DNA of 64,000 nucleotides from Dyella nitratireducens (GTDB lineage: Bacteria > Pseudomonadota > Gammaproteobacteria > Xanthomonadales > Rhodanobacteraceae). Positions within the stretch are counted from its first letter, which is position 1. Each line of letters starts with the position of its first letter. Below the pieces are notes generated by a model, which searched no databases, had not been told where the DNA came from, and was given only the letters and a program-made list of their open reading frames with translations. The DNA lies in contig NZ_BMJA01000003.1 in assembly GCF_014642835.1 (NCBI RefSeq), positions 334,497 to 398,496 of the forward strand, given 5' to 3'. This document shows, in pieces, positions 1 to 64,000 of this stretch. Position numbers and translations under genes: made by a program.

Positions 1-1850
1 GTTCACCGTGTCGCCAGCCAATACACCGCCGCTGGTGAGCGAGGTCACCGTTGCGGTGCCCGTGCCGTCGTACACCTTGTTCGCCGCCGTCGCCCCCACG
101 GTGATCGCCAGCGGCGTGAGCGTGTACGAGTCCGTGCCGCCCACCAGTGTGTAGTTGCCGACGTTGGCGCTGCCAACGGCAACCAGCCCCAGCGTGCCCA
201 GGTTGAAGCCCTGCGTCGTGCTCGTCGTCGAACCGGTGCCCGTGTATGCCGTGCCACCGTTCACGTCCTTGCCCGACGTCGAACCTTCACCGCTCAGCGT
301 GAACGTGTCGCCGTTCAAACCGGTGATGGCGGCGAAGCTGCTGCCGCTGGTGCCGTCGCTGTAGATGTTCGTCGTGCCGTCGTACGTGCGCGAACCCGTC
401 AGGTTCAACGCCAGCGGCGTGATGCTGGCCGTGGTAGTGGCCGTGGTGTTGTTAACGGTGTAGTCGCCCGCATTCGCGCCGCTCGCGGCGATGCCGCTCA
501 CCGTCACCGTCTGCGCAATCACGTTGCCGTTGGTATCGTGGGCTACGTTCGCGCTGGCGAAGCTCGCACCGGTGTCGGTGAAGTTCACCGTGTCGCCAGC
601 CAATACGCCGCCGCTGGTGAGCGAGGTCACCGTTGCGATGCCCGTGCCGTCGTACACCTTGTTCGCCGCCGTCGCACCCACGGTGATCGCCAGCGGCGTG
701 AGTGTGTACTTGTCCGTGCCACCCACCAGTGTGTAGTTGCTGGCGTTGGCGCCGACCAGCGCCAGCGTGCCCAAGTTGAAGCCGCTGCCCGTGTACGCCA
801 CCCCACCGTTCACGTCCTTGCTCGATATCGAACCTTCACCGCTCAGCGTAAACGTGTCGGTACCGATACCCGTGATGGCGTCGAAGCTGCTGCCGCTGGT
901 GCCATCGCTATAGATGTTCTTCGTGCCGTCATAAGTGCGGGAGCCGGTGAGGTTCAACACCTTCGGACTGATCGTGTACGTGTCCGTCTGGCCATTTGTC
1001 GGCGTGCCGGCCAGCGTGTAGTTGCCGGTCAGTTCCGTGCCCGAGTTGGCGCCTGCGCTGTTCAGCGTCAGCCCACTCACGCCAATCTGCTGCGTGCTCG
1101 TGGGTGCGCCCGACAAGATGGTGGCGCTATAGGTACCTGCGTTCGCGCTGTACGACGTACCTTGCCCGCTCACCGTGAACTGGTCGCCATTGACGCCACT
1201 CAACGTACCCAGATCGCCACCATTGACGTTCGCCGTGCCGTCGTATTGACGCGTCCCGCTCAAGCTCAACACGTACGGCGAGATGGTGGCCGTGGTGGTC
1301 GCCGTGGTGTTGACGGTGTAGTCGCCCGCATTCGCGCCGCTCGCGGCGATGCCGCTCACCGTCACTGTCTGCGCAATCACGTTGCCGTTGGTATCGTGGG
1401 CTACGTTCGCGCTGGCGAAACTCGCACCGGTGTCGGTGAAGTTCACCGTGTCGCCAGCCAACACGCCGCCACTGGTGAGCGAGGTCACCGTTGCGGTGTT
1501 CGTACCGCTGTAAACCTTGTTCGCCGCCGTCGCGCCCACGGTGATGGCCAGCGGCGTGAGCGTGTACTTGTCCGTGCCACCCACCAGGGTGTAGTTGCCG
1601 GCGTTGGCGCCGACCAGCGCGAGCGTGCCCAAGTTGAAGCCGCTGCCCGTGTACGCCGTCCCGCCGTTCACGTCCTTGGCCGATATCGAACCTTCACCAC
1701 TCAGCGTGAACGTGTCGCCGTTCAAACCGGTGATGGCGACGAAGCTGCTGCCGCTGGTGCCGTCGCTATAGATGTTCTTCGTGCCGTCGTACGTGCGCGT
1801 ACCAGTCAGGTTGAGCACAAACGGGTTGATGGTGAACGTGTTGCCCGTGG
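1..1850. repeat. Near-identical in-frame DNA repeats inside the adhesin gene
   Basis: The stretch beginning GTTCACCGTGTCGCCAGCCA recurs at positions 1, 583 and 1441. Each copy continues for well over 100 bp with only scattered differences. Offsets are 582 and 858 bp, both multiples of three, so the copies encode the same YDG units in frame. Loss or gain of a unit by recombination would change protein length without a frameshift. Confidence 0.85.
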
Positions 1851-4800
1851 TCTCCAGCGTGTAGTTGCCGGAGGCGCTGCCGGAAAGGCTCAGGCCGGAT
1901 GAAGTGAACTGTTTGCCGCCGGTTCCCGCGTTGTCGTAGGTACCGATGTTCGCGCTCGACACCGAGCCGGTGCCGCTCACGATCACGTTCGACACATCGC
2001 CGCTGGTCACGCCGACGACCTGCCAGGTGGTGCCCGCTTGGCCGTTGGCATCGGTGTTGCCGTCGTACACGCGCGTGCCAGCGATGGTGACCAGCTTCGC
2101 GTTGACGTCATACGTGTCGTTGCCGCCCACGAAGGTGTAGTTGCTGGCCAGTTCGGTGCCTGCGTTGGCACCGGTGCCAGTCAGCGTCAGTCCGCTGACG
2201 CCGATCTGCGTGGTGCCGCTTGGCGTGCCGCTGGTGCCGCTGGCGTTGCCACCGTAGTTGCCCTTGTTCGCGCTGCTCAGCGATCCCGTGCCGCTGACGG
2301 TGAACGTGTCGCCGTTGAGGCCGGTGAAGGTGGTGGTGCCGAGCGTGCCGCTGCCAGTCGTTGCATCAAGAAGATCACTGCCGTTGACGTTCGTAGTGCC
2401 GTCGTAGGCGCGCGAGCCGCTGAAGCTGAGCACGTAGGGATTGACCGTGTACGTGACTTTACCGATTTCATAGTTGCTGGCGGTGCCGCTGCCGGTGACA
2501 AGGGTCAGGCCGTCGCCGCTGACAGCATTCACCGTCGTGGTGTTGGTGCTGGCATTGCCGCTGTTAGCCAGCGTGTAGGGGCCATCGAGGGTCAGCGTTT
2601 CGGTACCGATGCCCGTGGCGAAGCTGCCATCGGTGGAGGAAACGGCATGGCTGCCATTGGAGAAGTTGCCGTTGCTGATGCTGACCGTGGTGTTGCCGGT
2701 GTAGGTGCTCGAACCGGTGAAGTTGATCACGTAGGGCGTGATCTGGAACTGGTTGCCCGTCGATGCAATCGCGTAGTTGGAATTGCTCAAGGTCAAGCCG
2801 GTAGCGGTGAACGTACCGCTGCCCGAACCGTCGGAGTTGTACGTTCCCACGTTCGCGAGCGACACCGAGCCGCTGCCGCCGTTCACCGTGACCGAGTCGC
2901 CGGACACCACGCCGGAATTCGCATTGCCGGCCACGGCACCAGGTGCCGCCCAGGTGATGGCGCCGCTGTTGCCGGTCACCGTGGTAGTGCCGTCGTACGA
3001 GCGCACGCCGCTGAGGGTGACCGGGCGCTGGTTGATGGTGCCGGTCAGGCCCGACGGCTGCACGATGGCGTAGTTGCCGGCATCGTTGCCGGTGATGTCC
3101 CCACTGCTGATGGTGACCGCTTTGCCCGAGCCGGCGTTCTTGTTGTTGAACGTGCCGGCGATGTTGCCGCTGCTCACCTGGACGTTGTCGCCGGTCAGGA
3201 CGTCGCCCGACACATTGCCTGATGTGAGCGTCGCGCCGGTCACCGTCGCGCTGGTGGTGCCGTCGTAAACCTTCGTGGTCACCGATGCGCCGGTGATGTT
3301 CAACGGGGCCTTGGTGATGGTGTAGCTGTCCGTGCCGCCGACCAGGGTGTAGTTGCTGGCCAACTCCGTGCCAGCGTTGCTGCCGGCGTTGGCCAGCGCC
3401 AGCGAACCAAGGGTGAACGAGCCGGCGCCGGAAGTGTAGGTGCCGACATTCTTGCTCGTCGTCGCGCCCGTGCCAGTCACGGTGAACTGGTCGCCGTTGA
3501 GGCCGGTCAAGGTGCCGAACGTGTTGGCGTTGTCGGCATTGGTGACGTTGCCGGAAAGGCTGGAATAGATGTTGGTGGTGGTGTCGTACACGCGCGTGGC
3601 GCTGAGGTTCAGCACATAAGGCGTGATGGTGCCAGTACCCGTCGCCGTCGTTGGCAGGATGTAGTTCGACAGCAAGGTGCTGGCGTTGTCGACCTTCCAG
3701 TCGGACGACACCAGGGTCGAATTGACCACGCTGCCATTGACGCCATTGACATTGGGTGACGCATAACTCGCCGTCGCCGACTGCGGCAGCGTGGCGCCCT
3801 GCCCGCTCACCCAGCCACTGTTGGAATTCCCTGCGACGGCGCCGATGGTGTAGTCGCCTGCAGTGAGCGTCGCGGAGGTGCTGCCGTCGTAAACCTTGGT
3901 GGGGTTGCCGGTGATGGTGACGCTGAGCGGCCGCGGCGTGATGCTGGCGGTCAGTCCGGTGGGATTCACCACATAGTAGTCATTGGACTTGTCGCCGGCC
4001 GTGCCGGCACTCAGCGAAAAGCCGTTGACGCCGGTGACGCTGAGGTTGTTGCCGACGTTGGCCGTGCTGAACGTGCCGGTGGTACCCGTGGCCGACAAGG
4101 TGACGTCGTTTGCGTTGTCCGCACCCACGAAGCCGCTGAGCGTGGCGTTCTGGGTATCGAACGTGAAGCTGTTGTTGGCACCGAACGTGGCGGTGGTGGT
4201 GCCGTCGTATACCTTGCCGTTGGCGACGATGCCGCTGATGGTCAACGGCGCCTGCGTGATGTTGGCGGCGAGGGCCGGCTGCACCAGGTTGTAATTGCCG
4301 GCCGAGGTGCCGCCGAGGCTGAAGAGGGTAGACACCGTCTGGCCGTTGCCCGCGTCCGCCGACGCGAACGTGCCGGCCACGGTCGAACCGGTGACGGCGC
4401 CATTGCCGGCGATGCTGCCGGTGGTGGTGGTGCCGATGGTCAGCGTGATGGCGCTGTTGTTCTTGTCCACGTCGGCAAGGCCGGCCAACTGGCCGTTGAC
4501 GATGTTGACGGTGGCGTTGTTGGTCGTGTCGTAGACCTTGTTCTGCGCATAGACGCCGGTGACGTACAACGGCGCCGGCGTGATGGTGCCCATGCCGCTC
4601 ACGTTGTAGACCAGGTTGTAGTTGGTCAGCAGTGTGCCGCCGTTGGCAGCGTAGTTGTTCTGCGTGAGCGTGCCGGTGACGCCGATCTGATTGCTGAGCA
4701 CGTTGCCGTTGACGTCGCGAACCACGTTCGGCGACGCATAGGTGAACGATGCCGTGGGCGTGATGGTGGCGCCCTCGCCACTGACCCAACCGCTGTCCTT

Positions 4801-7800
4801 CGTGCCGCTGGTGTTGTTGTCAACGTAGCCGTAAACGGTGAAGTTGCCGTTGGAGAGCGGCAGCACCGTCGTGTTGCCGTCGTACTGCTTGATGACGCCG
4901 TTGAGCGTGATGTACAGAGTCTTGGCGACGATGCTGCCAGTACCGGTGACGCTCTCAGGGAAGGTGTAGTTGGTCTGCCAGTTGGCGGAGCAACCGGTGC
5001 AGGTGAAATCCGCCAACGTCAGATTGCTGACGCTGAGCGGCTGCGAGCCGACGTTGGCGCTGGCGAAAAAGCCGGTGAGATTCGCACTTGCAGACAGCGC
5101 GATGCCGCTGTCGCCGGCCTGCGCGCCGCCGAGTACGAGAACCGCACTTCCCAGCGGAACCGAACCGGGGTTGGTGGTGCTCGATCCGGTGATGGCGATC
5201 GTGTTGGTGCCGTCGTAGACCTTGCTGCCGCTGGCTCCCGTGACGAGTATGCCCGTCAATCCTGCGGGCGTGATGGTGCCGTAGCCCAGCGCCTGGGTCG
5301 GCAACGAGTAGTTCGACAGCAAGGTGTTGCCGTTGGCCGTGTAGTTGCCGCTGGACAGCGCCGCGACAACGCCCCACGTACCGGCATTGCCCTCGTAGCT
5401 GCCTGGACCCGGGGCAGCGCCGTTGGCGGTGTCGTAGTAGTTGCCCATGGCCGGGCCGTTCAGCGTGATGCTTTCGCCCGGAATCACGCCCGACAGCGTG
5501 TAGTTGCCGCTGGACAGCGGGGCCGACGTGTCGCTGGCGCCGTCATAGGTGCGCGTGGGATTGCCGTTGATGGTCACCGTCAGCGGCGCGGGCGTGATGT
5601 GGCCGCTGCCGACGACGCTGGTGTTGAACGTGTAGTTGCCGGCCTTGGCGCCGTTGGCGAAGTTGAGATCCGACGATTGCAGCGTGGCCGTCACCGTGTC
5701 GGTGCCGACGTTGGGCGCACTGGCGCCGGAGTAGACCGCAGGCGCCTGGTTCACCGAAACGGTCTGGCCCGACACGACGTTGGCGACCGTGAAGTTGCCC
5801 GTGGACAGCGTGGCGTAATTGGTGCCGTCGTAGATCTTGTCGGCGCTGCCGCTGAACTCGATGTCCAACACCCGCGGCGTGATGTTCGCAGTGAGGCCGG
5901 TCGGCGCGTTGACGGTGTAGTTGCTGTTGTCGACGGACAGGCCGTTGACCGCGACTGCCAGGCCGGTGCCGGCATCCGACTGGCTGAAAGTCCCCGTGGC
6001 CGACCCCGTCAAATGCACGCTGTCGCCGTTCAACGCAGGGCTGAGCTGGGCGCCGCTGGTGTTCAGGGTGTCCGCGGTGGTGCCGTCGTAGGTCTTGTTG
6101 TTCGCGGTGATGCCGCTGACGGTGAGCGCGTAGCGGGCAATGTCGGCGGTCAGGTTCGTGGGTGCGATCAGTTGATAGTCCGCGACCTTGGTGGCGGCGA
6201 CACCGGCGGAATCCGTCGTATCCACCAGGGCGAAGCCGCTGAGCGCGACGGCGATGTTGTTGCCAGCATTGGCGCTGGCGAAGATGCCGACGGCGTTGCT
6301 CTTGTCGAGCGTGACGTGATCGGTGCTGAGCACGCCGTAGATGTTGGCGTTGCTGGTGTCCAGCGTGTCGCTGGTGGTCTGGTCGTAGGTCTTGTTGGTG
6401 GCCAGTACGCCACTCAGCTGTACCGGCGCCGGTGTGATGACGCCGTAGCCGGCCGTCGCGTCCTGGGCTAGCGCGGCGCTGGTGATGGAGGTGGCCGTGG
6501 GCAGGATGTAGTTGGAGAGCTTGGTACCTGAGCCAACGACGAAGTTGGTGCTGGTGAAGCTGGCGTTGACCGCCACCTGGCCACCGCCCGGCGTAGTGCC
6601 GCCGTTGGTGTTGACGTCGGCGCTGGCGTAGCCCACCGAACTGGGCTGGTTCACCGTGATGCTCTGCCCCGCGGCAAGGCCGGTGATGTAGTAGTTGGCC
6701 GAAGTCAGCGTGGCCGTGGTGGTGCCGTCGTACACCTTGGTGGGGTCGCCGATGATGGTGGCGTACAACTGCGCCGCGACGATCTGGCCGATGTTCGCCG
6801 TCCTGGACGCGCCAGACAGGGTGTAGCCGTAAACCGGCGTGCTGCCGTTGACGATGTTGAAGCCGGCGATGGACGACGGCGAGGTCACCGTAAGGCCGGT
6901 GCCCACGTCGGACTGGCTGTACGTACCGGCGGCCGACGCAATGGTGTCGCCGTTGATCAAACCACTGGTGCTGAGATTGGACGCCGCAAGCGATGCGCTG
7001 GTGGTGCCGTCATAGGTTTTCGACACGGTGCCGGTGACGCCCGAGACCGACAGCGTGGGCGCCAAACTGTAGAACACACCGTTGCCTGTGGCGGCCGCCG
7101 CCGTGCCGATCGGCGCGTTGTACTGAATGAAGTTGGGCGCGAGGCCGCCCAGTTTCTCGCCGGTGGCCGTGGGGCTGGCGCTGTAGATCGCCCAGTTGCC
7201 GCCCAAACCCGACGCGCCGGCGTTGTTGACGAAGGCATTGCCCGCGTTCAATACCGTCTTGCCGCTGGCGCCGGTATTGGTGATGGCGGCGTTGAGGTTG
7301 ACGTTGTTGCTTGCGGTCAGCGTGAGCGTCGTGTTGGCACTCCACGTCACCGCTTGATTGACGTTGACATTGCCGGAGGTACCGCTGGCACCGTTAGCGC
7401 TGGTGAACGCGACGTTGCCGTTGGCGAGCTGGGTTTCAAGATTGGTGGCGGTGATATCGCCGCCGCTGGCGGCGATGGTGAAATCAGTGGGATCAACCAG
7501 CCACGTGCCATCCTTGCCACCGGCTGCCTTGGTGGTGATGACGGCGCCATCGGCGATGTGCGCCTGCGCGCCACTGGTTTCGATGGCACCGCCATTGCCA
7601 CCCTTCGGCGCACTCGCATCAAGCGTCCCGCCGACATTCACCTGCCCTGCCGTCATGCCGCCCAGCAACGTGATTTCGCCGTTGTGGTTCTGCACGGTCT
7701 GCGCCTGCACGCGACCGCTGTTATTCACCACGCTGGCAAGCAGGCTGTCTTTGGCGCCCGCGGTCATGATCACGCGGCCACCGTCGGCGACGACCAGCTG

Positions 7801-8565
7801 GCGATTCTCCACCAGGTTGTTCAGCGTGCTCTGATCGACCTGCAGGTGCACGACCTGGTTGCCGGAGAACGTCAGCGTGACGGCGCTGCCGCCGCCCATC
7901 GCCACCGTGCCCAGCTGCGCGGTGACCACGCCCTGGTTCGAAACCTGGTTGCCGAGCAAGGCGATGTAACCGCCGTTGTTCGCCGTCAGGCTGCCGCGAT
8001 TGATGATGCTGCCCTTGCCATTGCCGCTGAAACGGCGATCGCTGGAATCGAGCGTGCTGTCGTCGAAATCCAGCGTGGAGGCCACCAGGCCACCGACGTT
8101 CACCTGCGCACTCTGCCCGAACAAGATGCCGTTCGGGTTGATCAGCCAGACCTGGCCGTTGGCATTGAGGTGGCCGAAGATTTCGCTGGGCGTGCTGCTG
8201 AAAATGCGATTGATCGCGATCGCACCGCTGCCCGGCTGCAGGAAGTTCACCGTCTGGTCCGGCGCGATGTCGAAGCTTTGCCAGTTCAGTGACAAGGTCT
8301 GGCTGTTCTGCCGGATCGTGGTGGTGTTGCCCACCTGCTGGATCTGTCCCGAGCCGCCAATGATCTGGCCGCCGATCGGGCCGCCGCTGGCCTGGGCCAG
8401 CCCGGTCATGCCCAGCGCGGTTGCCAGCAGCGAAAGCGCGGCAAGCCTGCGGCCTATGACGTGCGTGCGTGAAGCGATGTCAGGAACGATGGAAGTGCGG
8501 GCATCAAGCACGACAACATCCCTCGCACCGAAGCGATTCCGGTACAGACGACGGCTAGAACTCAT
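1..8565 (-). CDS. Filamentous haemagglutinin-like two-partner-secretion adhesin with YDG repeats (C-terminus beyond window)
   Basis: One frame stays open from the ATG at 8565 to the window edge (2855 codons, no stop seen), so the C-terminus is missing. An AGGTG Shine-Dalgarno lies 8 nt before the ATG. The first ~60 residues form an extended Sec signal ending near LAQAS. A TPS (haemagglutination-activity) domain follows, with the hallmark INPNGILFGQ and NRIFSSTPSEIFGHL segments. From about residue 515 on, roughly two dozen units of ~100 residues each carry a YDGTT-type motif and GLNGDTFTLSG-like strands, as in YDG/MBG repeat adhesins. By family, this is a surface beta-helical adhesin exported through an outer-membrane TpsB pore. 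No TpsB gene is in the window. The last ~650 codons visible contain near-identical DNA repeats. Substrate or receptor is unknown. Confidence 0.9.
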   Translation of the reverse strand, partial: MSSSRRLYRNRFGARDVVVLDARTSIVPDIASRTHVIGRRLAALSLLATALGMTGLAQASGGPIGGQIIGGSGQIQQVGNTTTIRQNSQTLSLNWQSFDIAPDQTVNFLQPGSGAIAINRIFSSTPSEIFGHLNANGQVWLINPNGILFGQSAQVNVGGLVASTLDFDDSTLDSSDRRFSGNGKGSIINRGSLTANNGGYIALLGNQVSNQGVVTAQLGTVAMGGGSAVTLTFSGNQVVHLQVDQSTLNNLVENRQLVVADGGRVIMTAGAKDSLLASVVNNSGRVQAQTVQNHNGEITLLGGMTAGQVNVGGTLDASAPKGGNGGAIETSGAQAHIADGAVITTKAAGGKDGTWLVDPTDFTIAASGGDITATNLETQLANGNVAFTSANGASGTSGNVNVNQAVTWSANTTLTLTASNNVNLNAAITNTGASGKTVLNAGNAFVNNAGASGLGGNWAIYSASPTATGEKLGGLAPNFIQYNAPIGTAAAATGNGVFYSLAPTLSVSGVTGTVSKTYDGTTSASLAASNLSTSGLINGDTIASAAGTYSQSDVGTGLTVTSPSSIAGFNIVNGSTPVYGYTLSGASRTANIGQIVAAQLYATIIGDPTKVYDGTTTATLTSANYYITGLAAGQSITVNQPSSVGYASADVNTNGGTTPGGGQVAVNASFTSTNFVVGSGTKLSNYILPTATSITSAALAQDATAGYGVITPAPVQLSGVLATNKTYDQTTSDTLDTSNANIYGVLSTDHVTLDKSNAVGIFASANAGNNIAVALSGFALVDTTDSAGVAATKVADYQLIAPTNLTADIARYALTVSGITANNKTYDGTTADTLNTSGAQLSPALNGDSVHLTGSATGTFSQSDAGTGLAVAVNGLSVDNSNYTVNAPTGLTANITPRVLDIEFSGSADKIYDGTNYATLSTGNFTVANVVSGQTVSVNQAPAVYSGASAPNVGTDTVTATLQSSDLNFANGAKAGNYTFNTSVVGSGHITPAPLTVTINGNPTRTYDGASDTSAPLSSGNYTLSGVIPGESITLNGPAMGNYYDTANGAAPGPGSYEGNAGTWGVVAALSSGNYTANGNTLLSNYSLPTQALGYGTITPAGLTGILVTGASGSKVYDGTNTIAITGSSTTNPGSVPLGSAVLVLGGAQAGDSGIALSASANLTGFFASANVGSQPLSVSNLTLADFTCTGCSANWQTNYTFPESVTGTGSIVAKTLYITLNGVIKQYDGNTTVLPLSNGNFTVYGYVDNNTSGTKDSGWVSGEGATITPTASFTYASPNVVRDVNGNVLSNQIGVTGTLTQNNYAANGGTLLTNYNLVYNVSGMGTITPAPLYVTGVYAQNKVYDTTNNATVNIVNGQLAGLADVDKNNSAITLTIGTTTTGSIAGNGAVTGSTVAGTFASADAGNGQTVSTLFSLGGTSAGNYNLVQPALAANITQAPLTISGIVANGKVYDGTTTATFGANNSFTFDTQNATLSGFVGADNANDVTLSATGTTGTFSTANVGNNLSVTGVNGFSLSAGTAGDKSNDYYVVNPTGLTASITPRPLSVTITGNPTKVYDGSTSATLTAGDYTIGAVAGNSNSGWVSGQGATLPQSATASYASPNVNGVNGSVVNSTLVSSDWKVDNASTLLSNYILPTTATGTGTITPYVLNLSATRVYDTTTNIYSSLSGNVTNADNANTFGTLTGLNGDQFTVTGTGATTSKNVGTYTSGAGSFTLGSLALANAGSNAGTELASNYTLVGGTDSYTITKAPLNITGASVTTKVYDGTTSATVTGATLTSGNVSGDVLTGDNVQVSSGNIAGTFNNKNAGSGKAVTISSGDITGNDAGNYAIVQPSGLTGTINQRPVTLSGVRSYDGTTTVTGNSGAITWAAPGAVAGNANSGVVSGDSVTVNGGSGSVSLANVGTYNSDGSGSGTFTATGLTLSNSNYAIASTGNQFQITPYVINFTGSSTYTGNTTVSISNGNFSNGSHAVSSTDGSFATGIGTETLTLDGPYTLANSGNASTNTTTVNAVSGDGLTLVTGSGTASNYEIGKVTYTVNPYVLSFSGSRAYDGTTNVNGSDLLDATTGSGTLGTTTFTGLNGDTFTVSGTGSLSSANKGNYGGNASGTSGTPSGTTQIGVSGLTLTGTGANAGTELASNYTFVGGNDTYDVNAKLVTIAGTRVYDGNTDANGQAGTTWQVVGVTSGDVSNVIVSGTGSVSSANIGTYDNAGTGGKQFTSSGLSLSGSASGNYTLETTGNTFTINPFVLNLTGTRTYDGTKNIYSDGTSGSSFVAITGLNGDTFTLSGEGSISAKDVNGGTAYTGSGFNLGTLALVGANAGNYTLVGGTDKYTLTPLAITVGATAANKVYSGTNTATVTSLTSGGVLAGDTVNFTDTGASFASANVAHDTNGNVIAQTVTVSGIAASGANAGDYTVNTTATTTATISPYVLSLSGTRQYDGTANVNGGDLGTLSGVNGDQFTVSGQGTSYSANAGTYSATILSGAPTSTQQIGVSGLTLNSAGANSGTELTGNYTLAGTPTNGQTDTYTISPKVLNLTGSRTYDGTKNIYSDGTSGSSFDAITGIGTDTFTLSGEGSISSKDVNGGVAYTGSGFNLGTLALVGANASNYTLVGGTDKYTLTPLAITVGATAANKVYDGTGIATVTSLTSGGVLAGDTVNFTDTGASFASANVAHDTNGNVIAQTVTVSGIAASGANAGDYTVNNTTATTTASITPLALNLTGSRTYDGTTNIYSDGTSGSSFAAITGLNGDTFTLSGEGSTSGKDVNGGTAYTGTGSTTSTTQGFNLGTLGLVAVGSANVGNYTLVGGTDSYTLTPLAITVGATAANKVYDGTGTATVTSLTSGGVLAGDTVN

Positions 8566-9075
8566 GGCACTACACCTGATTTAAGTTTAGGGATTGGCAG
8601 CCTTGTCACACGTGACGCGGGGGGTTGCTTGCTCGCGCACGCTTCAAATGACACGCGCAACACAGCGATCCGGCCTGAATCCGGCTCCCGTCGCAGCCGA
8701 CAAAAATCGGCCGCAAACGAGCGCTGACTCAAAGCCAGTCACATGACGCGTGGTGTTTCGACAGGCGACCCCTGTTTGGCTCGCCCAGACCTCACGTACA
8801 ACTCATGACCCGTCCACGAGTCACAACGTACGAATGAGATCTCCCCCTGTTCCCTCTGCTTTTCACGAAAGTGATGATTTGCTGCTTGAAACGCGACGGC
8901 GTACCCATTTCCTCAGGTGATTTTTTGCGACGATTGCACTCGTCTACTTCCCTGTTTTTTGCGCCACTTCGCAGCGAGCGAACTGTAAGTACTCGGCGCC
9001 CTTCCCACAATCTCAAATCCTGACCATTTCTTGCATTTTCTTGCGGCTGTTAAAGCGCTTGAAACGTTGGCCCTC
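8566..9075. other. Intergenic region upstream of the adhesin gene
   Basis: About 510 bp between the adhesin start and the response regulator stop. It should hold the adhesin promoter on the minus strand. The only recognisable element is CACACGTGACG at 8607-8617, which resembles the core of the block shared by the galE and wza upstream regions. Short reading frames here look random (basic, low complexity), and I call no gene. Confidence 0.5.
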
Positions 9076-9771
9076 TCAATTCAAGGCCAAGGTGTAACCC
9101 ACTCCTCGTACGGCAAGCAGCGGCAATGTTTCGCCGGATTTTTTCGTCACTTTCTGCCGTAGCCGATGGATCAGCATTTCCAGCCGCGCCGGGTCGAACC
9201 CGGGAATGATCGTCGCCAGTTCATCGATCAATTCGGCGCGCGGCGTCGGTTCTGGCGTTGAAGCCGCCAAACGGTTGAGCAGCAGACGCTCCGGCATCGA
9301 TAGCGCGATGATCACGCCATTGGGTGCCACCAGCCGCCATCCGCCCGATTCCAGATGCCAGCCCGTGGCGGCGAGTTCATACGACGCCGCATTGCCCACG
9401 CGGCGACTCAGGCTGTGCAGCGAAGCGGCCAGCACTTCCACATCGACCGGCTTGCTGAGATAGACGTCGGCGCCTTCGATCAAACCCCGCACGCGATGCG
9501 CGGTGGAATCCAGCGCGGACAGCACCACGATGCCGATATCCGACAGCGCGCGCAGCTGGCTCACAATCTTGAACCCGTCTTCGTTAGGCAGTGCAATATC
9601 CAGCACCAGCAAGCGGTAGCGTTCAACCACGATCGAGCGGTAGAGCTCCGCCGCCGTGCCGACGCCTACCGCATTGAAACCAAAAGCCTTTAACCCTGGC
9701 ACCAGAATGTGGTCTCGCAACTGCGCGTCGTCTTCCACAACGAGCACGTTGCCCTTTGCGCTTTCAACCAT
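9076..9771 (-). CDS. OmpR/PhoB-family response regulator (orphan)
   Basis: A 231-residue two-component regulator. The receiver domain covers about residues 8-120, with the acidic pair in VVEDD, the predicted phospho-acceptor Asp58 in LLVLDIALPNEDGF and the conserved Lys in YLSKPVD. A C-terminal winged-helix DNA-binding domain ends with RLRQKVTKKSGETLPLLAVRGVGYTLAL. The ATG at 9771 is preferred over the longer frame to 9837, because the receiver fold begins right after it and a GGAG/GGGG purine stretch precedes it. No sensor kinase is adjacent. It lies upstream of the adhesin gene on the same strand, 510 bp away, so control of adhesin expression is plausible but is inference. Confidence 0.88.
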   Translation of the reverse strand: MVESAKGNVLVVEDDAQLRDHILVPGLKAFGFNAVGVGTAAELYRSIVVERYRLLVLDIALPNEDGFKIVSQLRALSDIGIVVLSALDSTAHRVRGLIEGADVYLSKPVDVEVLAASLHSLSRRVGNAASYELAATGWHLESGGWRLVAPNGVIIALSMPERLLLNRLAASTPEPTPRAELIDELATIIPGFDPARLEMLIHRLRQKVTKKSGETLPLLAVRGVGYTLALN

Positions 9772-10560
9772 GCCTATCCCCTGCTCCAGGCGCCTGCCGG
9801 CGCCGGTGCGGCAGCGGATATCGCTTCCCGCTGCCACGTCCGCTTGTATGACTAATACCCGAGCGTACGCTTATGAAGTTGCAAAAGTCTATGTGCAGAC
9901 ATGCACAGGAGCTGGATAAAGCTTTGTAATCACGGCAATGCGGCGACATATACCTTGCTCGTCCGCACGAGCTTTCGCCGCGGAGTGGAGATACCGGCAG
10001 CCATATACGATTCCAGACATGCCATGGGCCTCTTCGGTCACGCCATGCATGGCTGTTTCCATGCTGCTTGCGAATGAATCGATTGCGTCCAAAACATCCC
10101 ACTGAAATGTCGATGGAAGGATCAGGCACACAACCCAACGCGATAACGTGCGCGAAAAAAGGAAAAATCCATCGGGGCTGCCGTGACATCGCTTGCCGAT
10201 GCATGTGGATCACACGGTATTTCAAGCCGCCCGCGCTCAACGTCACCCGTAGTGCCATGCGGAAGTAGGCATTTTTGGGCCGAAAGTGGCGTTGATGGTT
10301 GATGTTTGCCCGTCAAGGTCAAACGCATATATGTGCGCCATTCGTTAAACCGCAACGCAATTTGCGATCAAGTTCACGGGTTTGCTTGCGCAATCGAAAA
10401 AGCAAGCCTTCTGTGCGAACAGTGTGAGCAAAAGCGGCATTTCACATTTGCACCGTCACGTGACGATGCCGCATCTTAACCCCGCAGTAAACAAAAACTG
10501 TGCAGCAAACATGCTGCAAAAAAATTCGTTGTTGCTATCCAAAACAGGGGTTTCGAATCC
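9772..10560. other. Intergenic region between response regulator and beta-helix gene
   Basis: About 790 bp with lower GC than the flanking genes. No convincing coding frame. The distal 140 bp carry the conserved block described at 10423-10478, and GCTGCAAAAAAATTCG-type A-rich DNA sits just before the beta-helix start. It presumably contains divergent promoters for the two flanking genes. Confidence 0.5.
10423..10478 (+). promoter_or_regulatory. Conserved upstream block shared with the 52136 beta-helix gene
   Basis: TGTGA (10423-10427) and TCACA (10442-10446) form an inverted repeat separated by 14 bp. The second half is embedded in TTTCACATTTGCA (10440-10452), which recurs exactly at 52111-52123, again with TGTGA 14 bp before TCACA. 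A perfect GTCACGTGAC palindrome follows at 10455-10464, and ATCTTA at 10473-10478 matches ATCTTA at 52143-52148 at almost the same offset. Likely an operator and promoter; the factor is unknown. Confidence 0.6.
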
Positions 10561-11742
10561 ATGAAAAGCAAATCGGCGCCGCAGGGCGCACAAGAGCGTT
10601 TTGTCAAAAACGCACGTAGTCCGCGCTTTTTCACGTCGCGCGCCAAGATCTTGACAGCCATCGCCGCGTCTTTGGCGCTCGCCACTCTGTCACTGCCTGC
10701 CTCCGCAACCAACTGGTGGAATCCATCTCCCACCATCACGATCGGTAGCGGCTGGGTCAACGTTCGCGATTTCGGTGCGATGGGCAATGGCGTAACGGAC
10801 GATACCGCCGCCATCCAGGCTGCCATCGATGCTCTGCCGGCCAGCGGCGGTACCGTCGTCGTGCCGACCGGCACGTACATGATCGACGCGACCAAGAGCA
10901 TCAATATGCGTTCGAACACTCGCCTTTCGCTGTGGGGCGACGCTTATCTCCAGGCCATTCCGAACAACGCCGACTTTGCTGCGGTGGTGAAGGCATGGAA
11001 TGTCAATAACGTTGAAATTCTCGGCGGCTACATCGTCGGCGAGCGCAGCCAGCATCTCGGCACCAACGGCATGGGTTATGGCATCAGCATCCAGGAAGCG
11101 AACCAGGTCTATGTGCACGACATGACCCTTTCCAATAACTGGGGTGATGGCGTGCTGGTCGGCACCACCTTCGGCTGGAGAACGTTCACCCCACCGTCCG
11201 GCGTCACCTTGACCCGCGTCATCGCCAACAACAATCGCCGCCAGGGCCTGTCGATCACGGCAGCCAACCAGGTGTATGTGGTGAACAGCAGCTTCACCGG
11301 TTCCAACGGCACCGCCCCGCAGGCAGGCATCGATATCGAGCCGCAGACGCTTGGCCCGACCTCGCAGGTACGCATTGAAAATTCCGTGATGTCGAACAAC
11401 GTGGGCAATGGCCTGGAAGTGCACGACAACGTGTCCGACGTGGTGGTGACCAGCGATGCCGCCGAGAACAACCAGGGCTACGGTGTGTTCACGCTCGGCA
11501 CGGACAACGTGACCATCACCAACGACACACTGTCCCAGAACTACCTGTTCGGCGTGGACATCGACGCCAACACCAACACCGTGCAACTGACCAACAACAC
11601 CATCACCTACAACGGTGCCGCCTGGTTCGTCGCGCACAACGAATCGCCGCTGACACCCAGCTGGACGCCGCGCGACATCACCATCGACAGCACGGCGGTG
11701 AACGTCACGCAGTCCAACAATACGATTTCGCCGCTGCCGTGA
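10561..11742 (+). CDS. Secreted right-handed parallel beta-helix protein (pectate-lyase-3 / rhamnogalacturonase-epimerase fold)
   Basis: 393 residues. A Sec signal peptide (basic start, hydrophobic run near residues 30-48) ends near PASA-TNWW. The mature protein opens with VNVRDFGAMGNGVTDDTAAI and ends its first turn with GGTVVVPTGTYMID, the hallmark start of the pectate-lyase-3 superfamily. Short N-rich beta-helix coils follow (NNVEILGG, NNRRQGLSI, NNTITYN). It is a close paralogue of the protein at 52136 and more distant from those at 41657 and 49832, all in the exopolysaccharide locus 25-40 kb away. The fold occurs in polysaccharide lyases, hydrolases, C5-epimerases and non-catalytic binders. 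Action on the self-made exopolysaccharide is inferred. CAGGGG precedes the ATG. Confidence 0.85.
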   Translation: MKSKSAPQGAQERFVKNARSPRFFTSRAKILTAIAASLALATLSLPASATNWWNPSPTITIGSGWVNVRDFGAMGNGVTDDTAAIQAAIDALPASGGTVVVPTGTYMIDATKSINMRSNTRLSLWGDAYLQAIPNNADFAAVVKAWNVNNVEILGGYIVGERSQHLGTNGMGYGISIQEANQVYVHDMTLSNNWGDGVLVGTTFGWRTFTPPSGVTLTRVIANNNRRQGLSITAANQVYVVNSSFTGSNGTAPQAGIDIEPQTLGPTSQVRIENSVMSNNVGNGLEVHDNVSDVVVTSDAAENNQGYGVFTLGTDNVTITNDTLSQNYLFGVDIDANTNTVQLTNNTITYNGAAWFVAHNESPLTPSWTPRDITIDSTAVNVTQSNNTISPLP

Positions 11743-11869
11743 TCACGGGTTCTCTTCCGGCCGCCACGTCCGCACACACAGGCATCTGAGCACGTATTGA
11801 TTGGTTTTTTAGTGTTGTGCGCGGGCATGACGGCCCTCGGGTACGCAAAGCATGCAAGGACTTTAGCTC

Positions 11870-11894
11870 CGGCTCGGCATCTATCGCCGAGCCG
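11870..11894. terminator. Hairpin between convergent genes
   Basis: A perfect 9-bp stem CGGCTCGGC / GCCGAGCCG with a 7-nt loop lies between the convergent beta-helix and glycosylase genes. The T-tract is weak on both sides, so it may be a bidirectional terminator or only an mRNA end structure. Confidence 0.5.
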
Positions 11895-11919
11895 CATTGC
11901 TTTGTGCCACATCATCGCC

Positions 11920-12513
11920 TCACTTCTTTGAGACATACGCACTTTCATCCACATACCAGCGCCACGGATAATCCGCCGCCTTGGTGAGGCCGATGCGCGT
12001 GGTCCGCACGGGCTGTTCCGGCGGCGGCACGCCATCATCCACAAGCGTGCAGGTATCACCAAGCACCAGATCAAGGCCGTTCTGCAGCTTGCTGATGCTC
12101 ATGGCTTGCGTGAGACAGGCGGGACCGTTGCATAGCTGGCGATCATTCCTGGCCAGTGGACGCGCGGCATACATCAGATCGAGACCGGCAATAGGCTGCA
12201 GTGCACGGATCAGCACGGCGTTGCCCGCACCTTGCGGCCCACACACTGTGTTGGCGCACCAATGCATGCCGTAGGTGAAATACACATACATGTGACCCGG
12301 CCGGCCGAACATCACTTCGGTACGCGGTGTCTTGCCCCGGTACGAGTGAGCAGCGGGATCATCGGCGCCGCGATAGGCTTCCACCTCCACGATACGGCCG
12401 GCACGGCCGTCATGGCAGCGCAGCACCTTGTTCAACAACTCGGGGGCGACGATCAATGGATCGCGATTGTAGAAGGAGCGTGGGAGCTTTTTGTGTTTCT
12501 TGATCGCGGCCAT
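11920..12513 (-). CDS. 3-methyladenine DNA glycosylase (AAG/Mpg family)
   Basis: 197 residues. Base-excision repair enzyme that removes alkylated and deaminated purines. The family core is intact: [20 protein letters not shown] (catalytic Glu in VEVEAY), then [23 protein letters not shown], then the [13 protein letters not shown] and [12 protein letters not shown] segments. Length fits the family (about 190-210). The ATG at 12513 (MAAIKKHKK) is chosen; an upstream in-frame TTG at 12522 is possible, and neither has a strong ribosome-binding site. It is transcribed divergently from thiM. Confidence 0.93.
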
Positions 12514-12552
12514 AGCGAGCAATAGTAAAATGTCCGGGCCGGCAGGTACCTA

Positions 12553-12576
12553 CCCTCCCCCTGCAATCGGGGAGGG
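12553..12576. repeat. CCTCCCCT-type hairpin repeat in the thiM leader
   Basis: A perfect 8-bp stem CCCTCCCC / GGGGAGGG with an 8-nt loop. The 3' arm is the best Shine-Dalgarno-like purine run before the ATG at 12579. The element belongs to the same palindrome family as those at 51232, 51358 and 53441. No TPP riboswitch motif was recognised in the leader. Confidence 0.6.
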
Positions 12577-12614
12577 GCATGTACGGCGCCCATCTGGAAA
12601 CCCAAAGCCACACC

Positions 12615-13424
12615 ATGACTTCTCCTGTCGTTTCTTCCTGCGGTGAGCTGTTCGACCGCATGCGCCACCAATCCCCCCTCGTCCAATGCATCACCAATTA
12701 CGTGGCGATGAACTACGCCGCGAATGTGCTGCTGGCGGCCGGCGCATCGCCCGCGATGGTGCACGCGCCGGAAGAAGCGGGTGAATTCGCCGGCTTGGCC
12801 GGGGCTGTCACCATCAATATCGGCACGCTCTCATCGCCTTGGCTTGAGGGTATGCATGCAGCGGCCAAGGCCGCGAATGAAAACGGCAAACCGTGGGTGC
12901 TCGATCCGGTGGCGCATTTCGCCACGGCGTTCCGTCGCAAGGCGGTAACGGAGCTGTTGGCGTTCAAGCCCACCGTGATTCGTGGCAATGCATCGGAAAT
13001 CATGGCCTTGGCGGGCGATGCAAGTTCTGGCCGCGGTGTGGATAGCGGGGACAGCGTGGAACGCGCGGAAGTATCGGCGCTGGTATTGGCCCGGAGAACG
13101 AGCGCCGTGGTGGCTGTGACGGGCGCGATCGATTTCGTGACCGACGGACACCAGTCCGTGCGCGTGGCCGGCGGCTCCGCGCTGATGCCGAAGGTAACGG
13201 CCATGGGCTGTGCACTGACTTGCCTGGTAGGCGCGTTCGCAGCCGTAGCGCCGGCATCGCCGTGGGAAGCCACGATCGGCGCGCTGGCGTGTTTCAGCGT
13301 GGCAGGTGCGCAGGCGGCGCAGCAGGCATCCGGCCCGGGTTCGTTTGCATGGCGTTTTATCGATGCGCTGGCCGCGCTGGATAGCCACACCCTGCAAGCG
13401 CAAGCACAGATAACGCCGGCATGA
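12615..13424 (+). CDS. thiM: Hydroxyethylthiazole kinase
   Basis: Phosphorylates 4-methyl-5-(2-hydroxyethyl)thiazole in thiamine salvage; the product is used by ThiE, encoded next. 269 residues from the ATG at 12615, matching E. coli ThiM (~262). Family motifs: SPLVQCITNYVAMNYAANVLLAAGASPAM at the N-terminus, PTVIRGNASEIMALAG, VVAVTGAIDFVTDG, and KVTAMGCALTCLVGAF near the C-terminus, where the cysteine in the GC motif is typical. An in-frame ATG at 12579 would add 12 residues and lies beside a hairpin repeat, so I prefer 12615. The stop overlaps the thiE start (ATGA), indicating an operon with translational coupling. Confidence 0.95.
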   Translation: MTSPVVSSCGELFDRMRHQSPLVQCITNYVAMNYAANVLLAAGASPAMVHAPEEAGEFAGLAGAVTINIGTLSSPWLEGMHAAAKAANENGKPWVLDPVAHFATAFRRKAVTELLAFKPTVIRGNASEIMALAGDASSGRGVDSGDSVERAEVSALVLARRTSAVVAVTGAIDFVTDGHQSVRVAGGSALMPKVTAMGCALTCLVGAFAAVAPASPWEATIGALACFSVAGAQAAQQASGPGSFAWRFIDALAALDSHTLQAQAQITPA

Positions 13425-14065
13425 AAAAACCGTTCGACCTTTCGCTTTACCTGGTGCTGGATCCGGATCTCTGCCAACGGCATTCGATGGTGGAAACCGC
13501 ACGCGAAGCCGTTGCCGGCGGCGTTACCGTCGTGCAGGTACGGCACAAGCACGCATCGACCGCCGAACGCATTGCGCTTGCACGCAGCGTAAAAGACGCC
13601 TTGCGCGATACATCGGCATTGGTAGTCATGAATGACGACATCGACGCGGCCATCGCTGCCGAGGTCGATGCCGTCCATATCGGCCAGCGCGACATGCCCC
13701 CTGCCCTGGCACGTGAGCGCATCGGGCCGGACATGCTGCTTGGCTTGTCCGTCAATGTGGAAAGTGCGGCGCAGGCAGTCGACCCGAGGGTGGTCGATTA
13801 CGCAGGTATCGGCCCCGTGTTCGCCACCCCCACCAAGCCCGACCACGAGCAGCCGATCGGCTTCGACGGCCTGGCCCGCATCGTGGCTGTCTGCCCCGTT
13901 CCTACCGTGGCCATTGGCGGCCTTAAAAGACAGCATGTTAGCGACGTATTCGCAGCAGGCGCGCATGGCCTGGCCGTGGTTTCGGCGATCTGCGGAACAC
14001 CGGACCCGCGACAATCCGCAGCCAAATTGTGGGCCGCTATTGGACAAGCACATAGCGGCTTGTGA
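13421..14065 (+). CDS. thiE: Thiamine-phosphate synthase
   Basis: 214 residues, TIM barrel. Joins hydroxymethylpyrimidine pyrophosphate and thiazole phosphate to give thiamine phosphate. Recognised by GGVTVVQVRHKHA (usually VQLR.K), VVMNDDIDAAIAAEVDAVHIGQRDMP, DYAGIGPVFATPTKPD and VAIGGLKRQHVSDVFAAGAHGLAVVSAI (phosphate-binding GG and G.AVVS loops). It overlaps thiM by 4 nt. No thiD lies between or after them, so the pyrimidine kinase must be elsewhere. Confidence 0.95.
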   Translation: MKKPFDLSLYLVLDPDLCQRHSMVETAREAVAGGVTVVQVRHKHASTAERIALARSVKDALRDTSALVVMNDDIDAAIAAEVDAVHIGQRDMPPALARERIGPDMLLGLSVNVESAAQAVDPRVVDYAGIGPVFATPTKPDHEQPIGFDGLARIVAVCPVPTVAIGGLKRQHVSDVFAAGAHGLAVVSAICGTPDPRQSAAKLWAAIGQAHSGL

Positions 14066-14152
14066 AACGATCGTGAAGGGCCAAAATGCTGCGTAATACC
14101 TGACTTTGACACGGCAATATGCGATAAATGGCGCGCCGGGAAGTCAGGCGCC

Positions 14153-14222
14153 GAGGAGGGGCCCCTCCTCAACATGGATGACCGATGCCCGACCGGGCCG
14201 CCGACGAGGCGGCCTGTTTTTA
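14153..14222 (+). ncRNA. Candidate small RNA or structured thiE 3' end
   Basis: Between thiE and gntP lie a perfect 18-bp palindrome (GAGGAGGGG / CCCCTCCTC, 14153-14170) and then a strong intrinsic terminator ending at 14222. The CCCCTCCTC arm resembles the anti-Shine-Dalgarno C-rich motifs of known bacterial sRNAs. No well-spaced -35/-10 pair was found, so it could be the processed 3' UTR of the thi mRNA. Speculative. Confidence 0.3.
14196..14222 (+). terminator. Intrinsic terminator after thiE
   Basis: A perfect 7-bp GGCCGCC / GGCGGCC stem with a 5-nt loop (GACGA), followed by TGTTTTT. It ends the thiM-thiE transcript before the convergent gntP gene. Confidence 0.85.
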
Positions 14223-14329
14223 TTTTGGGGTTCTGATTTGCGACTCCCCATCCATGACCGCCGCTTTAGTCATCGCCAATTACCTGTAGCGATGGTTGCA
14301 TCGCGTAACCTGTATCCCAGGCTCGCCGA

Positions 14330-15706
14330 TCACACCACCGCCGAGAGCCCCAAGGTCAATAGCAGCGCCACCACCGAAATCAGCGTTTCCAGCACAGTCC
14401 AGGTTTTCAATGTCTGTGTCACCGACATGTTGAAGAATTCCTTCACCATCCAGAAACCGCCATCGTTCACGTGGGAAAGGATCAACGAGCCGGCGCCGGT
14501 GGCGAGCACCATCAACTCGGGATGCACCGTGTTCCCTGCGGCTGCGGCGATCGGTGCGACGATGCTGCAGGCGGTGCTCATGGCGACCGTGGCCGAACCG
14601 GTCGCAATGCGCAGCAGCGAAGCCACCAGCCAGCCGAACAGCAACGGCGACAGATGCGCTGATTGCGTGGCGGCGATGGTGGCGTCGGATATGCCCGAAT
14701 CGATCAGTATCCTGCCGAAGCCGCCACCTGCGCCGATCACCAGCAGCACCGTGGCGATCGGCGCGAGGCAATCGTTGCTGAAAGCCAGCACGGTGTCACG
14801 GCTGAAACCGCGCCGCTTGCCGAACGTGTAAAAGCTCAGCAAGGTTGCAACCAGCAAGGCCATCACCGAGTTGCCGAATAGCACGAACACGTCGTTGGCC
14901 AAGCTCCCCGGCGTGGCGAGCACATCAGCCCAACTGCCGAGCAACATCAGCAGCACCGGCAGCAGGATGGTAAACACCGTGATGCCGAAGCCAGGCAATT
15001 CGCGCGATGGATCGTCGGCCTCGAGAAATTGTTTGGCGATGGGATGGTCAAGATCGGCGCAGACGTAGCGGGTGATCAGCTTGGCGAACACGGGGCCGGC
15101 GATGGCTGCCGTGGGCAGTCCGACCAACAAGGCATAGACGATGGTTCTACCAATATCCGCGTGATAGGCCGTCACGGCCAGCAATGCGGCGGGATGCGGC
15201 GGCACCAGGCCGTGCACGACAGACAAGCCGGCCGCCATCGGCAGGCCGAGCAGCAGAATGGGCGTGCCGGTGCGCCTGGCGATATTGAAAGCAAGAGGAA
15301 TCAGCAGCACGAAGCCGACTTCGAAAAACACCGGCAAGCCGACGATGAAGGCGATCAACATCATCGCCCAATGCGCACGCCGCTCGCCGAAGGTGGCGAC
15401 AAGCGTACGCGCAATGCGCTCGGCACCGCCCGATTCGGCCATCATCTTGCCGAGCATGGTGCCCAGTGCAAGAAGCAACGCGATATGGCCCAGCGTGCCG
15501 CCAACACCGGCTTCAAACGCCTTCACCAGGCTTTTCAGCGGCATGCCCACCGCTGCGCCCAAGCCCAGTGAGATCACCATCAGCGCCACGAATGGGTTGA
15601 GCTTGCGTACCGCGATCAGATAGATCAGCAACAGCACGGCGGCGGCCGCCGCCAACAGTAGCCCGTTACCGTGCAGCAAGCCGGTGGTTTGCGGTGGACT
15701 CATCAT
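14330..15706 (-). CDS. GntP-family gluconate/organic acid : H+ symporter
   Basis: 458-residue polytopic inner-membrane permease with about a dozen hydrophobic segments. GntP signatures include SLGLGAAVGMPL, GIGGTLG-like (EAGVGGTLGHIALLLALG), GLPVFFEVGFVLLIPL, SVVHGLVPPHPAALL and the C-terminal HVNDGGFWMVKEFFNMS. AAGGAAG precedes the ATG. It lies 33 nt downstream of ridA on the same strand and is probably co-transcribed with it. By family the substrate is gluconate or a related hydroxy acid; the neighbouring RidA and amino acid deaminase genes suggest that a D-amino or hydroxy-amino acid is also possible. Substrate is not decided by sequence. Confidence 0.9.
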   Translation of the reverse strand: MMSPPQTTGLLHGNGLLLAAAAAVLLLIYLIAVRKLNPFVALMVISLGLGAAVGMPLKSLVKAFEAGVGGTLGHIALLLALGTMLGKMMAESGGAERIARTLVATFGERRAHWAMMLIAFIVGLPVFFEVGFVLLIPLAFNIARRTGTPILLLGLPMAAGLSVVHGLVPPHPAALLAVTAYHADIGRTIVYALLVGLPTAAIAGPVFAKLITRYVCADLDHPIAKQFLEADDPSRELPGFGITVFTILLPVLLMLLGSWADVLATPGSLANDVFVLFGNSVMALLVATLLSFYTFGKRRGFSRDTVLAFSNDCLAPIATVLLVIGAGGGFGRILIDSGISDATIAATQSAHLSPLLFGWLVASLLRIATGSATVAMSTACSIVAPIAAAAGNTVHPELMVLATGAGSLILSHVNDGGFWMVKEFFNMSVTQTLKTWTVLETLISVVALLLTLGLSAVV

Positions 15707-15739
15707 GTTCTTCCTTGCGAAGAAATCGTCAACAGGCTC

Positions 15740-16141
15740 TCAGACTTGCACAGGCTTTTTGTACGCCACGCAGTCCACCTCCACTTTGCAATCCACCACC
15801 ATGCTCGACACCACGCAGGCGCGTGCCGGCGGGTGCGCGCCGAAGTACTCCTTGAACACGCGATTGAACGATGGGAAGTCGCGCGGATCGTCCAGCCACA
15901 CGCCGCAACGCACGACGTGCTCGGTGCCGTAGCCAGCCTCCTGCAGAATGGCGATCACGTTGCGGATGGCTTGATGCGATTGTTCGACGATGCCGCCGTG
16001 AATCACCTCGCCGTTCACCATCGGGGTCTGGCCCGAGACGAACAGCCAGCCGTCGGCGCCAACCGCACGGGCAAAGGGAAGATGCTGGCCGCCGGTGCCG
16101 GCACCGCCTTCAACGCCGAATCGCACAATGGAATCGCTCAT
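15740..16141 (-). CDS. RidA/YjgF/Rid-family enamine-imine deaminase
   Basis: 133 residues, a trimeric chorismate-mutase-like fold. Rid proteins hydrolyse reactive 2-aminoacrylate-type enamines released by PLP-dependent dehydratases. Seen here: WLFVSGQTPMVNGEVIHGGIVEQSHQAIRNV, VVRCGVWLDDPRDFPSFNRVFKEYF, and PARACVV with the conserved arginine corresponding to E. coli RidA Arg105. A GAGG Shine-Dalgarno lies 8 nt before the ATG. It is divergent from the PLP-fold amino acid deaminase at 16271, whose product it could detoxify, and upstream of gntP. Confidence 0.9.
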   Translation of the reverse strand: MSDSIVRFGVEGGAGTGGQHLPFARAVGADGWLFVSGQTPMVNGEVIHGGIVEQSHQAIRNVIAILQEAGYGTEHVVRCGVWLDDPRDFPSFNRVFKEYFGAHPPARACVVSSMVVDCKVEVDCVAYKKPVQV

Positions 16142-16270
16142 GGAAAGTCCTCAGGTTGGAATGAAAGCAGGAGAAGCGGTTGATGATGGCGACATGTTCC
16201 GAGCGTAGATTCCTGGCTAATATCCGGTCAAACATCCACGCATTGGCCAACGGAATTCAAGACGATTCCC

Positions 16271-17551
16271 ATGCACGACAAAAACTACCAAGCCAGCGCA
16301 CGCGCATCTGTCGTTGATCCACTCGACAAAGGACTGGGTGCACTGGAAACGCCGTGTCCGCCGGAGGCGATTGCCGCGCACGGCTGGAACCTGCTGCAGG
16401 AAGATCTCAGCCTGCCCACCGCCGTGCTGTCGCAATCGCGGCTGGAGCACAATCTCGCATGGATGCAGCGCTTCGCCGACGAATACGGCGCCAAGCTCGC
16501 GCCGCACGGCAAGACCACCATGGCGCCGCGCCTGTTCGCGCGCCAGCTCGCCGCTGGGGCCTGGGGCATCACGCTGGCTACCGCGCACCAAACCCGTGCT
16601 GCCTATGTGCACGGTGTTCGACGGGTGCTGATGGCCAATCAACTGATAGGCCGCCGCAATATGGCGATCGTTGCCGATTTGCTGGCCGATCCCTCGTTCG
16701 AATTTTTCTGTCTGGTCGATTCGCCCGATCAGGTCGAACAACTTGCGGCACACTTCGGCGCGGTGGGCCGCTCGATCCAGGTGCTGATCGAACTGGGTGT
16801 CGACGGTGGACGTACCGGCGTGCGCAACGAAGTGCAATGGCAAGCCGTGCTCGATGCGGTCGACAAAGCCAAATCCGCCGTCAAGCTAGCCGGTGTGGAA
16901 GTCTACGAAGGCGTATTGAAGGAAGAAGCTGCGATTCGCGATTTGCTGCAACGCGCGGTGAAAGCATTGCATACGCTGGCCCACACCGGCCGCATCGAGC
17001 GCTCGCCCGCCGTGCTCAGCGGCGCCGGATCGGCCTGGTATGACGTGGTGGCCGAAGAATTTTCCAAGGCAGACATCGGTGCGCCGCTGGACGTGGTGCT
17101 GCGTCCCGGTTGCTATCTCACGCACGACGTCGGTATTTATCGCACCGCGCAAGCGCAAATCGAAACGCGCAATCCGGTGGCGCATCGAATGCGCACGAGC
17201 CTGCTGCCGGCCTTGCAGCTGTGGGCTTACGTGCAATCCCTGCCCGAGCCGGAGCGCGCCATCGTGACATTGGGCAAGCGCGATGCCGCTTTCGATGCAG
17301 GCTTGCCTTCCCCGGCAGCGCACTTTCGCCCAGGCCAGGCTGCGCCTTCTCCTGCACCGGCGCATTGGGAAGTTACCGGCATGATGGACCAGCATGCCTA
17401 TATGAACATCGCGGCAGGCGACGATATCCGGATCGGCGACATGATCGCCTTCGACATCTCGCATCCCTGCCTTACCTTCGACAAGTGGCGGCAGATTCCG
17501 GTGATCGACGAGGCGTACAACGTCGTCGATGTGGTGCAGACGTTTTTCTGA
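16271..17551 (+). CDS. PLP-dependent amino acid deaminase / D-threonine aldolase-like protein (DSD1 family)
   Basis: 426 residues of fold-type III (alanine racemase N-terminal barrel plus D-serine dehydratase-like C-terminal domain). The PLP-binding lysine is expected at K81 in KLAPHGKTTMAP. HPC in the C-terminal segment DISHPCLTFDKWRQIP and the upstream DQHAYMNI supply the His/Cys metal ligands typical of D-threonine aldolase and eukaryotic-type D-serine dehydratase. Expected chemistry is deamination or retro-aldol cleavage of a D-hydroxyamino acid. Divergence from ridA-gntP suggests an uptake-plus-degradation group for such a compound. The exact substrate cannot be told from sequence. Confidence 0.85.
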   Translation: MHDKNYQASARASVVDPLDKGLGALETPCPPEAIAAHGWNLLQEDLSLPTAVLSQSRLEHNLAWMQRFADEYGAKLAPHGKTTMAPRLFARQLAAGAWGITLATAHQTRAAYVHGVRRVLMANQLIGRRNMAIVADLLADPSFEFFCLVDSPDQVEQLAAHFGAVGRSIQVLIELGVDGGRTGVRNEVQWQAVLDAVDKAKSAVKLAGVEVYEGVLKEEAAIRDLLQRAVKALHTLAHTGRIERSPAVLSGAGSAWYDVVAEEFSKADIGAPLDVVLRPGCYLTHDVGIYRTAQAQIETRNPVAHRMRTSLLPALQLWAYVQSLPEPERAIVTLGKRDAAFDAGLPSPAAHFRPGQAAPSPAPAHWEVTGMMDQHAYMNIAAGDDIRIGDMIAFDISHPCLTFDKWRQIPVIDEAYNVVDVVQTFF

Positions 17552-17562
17552 TGGTTCGCCAC

Positions 17563-17599
17563 GCAGGCTGGGGTTCGCGTTGCGCTCTCCCCAACCTGC
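17563..17599. terminator. Imperfect hairpin between convergent genes
   Basis: GCAGGCTGGGG pairs with CCCCAACCTGC (one mismatch) across a 15-nt loop in the 56-bp gap between the deaminase and hydrolase stops. It probably serves as an mRNA end in both directions, although there is no T-tract. Confidence 0.45.
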
Positions 17600-17607
17600 A
17601 GGAGAAT

Positions 17608-18468
17608 TCAAAACACCGGCGGCGGCAACGTCTGCGACGGCGGTGTCCGCACCAGGCCCAGCAAATCCTCGCTCAACATCGCCCCGTGCGTCACAAACAA
17701 ACCGTGCCCCGCCCCTTCATAAGTCCGTAAAACACTCCCCGGCAACAAATCCGCCGTGCGCCTTCCGTGCGACGCAAACGGCGCAATGCGGTCATGGGTA
17801 CCATGGATCACCAGCGACGGCAGATTGATCGCCGCGCCCATGTCACCGGTGAAATCCGTATCGGCAAAGGCGCGCACGCAGCCAATCATGGCGATGCGCG
17901 AAGCAGGTTCGGCAAGTGACTTGACCCAATCCACCACAGCACGGCTTGCGCCGCTGTCGTCGAACAGCTGATCGACGAACTGATCGATGTAGCTAAAGCG
18001 GTCGGCACGGATGCGCGTGCAAATATCGTCGAACTTGGCTTCGTCGGCGCCGTCGGGATTGTCCTTGCTCTTGGCCATGCCGGGCGTCACCGCGCTGACC
18101 AGGGCGAAACGCGTCACACGCTGGCCCAGGTGGCGGCTCATATAGCGCACAACTTCGGCGGCGCCCATCGCAAACCCCACCAGGGTTACATCGTGCAAGT
18201 CGAGGGTTTCCAGCAGTGCCTTGAGATCGTCGGCGAAGCGGTTGAAGTTGTAGCCGTCGGCGGGCTTGGACGATTTGCCGAAGCCGCGACGATCATAGGT
18301 AATCACGCGGCAGCCGCCGCTGGCCAGTGCAAACGCCTGCTCTTCCCACATCGCATGATCGAAGGGGTATCCATGCAGAAGCACGACGGGCGGGCCGTAG
18401 CCGATGTCTTCGTAATACAACTCGATCGGGCGCCCCAGACTATCCATTTCGACCTGCAACATGCTCAT
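17608..18468 (-). CDS. Alpha/beta hydrolase, haloperoxidase-like, nucleophile Ser replaced by Ala
   Basis: 286 residues from the ATG at 18468 (AGGAG Shine-Dalgarno, spacing about 7; the frame could extend to 18528 without support). Typical non-haem chloroperoxidase/esterase features: VVLLHGYPFDHAMWEEQ (oxyanion hole), VITYDRRGFGKSSKP, the acid Asp in IHGTHDRIAPF and the His in GAGHGLFVTHG. The nucleophile elbow, normally GFSMG, reads GFAMGAAEV: residue 100 is encoded by GCG at 18169-18171 instead of TCG. The fold is complete but the nucleophile is absent, so it is either catalytically inactive in the usual sense or works by another mechanism (as in cofactor-independent oxygenases of this fold). 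A sequencing error at one base is the simplest alternative. Confidence 0.85.
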   Translation of the reverse strand: MSMLQVEMDSLGRPIELYYEDIGYGPPVVLLHGYPFDHAMWEEQAFALASGGCRVITYDRRGFGKSSKPADGYNFNRFADDLKALLETLDLHDVTLVGFAMGAAEVVRYMSRHLGQRVTRFALVSAVTPGMAKSKDNPDGADEAKFDDICTRIRADRFSYIDQFVDQLFDDSGASRAVVDWVKSLAEPASRIAMIGCVRAFADTDFTGDMGAAINLPSLVIHGTHDRIAPFASHGRRTADLLPGSVLRTYEGAGHGLFVTHGAMLSEDLLGLVRTPPSQTLPPPVF

Positions 18469-19346
18469 GGGTTTCTCCTGCCTTCCGATGAAATTAACGT
18501 TTCGACCATGAAGAAGTCGTCGCCGCAAGCCACCCAGTCACCTACCTGCACGGCGTTTTCCATCAGCAGAAAAAACCGGTGATCAAGTCTTGCACCAGCT
18601 TTTGCGAACGAACCCCAAGGCCATACCAACAATGCTCGCGCTAGCCAGCAGCCGCGTCGTATGGATGCCAATTTCGTTCAACGCGGTAAGCCCCACGACC
18701 TGCACTACACCGACCAGCAGGCCAGGTCGCATCATTGGCATTGCTTGATGCAGCAGCCGGCGCATCGGCACCCCACACACTGCACGAGAGCAGTGCCTGC
18801 CATGCACATACAGGCAAGCAGACTGATAAAAATGTCTGGTGGGCTTTCCTGCAATTCCTTGGAACGAGAAAGCGCGCTTCATTCACTGCGATGCATGCGT
18901 ATCGCCACATGTGCTCTGCCCCTCGGCGCAGTCAATTCCGCGTGGGCCGAATTCCAGTCCAAATTTGCCTACGAAGGACACGGCATGTTTTATGTTTTAT
19001 GTTGTGTGCTTCGTGCGACGCGTTTGCAATGGATTTCCGCCTATACCGGAATGACGCGCGGGATAAGCAGCACCCAACGTGGCAATACCTCCAAGCCGTC
19101 ATGAACATCACTCAACCGTGCACTGCGCACCGTAAACGTCGCGTGCATGAAAAGTTGTTCAAGCATTCATACCGCGCGCGACAGTGGATTTTTTGCCTGC
19201 ACATCCGCGACGGTTCGTCTCACCGTCTTCACTTTGCCACATCGTTAGCTGTACGGAAGTTTGATCCCTCGCGCCCTAACCTCAAGCATAAGCACGGCAA
19301 TCATCGGCGAATCGTCGCCTTGCAGACTTTTTATGAGATCGATTGG
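18469..19346. other. Intergenic region upstream of the glycogen/trehalose operon
   Basis: About 880 bp without a convincing gene. A short minus-strand frame at 18583-18882 has a hydrophobic C-terminal half (GLLVGVVQVVGL...ASIVGMALGFV) and could be a small membrane protein or a remnant, but it has no clear ribosome-binding site. A half repeat of the CGTCATTCCGG family lies at 19031-19056. The glgA frame stays open upstream of its real start, but with non-protein-like composition. Confidence 0.4.
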
Positions 19347-20948
19347 ATGACTATTCCCAAACCCGTACACAGGACTTCCCACCTACACCGCCACCAGCAA
19401 CGCGAAGCCGGCACGTACCGGCGCAGATCCGAATTACCTGCCACCGAAGCACGCACCGATCACAACGGCGGCCGCGTGCTGTTCGTCACCACCGAGATGA
19501 CGGATTTTGTGAAGGCCGGCGGCCTCGGCGACGTTTCCGCCGCCCTGCCCCGCGCCGTGGCTAGGCATCACGATGTGCGTGTGCTGATACCGGGCTATCC
19601 GAACGTGCTTGCTGTGGTCGGCAAATCCATGCGCATGGTCGGCAAGACCCGCGGCTACCACAAGCTGCCGGCTTGCCAGATCGCCGAGGCGACGTTGAGC
19701 GACGGGCTGGGCGTGCTCGTGCTGTGCAACGCGGATTTGTATGAGCGTGAAGGTTCTCCCTATGCCGACGCGAGCGGTCATGGATGGGCGGACAACGATA
19801 TTCGCTTCGCCACGCTTTCCTATGCCGCCGCCGAGATCGCGCTGAAGCACGCGCATATGAGCTGGCAGCCGGATCTGCTGCATCTGAACGACTGGCCGTG
19901 CGCGCTGGCCACCCATTATCTGGATGGCGAAAGCGAGGCCGTGCCGACCGTTTTGACCATTCACAACCTGGCCTATCAGGGTGTGTTTCCCGCATCCGCC
20001 GCAGCGCACATCGGCTTGTCGGCACGCCGCCGCATCGACCACGATCGCCACGGGCGCATCTCGTTTCTGCATGAAGGCATCGCGAAGGCCACTTATCTCT
20101 CCACCGTCAGCGAGTGCTACGCCAAGCAGATCACCGAGCCACCCTGCGGTTGCGGGCTGGATGTGTTGCTGCGCAAACGCGCGTCGGAAGGCCGACTGAC
20201 CGGCATCGTCAACGGCATCGACCACAGTTGGGATCCGCAACATGATCCGGCGCTGCGCATACCCTTCGCCATCGGCGAGTGGGACAAGCGGCACGAGAAT
20301 ACGCAACAGTTGCGCGACGAGCTTGGCCTGCGGCAGCAGGACGGCCCGCTGTTCGCGGTGATCTCGCGCATGGTGCAGCAAAAAGGCGTGGACCTGATCT
20401 ACGAGGCGGCACCGCAAATCATTGCCGCCGGCGGCCAGCTCGCGCTGATCGGCCGTGGCGACCCGGCCATCGAACACAGCATCGCGCGCTTGCCACGCCG
20501 TTTTCCAGGCCGCGTCGTGGCGCATATCGGTTTTGAGGAAGGACTGGCGCGGCGCATGTTCGCCGGCGCGGATTTCCTGCTGATGCCGTCGCGTTACGAG
20601 CCTTGCGGCCTGAGCCAGATGTACGCGCAGGCATACGGCTGCCTGCCTGTTGCGCATGCAACGGGCGGCCTCATCGATACCATCGAAGATGGCATCACCG
20701 GTTTGTTGTTTCGCGATGCCACCGTGTCGGAACTTCGCCGTTGCCTGCAGCGTGCGTTCCGTGTCTTCGCTGAGCCGCTGCTGCTCAACGCCATGCGCGG
20801 CGCCGCCATGCTCGAAAAACACGGCTGGGATGTTCCGGGCCGGCAATACGCGACGCTGTACAGCCGCATCTTGCTCAAACGCCCGTCCGACCCCTCCGCG
20901 CAATCCGCACCACCTGTGCGGGAAAAGGATGTGTATGCCCATCTTTAA
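19347..20948 (+). CDS. glgA: Glycogen synthase (GT5)
   Basis: 533 residues from the ATG at 19347. Adds alpha-1,4-glucosyl units from a nucleotide-glucose to growing glycogen. The N-terminal GT5 domain begins with RVLFVTTEMTDFVKAGGLGDV, where KAGGL (56-60) is the usual KxGGL nucleotide-sugar-binding motif. LTIHNLAYQGVFP, GIVNGIDHSWDP, VISRMVQQKGVDLI and the C-terminal FLLMPSRYEPCGLSQMYAQAYG with TGGLIDT are family landmarks. About 40 poorly conserved residues precede the domain; no better start exists. It is first in a same-strand series of seven genes. No glgC is in the window. Confidence 0.92.
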   Translation: MTIPKPVHRTSHLHRHQQREAGTYRRRSELPATEARTDHNGGRVLFVTTEMTDFVKAGGLGDVSAALPRAVARHHDVRVLIPGYPNVLAVVGKSMRMVGKTRGYHKLPACQIAEATLSDGLGVLVLCNADLYEREGSPYADASGHGWADNDIRFATLSYAAAEIALKHAHMSWQPDLLHLNDWPCALATHYLDGESEAVPTVLTIHNLAYQGVFPASAAAHIGLSARRRIDHDRHGRISFLHEGIAKATYLSTVSECYAKQITEPPCGCGLDVLLRKRASEGRLTGIVNGIDHSWDPQHDPALRIPFAIGEWDKRHENTQQLRDELGLRQQDGPLFAVISRMVQQKGVDLIYEAAPQIIAAGGQLALIGRGDPAIEHSIARLPRRFPGRVVAHIGFEEGLARRMFAGADFLLMPSRYEPCGLSQMYAQAYGCLPVAHATGGLIDTIEDGITGLLFRDATVSELRRCLQRAFRVFAEPLLLNAMRGAAMLEKHGWDVPGRQYATLYSRILLKRPSDPSAQSAPPVREKDVYAHL

Positions 20949-21020
20949 TCAAGCAAGCACAACGATCAGCGCTTTGGCAGAACTCTCCTTTCCGGCTGCG
21001 TTCGAGTCGATGATGCACCG

Positions 21021-23276
21021 ATGCCAGGCGGACTCTCCGAAGGCCACAGCGTGAGGGCCGAGACCGGTATGGCCGTGGCGCCGGCGACAAGCGTTGCCGC
21101 ATGCATTCCCACCGAGGTGCTGCACGCCTTGGATGAAGGACGTTGCGGCACACCGTTCGAATGGCTCGGTCCGCACCGGCATGGCGATGATTGGTACGTC
21201 GCCACGGTGGCGCACGGCGCTGCCGCGGTGGAACTCGTGCTGCTACGCGATGGCGAAACCTGGCCGGCGCAGCGTTTCGCCGAAGGTGTATTCATCGCCA
21301 CGCTTCCGCACAAACCGGAAAACTATCGGCTACGCATCCAGCGGCCGGCCGGCAAGGAAGTGATCGGCGATCCCTACGCTTTCGCTCCCTTGCTGACCGA
21401 AGGCACGCTGCGCGCGTTCTGTACCGGCGAATTGCGCCATCCGGGCGACCTTCTCGGGGCACACGTCGTGCACATCAACGATGTGAGCGGCGTGCATTTC
21501 TCAGTGTGGGCACCCAATGCGCAGCGTGTGTCGGTGGTGGGCGACTTCAATCAATGGGATGGCCGCCGCCATGTGATGCGCCGGCACGATCACGAAGGAC
21601 TGTGGGAGATTTTCATTCCCGGCGTGAAAGCCGGCGCGCTCTACAAGTTCGAACTGCTCGACCACAACCAGCACCTGCTGCCTCTGAAAGCCGATCCGTT
21701 TGCGCGGCAGACCGAGCTGCCGCCCGCCACGGCTTCCATGGTGGCCGCGCCCTTGTCGATCACCTGGCACGATGCCTCATGGATGGCGCATCGCGCCTCG
21801 GTGGATCACGAGCGCACGCCGATCTCCATCTACGAAGTACACGCCACCTCATGGCAATGGGACAAATCAGGCCAGCCGCTTGACTGGCACGCCCTTGCGA
21901 CGCAGTTGATTCCCTACGTGCAGGCGCAGGGCTTTACGCATATCGAACTGATGCCGGTTACCGAATATCCGTTCGGTGGCTCGTGGGGCTACCAACCCAT
22001 CGCCATGTATGCGCCCACGGCGCGCCTGGGTAGCCCGGATGCGTTCGCCCGCTTCGTGGATTCCTGCCACGTCGCCGGTATTGGCGTGATCGTCGACTGG
22101 GTGAGCGCGCACTTTCCTTCCGATGAACATGGCTTGCGCGACTTCGACGGCACCAAGCTGTACGAGCATCGCGATCCGCGCGAAGGCGTACACCAGGACT
22201 GGGACACGCTGATCTATAACTACGGCCGTCACGAAGTGCACCAGTACCTGCTCGGCAGTGCCTTGCACTGGATGCGCCACTACCACATGGATGGCCTGCG
22301 CGTGGATGCCGTGGCCAGCATGCTGTACCGCGACTACAGCCGCCCGGAAGGCGAATGGATCCCCAACAAACATGGTGGGCGCGAGAACCTGGAAGCCATT
22401 GCATTCCTGCAGGCACTCAACGAAACCGTCGCGCGCGAACAGAGCGGCGTACTGGTGATTGCAGAAGAATCCACGGCATGGCCCGGCGTCACGCGCCATG
22501 TCCATGAAGGCGGCCTGGGGTTCAGCTACAAGTGGAACATGGGCTGGATGCACGACAGCCTGGAGTACATGAAGCGTGATCCGCTGTATCGCCGCTATCA
22601 CCATCACGATCTTACCTTCAGCCTGGTCTACGCCTGGTCGGAGAAGTTCCTGCTGCCGCTCTCGCACGACGAAGTGGTGCATGGCAAGGGTTCGCTGATC
22701 GCACGCATGCCGGGCGATCGCTGGCGCCGGTTTGCCAATCTGCGTGCGTATTTCGGCTTCATGTGGACGCATCCAGGCAAGAAGCTCTTGTTCATGGGCG
22801 GCGAATTCGCACAAGACCGCGAATGGCATCACGACCGTCCGCTGGACTGGCATCTGCTGGATGATCCGCTGCATCGCGGTGTGCAGCAGCTGGTGGCCGA
22901 TCTCAACAGCCTGCTCGTGCATGAGCCAGCCCTGCATCGCTGCGATCACGAGCCGGAAGGCTTCCAATGGGTGATCGGCGACGATACGCATGCCTCGGTC
23001 TATGCGTATCTGCGTTTCGGCGGCGAAGGTGTTCCGCCCATTCTGGCGGTGTGCAACTTCACGCCGGAAGTGCGCCGGAATTACCGCATCGGCGTGCCCG
23101 AAGGCGGCATGTGGCGCGAGCTGTGCAATACCGATAGCAACCATTACGGCGGCTCGAACGTAGGCAACGGCGGGCTGATTCATGCCGATTCGCAAGGCTG
23201 CCGTGGCATGCCGTGTTCGTTGAATCTGGTGTTGCCGCCGCTGGCGACACTGATTTTGCGGCCGGAGAGGAGCTGA
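21021..23276 (+). CDS. glgB: 1,4-alpha-glucan branching enzyme (GH13_9)
   Basis: 751 residues. Makes alpha-1,6 branches in glycogen. Order: N-terminal GlgB N-domain, CBM48 ([24 protein letters not shown]), the GH13 barrel and an all-beta C-terminal domain. Catalytic regions visible: [12 protein letters not shown] (nucleophile Asp), VLVIAEES (acid Glu) and [13 protein letters not shown] (transition-state Asp). ATG at 21021 is annotated; the in-frame GTG at 21051 with GAAGG upstream is a reasonable alternative start. It follows glgA by 72 bp and nearly abuts treZ. Confidence 0.95.
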
Positions 23277-23277
23277 G

Positions 23278-25089
23278 GTGCAGTTCAACCCCGTCACCCG
23301 TAAATCGCCCGCCACCGCCTGCCATGACTGCACCTACGGTGCGCAGACACTCAACGACGGCACCACGCGCTTTCGTGTATGGGCGCCCCGCGCCGAACGT
23401 GTCGACCTGGTCATTGACGATCTCAACGTTCCGATGGAACGCGATGCCGAGGGCAACCACTCGCTGTTGATCGAAGTCGATCCGGATACGCGCTATCTCT
23501 TCCGCATCGGCGATCGCCAGGTGCCAGACCCTGCATCCCGCGCCCAGCCTGGCGGCGTGCTCGGTGCAAGCATGGTGGTCGACCCGTATGACTACGTCTG
23601 GAAGTGCAATGACTGGAACGGCATACCGTGGCATCACGCAGCCATCTGCGAACTGCACGTGGGCGTGATGGGTGGTTTCGATGGTGTGTGCCAGGCGTTG
23701 TCCCGCTTGGCGGGCTGCGGCTACACGGCCATCGAGTTGATGCCGATCGCTTCGTTCCAGGGCGATCGCAACTGGGGCTATGACGGTGTGTTGCCGTACG
23801 CGCCGGATGCATCCTACGGCACAATCGCCTCGCTCAAGGCGATGATCGATGAAGCGCATCGGCTGGGCGTGGCCGTGATCCTCGACGTGGTCTACAACCA
23901 TTTCGGCCCGGTCGGCAACGAGCTGCCGAGCTACGCGCCGGAATTCTTCCGCGACGACGTGCACACGCCATGGGGTGCAGCCATCGATTTCCGCCAGCCG
24001 CAAGTGGCGCGCTACTTCATCGACAACGCGCTGATGTGGATCAACGAATACCGCTTCGATGGCCTGCGCCTGGATGCCGTGCACGCCATCCAGCCCCAAA
24101 CCTTTCTGGAAGAACTGGGCGCCGCCGTCCGTCGCGCCTGCTTGCCGCACGGACGGGAGGTGTGGCTGATTCTGGAAAACGAACACAATGCCGCAAGCTT
24201 GTTGCGCGGCGACTACAACGCACAGTGGAACGACGACGCGCACAACGCGCTGCATGTGCTGCTCACCGGCGAGCACGAAGGTTATTACGCCGACTTCGCC
24301 AAGCATCCCACCCATGATTTGGCCAAGGTCTTGTCGGAAGGCTTCGTGTTCCAGGGCCAGCTCGATCGCCGTGGCATCGCGCGCGGCGAACCCAGCCAGG
24401 ATCTGCCGCCCACCTCGTTCGCGCTGTTCTTGCAGAACCATGACCAGATCGGCAACCGCCCGCTGGGCGAACGGCTGACTTGCCTGGCGAATGACGCGGA
24501 TCTGCGCGCGGCCATGGTGCTGGTGGCGCTCAGCCCGATGATCCCGCTGTTTTTCATGGGCGAGGAATGGGGTTGCCGCACGCCGTTCTATTACTTCACC
24601 GATTACGAAGGTGAACTCGCGCAGAAAGTGCGCGAAGGCCGGCGCGAGGAGTTCGCGCATTTCTCAGGCTTCACCGATCCGGAACGGTGCGAACGCATTC
24701 CCGACCCCAATGCACTCGACACCTACGCCGCGTCCATACCGCGCGTGGAAGACAGCATGCTGGCACTGGCGTGGAAGCGCTGGTTCGCCGGCCTCCTGCA
24801 ATTGCGCAAGCGCTATCTGGCCGATCGCCTGGCCGCGCGTTGCGCGCTCGGTTGCGACGTGCTGGGTGAAAAAGCGCTCTATGCGCGCTGGCGGCTGAGC
24901 GACGGCCACCATTGGGAAATCGCCTTGAATCTGTCGAATCGCGATGTCTCGCTGCCGCGCGACTCGGCTACCAAGGTGTTGTGGATCGAGCCACAGGGCG
25001 CGATGGATGCGCTCGACCACGGCACACTCGCCGCGCATAGCGCGGTCGTCATGGTGAGGGAGCTTGAAGGTGAGCGATTCATCGCTTGA
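23278..25089 (+). CDS. treZ: Malto-oligosyltrehalose trehalohydrolase (GH13_10)
   Basis: 603 residues. Releases trehalose from maltooligosyltrehalose made by TreY. GTG start 1 nt after the glgB stop with AGGAG just upstream. An N-terminal CBM48-like domain (TRFRVWAPRAERVDLVIDD) is followed by the GH13 barrel: VILDVVYNHFGPVGN, DGLRLDAVHAI (nucleophile), WLILENEHN (acid in the TreZ-typical ENEHN form) and LFLQNHDQIGNRP. The C-terminal part carries MGEEWGCRTPFYYFTDYEGELA, diagnostic of TreZ over GlgB. It overlaps malQ by about 20 nt. Confidence 0.95.
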   Translation: MQFNPVTRKSPATACHDCTYGAQTLNDGTTRFRVWAPRAERVDLVIDDLNVPMERDAEGNHSLLIEVDPDTRYLFRIGDRQVPDPASRAQPGGVLGASMVVDPYDYVWKCNDWNGIPWHHAAICELHVGVMGGFDGVCQALSRLAGCGYTAIELMPIASFQGDRNWGYDGVLPYAPDASYGTIASLKAMIDEAHRLGVAVILDVVYNHFGPVGNELPSYAPEFFRDDVHTPWGAAIDFRQPQVARYFIDNALMWINEYRFDGLRLDAVHAIQPQTFLEELGAAVRRACLPHGREVWLILENEHNAASLLRGDYNAQWNDDAHNALHVLLTGEHEGYYADFAKHPTHDLAKVLSEGFVFQGQLDRRGIARGEPSQDLPPTSFALFLQNHDQIGNRPLGERLTCLANDADLRAAMVLVALSPMIPLFFMGEEWGCRTPFYYFTDYEGELAQKVREGRREEFAHFSGFTDPERCERIPDPNALDTYAASIPRVEDSMLALAWKRWFAGLLQLRKRYLADRLAARCALGCDVLGEKALYARWRLSDGHHWEIALNLSNRDVSLPRDSATKVLWIEPQGAMDALDHGTLAAHSAVVMVRELEGERFIA

Positions 25090-27076
25090 AACCCTGGCGC
25101 ATGCCGCCGGCATCGGCACTCGTTGGACGGATGCCTACGGGCAGGCTCGATCCCTGTCGAACGACACCCTGCATGGCCTGCTCGATGCGATGCAATGGCC
25201 TTCCCACGATGCGGCAAGCCGTGAAACGAGCCGAAAGTTGATCGAGGAACGCGCCAACAGCGTACCTGCACTTATCACCGCCGACGTGGATGAGGTGTTC
25301 GACTTGCCGCAAGCGGTACGCCATGCGGCCTCCATCACCGCTTGCGACGAAGCGGGCGAGGAGCACGCGCTGGTGATGCTTGGCGATGGCAAATGCCGCG
25401 CGCCCGCACGCCATGGCTATTACCAGCTCGGCATCGGACCGAATCAGCTGGTGTTGGCGGTAGCGCCGCGGCGTTGCTTCGGCATCGGCGATGCATTGGG
25501 CATGCAAAAACATCGAGCCTGGGGTCTTGGCGCGCAGGTTTATTCGTTGCGTCATTCCGCCGACGGCGGTGTGGGCGACAGCCTTGCCGTGGCGCAACTG
25601 GCCGACACCATCGGCCATGCCGGTGGCGATGCGTTGGCGCTCAGTCCCGTGCATGCGATGAGTCCCATCCGCACACACAGCAGCCCGTATTCGCCATCGC
25701 ATCGCGGCTTTCTCAACTGGCTACATGCCGACGCCACGCAGGTGCTGGGTGCATCGGCCCTGCAAGATGCCATCCGGCAAAGCGATATCGCATCGATGTG
25801 GCAACAGGCGCAACAAAACACACGGGTCGACTGGCCACAAGCATACGCCTTGCGTCGGCATGTCTTTGGCTTGCTGCATAGGCAGCTCCCTCGCGCGCCA
25901 CAGAGCCTGCGCGATGATCTGGCACGTTTCACGGCACAAGGTGGCGATATGCTGCGCCAGCACGCGCTGCTCGCAGCACGGCAAGCCGAGGCGGCATCGC
26001 GAAGTGAATCCACCGCATGGAAGCAATGGAAAGAGGATTGGCGCGATGAAGCCGTTACGCGCCACTTTGCGCAAACGCATGCAGCTGGCGTGGATTTCGA
26101 GATCTTTTTGCAATGGCTTGCTGCGCGCAGCTGGGACAAGACCTGTGCGCTGGCATACACCGCCGGGCAGCGCATCGGCTTGATCTGGGATCTTGCCGTC
26201 GGTTTCGAAGCCGGCGGCAGTGAAGCATGGGCATGGCGCGAACACGTGCTGGACGGGCTGGAACTGGGCGCGCCGCCCGATGCGTTCAATCCCGATGGGC
26301 AGCGCTGGGGCGTTACCTCTTATTCGCCATGGGGATTGAAAACCAGCGGCTTCCGCCCCTTCATCGAACTGCTGCGCGCAAACATGGCACGCGGCGGCGG
26401 CATCCGCATGGATCACATCATCGGCTTCCAGCATCTATGGGTGTTGCCGGAAGGCGGGTCCGCTACCGAAGGCGGCTATATCCGCCAGCCGCTGCAGGAT
26501 CTGCTGCGCATGACGGCACTGGAATCCTGGCGGCACCGCTGCATCGTGATCGGCGAAGATCTGGGCACGGTGCCCGAAGGTTTGCGCGATGTGCTCGCGG
26601 CCCGCGGGGTGTTGGGCATGGATGTGCTGTTGTTCACGCGTGACGAAAATGGGGATTTCCTGTCGCCGAAGTCATGGCGCAAGAATGCGGTGGCGATGAC
26701 GACGACACATGATTTGCCGCCGCTGGCAGGGTGGCGGGAAGGTGTGGACATTACGGAGCTTGCGAAGGTGCATCGGTGGGGCGGCGATGAACTTCGTCAA
26801 CGCATGCAGATGCGTGAACAAGATATCGCACGCTTGGATGTTGCCATGGGAGGGGCGTGGCATACGCGCTATGTCGACTATCTCGCCCAAACACCGTCGC
26901 CCTTGCTGCTCATTCCCCTCGAAGACGCCCTCGCCCGCAAGGAACAACCCAATCTCCCCGGCACTATCGACAGCCATCCCAACTGGCAGCACCGTTTGCC
27001 GGAAAACGCCGTCGAAACACTGCAACCCGTGTTGCTATCCATCGACAACAGCCTGAAGCAGGCAATGCCCGCATGA
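25070..27076 (+). CDS. malQ: 4-alpha-glucanotransferase (GH77, amylomaltase)
   Basis: 668 residues. Transfers maltooligosyl segments between glucans. The GH77 hallmarks are present: SPYSPSHRGFLNWLHAD, GIRMDHIIGF (nucleophile Asp), CIVIGEDLGTVPEGLRDVL (acid Glu) and TTTHDLPPLAGW. GTG at 25070 is preferred over TTG at 25064, because GGAG lies 7 nt before it. It overlaps treZ by 20 nt and its stop overlaps the treY start (ATGA), so translation is probably coupled. The role here is likely recycling of short maltodextrins for TreY and GlgB. Confidence 0.93.
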   Translation: MSDSSLETLAHAAGIGTRWTDAYGQARSLSNDTLHGLLDAMQWPSHDAASRETSRKLIEERANSVPALITADVDEVFDLPQAVRHAASITACDEAGEEHALVMLGDGKCRAPARHGYYQLGIGPNQLVLAVAPRRCFGIGDALGMQKHRAWGLGAQVYSLRHSADGGVGDSLAVAQLADTIGHAGGDALALSPVHAMSPIRTHSSPYSPSHRGFLNWLHADATQVLGASALQDAIRQSDIASMWQQAQQNTRVDWPQAYALRRHVFGLLHRQLPRAPQSLRDDLARFTAQGGDMLRQHALLAARQAEAASRSESTAWKQWKEDWRDEAVTRHFAQTHAAGVDFEIFLQWLAARSWDKTCALAYTAGQRIGLIWDLAVGFEAGGSEAWAWREHVLDGLELGAPPDAFNPDGQRWGVTSYSPWGLKTSGFRPFIELLRANMARGGGIRMDHIIGFQHLWVLPEGGSATEGGYIRQPLQDLLRMTALESWRHRCIVIGEDLGTVPEGLRDVLAARGVLGMDVLLFTRDENGDFLSPKSWRKNAVAMTTTHDLPPLAGWREGVDITELAKVHRWGGDELRQRMQMREQDIARLDVAMGGAWHTRYVDYLAQTPSPLLLIPLEDALARKEQPNLPGTIDSHPNWQHRLPENAVETLQPVLLSIDNSLKQAMPA

Positions 27077-29766
27077 ACGAGTTGCTCGCCACGATCCGCC
27101 TGCAGCTCAACCACGAGTTCGATTTTCTCGCCGCGGCCGAGCATGTGCCTTATTTCGCCGCGCTTGGCCTCAGCCACGTGTATCTCTCACCCATCGCGAT
27201 GTCGCGGCCCGGCTCCATGCACGGCTACGATGTGATCAATCCGATGATCGTGAACCCGGAACTGGGCGGCGAACCGGCGCTCGCCAGGTTTATCCAGACC
27301 CTGCACACCCATGGCATGAGCGCGATTCTGGATATCGTGCCCAACCACATGGCGGCCGATGTCGCCAATCCGTGGTGGAACGATGTGTTGGCGATGGGGC
27401 GTGCCAGCCGCTATGCGCATTACTTCGACATCGACTGGCACGCACCGCATACGAGCGGCAAATTATGGTTGCCCATCCTTGCCGTGCCCTTGGAGCAGAC
27501 GCTGGCACGCGGCGATCTGCAGGTGGAGCGGCACGTGGGCGGCACGACAATTGCGCTCAGCGTACCAGGCACCAAGCTGCCGATTTCCGAGCAGAGCCTG
27601 CGGCTGCTGTTCGATTTGGCCGATCAGGGATTGCCGCGCTTCAAAAACGCCAGCGACGCCATCGATGCTGTGCGGCTGGCCATGCAGGACAAGAGCCTGT
27701 ATGCGCATATCGATCATGCCATCGCCCAGCTGCATGCCGACAAGGCGTTGATGCGCCGTTTCCTCGACTTGCAGCATTACCGGCTCGCATGGTGGCGCAG
27801 CGCTAGCCAGGTGATCAATTACCGGCGTTTTTTCGACATCGATTCGCTGGTGGCACTGGCTACGGAACGCGACGACGTGTTCGACGCCGTGCACGCCCTG
27901 CCCTTGCGCCTGATCCGCGAAGGCATGATCGACGGCCTGCGCATCGACCATGTCGACGGGCTGACCCAGCCGCGCGATTACCTGCGCAAATTGCGCTTGC
28001 GAGTGGATCGCGCCGCGCGTATCGATCCGCGCCAGCCAGCGCGCCGCATCACGTTGCATGTGGAGAAAATCCTGGCGCACGACGAAACGCTGCGCGACGA
28101 ATGGCCGGTCGACGGCACCACCGGCTACGATTTCATGAACCAGGTAAGCGCATTGCTGCACGACAACCACGGCCGTGCGGAACTTGCCCCGGCGTGGGAA
28201 GCGCTGACGGGACGCTCACAGCACTTCGGCAACGAAGAACGCAGGGCCCGCCGCGATATGTTGGACGCCCCGCTTGCCACCGACCTCGCCCGCTGCGCAC
28301 GTGCGCTCAGCCGTTTTGTGGCGGATACGCCCGAGTCCGGCGATGTCACGCCCTGGGCCCTGCAATGTGTCGTGAGCGAAGTGCTGGAACAGATGCCCGT
28401 GTACCGCACCTACCTGGGCACCGGCACCGCCAGCGATGAAGACCGCCATACCTTGGAGCACGTGTTCGAGCGCGCAACGAAAGATGGCGCCCCCGATCTC
28501 ACCGCACACCGCGCGTACTTGCGGCAATATCTGCTGGAAACCAAGGCGCGCTGGTTGAACACGCTTTCCGAGCGGCGCCATCTGCAGATGGCGCGGCGCC
28601 TGTTCGAGCAACTGTCCGCAACCTTGAATGCGAAGGCAGTGGAGGACACGGCGTTCTATCGTTATGGCGTGCTGCTATCACGCAACGAGGTCGGCAGCGA
28701 TCCGCGCATCATGGCGATCGATCCGTACCGCTTCCACGTCCTCATGCAGCAGCGCGCCCATGCGTGGCCCCGCTCGCTGCTTGCTACCGCCACGCACGAT
28801 CACAAGCGCGGCGAAGACGTGCGCGCCAGACTCGCCGTGCTCAGCGAACGCGCACGCTGGTTCGCCGACCAGGCGAGCCGCTGGATGACGGAACTGGAAG
28901 GTCCCAACCGCCCTTCCCATGGCGCACTATGGATGTTGCTGCAAACCCTGCTGGGCGCATGGCCGTTGGATCTGCAACCCAACGACGAAAACGGATTGAA
29001 GGCCTTCGCAGAGCGCGTCGAGGCATGGTTTCTGAAAGCCGAGCGCGAAGCCAAGCTGGATACCCGATGGACCACGCTCAACCCCATCTACGAAGAAGCC
29101 TGCAAGGCGACGGTGCGGGATATTCTTGTTTCGCCACGTTACGCGCACCTGCGTGACAGCATTCACGCTGCCGCGCACAGCCTTGATGCACCAGGCGCGC
29201 TGAATGGTCTCGCCGCGGTTGCATTGCGGCTGACCGTGCCTGGCGTTCCCGATCTGTACCAGGGCACCGAGTATTGGGACCAGTCGCTGGTGGATCCGGA
29301 CAATCGTCGCCACGTCGATTACGATTCGCGCAAAACCAGTCTCGACGGCAATCTGCTGCCTGATCCATTGCTGGCAGAATATCGCAATGGCTTGATCAAA
29401 CAGCAGTTGATTCATCGCCTGTTGCGCGCCCGCCACCGCTGGCCGGAATTGTTCCTGCGCGGCGGCTATGAGCCGCTGCAAGTGACCGGCTGGCGACGCG
29501 ACCACATCGTCGCGTTTCTTCGTCGCCATGAAAACCATCGCTTGCTAGTGGCCGTGCCGAGGCTATGCGCCGAAAACATGGTGAATGACGATCGCCCCAT
29601 GGTAGACAAGGATTTCTGGAGCGATACCGCCGTGATCTGTCCCGCCGATGACGGCGCCTGCACCTTCACTGATTTATTTACGCATCGAACACACCAGGAC
29701 GGCTCCCAGGGGTTGTCCGTACCTATGCTGTTTTCCGAATGGCCTGTTGCCGTGCTGCTCTCTTGA
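27073..29766 (+). CDS. treY: Malto-oligosyltrehalose synthase (GH13_26)
   Basis: 897 residues. Isomerises the reducing-end alpha-1,4 linkage of maltodextrins to alpha,alpha-1,1, giving maltooligosyltrehalose for TreZ. Family features: FDFLAAAEHVPYFAALGLSHVYLSPI, ILDIVPNHMA, DGLRIDHVDGLTQPRDYL (nucleophile), the long alpha-helical insert, TATHDHKRGEDVRARLAVLSE and VPDLYQGTEYWDQSLVDPDNRR at the C-terminus. ATG at 27073 overlaps the malQ stop. Length fits TreY (about 750-950). Confidence 0.95.
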   Translation: MNELLATIRLQLNHEFDFLAAAEHVPYFAALGLSHVYLSPIAMSRPGSMHGYDVINPMIVNPELGGEPALARFIQTLHTHGMSAILDIVPNHMAADVANPWWNDVLAMGRASRYAHYFDIDWHAPHTSGKLWLPILAVPLEQTLARGDLQVERHVGGTTIALSVPGTKLPISEQSLRLLFDLADQGLPRFKNASDAIDAVRLAMQDKSLYAHIDHAIAQLHADKALMRRFLDLQHYRLAWWRSASQVINYRRFFDIDSLVALATERDDVFDAVHALPLRLIREGMIDGLRIDHVDGLTQPRDYLRKLRLRVDRAARIDPRQPARRITLHVEKILAHDETLRDEWPVDGTTGYDFMNQVSALLHDNHGRAELAPAWEALTGRSQHFGNEERRARRDMLDAPLATDLARCARALSRFVADTPESGDVTPWALQCVVSEVLEQMPVYRTYLGTGTASDEDRHTLEHVFERATKDGAPDLTAHRAYLRQYLLETKARWLNTLSERRHLQMARRLFEQLSATLNAKAVEDTAFYRYGVLLSRNEVGSDPRIMAIDPYRFHVLMQQRAHAWPRSLLATATHDHKRGEDVRARLAVLSERARWFADQASRWMTELEGPNRPSHGALWMLLQTLLGAWPLDLQPNDENGLKAFAERVEAWFLKAEREAKLDTRWTTLNPIYEEACKATVRDILVSPRYAHLRDSIHAAAHSLDAPGALNGLAAVALRLTVPGVPDLYQGTEYWDQSLVDPDNRRHVDYDSRKTSLDGNLLPDPLLAEYRNGLIKQQLIHRLLRARHRWPELFLRGGYEPLQVTGWRRDHIVAFLRRHENHRLLVAVPRLCAENMVNDDRPMVDKDFWSDTAVICPADDGACTFTDLFTHRTHQDGSQGLSVPMLFSEWPVAVLLS

Positions 29767-29775
29767 GTCACATTC

Positions 29776-29964
29776 ATGAAAACCCGACGCTCGCTCGCCG
29801 AACGGCATGCTCGCATCAGCGAGATCGCTCACAGCATCTGGGAATCGGAAGGACGCCCCGTGGGCCAGGAAACCCGCCATTGGCTGATGGCCGAGAAGCT
29901 GGTGCTGGCGGAGGAACGCCATGCATCGCAGCGAGGAGATGAAAAGAAAAAGGAGAAAAAATGA
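29776..29964 (+). CDS. DUF2934 small protein
   Basis: 62 residues. The core ERHARISEIAHSIWESEGRPVGQETRHWLMAEK matches the DUF2934 pattern (I..RAY.LWE..G.P.G....HW..AE), followed by a charged tail ending in KKKEKK. Function unknown. It lies 9 nt after treY and 52 nt before glgX. In other bacteria DUF2934 genes are often embedded in glycogen/trehalose operons, which fits here. Confidence 0.8.
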   Translation: MKTRRSLAERHARISEIAHSIWESEGRPVGQETRHWLMAEKLVLAEERHASQRGDEKKKEKK

Positions 29965-30016
29965 GCGTGAGAAGGCTGCGACGAAACGCACAGGCTGGTC
30001 ATAGACCATCAAGCAG

Positions 30017-32170
30017 ATGGACGTCATGAGCAAATCCGCGCCTCCACGCCGCATCACGGGGACGACATCCCACAGCAATAGCCTGCGCGAAGGATTGCCT
30101 TTTCCGCTTGGCGCCACGTGGGATGGGCTCGGCGTGAACTTTGCGCTGTTCTCCGCGCACGCCACCAAGGTGGAGCTGTGCCTGTTCGACGACGAAGGCA
30201 ATGAAACCGAGCGCGTTACGCTGCCCGAATACACCGACGAAATCTGGCATGGCTATCTGCCGGATGCGCGTCCGGGACAGCTTTATGGCTATCGCGTGCA
30301 TGGCCCTTACGAACCCGAAGCCGGCCACCGCTTCAATCCGAACAAGCTGCTGCTCGATCCGTACGCCAAGCAGATCATCGGCGAACTGACCTGGCACGAT
30401 GCGTTGTTCGGCTACACCATCGGCCATCCCGACGGCGATCTCAGTTTCGACGGACGCGACAGTGCACCTTACATGCCCAAGTCGCGCGTGATCGATCCGG
30501 CCTTTACCTGGGGCAACCACTACTGGCCCGGCGTGCCATGGGATCGCGCGATCATCTATGAAGCGCACCTGCGCGGCTACACCATGCTGCACCCGCAAGT
30601 ACCGGAGCCGCTGCGCGGCACGTTCGCCGGCTTCGCGCATCAACCGGTGGTCGATTACATTCGCTCGCTCGGCGTGACCTCGGTGGAGCTGATGCCGATA
30701 CATGCCTTCATCGACGACAAGCATTTGCTTGAAGTAGGCCTGCGCAATTACTGGGGCTACAACACCATCGGTTTCTTCGCGCCGCATCCGCGTTACATGG
30801 CCACCTCTGCCATAGCGGAGTTCAAGGAAATGGTGGCGCATCTGCACGATGCCGGGCTGGAGGTGATCCTTGACGTGGTTTACAACCACACTGCCGAAGG
30901 CAATCACCTGGGTCCCACGCTATCGCTGCGCGGCATCGACAATGCCACCTATTACCGCCTTGCCGACGAACGCCGCTACTACATCAACGACACCGGCACC
31001 GGCAACACGCTCAATCTCAGCCATCCGCGCGTACTGCAAATGGTGATGGACTCCTTGCGCTACTGGGCCACCGACATGCGCGTGGATGGTTTCCGCTTCG
31101 ATCTGGCCACCATTCTCGGCCGCGAATCGCATGGCTTCGACCAGGGTGGCGGCTTTCTCGACGCCTGCCGGCAAGATCCCATCCTGGGCCGCGTCAAACT
31201 CATCGCCGAGCCCTGGGATATTGGCCCCGGCGGTTACCAGGCTGGCAAGTTCCTGCCTGGCTGGGCCGAATGGAACGACCGATTCCGTGACGCCACACGC
31301 GCGTTCTGGCGCGGTGACGAAGGATGGCTGCCCGATTTCGCCACACGTCTCACCGGCTCGGCCGATCTGTTCGACCAGCGTGGACGCCGGCCCAACGCGT
31401 CGATCAACTTCGTCACCGCACACGATGGCTTCACGCTCAACGACCTGGTCAGCTACAACACCAAGCACAACGAAGCCAATCGTGAAAACAACCGCGATGG
31501 CACCGACAACAACCTGAGCTGGAACCACGGCGAAGAAGGTTATACCGACAACCCTGATATTCGCGCCCTGCGTCAACGCCAGATGCGCAACATGCTTGCA
31601 ACCCTGCTGCTTTCGCAGGGTACCCCGATGCTCCTGGCAGGTGACGAATTCGCGCGTACCCAAGGCGGCAACAACAATGCCTATTGCCAGGACAACAACG
31701 TCACGTGGCTCGACTGGCCCGCAGCTGGCGAGCAACGTGCGCTTACCGATTTCGTGCGTCGGCTCACCCGCTTGCGCCGCGACTATCCCCTGCTGCGGCG
31801 CAGCCGCTTTCTACAAGGTCTGGTCGATGAGGAATTCGGCATTCGCGACGTCACGTGGCTGACGCAGCATGGACGTGAATTCACCGAAGCACAGTGGCAC
31901 AACCCCGACGAGCGTTGCCTGGCCATGTTGCTCGACGGACGCGCCAAGCCCACGGGCATCAAGCGGCCGGGCGCCGACACCACGCTGTTGCTATTGATCA
32001 ACGGTCACTTCGAAGATGTGGATTTCGTGCTGCCCAACGATGCCGGCAAGCAGGAATGGCGCTTGTTGATCAACACGGCGGGCGATCCGCCGGTCATCCA
32101 TGCAGAGCATGCAACCGTGCCAGCAAGGTCACTGGCCTTGTATCGGGCTAGAGCAGCAAAGACGCGATAA
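30017..32170 (+). CDS. glgX: Glycogen debranching enzyme (GH13_11)
   Basis: 717 residues. Hydrolyses alpha-1,6 branches of phosphorylase-trimmed glycogen. An N-terminal CBM48 (FPLGATWDGLGVNFALFSAHATKVELCLFD) precedes the GH13 barrel with VILDVVYNHTAEGN, MRVDGFRFDLATILGR (nucleophile), KLIAEPWDIGPGGYQAG (acid) and FVTAHDGFTLNDLVSYN. LLAGDEFARTQGGNNNAYCQDN is typical of GlgX/TreX. ATG at 30017 or 30026 could be the start. Last gene of the operon; the enzyme would feed linear dextrins to TreY/TreZ and MalQ. Confidence 0.95.
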   Translation: MDVMSKSAPPRRITGTTSHSNSLREGLPFPLGATWDGLGVNFALFSAHATKVELCLFDDEGNETERVTLPEYTDEIWHGYLPDARPGQLYGYRVHGPYEPEAGHRFNPNKLLLDPYAKQIIGELTWHDALFGYTIGHPDGDLSFDGRDSAPYMPKSRVIDPAFTWGNHYWPGVPWDRAIIYEAHLRGYTMLHPQVPEPLRGTFAGFAHQPVVDYIRSLGVTSVELMPIHAFIDDKHLLEVGLRNYWGYNTIGFFAPHPRYMATSAIAEFKEMVAHLHDAGLEVILDVVYNHTAEGNHLGPTLSLRGIDNATYYRLADERRYYINDTGTGNTLNLSHPRVLQMVMDSLRYWATDMRVDGFRFDLATILGRESHGFDQGGGFLDACRQDPILGRVKLIAEPWDIGPGGYQAGKFLPGWAEWNDRFRDATRAFWRGDEGWLPDFATRLTGSADLFDQRGRRPNASINFVTAHDGFTLNDLVSYNTKHNEANRENNRDGTDNNLSWNHGEEGYTDNPDIRALRQRQMRNMLATLLLSQGTPMLLAGDEFARTQGGNNNAYCQDNNVTWLDWPAAGEQRALTDFVRRLTRLRRDYPLLRRSRFLQGLVDEEFGIRDVTWLTQHGREFTEAQWHNPDERCLAMLLDGRAKPTGIKRPGADTTLLLLINGHFEDVDFVLPNDAGKQEWRLLINTAGDPPVIHAEHATVPARSLALYRARAAKTR

Positions 32171-32714
32171 AGGCCGGCATACAGATCACCGCCGCGTTGC
32201 TCCCTTAGGCGCTTTCATCCTATCGATCCATCATTCGATCAGTCATGTGATGGGAGTGCCGATGTGCCATCGCTCTCATGGTGCTTTCACATCGAGACGA
32301 CAGACTCGCGACAGCGACGTAAAGATATATACATAGCCATATTCCGCAATATGTATAAATCTCATTATTTTATCGCACGCGAATGCAAAGGGTTCACAAC
32401 CCCATCACAGTATTCCGATCATCTTAAACGGACCCAACGGTGAGGGGCTTGTGGCAGCAAGGATGTTGCCGTTGTCATGGCGTAGTTTCTACGGCAAGGC
32501 AGGAGCAAGACCGTTGCGCTTGGAAGCTGACGCGTTGACACGGTGTGTTTATTACACCAACCGGACGTCATGTGTGGTTGAAGGGCAGGAATAAATCGGC
32601 TGCCGGTCATGTATGAGCATGGTGTCATTCGCTGACGCAAAGCATAGGCGCAGTGTCTGGTGAAACGGCTGACGCTGCATTACCCATTCAGCGTCACGTG
32701 TCTAAAGCCAAATC
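32171..32714. other. Intergenic region with an AT-rich dyad
   Basis: About 540 bp with no credible gene. Near 32327-32358 lies an AT-rich inverted repeat in which TATACAT...ATATT is mirrored by AATATGTATA, a sharp base-composition change in this GC-rich DNA, suggestive of a promoter or operator. GTCACGTG at 32693-32700 lies just before the kinase start. Confidence 0.4.
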
Positions 32715-34634
32715 ATGGAAACTGCCTCGCACCGCGCGCTGTCTCGTCTTGCCCAAACCGATCTCACGCTTCTTATTCTGGATATTCACGGCCATATCAT
32801 TGCCTGCCATCATGGGCATCTGCTGTTTGGTGAGCAGCAGACGCGTGAACTGCTAGGCAAGCACTACACCAGCATCTATCCGGCCCCAGACAGCGCCAAC
32901 GTACTGGATCTGGCACTCAAAGCGGATCTTTCCGGCGAACAGGCCCGGTTTGAATCCTGGATGCTCGGCAAACACAACCGCCGCATTCGTCTGGAAATAT
33001 CCGTGCATGTACTGAAGAAGCATGATGAGCATGCACATGGCTACGCCATGATTTTGCGCGACATGCACTTGAATCGGCTCACCCACGATCGCCTGCGCGA
33101 ATCCGAGCGCCGCCTTCGCCTGTTCATGCAGGGCGCGCCCGAGCACGCGATCTGCATGCTGGATCCGCATGGCAGCGTGATCGACTGGAATCTAGGCATG
33201 CGGCGCATCACGGGTTTTTCGGCTGAGGGTATCGTGGGTCACCCGTTCTCGGCCTTCTTCCCGGAAGCAGCGCTTTCCACGCAATTACTGCGATCGGCAG
33301 CTTCCGGCAGTCACATCAAGGCCGAGTGCGAACTGATGCATGCAAGCGGCTTGCGTTTTCCAGCGGAAGTGGAGATGCAGCCGGTTCATGAAGGCGATGG
33401 CTCCCTGATCGGATTCGCAGTACTCATCCACGACTGCACCCAGCAGAAACTCATGGAGCACCGTCTTCAAGAAGCCCGCAGCCAGCTCGTACACGCCCAG
33501 AAAATAGAGGCCATCGGCCGCCTTACCGGTGGTATCACGCACGATTTCAACAATGCCTTGCAAGGCATCATCAGCTCGCTGGAGCTGGGATCGCTCAGCC
33601 TTGACCAGGGTGGCATCGTACAGGCCAGGCACCACATGATGGCGTCCCTGCATACCGCCATGCACGCTGGCCGGCTTACCCAGCGGCTGCTCTCGTTGTT
33701 ACGCCGGCACAACTCGCCCAGCCATCTCATCAGCGTCAGTAAAGTGCTGCAATCGATGCGCGAGCTGCTCGGCCGCACCCTGGGTGACGACATCACACTT
33801 GACGTTTCGCATTCGGATGAGCTCCCTCTGCTGGTGTGTGACAGCGATCAATTGGAAAGCGCCCTGGTCAATCTCGCCGTCAACTCGCGGGATGCGATGG
33901 GCGGCCACGGGCATATGCGCATAACCTGCCGCCCATGCACGCAGGACGACAGTGACGTTCGCGTAGCGTTTGGCCCCGCCCATAGCACGTATATCGAGAT
34001 CGCCGTGGCCGACGATGGTCCAGGCATGAGCGAAGACGTCCTTCAACGTGCTTTCGAGCCCTTCTTCACCACGAAACCGGAAGGATATGGCACGGGTCTC
34101 GGCCTTTCGATGGTTTACGATTTCGTTGCGCAATACAACGGCGCGGTGGATATCCGAAGCAGTCCCGGCGCTGGCACCTGCGTCTTGCTCTACTTGCCTT
34201 GCGATAGCGCGGCAAGCACGGAAACCATGCCGCTGAAAAACGCCAGCCCGGCCCCTGATCTGCATGGCTTTCACATTCTGGTAGCGGAAGACAACGAAAC
34301 CATTCGCCACTCCATCGCGACACGCTTGCGCCAGCTAGGCAACGAAGTCGTGGAGGCAGCCTCCGGCCATGAGGCACTGTCACTGCTTGCCGGTGGCGCC
34401 TCGTGGGATCTTCTTCTGTCGGACATCGATCTGCCGGCCATCGATGGCCATGAGTTGTGCTGCCAGGCACGAAAACAGTTGCCCGAGCTCCGCGTGATAT
34501 TGATGACCGGTTATGCAGATTCGGAATGGCTGGAAGACAACGCCCTGGGCGATGCAACGGAAGCCTTGATCAAGCCGTTCGACATGGGAGACCTTCTGAC
34601 GAAGGCGCAATCGCTGCTGCAGCCGGCGGACTGA
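32715..34634 (+). CDS. Soluble hybrid histidine kinase (PAS-PAS-HisKA-HATPase-REC)
   Basis: 639 residues with no membrane segment, so a cytoplasmic sensor. Two PAS-like domains (about 15-120 and 135-245; the second has the clear PAS pattern DPHGSVIDWNLGMRRITGFSAEGIVG). The H-box is ITHDFNNALQ with His276, as in NtrB-like/PAS kinases. N, G1 and G2 boxes: NLAVNSRDAMGG, VADDGPGMSED, TTKPEGYGTGLGLSM. A C-terminal receiver has acidic residues in VAEDNE, phospho-acceptor DLLLSDIDLPAID, and Lys in LIKPFD. There is no DNA-binding output, so it must pass phosphate on. It lies between the glycogen/trehalose operon and the exopolysaccharide locus; a role in controlling either is inference. Confidence 0.9.
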   Translation: METASHRALSRLAQTDLTLLILDIHGHIIACHHGHLLFGEQQTRELLGKHYTSIYPAPDSANVLDLALKADLSGEQARFESWMLGKHNRRIRLEISVHVLKKHDEHAHGYAMILRDMHLNRLTHDRLRESERRLRLFMQGAPEHAICMLDPHGSVIDWNLGMRRITGFSAEGIVGHPFSAFFPEAALSTQLLRSAASGSHIKAECELMHASGLRFPAEVEMQPVHEGDGSLIGFAVLIHDCTQQKLMEHRLQEARSQLVHAQKIEAIGRLTGGITHDFNNALQGIISSLELGSLSLDQGGIVQARHHMMASLHTAMHAGRLTQRLLSLLRRHNSPSHLISVSKVLQSMRELLGRTLGDDITLDVSHSDELPLLVCDSDQLESALVNLAVNSRDAMGGHGHMRITCRPCTQDDSDVRVAFGPAHSTYIEIAVADDGPGMSEDVLQRAFEPFFTTKPEGYGTGLGLSMVYDFVAQYNGAVDIRSSPGAGTCVLLYLPCDSAASTETMPLKNASPAPDLHGFHILVAEDNETIRHSIATRLRQLGNEVVEAASGHEALSLLAGGASWDLLLSDIDLPAIDGHELCCQARKQLPELRVILMTGYADSEWLEDNALGDATEALIKPFDMGDLLTKAQSLLQPAD

Positions 34635-35342
34635 ACCATACCAGTGCCATCCCTCCTCCATAGGGTTTGTGAAATCGGGGTGCTTAAAAAATGGAACGAT
34701 TGCGTTGCCATTCCCGTAAATGAAAGAGTCAGGTGTCTTGCTCCTAAAGTAACGCGACTGGCTTGTCGCTCGCCGTCGAGGCGCCGATTCCTTCACGAAC
34801 TTCTCCGAGTTCTTCACAAAACATCCTGCGGCAAGGATGAGTTGGAACGCGCAAAACGCTGCACATGCCAGCAAATCGATAACGCTATAAAACGCTGCAT
34901 TTTTGCTGCAAAACACGAAAAAACATGACCGATATTTGACACCCACCGAGATCGAACGACGACACGACCATCACGCTTATCGTCATTCATGAATGTGCAT
35001 GAATCCAATACATTCCATGTCGCATTACACACACAACGCACACGTGGCCATAGCGACAATCACGCCGACGAATCGAAGTGAGCACGTCCTTTTATGTATT
35101 CAAGCACGCCTATTTTGTTATGGAAACGGGAAACGCCATCAATCCATGACGCTCTATCCAGCGACTGGCTCTCATCGCCATCTCGCTCCGCAAAAATCGC
35201 AAAAATCATTCGCCCTGAAGAGTTCACCTCAACGTTGCATCCATCCATAAACTCATAAGTCACCGCGCTTCAACTGGCTCATCGCGAAGAATTCAAGGGG
35301 CTTCGCGCCACATTTGGAAATAATCTGTAGTTGGGAGAACCG
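34635..35342 (+). other. Long upstream region of the exopolysaccharide operon
   Basis: About 710 bp, lower in GC than its neighbours, with no convincing gene. It has repeated GCTGCA/TTTTTGCTGCAAAA motifs near 34900, CACACGTG at 35039-35046, and several A/T tracts. It is expected to contain the promoter and a long leader for the operon starting at 35343. Confidence 0.45.
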
Positions 35343-36518
35343 ATGAGTTACCGCGCGCTTATTTCATGCGTCATCGCCATGCTTTCTTCTGCAGTCGCCT
35401 TGATCTTCCTCTACCACCGCGCCGAATCGATCGGATTGGTAGACAAACCGAGCGACCGGAAGAAACACGTGGGCAACATTCCCCTTATAGGCGGTCTCTC
35501 CGCACTGTTCGGCGTCATCGCCGGCATGTGTTTCGAAGGTGAGTCCCTGTTATTTACCAACGCGCTGCTTGGCACTGGCGCTGTACTTGCGCTGACCGGT
35601 GCACTGGACGACCGTTTCGACCTGAGTGTGCGCAGCCGCTTACTGGTGCAGGCGGCGGCCGTCATCACGATGGTGTATTGCACGCACACCTATATACACA
35701 CGCTTGGCCATCTGTTTGGCTACAACCTGGAACTCGGTGAGTTCGGCATTCCGCTGACATTGCTCGCCGTGATAGGCCTGCTCAACGCTTTCAACATGAT
35801 GGATGGCATCGATGGCTTGGCCGGTATGTTGACGCTGGTCAGCATTGGCGCCATCAGCGTATTCCAGGGCGTTTCGCAATGGCACAGCATCATCCTGTTG
35901 CTGTTGCTTGCAGCGGCGTTGCTGCCCGACCTGGCCGCCAATCTTGACCTGATCGGACGCAAGGTATTTCTGGGTGACGCCGGCAGCATGATGATCGGCT
36001 ATTTCCTGGCGTGGACGCTCATCCAGCTCAGCCAGCAGCCGCAGCCGCACCTGTCGACCGTCGACGTGCTGTGGTGCGTCGCGCTGCCGGTGCTTGACAC
36101 CTTGCAAGTCATGCTCCGGCGCATGCGCGAGGGCAAATCGCCCTTCAAGCCCGACCGCGGCCACATCCACCACGTCATGATGAATGCCGGTTTCAGTGCA
36201 CACACCACGCTGGTGCTGCTGGTGGGATTGGCGATGGCGCTGGTGTACGTGGGTACGCTGACGCGCCATCTCACACCAGGCAGCAATCTGCTGGCCTTTA
36301 CTTCCGTCGCGGCAATCTATGTTGTCTTGCTGGGCAGGATCTACCGTGTACAGCAGGCCAGCAAGGCCATGGTCGCCACCGCTGCCGCGCGGACGATCGG
36401 TACACAAAGGCTGTCGCTCGCCACGCCGCTCCAGCCCACCACCGTGGGGCCTTATCAGGAGCATGAAAACGAAACCCATCAGGAAAACGTGGACTCGTCG
36501 GAGCAGCAGCAGGCTTGA
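35343..36518 (+). CDS. WecA/MraY-type undecaprenyl-phosphate sugar-1-phosphate transferase
   Basis: 391-residue polytopic membrane protein that would start repeat-unit assembly by moving a HexNAc-1-phosphate to undecaprenyl phosphate. PNPT motifs are in order: KHVGNIPLIGGLS, the metal-binding DD in GALDDRFDLS (D89, D90), NAFNMMDGIDGLAG (149-160), FLGDAGSM (209-216) and the HIHH motif at 274-277. About ten hydrophobic segments and a Gln/Glu-rich cytoplasmic tail. ATG at 35343 has GGGAG 6 nt upstream; the longer TTG form at 35331 is rejected. First gene of the exopolysaccharide operon. Confidence 0.92.
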   Translation: MSYRALISCVIAMLSSAVALIFLYHRAESIGLVDKPSDRKKHVGNIPLIGGLSALFGVIAGMCFEGESLLFTNALLGTGAVLALTGALDDRFDLSVRSRLLVQAAAVITMVYCTHTYIHTLGHLFGYNLELGEFGIPLTLLAVIGLLNAFNMMDGIDGLAGMLTLVSIGAISVFQGVSQWHSIILLLLLAAALLPDLAANLDLIGRKVFLGDAGSMMIGYFLAWTLIQLSQQPQPHLSTVDVLWCVALPVLDTLQVMLRRMREGKSPFKPDRGHIHHVMMNAGFSAHTTLVLLVGLAMALVYVGTLTRHLTPGSNLLAFTSVAAIYVVLLGRIYRVQQASKAMVATAAARTIGTQRLSLATPLQPTTVGPYQEHENETHQENVDSSEQQQA

Positions 36519-36566
36519 AGCCATGGTCGCAACCACCACCCGCACCGCCATCATCGATGGGAAAAC

Positions 36567-37502
36567 ATGCAACTGGTTACCACGGATCGAGCAGGCACGA
36601 CACTCAGAACTTCGCAGCTATCAGCCGTCGAGGTGGCAGGCTTTGATGGCATCGGGGACAGCTCAGTCATTCCCGATGCCGCTCCGGTAAGCGCGATCAT
36701 TCCTTGCTATCGCTGTGCACACACCATTGGCCAGGCGGTAGCTTCGATCGCGGCGCAGGTAACACGCCCTGCCGAAGTATTGCTGGTCGACGATGGCAGC
36801 GGCGACGGCACGCTGCAGCAACTGGAGGAGATTGCGCGGAGCTACCCTTGCGGCTGGATCAAGGTGATCGCGCTGTCGCGCAATGCCGGCCCGTCTGCCG
36901 CACGCAATCACGGCTGGGACCGTGCCCGGCAACGATGGATCGCATTTCTCGACGCCGACGACACCTGGCATCCGGAAAAGCTGAAGCTGCAGATGAACGC
37001 GCTGGAGAAAGACCCGGCCATCGCGCTGATTGCGCACGCCATGAACGTGCAGTCTCGTTCCGCGCAAGCACCTGCATTGCGGCATCCCGTGCGGGTGCGG
37101 GTGCTCGCACGCCATCTTCTGATGCTGCGCCATCCGTTTCCGACCGCATCGATCGTACTGCGCCGTGACCTGCCCTTCCGCTTTGACGAAACGCGCATGC
37201 GCGCAGAAGACTTCATGCTGTGGGCACAGATTCTGTTGTCCGGCTATCGCTGCGCGACGATCAACCAGGTGCTGGCTTCCTACCATAAGCGCCCCTTTGG
37301 CGTCGGCGGACTCAGTGGTGATCTGGAAGCGATGTACACGGCCGCCAACGACGTTCGCCGCAGTTTGTACGAGCAGGGTTTGCTGGGCTGGTGGCAATGG
37401 CAAGTGCTCGAAGCGATGGCGTCGGTGCGCCACCTGCGGCGGCGCGTACTCACCTCCACCCGCCATCAGCAAGGCGCGCTACCCAACCAGCATGGCGCTT
37501 GA
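36567..37502 (+). CDS. GT2 family glycosyltransferase
   Basis: 311 residues, GT-A fold, cytoplasmic face of the membrane. Seen: VSAIIPCYRCAHTIGQAVASI, VLLVDDGSGDGT (nucleotide binding), NAGPSAARNHGW, FLDADDTW (DxD-like metal motif) and MRAEDFMLWAQILL (ED catalytic base region). It is a paralogue of the protein at 43038 and shares with it VSxxIPCYRCxHTIGxAVAS and the ending of the catalytic domain. Donor and acceptor sugars unknown. It starts 48 nt after the initiating transferase. Confidence 0.9.
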   Translation: MQLVTTDRAGTTLRTSQLSAVEVAGFDGIGDSSVIPDAAPVSAIIPCYRCAHTIGQAVASIAAQVTRPAEVLLVDDGSGDGTLQQLEEIARSYPCGWIKVIALSRNAGPSAARNHGWDRARQRWIAFLDADDTWHPEKLKLQMNALEKDPAIALIAHAMNVQSRSAQAPALRHPVRVRVLARHLLMLRHPFPTASIVLRRDLPFRFDETRMRAEDFMLWAQILLSGYRCATINQVLASYHKRPFGVGGLSGDLEAMYTAANDVRRSLYEQGLLGWWQWQVLEAMASVRHLRRRVLTSTRHQQGALPNQHGA

Positions 37503-37514
37503 GCATTGAAAACC

Positions 37515-38576
37515 ATGACAACCTCTACAGCACCCTACGTCGGATACTCCCGCTCATCCAACATCTCCACCAATGCGCGGCTGATGTTGACCTTGATGCT
37601 GCTGGTACCCGTGTTTCTATTTGCCGATGTACTGGTGGGGATCCGCGGCATTGATGTCGGCACCGACACCTATGTTTATGCGATGGTCTTCCACGAATTG
37701 GGCAGCAGCGCTTCGGCGGTTACGCGCTTCGAGCCTGGCTTTGAACTGGTCACGTACCTGGTAAGCGCGCTCGGCGTGAGCTTGCAGGTATATCAATGTG
37801 TGCTGTTCGGCCTGCTGCTGCTGATGGTGGTGCTGGCATCACGCCGCTATTTCGACTACCTGGGCGGCTCGCACGGCTATATGACTTATCTCTGCGCAGG
37901 CTTGATGTTCCTGTTCCTGTCGCCGATGTTCGTGAATGCCTCCATCAATGCCGTCCGACAAGGCCTGGCGTCGCTGCCGGTGTTCGCCGCCCTGTTGTGT
38001 TTTCATCAGCGCCAATGGCGCGCCTTCTTTATTTATGGCGCCATCGCCACCAGCTTCCACTATTCGTCGCTGCTTTATCTGGCTTTTGCACCGTTGCTGC
38101 TTATCAACCTCAAGTACCTGCGGATCGCAGCCGTGCTTGGCTTCATTGCGTACTGCACCGGCCTCACCATGATCGTGGTGCGCGCGGCCGCTCCCTTTAT
38201 CTACGATGCCGTCATGGATTACAGCCTTGGCGCCAAATACAAATCGGGCGTACGCCTCGATTTCGCCGCGTTTTCGATCTTCTGGTACGCACTCCCGTTC
38301 GTGGTGTCAGGCCTGGTGCGCAAGCCTTTCAGCACGCGCATCAAGGACAGCACGGCCGTCTATCTGGTCATGCTGCTCCCCTTCTTCTTGATTGGCTGGG
38401 GCAATTTCTCCAACCGCTTTCTGCTTTCTGCCTATATGGCGATATCACTGATGGTCGCCGCCATCTTCTTTCATAGCCGTCTATCGATGCTTCGCAATCC
38501 TATTCTGCTACGCGTCGGACTGATCGTGTCCTGCGCCGTTTTCTATTACTACGTATCCAATCAGGTACTCGTATGA
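37515..38576 (+). CDS. EpsG-family polysaccharide polymerase (Wzy-like)
   Basis: 353-residue membrane protein with about ten hydrophobic segments. GIRGIDVGTDTYVYAMVFHE followed by RFEPGFELVTYLVSALG near the N-terminus is the EpsG pattern (G.DT..Y...F, EPGF...), and SFHYSSLLYLAF and NFSNRFLLSAYMAIS complete it. By position and family it would polymerise lipid-linked repeats in the periplasm. ATG at 37515 is used; a TTG at 37506 is also possible. It overlaps the next gene by 4 nt (ATGA). Confidence 0.85.
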   Translation: MTTSTAPYVGYSRSSNISTNARLMLTLMLLVPVFLFADVLVGIRGIDVGTDTYVYAMVFHELGSSASAVTRFEPGFELVTYLVSALGVSLQVYQCVLFGLLLLMVVLASRRYFDYLGGSHGYMTYLCAGLMFLFLSPMFVNASINAVRQGLASLPVFAALLCFHQRQWRAFFIYGAIATSFHYSSLLYLAFAPLLLINLKYLRIAAVLGFIAYCTGLTMIVVRAAAPFIYDAVMDYSLGAKYKSGVRLDFAAFSIFWYALPFVVSGLVRKPFSTRIKDSTAVYLVMLLPFFLIGWGNFSNRFLLSAYMAISLMVAAIFFHSRLSMLRNPILLRVGLIVSCAVFYYYVSNQVLV

Positions 38577-40066
38577 ATGCATCGCTGCGAAAATATCCGG
38601 ACATACCTCCCACGATGGGCCGCGGTATCCAGATCAACACGTCGCCCAACGATGCCGTATGGGACTTCTCGCCACTTGCCGGCCACGCCCGGGATCTTGC
38701 ATCGATCGATCTGGTGTCGATCGCCGACATTCTCCGCAATGGCTTCGTGTACGAGCCGCACACCATCTATAAAGACGTAAAAATCGCCGCGACCGGTTTC
38801 GATCCGTCACACGACATGTTCGACAATCCGCGCTTCCACTACCTTTTCCAACCCGTTTTGGCAGCGGCGCGCCCACCGGTCGATGCGGTTCATGGCGATA
38901 AGTTGCTGGAGACTTACCACAGCCTGCTATGCGATGCCGTCACGCGCACTACGGCAGGCATGCGTGCGCCGTGGCTGCTGCAAAGCGGCGGCAAGGACTC
39001 CACCTCGATGGCGATTGCGGTGGCCGATGTGCGCCCGGACACCACCTGCATCACGTATCTGGGTGGCAAGGAGGAGAACGAGGTGGCCTCGGCGCGTTTC
39101 GTCGCACGCAAGCTGGGTTTGCGCCATGAAGCCCTCGTATGCGATCCGGGCCGCGCCTACGATCGCTACCTGGCCATGCTGCCGCGCATGCCTCTGCTCA
39201 CGGCGGATTTCGCAACCTTGTCGTACGTGGACCTGGCTACCGAAATCAGTCTCCAACAGGGAGACGGGATGATCGACGCTTTGGGATCGGACCAATACTT
39301 TGGCGTCCCGCTGCATCGACAAGACCGCATACTTGCCCTGCTTGCCCGCAGCCTGCACGTACCGCAGCAAGTGTTCCAGTCGCGCCTGGTCAGCCGAAAC
39401 TTCAAACTCTGCGTCGCCCTCGCCACGTTGGAGATGAATGAGTTCGAACGCTATTTCCCTGGTTCGCGCTTCAGCGATACGGAAGTCGATGCCTTGCTGG
39501 GCCAGCCGCTTGCGTCACTGTCTCGCCAGCGGGTGGAAGTCTTCCAGCCTGATCTCGATGCCGCGGGTTCCGCCGAAGCCGTGCGCCGTCTTTCGCTGGT
39601 CATCGGCGAATCCGCCCACCTGGCAAAGGGCATGTATTCGGCCACGGCGAAGTCGCTGCGGCTCGCTTATCCGTATGCCGATCCGCAGTTCCGCGACTGG
39701 GTTTTCAAGGACGTTCCCGATGAACTGCTGATCGGTCCGGGCGGTGTGAACAAGGTGCTGATGCGCCAGTACATCGACCGCTATTTCCACAACTTGCCGT
39801 ACGTCAAGGCCAAAGGCTGTTTCCGCTTCGATCTGCGCGGCCTGGCGCAGCAACGCTTCGAACAGATCTACGATGTCGCACAGCAGATGCAGGCGCTTCT
39901 GCCCGGCGTGCCGCGTTGGCTGGAAACCCATCGCGATCGCCTGGACAACAAGTTCTTCGCATCCAAGTTCTATCTGCTCGCCATGCTTCTGCCGTGGCTG
40001 CAGAGCCGCACGCGGCGCGCATCCGCCGTCGATACACCCCATGGCGCAGAGGCCTTTGCGCCATGA
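38573..40066 (+). CDS. Asparagine-synthetase-like PP-loop protein lacking the glutaminase domain (copy 1)
   Basis: 497 residues. An N-type ATP-pyrophosphatase loop lies in WLLQSGGKDSTSMAIA (SGGKDST, 138-144), followed by TCITYLGGKEENEVASAR and a conserved block DPGRAYDRYLAMLPRMPLL. In AsnB enzymes a class II glutaminase domain starting with a catalytic Cys precedes this region. Here only ~137 residues precede the loop, and SIADILRNGFVYEPHTIYKDVK aligns in style with the AsnB inter-domain linker (..YLL.GYVP.P.TIF.GI.K), so the glutaminase is absent. It probably adenylates a carboxylate and joins it to ammonia or an amine; in this locus a uronic-acid amide is an attractive but unproven product. 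Paralogues: 40161 and 48313. Coupled to the polymerase by an ATGA overlap. Confidence 0.8.
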   Translation: MNASLRKYPDIPPTMGRGIQINTSPNDAVWDFSPLAGHARDLASIDLVSIADILRNGFVYEPHTIYKDVKIAATGFDPSHDMFDNPRFHYLFQPVLAAARPPVDAVHGDKLLETYHSLLCDAVTRTTAGMRAPWLLQSGGKDSTSMAIAVADVRPDTTCITYLGGKEENEVASARFVARKLGLRHEALVCDPGRAYDRYLAMLPRMPLLTADFATLSYVDLATEISLQQGDGMIDALGSDQYFGVPLHRQDRILALLARSLHVPQQVFQSRLVSRNFKLCVALATLEMNEFERYFPGSRFSDTEVDALLGQPLASLSRQRVEVFQPDLDAAGSAEAVRRLSLVIGESAHLAKGMYSATAKSLRLAYPYADPQFRDWVFKDVPDELLIGPGGVNKVLMRQYIDRYFHNLPYVKAKGCFRFDLRGLAQQRFEQIYDVAQQMQALLPGVPRWLETHRDRLDNKFFASKFYLLAMLLPWLQSRTRRASAVDTPHGAEAFAP

Positions 40067-40160
40067 GGCAGCAACATGCCAAGCCTTTGGGCAAAGCCAC
40101 TTGGGACGCTGGCGGGTTCCGGGCAAACATCCGTCTGCACATCACGTTTCCGGTGACCTC

Positions 40161-41660
40161 ATGACTTCCAGCATCACTTCGCAAAAGCGGCCGCATGCTT
40201 CGAGCCGCGCGCGAATCCAGGTCAATGCCTCGCCCTATCAGAGCGCGGTGGATTTCTCACCTCTTGACGAGCTTGAACACGGCAACGCATCGCTGGATCT
40301 GGTGTCGATCGCCGATCTGTTGCGAAACAGCTTCGTGTACCCGCCCCACTCTATCTACCGGAATGTGAAAGTCGCCTTTTCAGGATTCGATCCATCGAAA
40401 GACCTGCACGATCATCCGAGTTTCCATTTTCCATTCGGCTCCACACGCACCAAGTTGCACGCGCCATCCAATGACGCATATAGTGCATCGCTGACGCAAA
40501 CGTATCACCGCTTGCTATGCGATGCGGTGAAACGCTCCCTCTCCGACATGCGCGCGCCGTGGCTGCTGCAAAGCGGCGGCAAGGATTCCACCTCGATGGC
40601 CATCGCCATCGCCGAAACGCGTCCCGATACCACCTGCCTTACGTATCTCGGCGGCACGGAAGAAAACGAAGTGGAATCGGCACGTTCCATCGCCAAGAAA
40701 CTGGGCTTGCGGCATGAAGTGCTGATGTGCGATCCCGGCCGTGCCTACGATCGCTATCTGGCCATGCTGCCGCGCATGCCCCTGCTGACTGCCGATTTCG
40801 CCACCCTGTCGTATGCCGACCTGGCGACCGAGGTACAGCAGCACGGCGGTGACGGCATGGTCGATGCCCTGGGCTCGGATCACTATTTCGGCTCACCGCT
40901 GCACAGCAAGGACCACATGCTGGCGATGCTTTCGCGCAGCCTGCGGCTTCCCTCCAGCGTGTTCCACCTCCCTCTGATCAAGAACAACTTCAAACTCTGC
41001 TTTGCGCTTGCCACGCTGCAGATGAACAAGTTCGAGCGCTATTTTCCCGGCTCGCGCTTCAGCGACGCGGAGGTGGATGCCTTGTACGGCTGGAATATTT
41101 CGGCCAAATCCCGGCAGCGGATGGAAACGTTTCGCGCCGAGATCGCGGCCGCCGATTCGGCCGACGTCGAACGCATCATTGCTTTCACCATCCTCGAATC
41201 ACCCGCCATGGGCAAGGGTATGTACGTAGCCAAGGCGATGTCACTGCGGGTGGTCTATCCGTACTGCAATGCGCCGCTGCGCGACTGGATTCTCCATCAG
41301 GTACCCGACGATCAGGTGGTTGGCGCGGGCGGCGTGAACAAGGTGCTGATACGCCGGCACATCGCCGAGCACTTCAACGAACTGCCGTACGTGAGGACCA
41401 AGGGCTCGTTTCGCTTCGATCTGCGCGGACTGGCGAGACAACGCTTCAACCAGGTCTACGCCTTCGCGCAGCAGACGCGCGCGATCTTGCCCGGCGTACC
41501 GCGCTGGCTGGAAACCCATCGGCATCGGCTCGACAACAAGTATTTCGCTTCCAAGTTCTATCTGCTCGCCGTCACGCTGCCGTGGCTGCTCAGCCGGATG
41601 CCTCTTCACACGCCCAACCGGGGCCGTGAAGTGTCTACCGAGACAACGCTGACATCATGA
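40161..41660 (+). CDS. Asparagine-synthetase-like PP-loop protein lacking the glutaminase domain (copy 2)
   Basis: 499 residues, homologous along its length to copies 1 and 3. SGGKDST sits at 138-144, and TCLTYLGGTEENEVESAR, CDPGRAYDRYLAMLPRMPLLTADFATLSYADLATE, GDGMVDALGSDHYFG and KFERYFPGSRFSDAEVDALYG are all conserved. The longer frame from 39873 overlaps copy 1 and is a shadow; ATG at 40161 aligns with copy 1. The N-terminus again lacks a glutaminase and a Cys2. Its stop overlaps the ATG of the beta-helix gene at 41657, indicating coupled translation. Substrate not known. Confidence 0.8.
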   Translation: MTSSITSQKRPHASSRARIQVNASPYQSAVDFSPLDELEHGNASLDLVSIADLLRNSFVYPPHSIYRNVKVAFSGFDPSKDLHDHPSFHFPFGSTRTKLHAPSNDAYSASLTQTYHRLLCDAVKRSLSDMRAPWLLQSGGKDSTSMAIAIAETRPDTTCLTYLGGTEENEVESARSIAKKLGLRHEVLMCDPGRAYDRYLAMLPRMPLLTADFATLSYADLATEVQQHGGDGMVDALGSDHYFGSPLHSKDHMLAMLSRSLRLPSSVFHLPLIKNNFKLCFALATLQMNKFERYFPGSRFSDAEVDALYGWNISAKSRQRMETFRAEIAAADSADVERIIAFTILESPAMGKGMYVAKAMSLRVVYPYCNAPLRDWILHQVPDDQVVGAGGVNKVLIRRHIAEHFNELPYVRTKGSFRFDLRGLARQRFNQVYAFAQQTRAILPGVPRWLETHRHRLDNKYFASKFYLLAVTLPWLLSRMPLHTPNRGREVSTETTLTS

Positions 41661-42796
41661 TGCATAACATCGCTCTCCCACGCACCAGTACTCTACGCCG
41701 CGGCCCCCTACGCATTTCGCTGCTGGCATTGCCTCTTATCGCGCTGTACGCATGGAGTCCTTTCGGCTACGCCAAGACACAGCAGAACACCGGCAGCACC
41801 GTGATCAGTGTTCGCGACAAAGGCGCCAAGGGCGATGGCGTCCACGACGATACCGCCGCCTTCCAGTCAGCCATCGACAACCTGCCATCCAGCGGTGGCA
41901 CCGTCACCGTGCCATCAGGCAACTATGTGATCGATGCGATGCGCGCGATAAACCTGCGTTCCAACATGGTGTTCCAGATGGCCCCGGATGCCACGCTCAC
42001 TGCCATCGCCAACAGCTCACCGCGCTCGCACGTCATCAAGGTGTGGAACGTCAGCAATGTGACCATCACCGGCGGACGTATCGTCGGGGAACGGGAGGGG
42101 CATACGGGCATAGGCGGCGAATGGGGATATGGCATCAATATCGAGTCCTCCCATCACGTTCGTGTCTCCAACATGCACCTCTCCGGTTGCTGGGGCGATG
42201 GCATGTGGATCGGCGCTCTCGGCCCCAATGGCCACGCCAAACCCTCGACCGATGTGGTCGTCGACAACATCGTATCCACCGGCAATCGGCGTCAGGGACT
42301 TTCCATCGGTCCTGTTGACGGCGTCACCATCACCAACTCCACCTTCAGCAACAGCCATGGCACCAAGCCGGAAGCAGGCATCGACATCGAACCTCAAGAG
42401 CAAGGTCCTGCAAGCAACATCACCATCGATCACTGCACCGTCACCGGCAACCACGGCACCGGCATGGAGATTCATGACTACGTCAGCCACGTCACGGTGA
42501 AGAACTCCAGTTTCACGGGCAACAACGGCTATGGTTTGCTGACCGTGGACGGCGCCACACAAGTCACCGTCGTCAACAACACGATGACCGACAACGGCCT
42601 GGTTGGGCTCGCCATCTTAGGCCGCAGCAACCAGGTTCAGGCCACCAACAATACGTTGGGCAACAACAGCACGCGCTATCCGTTGCAGCAAAATTCCGCA
42701 CTCGCCAGGTCCAGCAGTTTCATGCAAAGCCGGCAAATGCAGGTGGATACAACCACCCGCGAAATCACCACTTCCGGCAATACGTATTCGCAATAA
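41657..42796 (+). CDS. Exported right-handed beta-helix protein in the exopolysaccharide operon
   Basis: 379 residues. An N-terminal hydrophobic segment (about 18-36, ISLLALPLIALYAWSPFGYA) is a Sec signal or anchor. Then STVISVRDKGAKGDGVHDDTAAFQSAI and SGGTVTVPSGNYVID, the pectate-lyase-3/epimerase-type start, followed by repeated coils (NVTITGG, GVTITNSTF, HVTVKNSSF, QVTVVNNTM). The shared core WGDGMWIG...NRRQGLSIG...AGIDIEPQ is common to all four beta-helix proteins of the window. Likely periplasmic polysaccharide lyase, hydrolase or epimerase, or a binding scaffold; catalytic residues cannot be assigned by eye. Overlaps the preceding synthetase-like gene. Confidence 0.85.
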   Translation: MMHNIALPRTSTLRRGPLRISLLALPLIALYAWSPFGYAKTQQNTGSTVISVRDKGAKGDGVHDDTAAFQSAIDNLPSSGGTVTVPSGNYVIDAMRAINLRSNMVFQMAPDATLTAIANSSPRSHVIKVWNVSNVTITGGRIVGEREGHTGIGGEWGYGINIESSHHVRVSNMHLSGCWGDGMWIGALGPNGHAKPSTDVVVDNIVSTGNRRQGLSIGPVDGVTITNSTFSNSHGTKPEAGIDIEPQEQGPASNITIDHCTVTGNHGTGMEIHDYVSHVTVKNSSFTGNNGYGLLTVDGATQVTVVNNTMTDNGLVGLAILGRSNQVQATNNTLGNNSTRYPLQQNSALARSSSFMQSRQMQVDTTTREITTSGNTYSQ

Positions 42797-43037
42797 ACCC
42801 GTCACGATGCGCATGCGCCGGCACAACGAAACCTGCACGATCCATGCACATCGCAACACGCACTCTTGTTTCACATCTTGCTGACCGTCGGAGTCAAGCG
42901 TGCAACCGATACGCGAGACTCTTTTGAAAGTCACAACGTCCTGATGCTGGACAACAAGGCCTGCTTAACACACTAGCAGCACCCATGCAGCATCGACGAG
43001 CCGGTCGCGGACAACGCCATCAGGAGCACCGTTGACA

Positions 43038-43964
43038 ATGCATCGAACAAGCCATGCGCAACCCTCGGCATCATCGGCAACCACTGCCGACGGTCGCCGC
43101 GAAAACCATGCCGTCCAGGTGGGCGACATAGCGCCGGTGAGCGTGGTGATACCGTGTTACCGCTGTGTGCACACCATCGGACACGCCGTAGCGTCGGTCG
43201 CTGCACAGACGGTACGTCCCGCCGAGGTGCTGCTGGTGGAAGATGGCAGCGGCGATGGCACGCTGGAAGAATTGCATCGCGTCGCCGGCATCTATCCGCC
43301 CGGTTGGGTGAAAGTGATGGCCATGCCGCGCAACAGTGGGCCATCGGCAGCGCGCAATCGCGGTTGGCAGCATGCCGTTCAACCGTGGGTAGCCTTTCTG
43401 GATGCAGACGACAGCTGGCATCCGCAGAAACTCAAACTGCAGATGGAAGCATTGGCCGAGGATACGCAGGCCGTGCTGATCGCTCATGACATGAATGAGC
43501 AGACGCGTACCATGCCACCGCCACCGCTGAATTATCCCGTGTCGGCGACGCAGGTAACTGCCTATCGCCTGTTTCTGTTGCGTACTCAATTTCCCACGGC
43601 CTCGATCATCTTGCGCCGCGACCTGCCCTTCCGCTTCGACGAAACACGCCGGCTCGCGGAAGATCTTCTTTTGTGGGCGCAGATCCTGCTGTCCGGCCAT
43701 CGCTGCATACGACTCAATCAGGTACTGGCTTCGTACCACAAGGCACCGTATGGCGCAGGCGGACTCAGCAGAAGTCTGATCGCCATGAACAAGGCGGTCG
43801 TGGAAGTACGCAGGGAACTGCACCAGCAGGGGCTGCTCAACTGGTGGCTTTGGCGGCTTGCCGATGCGGTGGGCCTGCTGCGCTACTTGCGCCGCTGGGC
43901 GATCACCCTCAGGCGTCGTCGCGATGACGTGATGCTTGCGCAGAGCAACGAAGCATCGTCGTGA
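43038..43964 (+). CDS. GT2 family glycosyltransferase (paralogue of 36567)
   Basis: 308 residues, GT-A fold. VSVVIPCYRCVHTIGHAVASVAAQ, VLLVEDGSGDGTLEEL, NSGPSAARNRGWQ, FLDADDSWHP and RRLAEDLLLWAQILLSGHR match the copy at 36567 closely, including the ~30-residue low-complexity N-terminal extension. ATG at 43038 follows AGGAG by 11 nt; TTG at 43032 lies 5 nt from it and is a fair alternative. It sits 241 bp after the beta-helix gene, at the start of a second, similar run of genes. Sugars unknown. Confidence 0.9.
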   Translation: MHRTSHAQPSASSATTADGRRENHAVQVGDIAPVSVVIPCYRCVHTIGHAVASVAAQTVRPAEVLLVEDGSGDGTLEELHRVAGIYPPGWVKVMAMPRNSGPSAARNRGWQHAVQPWVAFLDADDSWHPQKLKLQMEALAEDTQAVLIAHDMNEQTRTMPPPPLNYPVSATQVTAYRLFLLRTQFPTASIILRRDLPFRFDETRRLAEDLLLWAQILLSGHRCIRLNQVLASYHKAPYGAGGLSRSLIAMNKAVVEVRRELHQQGLLNWWLWRLADAVGLLRYLRRWAITLRRRRDDVMLAQSNEASS

Positions 43965-44115
43965 TCCATGCCGCCATCCCGCACGTCATGCATAGCAAGG
44001 CATTCCAGCATTCGATATCCCCCGCACGTTGCAGCTTGCTTCGCCGCGAACAGCTGGCCTTGCCCTATTTCATCCATGACCATCTCACGTAATGAACTAA
44101 TCACGGATGCACTCC

Positions 44116-45285
44116 ATGAAACTCATCTTCTTCGCCAACACCGACTGGTATCTCTATAACTTCTGCGTTTCCACCGCGGTGCGGTTGCGCAAGGACGGAC
44201 ATGAGGTCGTCATGCTCTCTCCGCCCGGCCCGTTCGGCGACCGTTTCGCTGCGCATGGATTCCGCTGGATACAGCTGTCGATGGACCGCGCCAGCCTCAA
44301 CCCGCTGCGTGAAGCGGCGACACTCAGCCGACTGGTCGCCATACTGAGGAAAGAGCAGCCGGACCTGCTGCACAACTACACGATGAAGTGCGTCGTCTAT
44401 GGCGCGTTGACCGCACGCATTGCGCGCGTTCCGGCTGTCGTCAATGCCGTGGCTGGCATGGGCTATGTCTTTACCAGCGATGCACTCAAAGCTCGCATGT
44501 TGCGCCCGCTGGTGAAGACGCTGATGCGCATGACCTTGAACGATCATCGCTCGCTTCTCATTCTGCAAAATCCGGACGATGTCATGGCGTTTACCGATGC
44601 CGACCTGATATTGCCGGACCGGATTCGACTCATTCGCGGCACCGGGGTCGACACCATGGTTTTCCAGCCCGCCGTACCCCCGCTCCACCGCGATGGCCGC
44701 CTGCGCGTGCTGCTTGCAGCCCGCTTGCTGTGGGAAAAAGGTATCCAGGAGTTTGCCGACGCCGCGGCGCTATTGCGCCAGTGGGGGCACGATGTGGAAT
44801 GCCTGCTCGCCGGCTCGCCGGATCCTGGCAATCCGCACTCCGTACCACAAGAGCAGGTTCGCCAATGGGTCGATCAAGGCCTTATCCGCTGGCTGGGCCA
44901 CGTCGACGATATGCCCGGCTTGCTCAATACCGTGCATGTGATGGTGCTGCCGAGCTATTACCGCGAGGGCGTACCGAAATCGTTGCTCGAAGGCGCTGCA
45001 AGCGGGCTGGCACTGATCACCACCGATCGGCCGGGCTGCCGCGAAGTGGTGAGCAAGGACGGCGTGGATGGTTTGCACGCGGAAGCGCAGAGTGCGCTGT
45101 CCCTGGCCAAGTGCATCGCACGGTTGGATGGCGACCGCGGACTGCTCGAACAACTCAGCGTGCGTGCACGGCAGAAAGTACTGAGGGAATTCGACGAACG
45201 CGCGGTGATTCAAAAAACCATCGACGTGTACGGAGAACTGACGGCCCCGTATGCGGACGCTTCGGCGTCGCGCAGCACGTCGTGA
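44116..45285 (+). CDS. GT4 family glycosyltransferase (copy 1)
   Basis: 389 residues, GT-B fold. MKLIFFANTDWYLYNFCVSTA at the start, GTGVDTMVFQP in the linker, LLAARLLWEKGIQEF, and the C-terminal EGVPKSLLEGAASGLALITTDRPGCREVV (E-x7-E-type donor site) define it. It is strongly similar along its length to the protein at 46842, which begins directly with MKFIFFAN; I therefore prefer the ATG at 44116 over that at 44107. Similar GT4 enzymes add GalNAc or Gal to lipid-linked sugars; specificity here is unknown. A strong hairpin follows. Confidence 0.9.
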   Translation: MKLIFFANTDWYLYNFCVSTAVRLRKDGHEVVMLSPPGPFGDRFAAHGFRWIQLSMDRASLNPLREAATLSRLVAILRKEQPDLLHNYTMKCVVYGALTARIARVPAVVNAVAGMGYVFTSDALKARMLRPLVKTLMRMTLNDHRSLLILQNPDDVMAFTDADLILPDRIRLIRGTGVDTMVFQPAVPPLHRDGRLRVLLAARLLWEKGIQEFADAAALLRQWGHDVECLLAGSPDPGNPHSVPQEQVRQWVDQGLIRWLGHVDDMPGLLNTVHVMVLPSYYREGVPKSLLEGAASGLALITTDRPGCREVVSKDGVDGLHAEAQSALSLAKCIARLDGDRGLLEQLSVRARQKVLREFDERAVIQKTIDVYGELTAPYADASASRSTS

Positions 45286-45302
45286 TGTCGATATTTGCGG
45301 TA

Positions 45303-45344
45303 CATAAACGACCGGCATGACCAACCCGGTCGTTTATGCGTTTT
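45303..45344 (+). terminator. Terminator-like hairpin after the first GT4 gene
   Basis: A perfect 13-bp stem CATAAACGACCGG / CCGGTCGTTTATG with a 10-nt loop, followed by CGTTTT. It lies 17 bp after the stop and probably ends the 35343-45285 transcription unit. Confidence 0.75.
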
Positions 45345-45584
45345 CCATCGCCGGGCCTGTCACCCCGGCGCGCTGACTGTTGGGGCATAAACCCCGGCAC
45401 GGGAGTGTATACGTGCGTGTAAGGGCGGAGTTTGCACTCCAACACTCATCCGGCTTCGCGGCAAACGCCACGCTCAAAGTCGAACGTAGCCATAGCTCGC
45501 AACCAAGCGGGAATGATGGCCGCGAACGTAAGCGCGCGTTCATCGCAACGCTCGCTTCTCAGGCATCGCAAGACGCTTCGTATA

Positions 45585-45657
45585 CACACGTGACGAAAAA
45601 AGCGCTGTTTGCGCACGCATCGTTTACGTCCACACGACAAGCTGGCGGGCCTAATGA
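45585..45657 (+). promoter_or_regulatory. Upstream block of galE shared with wza
   Basis: CACACGTGACGAAAAAA (45585-45601) is identical to 58084-58100 upstream of wza. Beyond it, ACGCATCGTTTACG (45615-45628) matches ACGCATCGTTGACG (58115-58128) and CTAATGA (45651-45657) matches TTAATAA (58151-58157), at offsets that differ by only 1 bp. The last element could be a -10 box; no good -35 lies at 17 bp, so an activator is likely. The rest of the 45345-45803 gap shows nothing recognisable. Confidence 0.65.
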
Positions 45658-45803
45658 ATGCTGTCTTCTGGCTTACTACCCTGCGCAACGGGGAACGAAG
45701 CGGAATTTCGCGTCACCTGGACATGCTGTTGATCAGTTAATCACATCGTCGCTGCAGGCATCCGGGGCGGCGTTTTTTCTGGCTTCAACCTAGGAATCAA
45801 CGG

Positions 45804-46778
45804 ATGAAGGTTCTCGTTTGCGGCGGGGCTGGCTACATCGGTTCGCACATGGTGCGATGCTTGCTTGCCCATCATCACGAACCCGTCGTGTACGACAACT
45901 TGTCGACCGGGCACCGCGAAGCGGTTGCCGACGTACCGCTGATTGTCGGCGACATTCGCGATTCTGAAACGCTGCGCACGGTCTTTGACCAACATTGCTT
46001 CGATGCGGCGATCCATCTTTGCGCGCATTCGCTGGTTGGCGAATCGATGAACAAACCGTATGAGTACTACCAGAACAACGTTTTCGGAACGCTGTGCCTA
46101 TTGGAAGCGATGCACGAAGCCGATGTCACCAAGCTGGTTTTCTCGTCCACGGCCGCTGTCTTCGGCCACCCGCTCGCCCCGCTTATTGATGAAGAACATG
46201 CCGCTCGCCCGATCAATCCCTACGGAGCCAGCAAATGGATGGTGGAACGCATATTGGCTGACGCTGCACCCGCGTACGGCTTACGTTCGGTGTCGCTGCG
46301 CTACTTCAATGCCGCCGGCGCCGATCCATCCGGTGAAATCGGCGAATCGCATCACCCGGAGACACATTTGATTCCCAACATCTTGCGCTCAGCCTTGGGA
46401 AAAGGCTCGGCGCTGAAGATTTTTGGTGACGATTATCCGACGAAAGACGGTACTTGCGTGCGCGATTACATCCACGTGAATGATTTGGCCGAAGCCCACC
46501 TGCGCGCCATCCGCTTCCTGGACCAGCATGACGGTGCGCATTGCTTCAACCTGGGGAGCAGCAGCGGGTTCACCGTGCTGGAGATCATTGAAGCTGCCAG
46601 ACGTGTCACGGGCATGGATATCAGCTTCGAGCGCGCATCTCGCCGCGCGGGCGATCCGCCGGTGCTTGTGGCATCCAACGTCAAAGCTCGAGTGCAACTG
46701 GGCTGGAGGCCAGCCATCACGAATATCGACGACATTGTGAGAAGCGCCTGGCTTTGGCATAGCCAAGCGCGCTATTGA
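45804..46778 (+). CDS. galE: UDP-glucose 4-epimerase
   Basis: 324 residues, extended SDR fold. Interconverts UDP-Glc and UDP-Gal (or the HexNAc forms), supplying a donor for the exopolysaccharide. NAD-binding GGAGYIGSH (7-15), GDIRD, HLCAHSLVGESMNKPYEYYQNNV, FSSTAAVFG, catalytic YGASK, LRYFNAAGADPSGEIGESHHPETHLIP and DYPTKDGTCVRDYIHVNDLA are typical GalE segments. AGGA lies upstream of the ATG. It has its own conserved upstream block and stands between the two GT4 paralogues. Confidence 0.95.
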   Translation: MKVLVCGGAGYIGSHMVRCLLAHHHEPVVYDNLSTGHREAVADVPLIVGDIRDSETLRTVFDQHCFDAAIHLCAHSLVGESMNKPYEYYQNNVFGTLCLLEAMHEADVTKLVFSSTAAVFGHPLAPLIDEEHAARPINPYGASKWMVERILADAAPAYGLRSVSLRYFNAAGADPSGEIGESHHPETHLIPNILRSALGKGSALKIFGDDYPTKDGTCVRDYIHVNDLAEAHLRAIRFLDQHDGAHCFNLGSSSGFTVLEIIEAARRVTGMDISFERASRRAGDPPVLVASNVKARVQLGWRPAITNIDDIVRSAWLWHSQARY

Positions 46779-46841
46779 CCGCGTTTTAAAGCGGTATACG
46801 GCCAGGAAGGTGAAAACAATATCCATAACAGACGCCATCCA

Positions 46842-48014
46842 ATGAAATTTATCTTTTTCGCGAACACTACCTGGTATCTCTACAACTTCCGGCTCGCCAC
46901 CGCCTTGCGTCTGCTCGCCGACGGGCACGAAGTCGTCATGCTTTCCCCGTCGGGGAAATTCGGCAAGCGCCTCGTTGAACACGGATGCCGCTGGATCCCT
47001 TTGAACATGGACCGCGCCAGCCTCAATCCATTGCGCGAAGTGGCCACCCTGTCCCGCCTGGTCGGCGTGTTCCGGCGGGAGCGTCCCGACATCGTGCACG
47101 GTTTCACGTTGAAATGCGCGATTTATGGTTCCATCGCCGCCCGCATTGCACGTGTTCCGGGTGTGATCAGCGCGGTATCCGGCATGGGTTACGTCTTCAC
47201 CAGCGATGCACTCAAGGCGCGCATGCTGCGCCCTCTCGTCAAGGGCCTTCTGCGGCTCACTTTGAACGGTGAACGTTCATTGCTGATACTGCAGAACCAT
47301 GACGATGCAATGGCATTTTCAAAGGCCGGCCTGATATCACCGGAAAAAATCCGCGTCATCCTCGGCTCGGGTGTCAATACCTTCCGCTTTCATCCCTCCA
47401 ATCGCACCACCCATCGCCATGAACGCCTGCGAGTACTGCTTGCAGCACGCTTGCTGGAGGAAAAGGGCGTGCGTGAATTCATCGAGGCGGCTGCGATACT
47501 TCGCCAGCAGGAACGCAATATCGAATTTCTACTGGCTGGTTCGCCAGATCCTGGCAATCCGCATTCGATCTCCCGCGCCGAACTGCGGCGGTGGACGGAG
47601 GCCGGCCTGGTGAACTGCCTGGGGCACGTCCACGATATGCCTGCATTGCTCGGCAGCGTGCACGTGCTGGCCTTGCCCAGCTATTACCGTGAAGGGGTGC
47701 CCAAATCATTGATCGAAGGCGCCGCCACCGGCTTGGCGCTGATCACCACCAATCGGCCTGGCTGCCGCGAAGTGGTGACGCAACATGGCGTGGATGGTTT
47801 ATGGGTCGAACCGCGCAACGCTGAAGATCTTGCGGCGTGCATTGCACAACTGGACGACGATCGTGAATGGCTTTCAGAGCTTGGCGACCGCGCACGCGAA
47901 CAGGCATTGAAGAAGTTCGACGAGCGTTTTGTGATCCAACAGACACTCGATGTCTATGCCGAATTGCTTCGCCCTGATGGCAGCCCTGTGGAAGAAGCAC
48001 GGCTGGTACCGTGA
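46842..48014 (+). CDS. GT4 family glycosyltransferase (copy 2)
   Basis: 390 residues, GT-B fold. MKFIFFANTTWYLYNFRLATALRLLADGHEVVMLSP, MDRASLNPLREVATLSRLV, GMGYVFTSDALKARMLRPLVKGLL, GSGVNTFRFHP and SYYREGVPKSLIEGAATGLALITTNRPGCREVV match copy 1 nearly block for block, so the pair arose by duplication around galE. Likely adds a different or repeated sugar of the unit; specificity unknown. It follows galE by 63 bp. Confidence 0.9.
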   Translation: MKFIFFANTTWYLYNFRLATALRLLADGHEVVMLSPSGKFGKRLVEHGCRWIPLNMDRASLNPLREVATLSRLVGVFRRERPDIVHGFTLKCAIYGSIAARIARVPGVISAVSGMGYVFTSDALKARMLRPLVKGLLRLTLNGERSLLILQNHDDAMAFSKAGLISPEKIRVILGSGVNTFRFHPSNRTTHRHERLRVLLAARLLEEKGVREFIEAAAILRQQERNIEFLLAGSPDPGNPHSISRAELRRWTEAGLVNCLGHVHDMPALLGSVHVLALPSYYREGVPKSLIEGAATGLALITTNRPGCREVVTQHGVDGLWVEPRNAEDLAACIAQLDDDREWLSELGDRAREQALKKFDERFVIQQTLDVYAELLRPDGSPVEEARLVP

Positions 48015-48312
48015 TGATTTTCCTGCCATCTCTACACTATCTGCACTATTCCATGGCACTGCAAACACGTTTCCCTTACTAACATGTTTCGGCCACGATC
48101 GCGTGCTGCATGAGTCCGCCATCTGGCCACGTGGTTGTTGGGGTTGAAGGTTTTTTGCAGGCACGTACTGACGTCCGTACGGCGGATGTCAGCCATGACG
48201 GTTGCCAAGGAATTGCCACGGTATCGGCTCATCCGTCGCCACCCTGCCCGGCTGCGCAAGGGATGAATCGTGTCGAGGCGCTTCATCGCTACACTGCCGA
48301 CCAGGATCATGT
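48015..48312 (+). other. Gap before synthetase-like copy 3, with a dyad
   Basis: 298 bp, no gene seen. CTGACGTCCG (48168-48177) and CGGATGTCAG (48183-48192) form a 9/10 inverted repeat with a 5-bp spacer that may be an operator. The reading frame of the next gene is open from 48202, but that part has no homology to copies 1 and 2. Confidence 0.4.
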
Positions 48313-49881
48313 ATGAATACCCCTAGCAAGGAATATCGCGGTACGCACGCTGCTGCCGCACGTCCCGTTGCACCAAGAAAAATCCAGCTCAATACCTCTC
48401 CGAATCTGGGAGAAGTCGATTTCGGTCCATTGGCTAAGCACGAGCGAAACATCGCCGCAATCGACCCGGTATCGGTCGCCGATATTTTGCGCAATGCCTT
48501 TGTCTATCCGCCCCACACCATTTATGCGGATGTGAAGATTGCCGCGACCGGCTTCGATCCGGAGCAGGACATGTATGGCAGTCCGCATTTTCACTATGCG
48601 TTCCATACCGTGAGGGCGGAATCGCGCCCCCTTGCGGACGACGTGGAAGATGATGCGCTGATCGACAGCTACCATCGCCTGCTGTGCCAGGCGATCAAGC
48701 GCGCCACGCTCAACATGCGTGCGCCCTGGCTGCTGCAAAGCGGCGGGAAGGATTCCACCTCCATGGCGATCGCGCTGGCGGACGCACGCCCCGATACGAC
48801 CTGCCTCACCTACCTCGGCGGCAAAGAGGAAGACGAAGTCGCCTCGGCACGCTTCGTGGCGCAGCACCTTGGCCTTCGACATGAAGTGCTGGAGTGTGAT
48901 CCCGGCCGCGCCTACGACCGCTATCTGGCGATGCTGCCTCGCATGCCGCTGCTTTCCGCGGATTTTGCTGCCCTTTCCTATGCCGACCTAGCCACCGAAG
49001 TGGCTCGTCATCATGGCGACGGCATGATCGACGCGCAGTGCGCCGACCAGTATTTCGGCGTGCCATTGCGCCGCCAGGACCATGTCATGAAGCTGCTGGC
49101 ACGCGACCTGCGCTTGCCGCAAAGTTTGTTCACATCGACCCCGGTCAGCCACAGCTTCCCGCTTTGCGTGGCCCTATCCACGCTGCAGATGGATCGCTTC
49201 GAGCGCTACTTCCCTGGTTCACGCTTCAGCGATGCCGAAGTCGACGCCCTGTTCGGCAGCAACATCGCCGCATCGTCCCGACAGCGCATGCAGCTGTTCC
49301 ATGCCGATCTCGCCGAAGCCACGACGCCCGAAGCGCAGCGCCGGCTCGCCCTGGTGATCGGGGAATCGTCCCATCTCGGCAAAGGCATGTATGCGGCGCG
49401 TGCGATGTCGCTGCGATTGGCATATCCCTACGCCGATCCGCAGTTTCGCGATTGGGTCTTCCGCCAAGTGCCGGACGATCGGCTTATCGGCCCGGGCGGG
49501 GTGAGCAAAGTGCTGATGCGCCAGTACATTGCCGAGTGCTTCGAACAGCTGCCGTATCTGAAAGCCAAGGGCAGCTTCCGCTTCGATCTGTGTGGACTGG
49601 CCAGGCAGCGGTTCGATCAGGTCTACGCCTATGCCGATGAGGTGAAGGCCTTGCTGCCCGGTGCGTCACGATGGCTGGGCAAACACCGCAAGCTGATGGA
49701 GAACAAATACTTCGCCTCGAAATTTTATCTACTCGCCGTTGTTTTGCCGTGGTTGTTGAGTCACACCGATGCCCATGCCGACCCATGGGCTGGCCATACA
49801 CCGAATACATCTTCAGGAAGGAGCGCGTGTCATGATCAGTCATTCTCAGCTCAACCCTATTCCGATCTCCGACCTCGGTAG
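48313..49881 (+). CDS. Asparagine-synthetase-like PP-loop protein lacking the glutaminase domain (copy 3)
   Basis: 522 residues. SGGKDST at 143-149 in WLLQSGGKDSTSMAIALADARPDTTCLTYLGGKEEDEV. CDPGRAYDRYLAMLPRMPLLSADFAALSYADLATE and FERYFPGSRFSDAEVDALFG are shared with copies 1 and 2, while GDGMIDAQCADQYFG replaces the LGSD of the others with QCAD. The N-terminus has no glutaminase. ATG at 48313 has AGGA 7 nt upstream. The C-terminal ~35 residues are unique and overlap the following beta-helix gene by 50 nt, the same gene pairing as copy 2 with 41657. Confidence 0.8.
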   Translation: MNTPSKEYRGTHAAAARPVAPRKIQLNTSPNLGEVDFGPLAKHERNIAAIDPVSVADILRNAFVYPPHTIYADVKIAATGFDPEQDMYGSPHFHYAFHTVRAESRPLADDVEDDALIDSYHRLLCQAIKRATLNMRAPWLLQSGGKDSTSMAIALADARPDTTCLTYLGGKEEDEVASARFVAQHLGLRHEVLECDPGRAYDRYLAMLPRMPLLSADFAALSYADLATEVARHHGDGMIDAQCADQYFGVPLRRQDHVMKLLARDLRLPQSLFTSTPVSHSFPLCVALSTLQMDRFERYFPGSRFSDAEVDALFGSNIAASSRQRMQLFHADLAEATTPEAQRRLALVIGESSHLGKGMYAARAMSLRLAYPYADPQFRDWVFRQVPDDRLIGPGGVSKVLMRQYIAECFEQLPYLKAKGSFRFDLCGLARQRFDQVYAYADEVKALLPGASRWLGKHRKLMENKYFASKFYLLAVVLPWLLSHTDAHADPWAGHTPNTSSGRSACHDQSFSAQPYSDLRPR

Positions 49882-51103
49882 CGATGTACGAGGCGGCATC
49901 CTTGCTCCCGTCGTCAACGTGCGTGACATGGGTGCCAAGGGCGACGGCAGGACGGACGATACCGATGCATTCCAAGCCGCCGTGGATGAGGTTCCGGAAA
50001 CGGGCGGCAGCGTCATCGTGCCAAGAGGCGACTATCGGATCGACGCCACCAAGTCGATCGTCCTGCATTCCAACATGCTGCTGATGATGGATCCTGCCGC
50101 GACGCTGGCGGCGATTCCCAACAAGGTGCCGAAATATCGTGTGATCAAGGTATGGAACATTTCCAACGTGCGCATCGTCGGCGGCCGCCTGGTGGGCGAA
50201 CGGCGCCTGCACGTCACAGAAAGCAACACACCGATAGGCGGCGACGAGCAGGGCTTCGGCATCGAAATGCTGAATGCGCACAATGTCATTGTCAGCGACA
50301 TGCACGTGTCTGATTTCTGGGGTGACGGCATCTGGATCGGCGCCCATGCAGGCTGGGACGATGGCACGGGTGGCCCACTCGACGATGTCAGGCCATCGAC
50401 CAACGTGTTGATCAACCGTGTGCACTGCAGCTACAACCGCCGCCAGGGCCTGTCCGTGGGACCCGCGGACAACGTGACGATCATGAATTCCACCTTCAGC
50501 TTTACCGGCCCCACCGCCACCGAGGGCACCAGGCCGATGGCAGGCATCGATCTGGAGCCGCAGCGCCAAGGCTTATTGCGAAATGTTTCCATCAGCCATT
50601 GCATCTTCATGCGCAATCGCGGCTGCGGCATGGAGATTCATGGCAACGTGATCGGTGTTTCGATCGACAATTGCCTGTTCAGCGACAACTTCGGCTACGG
50701 CATCATCACCCATGAAGAAGAAGACATGGAAGAGAAAGAGCTCACGGGCCTCTCCTTCACCAATAACACCGTCAGCCGCAATGGCTTGGTGGGCGCCCTT
50801 TTCACCGGCGAGACTGATTGCCTGCTGCTTGCCAACAACACTTTCGTCAACAATGGCTTCCTCTACCAGGACGGTGATTACGATGGGGACAGAGAGTGGA
50901 TAACGGGGCAGGACATCGTCACCGATACCAAGAGCGGCATGGGAACCATGAACTGGGATGTGGACCCTGAAAAATCGACCGAGCCAGACCTGGTCGTTGT
51001 AAGAAGCACCACCAACGTAAGGCTGAGAGGCAACACGTACACGCGTACTAGCGATCCGGATGATGAGTTTGGCGACAGGCCTGATAAGTGGGATAGACCC
51101 TGA
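49832..51103 (+). CDS. Right-handed beta-helix protein without a signal peptide
   Basis: 423 residues from the ATG at 49832, which has GGAG 8 nt upstream. The fold start is APVVNVRDMGAKGDGRTDDTDAFQAAV and GGSVIVPRGDYRID; FWGDGIWIG, YNRRQGLSVG and MAGIDLEPQRQG match the other three paralogues. Unlike them, the N-terminus (MISHSQLNPIPISDLGSDVRG) has no hydrophobic export signal; extending to 49769 does not add one. A strongly acidic insertion (HEEEDMEEKE) and an Asp-rich C-terminal region are also unique. It may act in the cytoplasm, perhaps on lipid-linked intermediates, or use another export route. Overlaps synthetase-like copy 3. Confidence 0.8.
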   Translation: MISHSQLNPIPISDLGSDVRGGILAPVVNVRDMGAKGDGRTDDTDAFQAAVDEVPETGGSVIVPRGDYRIDATKSIVLHSNMLLMMDPAATLAAIPNKVPKYRVIKVWNISNVRIVGGRLVGERRLHVTESNTPIGGDEQGFGIEMLNAHNVIVSDMHVSDFWGDGIWIGAHAGWDDGTGGPLDDVRPSTNVLINRVHCSYNRRQGLSVGPADNVTIMNSTFSFTGPTATEGTRPMAGIDLEPQRQGLLRNVSISHCIFMRNRGCGMEIHGNVIGVSIDNCLFSDNFGYGIITHEEEDMEEKELTGLSFTNNTVSRNGLVGALFTGETDCLLLANNTFVNNGFLYQDGDYDGDREWITGQDIVTDTKSGMGTMNWDVDPEKSTEPDLVVVRSTTNVRLRGNTYTRTSDPDDEFGDRPDKWDRP

Positions 51104-51173
51104 GATTTCCCCGCGTTTTTTGCCCGCCATTTCATCGAAATCCGTTGTTACTTCGATTCCATTTCGAAACGAG

Positions 51174-51532
51174 TCGTCATTCCGGCGAAGGCCCACTACT
51201 GTCCGGGAAACTTTTAGCTTGCCGGATCGCCCCCTCCCCTACGTGTAGTAGGGGAGGGTTGGGGTGGGGTGAAGCAACCTCGCCAGAAGTTCCGCTGATG
51301 TCTCACGCTCATTCCCGCGTAGCGGGAGCGAGCTTCGCTCGCCTTACCCCACCCCAACCCTCCCCTGCACGCAGGGGAGGGGGCCGTTTCCGGTTCACTC
51401 GTGGATATCGCGTTGAGCAAGCTTTTTAAGTCGCTTGCTGTGCGAATCATGCAAACGTGTTGTCCCTCAAGTGCTCGTTACTTTTTTCGCAAAATTTCCC
51501 CGGACAGCAGTGGGCCTTCACCGGAATGACGA
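51174..51532. mobile_element. MITE-like non-coding element with terminal inverted repeats
   Basis: The ends (51174-51210 and 51495-51532) are inverted copies of ~37 bp differing at only about three positions, starting TCGTCATTCCGG and running through AAGGCCCACT to CTGTCCGGG. Inside lies a second perfect 21-bp inverted repeat (51250-51270 and 51346-51366), and two perfect hairpins of the CCCTCCCCT family (51232-51258, 11-bp stem; 51358-51381, 11-bp stem). No open frame. This is the structure expected of a miniature, non-autonomous repeat, possibly a composite of two repeat families. Confidence 0.65.
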
Positions 51533-52093
51533 TCCGCTCTGAAATAGCATTGTCGTGAACTTCGATTTTCCTACCGGAACGACGGCAAAAAGCGTGGCGA
51601 TACCTCAGGGATAGACCGTGATCTATTCAAACACTCCTGCACGCATGCATTTTTCTCGCAAGCCGCTCGCACTCACAATCATGAATGTTTCGCAACACTC
51701 GGCATCATGAAATCACGCAAAGATTTCGCCTATTGAAATGCTAAATACGCGTTATCCCAAGCGGAAGCTCGGATGACGAATCGGTAGCCGCACAACAATC
51801 ATGGCCGCCATTTCAGCGGAAACAGGCATGACGGCCGCACAGGGCCGAGATGAAATATCAGCATCAAAAAGCTCAAAAAATGCTGGCATTTCATACCACT
51901 CTAGGCACCAAACACTTTCTATTCGCATGATCACGCGACGTCATGGCACACGTTGTCATGGCGCGTCATGATGAAACGTCTCCATGACCTCTGTTGCTCG
52001 CGTCAAAGCGAACATAACGGCTCGTGCAGTAGCAATCGTGATGTCAACACCGCGCGTTGATGTATGTGTCAAGCAGAAGACCATGACCCATAC
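51533..52093. other. Intergenic region before the fourth beta-helix gene
   Basis: About 560 bp of comparatively AT-rich DNA with no supported gene. GATCCGCTCTGAAATAGCAT (from 51531) resembles the flank of the repeat at 60821-60951 (GATTCGCTCTGAAACCGCAT), so the repeat family's border may extend into this region. Confidence 0.4.
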
Positions 52094-52148
52094 TGTGAAC
52101 GAATGCAGCTTTTCACATTTGCATGTCGTACGTGAATGATCGATCTTA
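52094..52148 (+). promoter_or_regulatory. Conserved upstream block shared with the 10561 beta-helix gene
   Basis: TGTGA (52094-52098), 14 bp, TCACA (52113-52117) within TTTCACATTTGCA (52111-52123), then ACGTGA and ATCTTA (52143-52148). Same order and almost the same spacing as at 10423-10478. The block runs past the first ATG of the annotated reading frame, which makes that ATG doubtful as the true start. Confidence 0.6.
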
Positions 52149-53398
52149 CGCGGACTTTTGGCAAAGACGAGGCTGTTTTCGTGTTGAAAAATAGAGGCTT
52201 TCTTAACAACACACAGGAAAAACTCATCCCGCGCAAGGGTTCATTCACTTCCCATCCTTCTCTCTCTGCACGTCGCTACAAACGCATCATCGGCATCGCG
52301 ACATCGTTGTCGCTGCTGGCAGCCGCACTTCCCGCATCCGCCGCCAACTGGTGGAATCAGACACCGAGCATCAGCGTTGGACCCGCTGTGGTCAACGTCA
52401 TCAATTTCGGCGCCAACGGTAATGGTGCGATCGACGACACCGCCGCCTTTCAGGCCGCCATCAATGCCCTGCCCTCCAGTGGCGGCACGATCGTCGTGCC
52501 GGACGGCACTTATCTCATTGACGCCACCAAGGGCATCAACCTGCGTTCGAACACGCGCCTGTCTTTGTACGGTGCGGCATACCTCAAGGCTATTCCTAAC
52601 AACGCCAGCTTTGCTTCGGTCGTGAAGGTATGGAATGCCAACAACGTCGAAATCCTCGGCGGCCACATCCTCGGTGAGCGCAACCAGCATCTGGGCTCCA
52701 ATGGCGAGGGCTATGGCATCAGCATCCAGGAATCAAACTCGGTCTATGTCCACGACATCACCGTTGCCGATAGCTGGGGTGATGGCGTATTGGTGGGCAC
52801 CACCTTCGGCTACAGAACGTTCACGCCGCCGACCGGCGTCACATTGAACCGCGTCACCATCACCAACAGCCGCCGCCAGGGCCTGACCATTACGGCGGCC
52901 AATCAAGTGTACGTGGTGAACAGCAGTTTCACCGGCTCCAACGGTGAGGCTCCTCAGGCAGGCGTCGATATCGAGCCGCAGACACTCGGCACCGCCACGC
53001 AGCTGCGCCTGGAAAACACGGTGATGTCGAACAACATAGGCAATGGCGTGGAGGTGCACACCAATGTGTACGGCCTGGTCATCAACAACAACACCGCCGA
53101 TAACAACCAGGGCTACGGCATCTATGCGCTCGGCCCGACCAATTTCACCGTCACGAACAACCAGCTCAATCTGAACTATCTGTTCGGCGTGGATCTCGAT
53201 TGGGGCACCAACAACGTACAGATGTACAGCAACACCATCACCTACAACGGCGCCGCCTGGTTCATTGCACGTGGATTATCGCCGTACACGCTCGGCTGGG
53301 CAGCGCGTGACATCACGATCTCCAGCGGGGCATCAGCCATTACGCAGTACAACAACACCATCACGGAAGTGCGGCCGCCATCGATGGGGCCGATCTAA
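52136..53398 (+). CDS. Secreted right-handed beta-helix protein (close paralogue of 10561)
   Basis: 420 residues from the first ATG. The signal sequence (YKRIIGIATSLSLLAAALPASA) is followed by ANWWNQTPSISVGPAVVNVINFGANGNGAIDDTAAF. Long blocks match the 10561 protein, for example AANQVYVVNSSFTGSNG, FGYRTFTPPTGVTL and the DIEPQTLG segment. The real start may be lower: ATG 52136 lies inside the promoter block shared with 10561, has no Shine-Dalgarno, and adds ~45 extra residues; GTG 52181 or TTG 52184 are alternatives. Predicted secreted, acting on or binding polysaccharide; catalytic residues not assigned. It lies at the end of the exopolysaccharide gene run, under its own promoter. Confidence 0.85.
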   Translation: MIDLTRTFGKDEAVFVLKNRGFLNNTQEKLIPRKGSFTSHPSLSARRYKRIIGIATSLSLLAAALPASAANWWNQTPSISVGPAVVNVINFGANGNGAIDDTAAFQAAINALPSSGGTIVVPDGTYLIDATKGINLRSNTRLSLYGAAYLKAIPNNASFASVVKVWNANNVEILGGHILGERNQHLGSNGEGYGISIQESNSVYVHDITVADSWGDGVLVGTTFGYRTFTPPTGVTLNRVTITNSRRQGLTITAANQVYVVNSSFTGSNGEAPQAGVDIEPQTLGTATQLRLENTVMSNNIGNGVEVHTNVYGLVINNNTADNNQGYGIYALGPTNFTVTNNQLNLNYLFGVDLDWGTNNVQMYSNTITYNGAAWFIARGLSPYTLGWAARDITISSGASAITQYNNTITEVRPPSMGPI

Positions 53399-53440
53399 TA
53401 GCTTTCGTGGGCTAAGGATGCCTTGAGCACTCGTTGCACT

Positions 53441-53471
53441 CACCCCTCCCCTGTCTTGCAGGGGAGGGGTG
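53441..53471. repeat. CCTCCCCT-type hairpin between convergent genes
   Basis: A perfect 12-bp stem CACCCCTCCCCT / AGGGGAGGGGTG with a 7-nt loop, in the gap between the beta-helix and wzx stops. Same family as 12553, 51232 and 51358. It could serve as a bidirectional mRNA end. Confidence 0.7.
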
Positions 53472-53526
53472 CAGCATGGCAGGCATGGTCAAAACGCGCG
53501 CTTAGACAAGCGTCGTTCGGCTTTCA

Positions 53527-54858
53527 TCAACCTGCCGCGCCATGCGGATGAAACCGCCGCACTCCCACGTACATCGCCATCATCAGCGATATTTCGCCGA
53601 GCACGACAGCAATAGCGGCACCCGTCGCGTGATACCGGGGAATCAACATCGCGTTGGCGGCGATCACGACGACGGCGCTCAAACCCATTGCCAGCACGCG
53701 GTAACGCATGTGAACCTCGTTGAGCAACGCCGAAGTCAAGCCCGTGGTAAGAAAACGCACCGGCACGCACACCGCCAGTATCATCAACACGTGCACCACC
53801 GGCTGATATTTCTCGCCGAAAACAATCGGCACCAGCCATGGCGCCGCGACGGCCAGCACCGCCCCCACCAGCACACCGGATGCGAGCATGGCGACGCTGC
53901 CGTGGCGATAGACCTTCCAGAATTTGTCGCGATCATGCACTGCCCACCGGTGCAGTTTGGATAGCAGGAATTTCTGATAGAGCGTGCTGGGGATCAGATA
54001 GATCGCCATCATCACGCCCAGCGCAATACCGAAGATGCCTGCCTGCACGTTGCCGACCAGGTATTTCAGCAGCACCGTGCTGATCGAAAAGAAGATCGGA
54101 TACAGCGATGTCTCCAGGCCATAGGCCCAGGACTGCGACAACAGCCTCGCCACACTGGGTATGGGAGCGTCGGCAACAACCTGTTGCTCCGGCGGTGGAC
54201 CGTGGCCATGCAGCTGGATGCCACCGCGCATCATCTCCCGCAATCTCGGCCACGCGAGCATGGCCATGAGCAAGGAGGTGGCGCTGAATCCCACCGCCGC
54301 CACGCGTCCGTCCAGACCGGGCATCAGCCACAGCAAAGCTGCCACCAGTGCGCGGCCACCCGGCGTGATCAACTGCCACCAGGCCAACAAAGCATGGCGC
54401 TCCTCCAATCGAAGTTGACTGCTGATCAGATTGACGGCCAGCAAGCCCAACACCACCGGCAACATCAGCAGCAGCATCGGCCGTGCATCCGATGGCGCGC
54501 CGATGAACGACCACAGCACCACCAACAGCAAAGTCATCACGGTGCTGGCAGAGATGAAACGCAGCGAAGGTCCCAACCAACGATTGGCCAGCCACCCTTC
54601 TACACCGTATGCCTGCAGCCAATATTGCGGCAGGCCGAAGCCGGCCAGTGGCGCAGCGATGGTGATGGTGGCCAGCGACGAGGCGAACAGACCGTATTCA
54701 GACGGCCCCAATTCGCGCGCCATTAACGCCTGCGTGGCGAAGGCCAGGCCAGCGCCCAGCCCGGTGGCGATCCACAGCAAGGAGATGGCGCCAAGCGCGC
54801 GGCGCCATTCCCGCGGCAGTCGGTTCAAGAATGGGATGTCGGAGGCTGAGGAGTTCAC
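53527..54858 (-). CDS. wzx: Wzx-type oligosaccharide flippase (MOP superfamily)
   Basis: 443 residues with about 12-14 membrane segments. Moves undecaprenyl-linked repeat units to the periplasm. GAISLLWIATGLGAGLAFATQALMARELGPSEYGLFASSLATI is the typical start of polysaccharide_synt proteins; IFGEKYQPVVHVLMILAVCVPVRF and ANAMLIPRYHATGAAIAVVLGEI are typical of the C-terminal half. GTG start at 54858 with GGAG 10 nt upstream. Last of three minus-strand genes (wzb-wzc-wzx), convergent with the beta-helix gene. Confidence 0.88.
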   Translation of the reverse strand: MNSSASDIPFLNRLPREWRRALGAISLLWIATGLGAGLAFATQALMARELGPSEYGLFASSLATITIAAPLAGFGLPQYWLQAYGVEGWLANRWLGPSLRFISASTVMTLLLVVLWSFIGAPSDARPMLLLMLPVVLGLLAVNLISSQLRLEERHALLAWWQLITPGGRALVAALLWLMPGLDGRVAAVGFSATSLLMAMLAWPRLREMMRGGIQLHGHGPPPEQQVVADAPIPSVARLLSQSWAYGLETSLYPIFFSISTVLLKYLVGNVQAGIFGIALGVMMAIYLIPSTLYQKFLLSKLHRWAVHDRDKFWKVYRHGSVAMLASGVLVGAVLAVAAPWLVPIVFGEKYQPVVHVLMILAVCVPVRFLTTGLTSALLNEVHMRYRVLAMGLSAVVVIAANAMLIPRYHATGAAIAVVLGEISLMMAMYVGVRRFHPHGAAG

Positions 54859-54877
54859 GGTGCGGCAACTCCATCTT

Positions 54878-54931
54878 CTCTCCCCTCAAGGGAGAGGCCA
54901 CGCGTCAACCCTCTCCTCATCGAGGAGAGGG
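54878..54931. repeat. Two tandem CT/GA hairpins between wzc and wzx
   Basis: CTCTCCC / GGGAGAG (7-bp stem, 54878-54896) and CCCTCTCCTC / GAGGAGAGGG (perfect 10-bp stem, 3-nt loop, 54909-54931). Related in style to the CCTCCCCT hairpins. They lie in the 148-bp gap and could attenuate wzx relative to wzc. Confidence 0.6.
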
Positions 54932-55006
54932 CTGGGATGAGCGGCTGGGCCTGCTGGAAACTCTCTTGATGCGTACAAATCCTGAAGAGAGAGCGCATGG
55001 AAACCC

Positions 55007-57208
55007 TTATACCTTTGCCGACGGGTACGCGTAATAAGCATAGGCGTAGTAACCGGCCGCGCGCTTCTCCACCAGATTGAAGATGGCGCCCTTGATCATC
55101 ACACCGTTCTGCTCAAGGCGCTGCTTGGTCAAGGCAATTTCGCGTACCTGGTTAACCCCAAAGCGCACCACCAGCAGACTGGTACCGGCATGGTGTCCGA
55201 TCACCGCCGCATCGGTCACCGCCAGCACAGGCGGCGTATCAACGATGATCAGGTCATAGCGCGGCCGCAACGTATCGAGCAGCGTGTTGAAATTGGCGTG
55301 CATCAGCAATTCCGATGGATTGGGCGGAATCTTGCCGCGCGGAATGAACATCAACTGGCCGACACCTTCGACCGGGCGAATCACATCGCTGATCTGCGCT
55401 TGCCCTGCAATCAACTCGGACAAGCCGTTATCCGGTCGCCCGCCGATCATGCGATGCAGAAGACCCTTGCGCATATCCGCGTCGATCAACAGCACGCGCT
55501 GCCCGGCTTGTGCCATCACCACGGCCAGATTGGACGCGACGAAGCTCTTGCCAGCACCCGGGCTTGGGCTTGAAATCATCAGCACATTGTTCTTCGCTTC
55601 CAGCCGCGCGAAATGCAGGCTGGTACGCAGGCCACGCAACGCTTCGGTGGCCAGATCAGCCGGCGCGCTCAAAGCCAATACATGCCTGCCACTGGCGCGG
55701 TGATGCTGCTGGCGCGTGAAAACCTTGTGCTGCGTGTCGCTCAAGGGAATGGACACATACACCGGCAAGCCGAGCCGTTCGATCTCCACCGGGTCTTCCA
55801 CGCCACGGGCAAGCAGCTGACGGATGAAGATGTATGCCAGCGCCACGATAAGGCCAAGCACCAAACCGCCGGGGATCACCCACAGCGGCCGCGGCCACCA
55901 CGGCTTGGCCAGATTCACTGCCGGCTGATCGATAACGCGCACGTTGCCCACGGTGCCGGCGCGTGCGATATCCAGTTGCTGAGCCTGATTGAGCAGATTG
56001 GTATAAGTCTGGCTGCTCACTTGCACATCGCGATTGAGCTTCAGCAATTCCTGCTGCGTATTGGGCAGCATGCCGACCTTGTGTTCCAGCGCGCTCTTCT
56101 CGCCTTCCAGCTCGTTGATCTGCTTTTCCACCGCGCGGTATTCAGGGTGCTCAGGCGTGTAGTGCCGCTGCACTTCGGCCATCTGCATGCGCAACTGATC
56201 CAACGACGTGTCGATGGACACGTTCTGGTTGAGCAGCGACTGCGTCTGCATATTGAGGTCAACCGAATGCTCCTTGAGCTGGAACGCGTTCAATGCCTGG
56301 CTGGCGCGTTCCAGCTCTTGTTTCACTTTCGGGAGCTCTTCGCGTACGAACTGCAGACTGTTTGCCGCCTCGGCAGCGCTGCGGTCGACGTTCTGGCGTA
56401 CGTAAAGCGTGGTGACCTGGTCGAGCAGATTGGTGGCCAGCATCGGGTCGGCGTTGTTGTACGTGACCTGGATGATGCCCGAATCCTTGCCCTCTTCATT
56501 TGCTTCGACGGCTTTCTGAAGCTGGGCAACCGTGTCCATGTGCGAGCGCCGCACGACACGGAAGCGCGTTCCCGGATTGGCCCGCAGGGTCTGCACCTGC
56601 ATGGTGACATTGTTGGTACTGACCGTCTGCCCGACATGACCGTTGACCAGCACGTTGCCGTCTGAGTCCTGCAGCGTGTAAGCGCCTTCGCTACCGACGA
56701 TCAGCAGCAGCTTTTCATCCAGCAGGCTGGCCGGCACATCGAGCTGTTGAATATTCAGTTGCGAGCCGCCCCAGTCGTAACGGCTCAATCCAAATACCGG
56801 CGAAGCCAGTTCGCCGGGATGGTCGGCGATGAACTTCCGCGCAAGGTACGAACCGAAAATCGGGAAACGCTTCGGACTAGCCTCGATATCCAGCTTGAGG
56901 TCCTCGACCGCCTGCCCGATCACCTTGCGCGAAGTAAGCAGTTGAATTTCCGTCACCGCCTGCGAGGTGGAAATGCCAAGCGTCTCGGATAGATCGCTCA
57001 TGCCCGGCAAGGTCGGTGCTTTCTGTTCGACTTGCACGGAGGCACTGGCCTGATAGGTCGGCGTCGCCAGCATCGCATAGAGCACGCTGATCAGCAGAAA
57101 CACCACGGTGACTGCGGCGATCAGCCACTTGTTGTCGGACAGCGTGCCCAGCAACGCCCGCAGATCGATGTCTTCGTCACGTGTTGCAAAGGTCTGTTTG
57201 GTGGTCAT
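55007..57208 (-). CDS. wzc: Wzc-type polysaccharide co-polymerase / bacterial tyrosine autokinase
   Basis: 733 residues. An N-terminal Wzz domain with membrane segment 1 (WLIAAVTVVFLLISVLYAML), a long periplasmic coiled coil (about 240-420), membrane segment 2 (LWVIPGGLVLGLIVALAYIFI), then a cytoplasmic BY-kinase: Walker A SSPSPGAGKS, Walker A' VLLIDADMRKG, Walker B LIIVDTPP. The C-terminus has a tyrosine cluster (GYYAYAYYAYPSAKV) that would be autophosphorylated. Controls chain length and export with Wza; dephosphorylated by Wzb encoded just upstream (gap 64 bp). Confidence 0.95.
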   Translation of the reverse strand: MTTKQTFATRDEDIDLRALLGTLSDNKWLIAAVTVVFLLISVLYAMLATPTYQASASVQVEQKAPTLPGMSDLSETLGISTSQAVTEIQLLTSRKVIGQAVEDLKLDIEASPKRFPIFGSYLARKFIADHPGELASPVFGLSRYDWGGSQLNIQQLDVPASLLDEKLLLIVGSEGAYTLQDSDGNVLVNGHVGQTVSTNNVTMQVQTLRANPGTRFRVVRRSHMDTVAQLQKAVEANEEGKDSGIIQVTYNNADPMLATNLLDQVTTLYVRQNVDRSAAEAANSLQFVREELPKVKQELERASQALNAFQLKEHSVDLNMQTQSLLNQNVSIDTSLDQLRMQMAEVQRHYTPEHPEYRAVEKQINELEGEKSALEHKVGMLPNTQQELLKLNRDVQVSSQTYTNLLNQAQQLDIARAGTVGNVRVIDQPAVNLAKPWWPRPLWVIPGGLVLGLIVALAYIFIRQLLARGVEDPVEIERLGLPVYVSIPLSDTQHKVFTRQQHHRASGRHVLALSAPADLATEALRGLRTSLHFARLEAKNNVLMISSPSPGAGKSFVASNLAVVMAQAGQRVLLIDADMRKGLLHRMIGGRPDNGLSELIAGQAQISDVIRPVEGVGQLMFIPRGKIPPNPSELLMHANFNTLLDTLRPRYDLIIVDTPPVLAVTDAAVIGHHAGTSLLVVRFGVNQVREIALTKQRLEQNGVMIKGAIFNLVEKRAAGYYAYAYYAYPSAKV

Positions 57209-57272
57209 GGGCCACTCCTAACAAGGGAATGTCTGACAAGGGGATGCCGGATAAGAAACGCGGACGTTCTAT

Positions 57273-57707
57273 TCATAAATAGCTCAGCCAACTCTCGACA
57301 CCACGCTCGATCATGGCGTGGACGTGTTCGAACACTTGTGGCGACCGGCGATATGGATCAGGGATGTCGGTCGCGCCACCCCATTTGTCGAGCAGAAAAA
57401 ATTTGCCGCTGGCCTCCGGCGCCAACCGCGACGCGGCGGACAGATGGTCACGCTCCATCGCAAGCACCAGATCGGCCTCACGCAACATGGCGGCATCGAG
57501 CTGTCTCGCGCGATGTGCAGCAGCGTCAATGCCATGTTCTTGCAAGACCCGCATGGCGTTGTCATCCATCGGATAGCCCACCATGGCTTTCAGACCCGCA
57601 CTGCGGATCTGGATATTGCGATGCCGAAGCTTGTCGCGGAACAGAAATTCCGCCGACGGACTTCGGCAGATATTTCCCACACAGATAATCAAAATGTGCT
57701 TGAACAC
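57273..57707 (-). CDS. wzb: Low-molecular-weight protein tyrosine phosphatase (Wzb-type)
   Basis: 144 residues from GTG 57707, giving the family-typical start (M)FKHILIICVGNICRSPSAE; longer forms to GTG 57719 or TTG 57743 are possible, and AGGGAGA lies between. The P-loop is C9-VGNIC-R15-S. The general-acid Asp is in DIPDPYRRSPQVFEHV. Role: dephosphorylates the Wzc tyrosine cluster so that export cycles. First of the wzb-wzc-wzx minus-strand run, divergent from wza. Confidence 0.92.
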   Translation of the reverse strand: MFKHILIICVGNICRSPSAEFLFRDKLRHRNIQIRSAGLKAMVGYPMDDNAMRVLQEHGIDAAAHRARQLDAAMLREADLVLAMERDHLSAASRLAPEASGKFFLLDKWGGATDIPDPYRRSPQVFEHVHAMIERGVESWLSYL

Positions 57708-58083
57708 GTATAACGACACTCTCCCTGCATGGTTGAACACCAAGACCCGTTTTCATGAGTGCCAAACCTCAACCGTGTGGATGCTCGGGTTCCGTCATCC
57801 CAACGAAAGCCGATGTAACGAAGGGACGCCTGCCGAGATTCGACACAGATCAGCAAACCTTTTGGCAAACCCATGGATCTTCAATTTCATAACAACATGT
57901 TCACGTGCGCTATTCATGGATCTTCATCTTCACACCGAAACCCCGCACAGGTATGCGGTCTCCTCAATCATCATGATGTCGTGTCGATAACGGGTGAACT
58001 TGATGAAGCCAACATATAAACCTGCACGCGTCAAATTTGCATGGATTTTCCCCAACGAAACTCGAACGAAAACATTTCCTGCA
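57708..58083. other. Divergent control region between wzb and wza
   Basis: About 380 bp without a gene, richer in A and T than its flanks. Repeated ATTTGCATGGATTTT / CATGGATCTTCA-like strings near 57870-58040 are the only notable feature. It should hold the wzb promoter on the minus strand. Confidence 0.4.
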
Positions 58084-58157
58084 CACACGTGACGAAAAAA
58101 CCATACCCCCGTCAACGCATCGTTGACGCAGCCGCGACGACTTCACAAGCTTAATAA
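58084..58157 (+). promoter_or_regulatory. Upstream block of wza shared with galE, with a perfect dyad
   Basis: CACACGTGACGAAAAAA (58084-58100) is identical to 45585-45601. Then CGTCAACG-CAT-CGTTGACG (58110-58128) is a perfect 8-bp inverted repeat, half of which is conserved at galE. TTAATAA (58151-58157) lies at the same offset as CTAATGA at galE. Looks like an activator-dependent promoter. Confidence 0.65.
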
Positions 58158-58258
58158 ACACACCAATTCCCGGCCATCGACGTTCATTGCGTAGTTCGTC
58201 CCTGATCCATTGCACGCAATCAACACCCATTGGCAACACACTGAACATGGGAGTGAAT

Positions 58259-59341
58259 ATGAAAGCATCGTTTGTTTTAATAGCTGTGACGGCAGTTATG
58301 GCGCTATCTGGATGTGCCGCCATTCCCGGACAGCATATGTCGATGACAGGAAAGGAAGATGGGCAGATACAAATGGTTCAGATCACACCGGATTGGCTAG
58401 CAAGCCAGCCACCCGCTTCCACGCAAACCGTTCCGCAAGAATTGTTCAATTACCAGCCCGAGTCGTATCGCATCGGCCCAGGCGATATGCTCTACATCAC
58501 CGTATGGGATCATCCCGAGCTGACGGCCCCGGCCGGCGCCCAGCAACAAACCAGTGCCAATAGCCGCCTGGTGCGTTCGGACGGCACGTTGTTCTATCCC
58601 TACGCCGGCAGCGTCAAGGCCGCCGGCATGACCATCGATGAGTTGCGCCAGGAACTTACCAGCAAGCTCACCAAGTACGTGCCTAACCCGCAGGTCGACG
58701 TGGCCGTTACCAGTTACGGCAGTCAGCTCATAACGCTTGAGGGCGCATTCATCAAGAGCGATCCGCAGCAGGCCACCACCGTTCCCTTGACACTTTCGCA
58801 AGCGATCGGCACGGCCGGCATCGATCTCAATCATGCGGATCTCTCGGATCTGGTGCTGACACGTGATGGCCGCGACTTTCATCTCGACTTGAACACGTTG
58901 AACCATGCCGCCGAGCAGCGTATTTATCTCAAACCGGGCGATCGCCTGTATTTGGCATATAACGACAACAAAGAGATTTACGTCATGGGAGAAGTGCTGC
59001 GTCCGCAAGCACTCTCGTTCAGGACGGACGATCTGACGCTCACCCAGGCATTGGGCCGTGTCGGCGGCCTGGATCCGACAACATCCAGCAGCAAATCGGT
59101 TTATGTGATCCGCGGGGTGAAAGACCTGGCGCATGCACCGGCAACCGTTTACCAACTCAACGCCCGCTCCCCTGCCGCGTTTGCGCTGGCGGATAACTTC
59201 CACGTTCAAGCGGGCGATGTGGTCTGGGTAGGCGCGTCGGCCATCACCCAATGGGGCCGCTTTCTTAGCCAGCTAGTACCGCTGGGCAGCTTGGTAAGCA
59301 GCGCCGCCTTGGCGCACGGCAACACCAATGGAGGACTTTGA
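58259..59341 (+). CDS. wza: Wza-type outer-membrane polysaccharide export lipoprotein
   Basis: 360 residues. A lipoprotein signal ends in the lipobox ALSGC (Cys19). A Poly_export domain begins at YRIGPGDMLYITVWDHPELT (70-89), with the LVRSDGTLFYPYAGSVKAAGMTIDEL loop, followed by two SLBB domains (around VTSYGSQLITLEGAFIKSDP and NKEIYVMGEVLRPQALSFRT). Forms the octameric outer-membrane channel that docks on Wzc. The ATG at 58259 has GGGAG 6-7 nt before it; upstream ATGs (58187, 58247) would spoil the signal. Divergent from wzb-wzc-wzx, with a strong terminator after it. Confidence 0.94.
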   Translation: MKASFVLIAVTAVMALSGCAAIPGQHMSMTGKEDGQIQMVQITPDWLASQPPASTQTVPQELFNYQPESYRIGPGDMLYITVWDHPELTAPAGAQQQTSANSRLVRSDGTLFYPYAGSVKAAGMTIDELRQELTSKLTKYVPNPQVDVAVTSYGSQLITLEGAFIKSDPQQATTVPLTLSQAIGTAGIDLNHADLSDLVLTRDGRDFHLDLNTLNHAAEQRIYLKPGDRLYLAYNDNKEIYVMGEVLRPQALSFRTDDLTLTQALGRVGGLDPTTSSSKSVYVIRGVKDLAHAPATVYQLNARSPAAFALADNFHVQAGDVVWVGASAITQWGRFLSQLVPLGSLVSSAALAHGNTNGGL

Positions 59342-59368
59342 TAAACGGGCCATGTTTATCTTTGCCTT

Positions 59369-59398
59369 GGGCGCTGCGGAAGCAGCGCCCTTTTTTTT
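59369..59398 (+). terminator. Intrinsic terminator after wza
   Basis: A perfect 9-bp stem GGGCGCTGC / GCAGCGCCC with a GGAA tetraloop, followed by eight T residues. Confidence 0.95.
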
Positions 59399-59571
59399 CG
59401 GAGAAAATCGCCGCCGCAGTTGTTAAGAACGGATCAAATATTTAGATAGGCGCCTGTGCACGTTTTTTTCAGTTCATTGACGTTCCGTTTGCGTTAATTA
59501 AGCGTGCTTAACCGCACGAAATCGCCGGCTGTCAAAACAACGCCAGTTTTTTCACAGCGAAAGGAGACGTC

Positions 59572-60255
59572 ATGAACCAGAAAATCATGAATCCAAGGAT
59601 CGCGAAGTTTGTGAAGGAAACACAATTCCACTCTCCATTGCGGAGATATTTCTTTCCGCGCTACGCATATAACTTCACGCCGCCGCAGCTTGTTTTTCTC
59701 TGCCAATGCATCGAAGAAACAAGACATGCCGATGGAGTCATTGCTGAAGTTGGATGCTTTGATGGTTCCGCAACGGTATTTCTCAATAAATATATGGACG
59801 CCAAAGGAATCGACAAAGATTACTTTGCGATCGACACATTCTCCGGGTTCGTTGCCGAAGATGTGCGAGTCGAAGTAGACAGCCGTGGAAAAACCAAAAG
59901 CATGTTCGCGGGCTTTCAATCCAACAAGAAGAAATGGTTCGATGGAACGATGGCACAGAACAACATTACGCGAGTCAGGTCCATCCAGGCCGACGTTAAC
60001 GAGTTTGACTTGACGTCGCTCAAGAAACTTTCATTCTGCCTGCTGGATGTCGACCTGTATCGGCCTATCAAGAAGAGCCTTGGCGAGCTGTACGCCATAC
60101 TTGCTCCAGGCGGAATGATCGTGGTCGATGATTGCGATGCGTCCCATGAGTGCTGGGACGGTGCCGATCAGGCTTACAAAGAGTTCATGAAGGACAAGAA
60201 TGAACTGCCATACATCATGCATAACAAGCTTGGCGTCATCAGAAAACGTAGTTGA
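59572..60255 (+). CDS. TylF/macrocin-O-methyltransferase-like SAM-dependent methyltransferase
   Basis: 227 residues, class I Rossmann fold. The SAM site is ADGVIAEVGCFDGSATVFLNKYM; YFAIDTFSGF, the substrate/metal segment FCLLDVDLYRPIKKSLGELYAILAPGGMIVVDDCD, and the closing DGADQAYKEFM follow the TylF family pattern (D-x-D-x-Y, VDD). AAAGGAG lies upstream of the ATG. Lower GC and more Lys/Asn than its neighbours suggest recent transfer. It could O-methylate a sugar of the exopolysaccharide, but it has its own spacing after the wza terminator, so that is only inference. Confidence 0.85.
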   Translation: MNQKIMNPRIAKFVKETQFHSPLRRYFFPRYAYNFTPPQLVFLCQCIEETRHADGVIAEVGCFDGSATVFLNKYMDAKGIDKDYFAIDTFSGFVAEDVRVEVDSRGKTKSMFAGFQSNKKKWFDGTMAQNNITRVRSIQADVNEFDLTSLKKLSFCLLDVDLYRPIKKSLGELYAILAPGGMIVVDDCDASHECWDGADQAYKEFMKDKNELPYIMHNKLGVIRKRS

Positions 60256-60437
60256 CGCAATCTGGGGAACTTGGCCGGCATCACACAAACTCTGATGAGT
60301 ACTGGTCAGGTTCCCCTTCCTCGACGATTGTACCGCCCATGGTTCGCCGCGATGGCTCATCGCATTGGCTGATGGCCACACGGCCTGCCGCTTTGACCGC
60401 AAGCGTTTCACTTGCACGCTGCGATAACAGCACGTTC

Positions 60438-60698
60438 CTATTGACCTGAGCGAAGCCGCGCGATTTCGGCATAAGCCGCATCCAGCTCACTACGCAACGC
60501 CTGATTGCTTTCCAGCAACTGCTGGATCTCCTGGCATTGCGCAATCACTGAACGAAGCACATCGCATTTCACCGTCACGTGGCGTGCGCGGTAGGCACGC
60601 ATGCGCTCAGCGGCGGACTTCGCCTTGCCGGATGGCGGGCGCCCGCGGCGCAACCGAAACGGCATGGCAATCGTCCCCGGATCTTTAGGGTCGACCAT
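60438..60698 (-). CDS. Small basic coiled-coil protein, possible DNA-binding regulator
   Basis: 86 residues. The basic N-terminal part contains RRGRPPSGKAKSAAERMRAYRARH, a pattern seen in small conserved proteobacterial proteins (RGRPP resembles an AT-hook; ERMRAYRAR a basic helix). The C-terminal half is a predicted coiled coil (VIAQCQEIQQLLESNQALRSELDAAYAEIARLR). ATG at 60698 has AGGAG 7 nt upstream. A perfect 22-bp palindrome lies ~30 bp upstream of the coding start, so autoregulation is a reasonable guess. Function unknown. Confidence 0.65.
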   Translation of the reverse strand: MVDPKDPGTIAMPFRLRRGRPPSGKAKSAAERMRAYRARHVTVKCDVLRSVIAQCQEIQQLLESNQALRSELDAAYAEIARLRSGQ

Positions 60699-60729
60699 GG
60701 CGCAACTCCTTGGTATTTGGCGGCCCGAA

Positions 60730-60751
60730 TTTATCGTAACGTTACGATAAA
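60730..60751. promoter_or_regulatory. Perfect 22-bp palindrome, candidate operator
   Basis: TTTATCGTAAC followed directly by its exact reverse complement, with no spacer, 31 bp upstream of the small basic gene. Length and perfect symmetry suit a dimeric DNA-binding protein. Confidence 0.7.
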
Positions 60752-60757
60752 AACAAC

Positions 60758-60782
60758 AAAAAAAATCGCCGTTTTGCGGCGA
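60758..60782 (-). terminator. Minus-strand terminator-like hairpin
   Basis: On the minus strand, TCGCCG-CAAAA-CGGCGA is followed by eight T residues. It lies just upstream of the palindrome and the small basic gene, so it either stops transcription entering from the right or works as an attenuator in that gene's leader. Confidence 0.6.
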
Positions 60783-60820
60783 AAACTATGGTTTGCTGCG
60801 AAATCTTAGTCCTTCCTCAA

Positions 60821-60951
60821 CGTCATTCCGGCGGAGGCCGGAATCCATGCTTCGTACTTGCGATGGATGATTCGCTTCGCTCACCCCTTCGGGGCCGTCC
60901 TTCGGACGTTCTCCGCGCTTCGCGCTCCGTCCGGCCTTCGCCGGGATGACG
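60821..60951. repeat. CGTCATTCCGGC-type inverted-repeat element
   Basis: CGTCATTCCGGCGGAGGCCGG (60821-60841) is mirrored by CCGGCCTTCGCCGGGATGACG (60931-60951), with two differences. The 131-bp interior holds smaller palindromes (CTTCGGGG, CGCGCTTCGCGC). Ends belong to the same family as those at 51174-51532. The remaining 60952-61209 DNA shows no gene. Confidence 0.7.
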
Positions 60952-61209
60952 ATTCGCTCTGAAACCGCATTTACGCGAATTCCGCTTTATCACTCCTCGT
61001 CATACCCACAGTCAGAACCCTCATCTTCAAGACGTATCTTTCTGCGATGCAGCAAAGTATCTATATAGGCAGCTTTCCGCCGGTGCGATGACGCATCAGG
61101 GGGCGTGAAAGCAAACCGACTCACTTCATCCAGAGCAACCGTGCACAGGATCCCCGGCCTGCGCGCAGGACAGCGCGTTGCTCTGCGAGCGACATCGAGA
61201 GCCTTTATC

Positions 61210-64000
61210 TTGAAAAAACCATTTGCTTCTTCGCACCGAACACTGGCTATCACCATCACTGCAAGCCTGACGCTGGCAAGCACGGTATCGCTGGCGCAAT
61301 CGACCACAGGCAGCATTTTCGGGCAGGTTCCCGCCGCAAGCGGGGCAACCGTGCAAATCAAAAGTAATACCGGCATTTCCCGCACGGTCGCGGTAGATAG
61401 CCGCGGGCGTTACGTCGCCACGGAGCTGCCGCTGGGTGTGTACACCGTATCGCTGCTGCACGATGGTGCCGTGGTTGATTCGCATGACAACGTGAACTTG
61501 CGCGTTGGCACCGGCACGGAAGTGTCTTTCGACGAAACGGCGGCCAAGAATCTTGGTGCCGTGAAGGTAACCGCCAACTCGGCGCCACCTATCGATGTCA
61601 CCAGTGTCGATTCGCGCACGGTGATTACTTCCAAGCAACTCGCGCAATTGCCGCTGCTGCGCTCCGCCGAGGCGATCGCCCAGCTCGCGCCGGGCGTCGT
61701 GAACAACAGCGGCGGCTATACCGGGCCGACCGGACAATCGCTGGTAAGTTTCGGAGGCTCGGCGGCCAGCGAGAACGCGTATTACATCAACGGCTTCAAC
61801 GTCACCGAAACGCAGCGCGGCCTTGGCGGCCTTACCCTGCCCTATGGCGCCATCGAGCAGGAAGAAATCTATACCGGTGGCTACAGCGCCCAGTACGGCC
61901 GCTCGGACGGCGGCGTGATCAACATGGTGGGCAAGCGCGGCAGCAACGAATGGCATGCCGGCGCGCAAGTATTGTGGGAACCGGCATTTGCGCGCGCCGA
62001 CGGAACCAACACTTATTACACCAACGGTCTGCCGACTTCGCCGGTTGCGGGCAATCTCTACGATCCGAGCAGCAAGAACCGGCAATGGACCCGCACTTAC
62101 GATGCCTATATCGGTGGACCGCTGATCAAGGACAAGCTGTTTCTGTTCCTGGCTGCCGAGACATCCACGCAGGACGGCACGACCGTCAACAGTGTTTCGA
62201 ACGCGCAGCCCTACGTTCGTTACAACGACACGTTGCCCAAGTGGTACGGCAAACTGGACTGGAACATCACCGATAGCAACATCCTGGAAATCACCGGCGC
62301 ATCAAACCGCGAGCAAACCCAAGGCACGATCTACAGCTACGACTACAGCACGCTGCAGCCGGGCCGTTTCATCAACGATGCCGATCGCATTAAAACCGGC
62401 GGGGACCTGTACACCGCCAAGTTCACCAGCTACATCACTGACGACCTCACCTTGAGCGCCACGTACGGCAAGATGCGGTTGGACAACTATGATGTGCCCG
62501 GTGGTTATGACGGCAGCCTGACTTACCTGGCCGATATCCAGAACCAGAATCCGGCCTTGAACGGCGGCGCACCGATCGGCAACAGCCAGGTGGTGAAATC
62601 GCTCTACAATCCCAACCGCCACAATGAGAGCAACAACCTGCGCATCGATCTGACCTATCAACTTGGTCAGCACACGATTTCGGCAGGTATCGACAACCAG
62701 AACGCGCGTGCGATCGACCAGGGCAGCCAAACTTCCGGCCCGGGCTATTACTGGCAATACGCCTACACCACGACACCTGCCGTTGCGCTGATTCCCAATC
62801 TTGGCGTCGGAGCGCCGGCCAGCTATCCGAATGGCGCATCGGGCTACTACGCCATCAAGTACGTCAACAGCTCGATCGCCAGCGTGCGCTCCGCCCAACG
62901 CGCGCAATATGTTGAAGACAAGTGGCAGGTGACTGATCGCTGGCTGCTTTCGCTCGGCCTGCGCAATGACCAGTTCGTCGACTACAACGCTGATGGGCAA
63001 CCCTATATCCGCCAGAACAAGCCGCAATGGGCGCCACGGCTTGGCTTCAGCTGGGACGTATTAGGCGATGCCAGCCTGAAGGTCTATGGCAATGTCGGCC
63101 GTTATTACCTGGGCATGCCGCTCAATCCAGCCTTGAATGCGGCAGGTGCCTATGTGGCCACACAGCAGTACTACACGTATGGAGGCATTGCGGCGGATGG
63201 CACGCCAACGAGCACCACCGCGTTCTCCAACGCGGTATCGTCCAACAATACCTACGGCATCCTGCCTGATCCCCGAACGGTGACGGCATCGAACCTGAAA
63301 TCGGAATATCAGGACGAATTCATCCTCGGCTTTACCAAAGCCATCGACAACCAATGGGTCTACGGCGCCAAGCTGACGCGCCGGATTCTTCGCAACGTCA
63401 TCGACGATTACTGCGACGTGCAAGCCATCGAAAACAAGGCAGCGGCGCTTGGTTATACGGTGAATGCCACCAATAGCTGCTATCTGATCAATCCCGGCAA
63501 GGAAAATATCTTCACCGTGATCGACGCAAGCGGCAGTTACCGCAGCGTGCCATTGACCGATGCGGAGATGGATTTCCCGCAGATGAAACGCAAGTACTAT
63601 GCGTTGGAAACCTTCCTTGAGCATCCGTTTGACGGCAAGTGGTATGGCAAGGTGGATTACGTATTCTCGCGCAGCTATGGCGATACCGAAGGACAGTTGC
63701 GCTCGGATATCCAGCAGACTGCAGCGTCGACCAGTATCGATTGGGATTTTCCCGAACTGATGTCGTCCAGCAACGGCGCGCAAAGCAACGATCACACCCA
63801 CCAGTTCAAACTGTTCGGTTATTACCAGATCGCGCCACAGTGGCTGGTATCGGGCACCGTGCAGCTGGCTTCCGGCAACCCGCGCAACTGCCTTGGCTAC
63901 TACGGCCCGAACCAGACCGATCCGGATGGCTACGGCAGCTACTACCACTGGTGCGGCGGCCAGCCTTCCCCGCCCGGCACCTATCGCTTGCCGTGGTACA
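61210..64000 (+). CDS. TonB-dependent receptor with carboxypeptidase-regulatory-like N-terminal domain (3' end beyond window)
   Basis: 930 codons to the window edge, still open. TTG 61210 starts a Sec signal (KKPFASSHRTLAITITASLTLASTVSLAQ); the only in-frame alternative is GTG 61141. An N-terminal beta-sandwich (GATVQIKSNTGISRTVAVDSRGRYVATELPLGVYTVSL) is as in Oar-type receptors. A plug domain follows (LRSAEAIAQLAPGVVNNSGG, YYINGFNVTETQRGLGG, YGAIEQEEIYTGGYSAQYGRSDGGVINMVGKRGSNEWHAG), then the beta-barrel with aromatic-rich strands. Outer-membrane, TonB-energised uptake; substrate unknown. No TonB-box consensus was identified. Confidence 0.92.
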   Translation, partial: MKKPFASSHRTLAITITASLTLASTVSLAQSTTGSIFGQVPAASGATVQIKSNTGISRTVAVDSRGRYVATELPLGVYTVSLLHDGAVVDSHDNVNLRVGTGTEVSFDETAAKNLGAVKVTANSAPPIDVTSVDSRTVITSKQLAQLPLLRSAEAIAQLAPGVVNNSGGYTGPTGQSLVSFGGSAASENAYYINGFNVTETQRGLGGLTLPYGAIEQEEIYTGGYSAQYGRSDGGVINMVGKRGSNEWHAGAQVLWEPAFARADGTNTYYTNGLPTSPVAGNLYDPSSKNRQWTRTYDAYIGGPLIKDKLFLFLAAETSTQDGTTVNSVSNAQPYVRYNDTLPKWYGKLDWNITDSNILEITGASNREQTQGTIYSYDYSTLQPGRFINDADRIKTGGDLYTAKFTSYITDDLTLSATYGKMRLDNYDVPGGYDGSLTYLADIQNQNPALNGGAPIGNSQVVKSLYNPNRHNESNNLRIDLTYQLGQHTISAGIDNQNARAIDQGSQTSGPGYYWQYAYTTTPAVALIPNLGVGAPASYPNGASGYYAIKYVNSSIASVRSAQRAQYVEDKWQVTDRWLLSLGLRNDQFVDYNADGQPYIRQNKPQWAPRLGFSWDVLGDASLKVYGNVGRYYLGMPLNPALNAAGAYVATQQYYTYGGIAADGTPTSTTAFSNAVSSNNTYGILPDPRTVTASNLKSEYQDEFILGFTKAIDNQWVYGAKLTRRILRNVIDDYCDVQAIENKAAALGYTVNATNSCYLINPGKENIFTVIDASGSYRSVPLTDAEMDFPQMKRKYYALETFLEHPFDGKWYGKVDYVFSRSYGDTEGQLRSDIQQTAASTSIDWDFPELMSSSNGAQSNDHTHQFKLFGYYQIAPQWLVSGTVQLASGNPRNCLGYYGPNQTDPDGYGSYYHWCGGQPSPPGTYRLPWY

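Follow-up and report, generated by a model that had tools for sequence, protein, structure and literature searches.

According to the accessible part of the report, deletion of wbpS in P. gingivalis leads to the loss of a uronamide (PMC7468200), and the available portion of the work on the Vibrio polysaccharide describes an amide-linked glycine on C6 of a gulose-type residue, which is where RbmB cuts (PMC11637428). For the synthetase fold considered below, the accessible text on SaHAT, a homologue of TsnB9, reports ATP-dependent activation of a free carboxyl group (PMC13418202), and the part of the report that is available for gp22, a tail fibre of phage crAss001, states no catalytic activity (PMC10172136). 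Our literature searches, which left most subscription papers outside their reach, found no paper joining asparagine synthase, exopolysaccharide, and right-handed beta-helix, and none joining asparagine synthetase, pectate lyase, wzx, and exopolysaccharide.

The window, which is the whole 64,000-nucleotide stretch of Dyella nitratireducens DNA analyzed here, contains a Wzx/Wzy exopolysaccharide system as judged by profile matches, consisting of an initiator, flippase, polymerase, Wzc, Wzb, and Wza (Table 1). Among these genes lie three copies of an asparagine-synthetase-like gene (SYN) and three of the four beta-helix genes (BH) found in the window. As described below, SYN and BH form a two-gene core that is conserved in a Wzx/Wzy-type exopolysaccharide cluster of Xanthomonadales genera. 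Scans for promoters (3 vs a shuffle mean of 7.7) and terminators (17 vs 16.5 in shuffles) revealed no excess of either.

Table 1. Features of the exopolysaccharide cluster and the lone beta-helix gene, in window positions.
Feature	Position	Strand	Basis and remarks
BH4, lone beta-helix paralogue, groups with BH3	10561..11742	+	own-genome BH search; tree
WecA/MraY-type phosphoglycosyl transferase, initiating enzyme	35331..36518	+	PF00953 105 bits; synteny in relatives
GT2 glycosyltransferase	36567..37502	+	PF00535
EpsG-type polymerase	37506..38576	+	PF14897 111 bits; 4-nt overlap with SYN1
SYN1, asparagine-synthetase-like PP-loop ligase without glutaminase domain	38573..40066	+	PF00733 40.9 bits; alignments
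SYN2, same family as SYN1	40161..41660	+	PF00733 40.9 bits; start ATG 40161; AlphaFold2 mean pLDDT 88.6
BH1, putative beta-helix enzyme	41657..42796	+	PF13229 and PF12708 above cut-off; AlphaFold2 mean pLDDT 88.8
Second GT2 glycosyltransferase	43032..43964	+	PF00535
GT4 glycosyltransferase	44107..45285	+	PF13692/PF00534
NAD-dependent epimerase, presumably GalE-like	45804..46778	+	PF01370 188 bits
Second GT4 glycosyltransferase	46842..48014	+	PF13692/PF00534
SYN3, groups with SYN1	48313..49881	+	PF00733 45.1 bits for ORF from 48202
BH2, strongly diverged copy of SYN-adjacent BH	49832..51103	+	PF13229 and PF12708 above cut-off
BH3, beta-helix of second (non-adjacent) class	52136..53398	+	profile match; tree
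Wzx-type flippase	53527..54858	-	PF01943 57 bits
Wzc tyrosine kinase/chain-length regulator	55007..57208	-	PF23607, PF13807, PF02706
Wzb-like low-molecular-weight phosphotyrosine phosphatase	57273..57743	-	PF01451
Wza-type export protein	58187..59341	+	PF02563, PF22461

An earlier note on this DNA had recognized three paralogous PP-loop synthetase-like genes, and this assignment holds. The three frames are open from the starts given there, SYN2 and SYN3 are 61% and 66% identical to SYN1, respectively, and all three proteins match PF00733 (Asn_synthase) above the cut-off of 21 bits. The best fold match to the AlphaFold2 model of SYN2 is the hydroxyamidotransferase TsnB9 (7ylz; Z 21.3, 384 aligned residues, rmsd 3.8), although TsnB9 is a natural-product enzyme with a longer chain and only 14% identity. 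Further matches include human ASNS, the carbapenam and beta-lactam synthetases, and E. coli AsnB, and the best 12 matches (Z 15.7-21.3) all belong to the Asn_synthase superfamily by title. A PDB sequence search with SYN returned QueC only, weakly. PF02540 had been our first guess for the family and was dropped after an unproductive scan.

SYN proteins were aligned in two sets, A3 (28 of 32 matches, excluding L022, L043, and L047, with stops inside the match, and L046, a 51-residue piece) and A5 (54 rows, from 51 of 54 loci and the three window genes, excluding L075 and the partial L122 and L124). The PP-loop residues S138, G139, G140, K141, D142, and S143 are invariant in 54/54 rows of A5, as are many further residues across several genera. 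The N-terminal glutaminase domain is missing, as residue 163 is the first position of the genome's own asparagine synthetase to which the profile aligns. In loci L090, L091, and L092, only 5-30 nt separate the stop of the upstream Wzc gene from the SYN ORF, which leaves no space for a class II glutaminase domain with Cys1. The GEGxDE-FGGY motif is part of the acceptor site of asparagine synthetase. In SYN, the corresponding GEGADELFGGY is replaced by D235-x4-D240-x-Y242-x-G244, the four residues of which are invariant in 54/54 rows, and thus the substrate or chemistry may differ from that of asparagine synthetase. With no glutaminase domain, an altered motif, and scores of 23.5-30.3 bits against TIGR01536 (cut-off 267.1), SYN was rejected as AsnB. 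WbpS and the PEP-CTERM amidotransferases of TIGR03108 are asparagine-synthase-type enzymes encoded in O-antigen and exopolysaccharide loci. SYN resembles WbpS/TIGR03108 in its PF00733 domain and its polysaccharide-gene setting, from which amide formation would be expected. However, it lacks the N-terminal glutaminase domain, carries the altered GEGxDE motif, and scores far below the cut-off (21.5-25.8 vs 816.9 bits), which excludes membership in that family. The missing glutaminase domain and the altered motif could also mean that SYN is a non-catalytic, degenerate asparagine-synthetase domain acting as a scaffold or regulator. We consider this highly improbable, as both the PP-loop and many more residues are invariant in all 54 rows from several genera, and the tree indicates that the gene has been duplicated repeatedly and its copies retained.

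The assignment of the beta-helix proteins to the pectate-lyase-3/epimerase fold is likewise borne out by the predicted structure. The AlphaFold2 model of BH1 resembles AlgE-type mannuronan C5-epimerases (2pyg, 8ja4) over the whole fold, with Z scores of 39.1-40.2 and rmsd values of 1.4-1.5 over 294-295 residues. DPH[DE] is the catalytic signature of AlgE epimerases and reads GYGFDPHE in AlgE4. This signature was found in 0/69 sequences of our BH alignment (A4, 65 of 81 BH domains and the four window genes), which led us to reject BH as an AlgE epimerase proper. BH instead has its own residue set, R146, H149, D181, R211, R212, D243, and E245, invariant in 69/69 rows, and, unlike AlgE, an RR export signal. 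The model also matches Vibrio cholerae RbmB (9ozd; Z 34.5), which, according to the accessible part of its report, acts on a biofilm polysaccharide at a residue that bears an amide (PMC11637428). The likeness to RbmB is one of beta-helix fold, however, and the fold score is nearer to AlgE. By sequence, the best PDB match is crAss001 gp22 (7qoj, E 3.6e-46), which shares the motifs WGDG, NRRQG, and AGxDIEP with BH but is a phage tail fibre. Given this match, cleavage by BH is no less probable than epimerisation.

The linkage of the two genes, which the earlier note had put forward for a neighbourhood check and whose absence from other genomes would have counted against the proposal, recurs across genera of the order. 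Adjacency was scored from profile-domain coordinates, and an exopolysaccharide locus was defined by at least one core gene; SYN candidates were picked by means of two short conserved peptides, a search that can overlook distant relatives. Of the 43 loci that contain a core exopolysaccharide gene, 41 have SYN directly followed by BH, and the remaining two stop at a contig edge. In locus L087, the BH domain begins 99 nt after the stop of a second SYN. The other 11 of the 54 loci carry an orphan SYN with no core exopolysaccharide gene nearby, and BH directly follows SYN in 0/11 of these, one of which (L084) ends 266 nt past SYN. Among 299 genomes of the order, SYN was found in 18 and BH in 19, including all 18 SYN genomes, where the scoring of few candidates per genome (at most 4, 5, or 7, depending on the scan) makes gene numbers per genome lower bounds. 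The 19th BH genome, without SYN, has a weak BH match. The cluster's EpsG occurs in 15 of the 18 SYN genomes and in no other of the 299; all three counts were intended for one and the same draw, the identity of which is judged from the genomes listed, mostly those with a match. As EpsG was found in only 15 of the 18 shared genomes, SYN and BH persist where EpsG was not found.

Within the window, two SYN genes are each followed by an overlapping beta-helix gene, as had been noted from the sequence. SYN2 and BH1 overlap by 4 nt (ATGA at 41657-41660), and SYN3 and BH2 overlap by 50 nt, given a BH2 start at ATG 49832; AGGAAGGAG lies immediately 5' of this ATG, and the mechanical ORF begins at 49769. 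The recurrence at two sites had been taken as an argument for joint function, a point that our trees (26 of 54 loci and own genes, domain length filter, 42 rows each) do not favor. SYN1 and SYN3 form a clade with support of 95/84, and BH2 groups with BH1 and its Dyella orthologues, although BH2 is a long row and its placement is unsure. The second pair is thus most simply read as a local duplicate, and we dropped it as independent support for the pairing. Two beta-helix genes absent from the earlier note, BH3 and BH4, have no adjoining SYN. Three more SYN paralogues lie in the genome outside the window, and an own-genome BH search found no BH near them.

To assess where the two proteins might act, BH domains were scored for RR plus a hydrophobic N-terminal stretch, a sequence feature judged with our own heuristic rather than a trained predictor. 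Of 94 domains, 90 were long enough, and the feature was present in 40/41 SYN-adjacent BH and 32/49 other BH. The sole adjacent miss, in L087, shows ARRAFLRRALALATATLL after correction of the domain boundary, read by eye, which brings the count to 41/41. In the window, BH1 has RR at residue 14 followed by a hydrophobic stretch, BH3 has RR at residue 46 and a hydrophobic N-terminal stretch, and BH4 has the hydrophobic stretch without RR. BH2 retains the family-invariant residues but has neither RR nor a strong hydrophobic N-terminal stretch, and hence no evident export signal. The window SYN proteins contain no membrane-like segment by hydropathy. The proposal that SYN and BH work as a physical complex was therefore rejected; with BH2 as the exception, a shared pathway is likelier. 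The twin-arginine-like signal on all 41 SYN-adjacent BH suggests that SYN and BH probably act one after the other, in separate compartments.

Based on the computed family membership, missing glutaminase domain, predicted fold, synteny, co-occurrence, and twin-arginine-like features, our preferred reading, to which we assign a probability of about 0.5, is that SYN amidates a carboxylated sugar inside the cell and that the polymer is cleaved or epimerised outside by exported BH, which would read the SYN mark. By analogy to WbpS and RbmB, it is plausible that a uronic acid is amidated or ligated to an amine and that epimerisation or cleavage follows. SYN would be a cytoplasmic, ATP-dependent, amide-forming ligase built on the asparagine-synthetase C-domain. 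It would activate a carboxylate with ATP for attack by ammonia or another amine, having no glutaminase domain of its own, and its likeliest acceptor would be a repeat-unit sugar that carries a carboxyl group, such as a uronic acid. The polymer would be assembled and exported via the flippase, polymerase, Wzc, and Wza. BH, a putative lyase, epimerase, or hydrolase of AlgE fold exported by Tat or Sec, would cut or epimerise it outside the cytoplasm, and the site of action would probably be the modified residue or one close to it.

A less likely, though credible, explanation is that SYN and BH share a cluster and have independent roles, in which SYN amidates the repeat unit and BH is an amide-independent lyase or hydrolase for release or clearing. 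Many polysaccharide clusters include a depolymerase of their own, SYN and BH are likely in different compartments, and additional BH genes have no adjoining SYN. RbmB, in the accessible part of its report, is such a matrix lyase (PMC11637428). However, direct adjacency in 41/41 testable loci suggests a tighter link than a shared cluster, and both genes are retained in the three genomes where EpsG was not found.

The acceptor assignment can also be reversed. SYN may be an N-acylating ligase that joins the amine of an amino sugar to an external carboxylic acid, such as an amino or hydroxy acid, with BH acting on the product polymer. Some enzymes of this fold, such as TsnB9 and the carbapenam and beta-lactam synthetases, use acyl or amine partners that are unusual. 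The cluster has a WecA-type initiator, and initiators of this type transfer an N-acetylamino sugar. The window contains no UDP-sugar dehydrogenase (PF03721), while three matches above cut-off lie elsewhere in the genome, so a uronic acid is possible and the cluster gives no pointer to one. We nevertheless regard N-acylation as unlikely, as the closest biological precedents, the WbpS family, form a uronamide according to the accessible part of the report (PMC7468200).

Returning to the preferred reading of amidation followed by polymer processing, a more specific and rather doubtful version is one in which the amide cap that SYN places on a uronic carboxylate acidifies C5-H and a Tat-exported, translationally coupled BH eliminates or epimerises exactly there. 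The amide cap would spare BH the charge neutralisation required by uronate enzymes, and the ligase would determine the sites at which cutting or stiffening of the polymer can occur. More generally, a defined gene pair common to several genera of one order offers a rule, namely that whatever the SYN ligase makes should be the substrate of the exported BH. With this pair, polysaccharide amidation would gain an asparagine-synthetase branch that has no glutaminase domain, and there would be a new group of beta-helix enzymes whose own residue set is largely common to a phage tail fibre. No report on the structure of the polymer was found in the literature searched. In Lysobacter soli, the WecA frame includes a UDP-GlcNAc 2-epimerase domain, with which a ManNAc-derived unit is compatible. 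Lastly, some orphan SYN genes have a similar GT2 glycosyltransferase gene immediately upstream.

The SYN (asparagine-synthetase-like PP-loop) and BH (right-handed beta-helix) genes are housed in a Wzx/Wzy-type exopolysaccharide cluster, which lies within G000:C3:334497-398496 of the 5.68 Mb genome. The overlaps of 4 nt and 50 nt that the earlier note gave for the two SYN/BH pairs were both borne out on the coordinates.

Features of the exopolysaccharide cluster, with positions in the window
Feature	Position	Strand	Domain
WecA-type initiator	35331		
GT2	36567		
EpsG	37506		
SYN1	38573		Pfam Asn_synthase
SYN2	40161		Pfam Asn_synthase
BH1	41657		PF13229/PF12708 beta-helix
Second GT2	43032		
GT4	44107		
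NAD-dependent epimerase	45804		
Second GT4	46842		
SYN3	48313		Pfam Asn_synthase
BH2	49832-51103		PF13229/PF12708 beta-helix
BH3	52136		PF13229/PF12708 beta-helix
Flippase	53527	-	
Wzc	55007	-	
Phosphatase	57273	-	
Wza	58187	+	

A scan of the species-genome collection found 54 loci with SYN relatives, titled Dyella, Rhodanobacter, Frateuria, Lysobacter, Luteimonas, Pseudoxanthomonas, and Vulcaniibacterium, with two titled by order or family alone and a further one bearing the title Candidatus Eremiobacteraeota. In 43 of the 54, SYN has one or more core exopolysaccharide genes nearby, the condition by which an exopolysaccharide locus was defined. Counted on profile-domain coordinates, a BH gene directly follows SYN on the same strand in 41 of these 43, and in the remaining two (L093 and L124) the contig edge falls within SYN or just past it. 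Thus, the SYN-BH pairing, for which the earlier note had proposed a gene-neighborhood check, is real and conserved beyond this genome. The BH domain starts 72-159 nt past the SYN stop in 40 of the 41 adjacent loci and, with its edge corrected, 99 nt past it in L087; 20 of the 41 have a start codon that shares 4 nt with the end of SYN. Among the 11 loci lacking a core gene, BH is present in two and adjoins SYN in none; the contig of one, L084, ends 266 nt past SYN. Clusters from Lysobacter, Luteimonas, and Pseudoxanthomonas often run phosphatase, WecA, Wzc, SYN, BH, BH, GT4, flippase, GT2, EpsG, Wza, and those from Dyella often run WecA, GT2, EpsG, SYN, SYN, BH, GT4, BH, flippase, Wzc; variants occur. 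The parts of this system belong to known kinds; the pairing is conserved, and no description of it turned up in our literature searches.

The record titled Candidatus Eremiobacteraeota (L078) bears a Dyella-type cluster, and because the genome that it appears to match, G009, is placed in the genus of the window, the title looks like a mislabel. In five Dyella genomes, including that of the window, an orphan SYN, without an adjoining BH, lies directly 3′ of an FAD-monooxygenase-like gene (L051, L056, L058, L061, and L066), which we take to resemble kynurenine 3-monooxygenase. An orphan SYN is directly 3′ of a GT2 gene in L052, L080, L098, and L111; in the latter two, BH genes lie upstream without adjoining it.

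Among 299 sampled genomes of the order, SYN (E ≤ 1e-12) was found in 18 and BH, at a threshold chosen to exclude general beta-helices (E ≤ 1e-40), in 19, namely all 18 SYN genomes and G158, where the match is partial (141.6 bits); these are raw counts that ignore kinship, and the profiles include sequences from some of the counted genomes. The cluster EpsG (E ≤ 1e-30) occurs in 15 genomes, every one among the 18; G204, G280, and G286 have SYN and BH with no cluster EpsG found at that threshold. A phylum sample of 398 genomes gave SYN (E ≤ 1e-15) in three, each of which belongs to the window's order.

The genome of the window contains six SYN genes and four strong BH genes, two of which directly follow a SYN. 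The earlier note had read this recurrence at two sites as a sign that the products work together; both pairs and their overlaps are present, but the trees suggest that the second pair, SYN3-BH2, is most simply a local duplicate. SYN1 and SYN3 form a group in the SYN tree (95/84). The BH tree puts BH2 together with BH1 and with the BH proteins that adjoin SYN elsewhere in Dyella (98/84), a long-branch placement flagged as unsure by the tool (branch lengths of 1.17 for BH2 vs 0.27 for BH1).

The SGGKDS PP-loop is invariant in all 54 SYN rows. The alignment of the SYN profile with the genome's own asparagine synthetase begins at residue 163, and the glutaminase domain is absent from SYN. The GEGADELFGGY motif of asparagine synthetase is replaced by D-x4-D-x-Y-x-G. 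An AlphaFold2 model of SYN2 (mean pLDDT 88.6) matched the hydroxyamidotransferase TsnB9 (Z 21.3), human ASNS (18.9), carbapenam synthetase (18.8), beta-lactam synthetase (17.9), and E. coli AsnB (15.7), with subsequent matches at or below 11.6. No NCBIfam model fits SYN at its own cut-off, and the SYN proteins of the window contain no membrane-like hydropathy stretch (best 19-residue mean 1.10-1.23). We infer that SYN is an ATP-dependent amide-forming ligase that uses ammonia or another amine directly.

The pectate-lyase-3/epimerase fold previously assigned to BH is upheld by a BH1 model (mean pLDDT 88.8), whose fold matches include AlgE-type alginate epimerases (Z 39.1-40.2, with 294-295 residues superposed at an rmsd of 1.4-1.5), phi29 gp12 (Z 37.2), and the Vibrio lyase RbmB (Z 34.5). 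Seven polar residues, R146, H149, D181, R211, R212, D243, and E245, are invariant in 69 of 69 BH rows, and the DPH[DE] signature of AlgE is found in none. Lyase, epimerase, and hydrolase are all candidate activities. All the invariant residues except R146 recur in phage crAss001 gp22, the last five within shared WGDG, NRRQG, and DIEP motifs. This crAssphage tail fiber (7qoj; E 3.6e-46) outranks the best cellular PDB entry, AlgE4 (2.2e-26). By our own heuristic, an RR plus hydrophobic stretch is present in 40/41 SYN-adjacent BH proteins (41/41 once the L087 boundary is corrected) and 32/49 others, and any hydrophobic N-terminal stretch in 40/41 and 47/49, respectively. BH2 retains the invariant residues, and its N-terminus contains neither RR nor a strong hydrophobic stretch; it may be a variant that stays in the cytoplasm, or a gene being lost.

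In the mechanism that we propose, SYN would amidate a carboxylated sugar in the cytoplasm, the polymer would be assembled and exported via flippase, EpsG, Wzc, and Wza, given their family roles, and BH, judging from its fold and signal, would cut or modify the polymer outside the cell. An amide renders C5-H more acidic, in the way that an ester does for pectin lyases, which makes a write-then-read link between SYN and BH attractive but unproven. Counting against this mechanism, the window contains no PF03721 dehydrogenase; three are encoded elsewhere in the genome. As precedent, PMC7468200 describes the AsnB-type wbpS of P. gingivalis (PGN_1234) as identified by a deletion that abolishes uronamide formation. 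The Rubrivivax psc1 polysaccharide cluster is likewise described as containing wbpS-named genes, mutation of one of which changed aggregation and colony form (PMC3684757). According to PMC11637428, Vibrio polysaccharide carries glycine amide-linked to C6 of a gulose-type residue, at which RbmB yields an unsaturated product. In Lysobacter soli, a UDP-GlcNAc 2-epimerase domain lies within the WecA frame and would fit a ManNAc-derived unit. A WecA-type initiator is joined to a UDP-GlcNAc 2-epimerase domain in a single 832-aa frame at L116:5093-7588, and the frames at loci L092 and L120 are of similar length.
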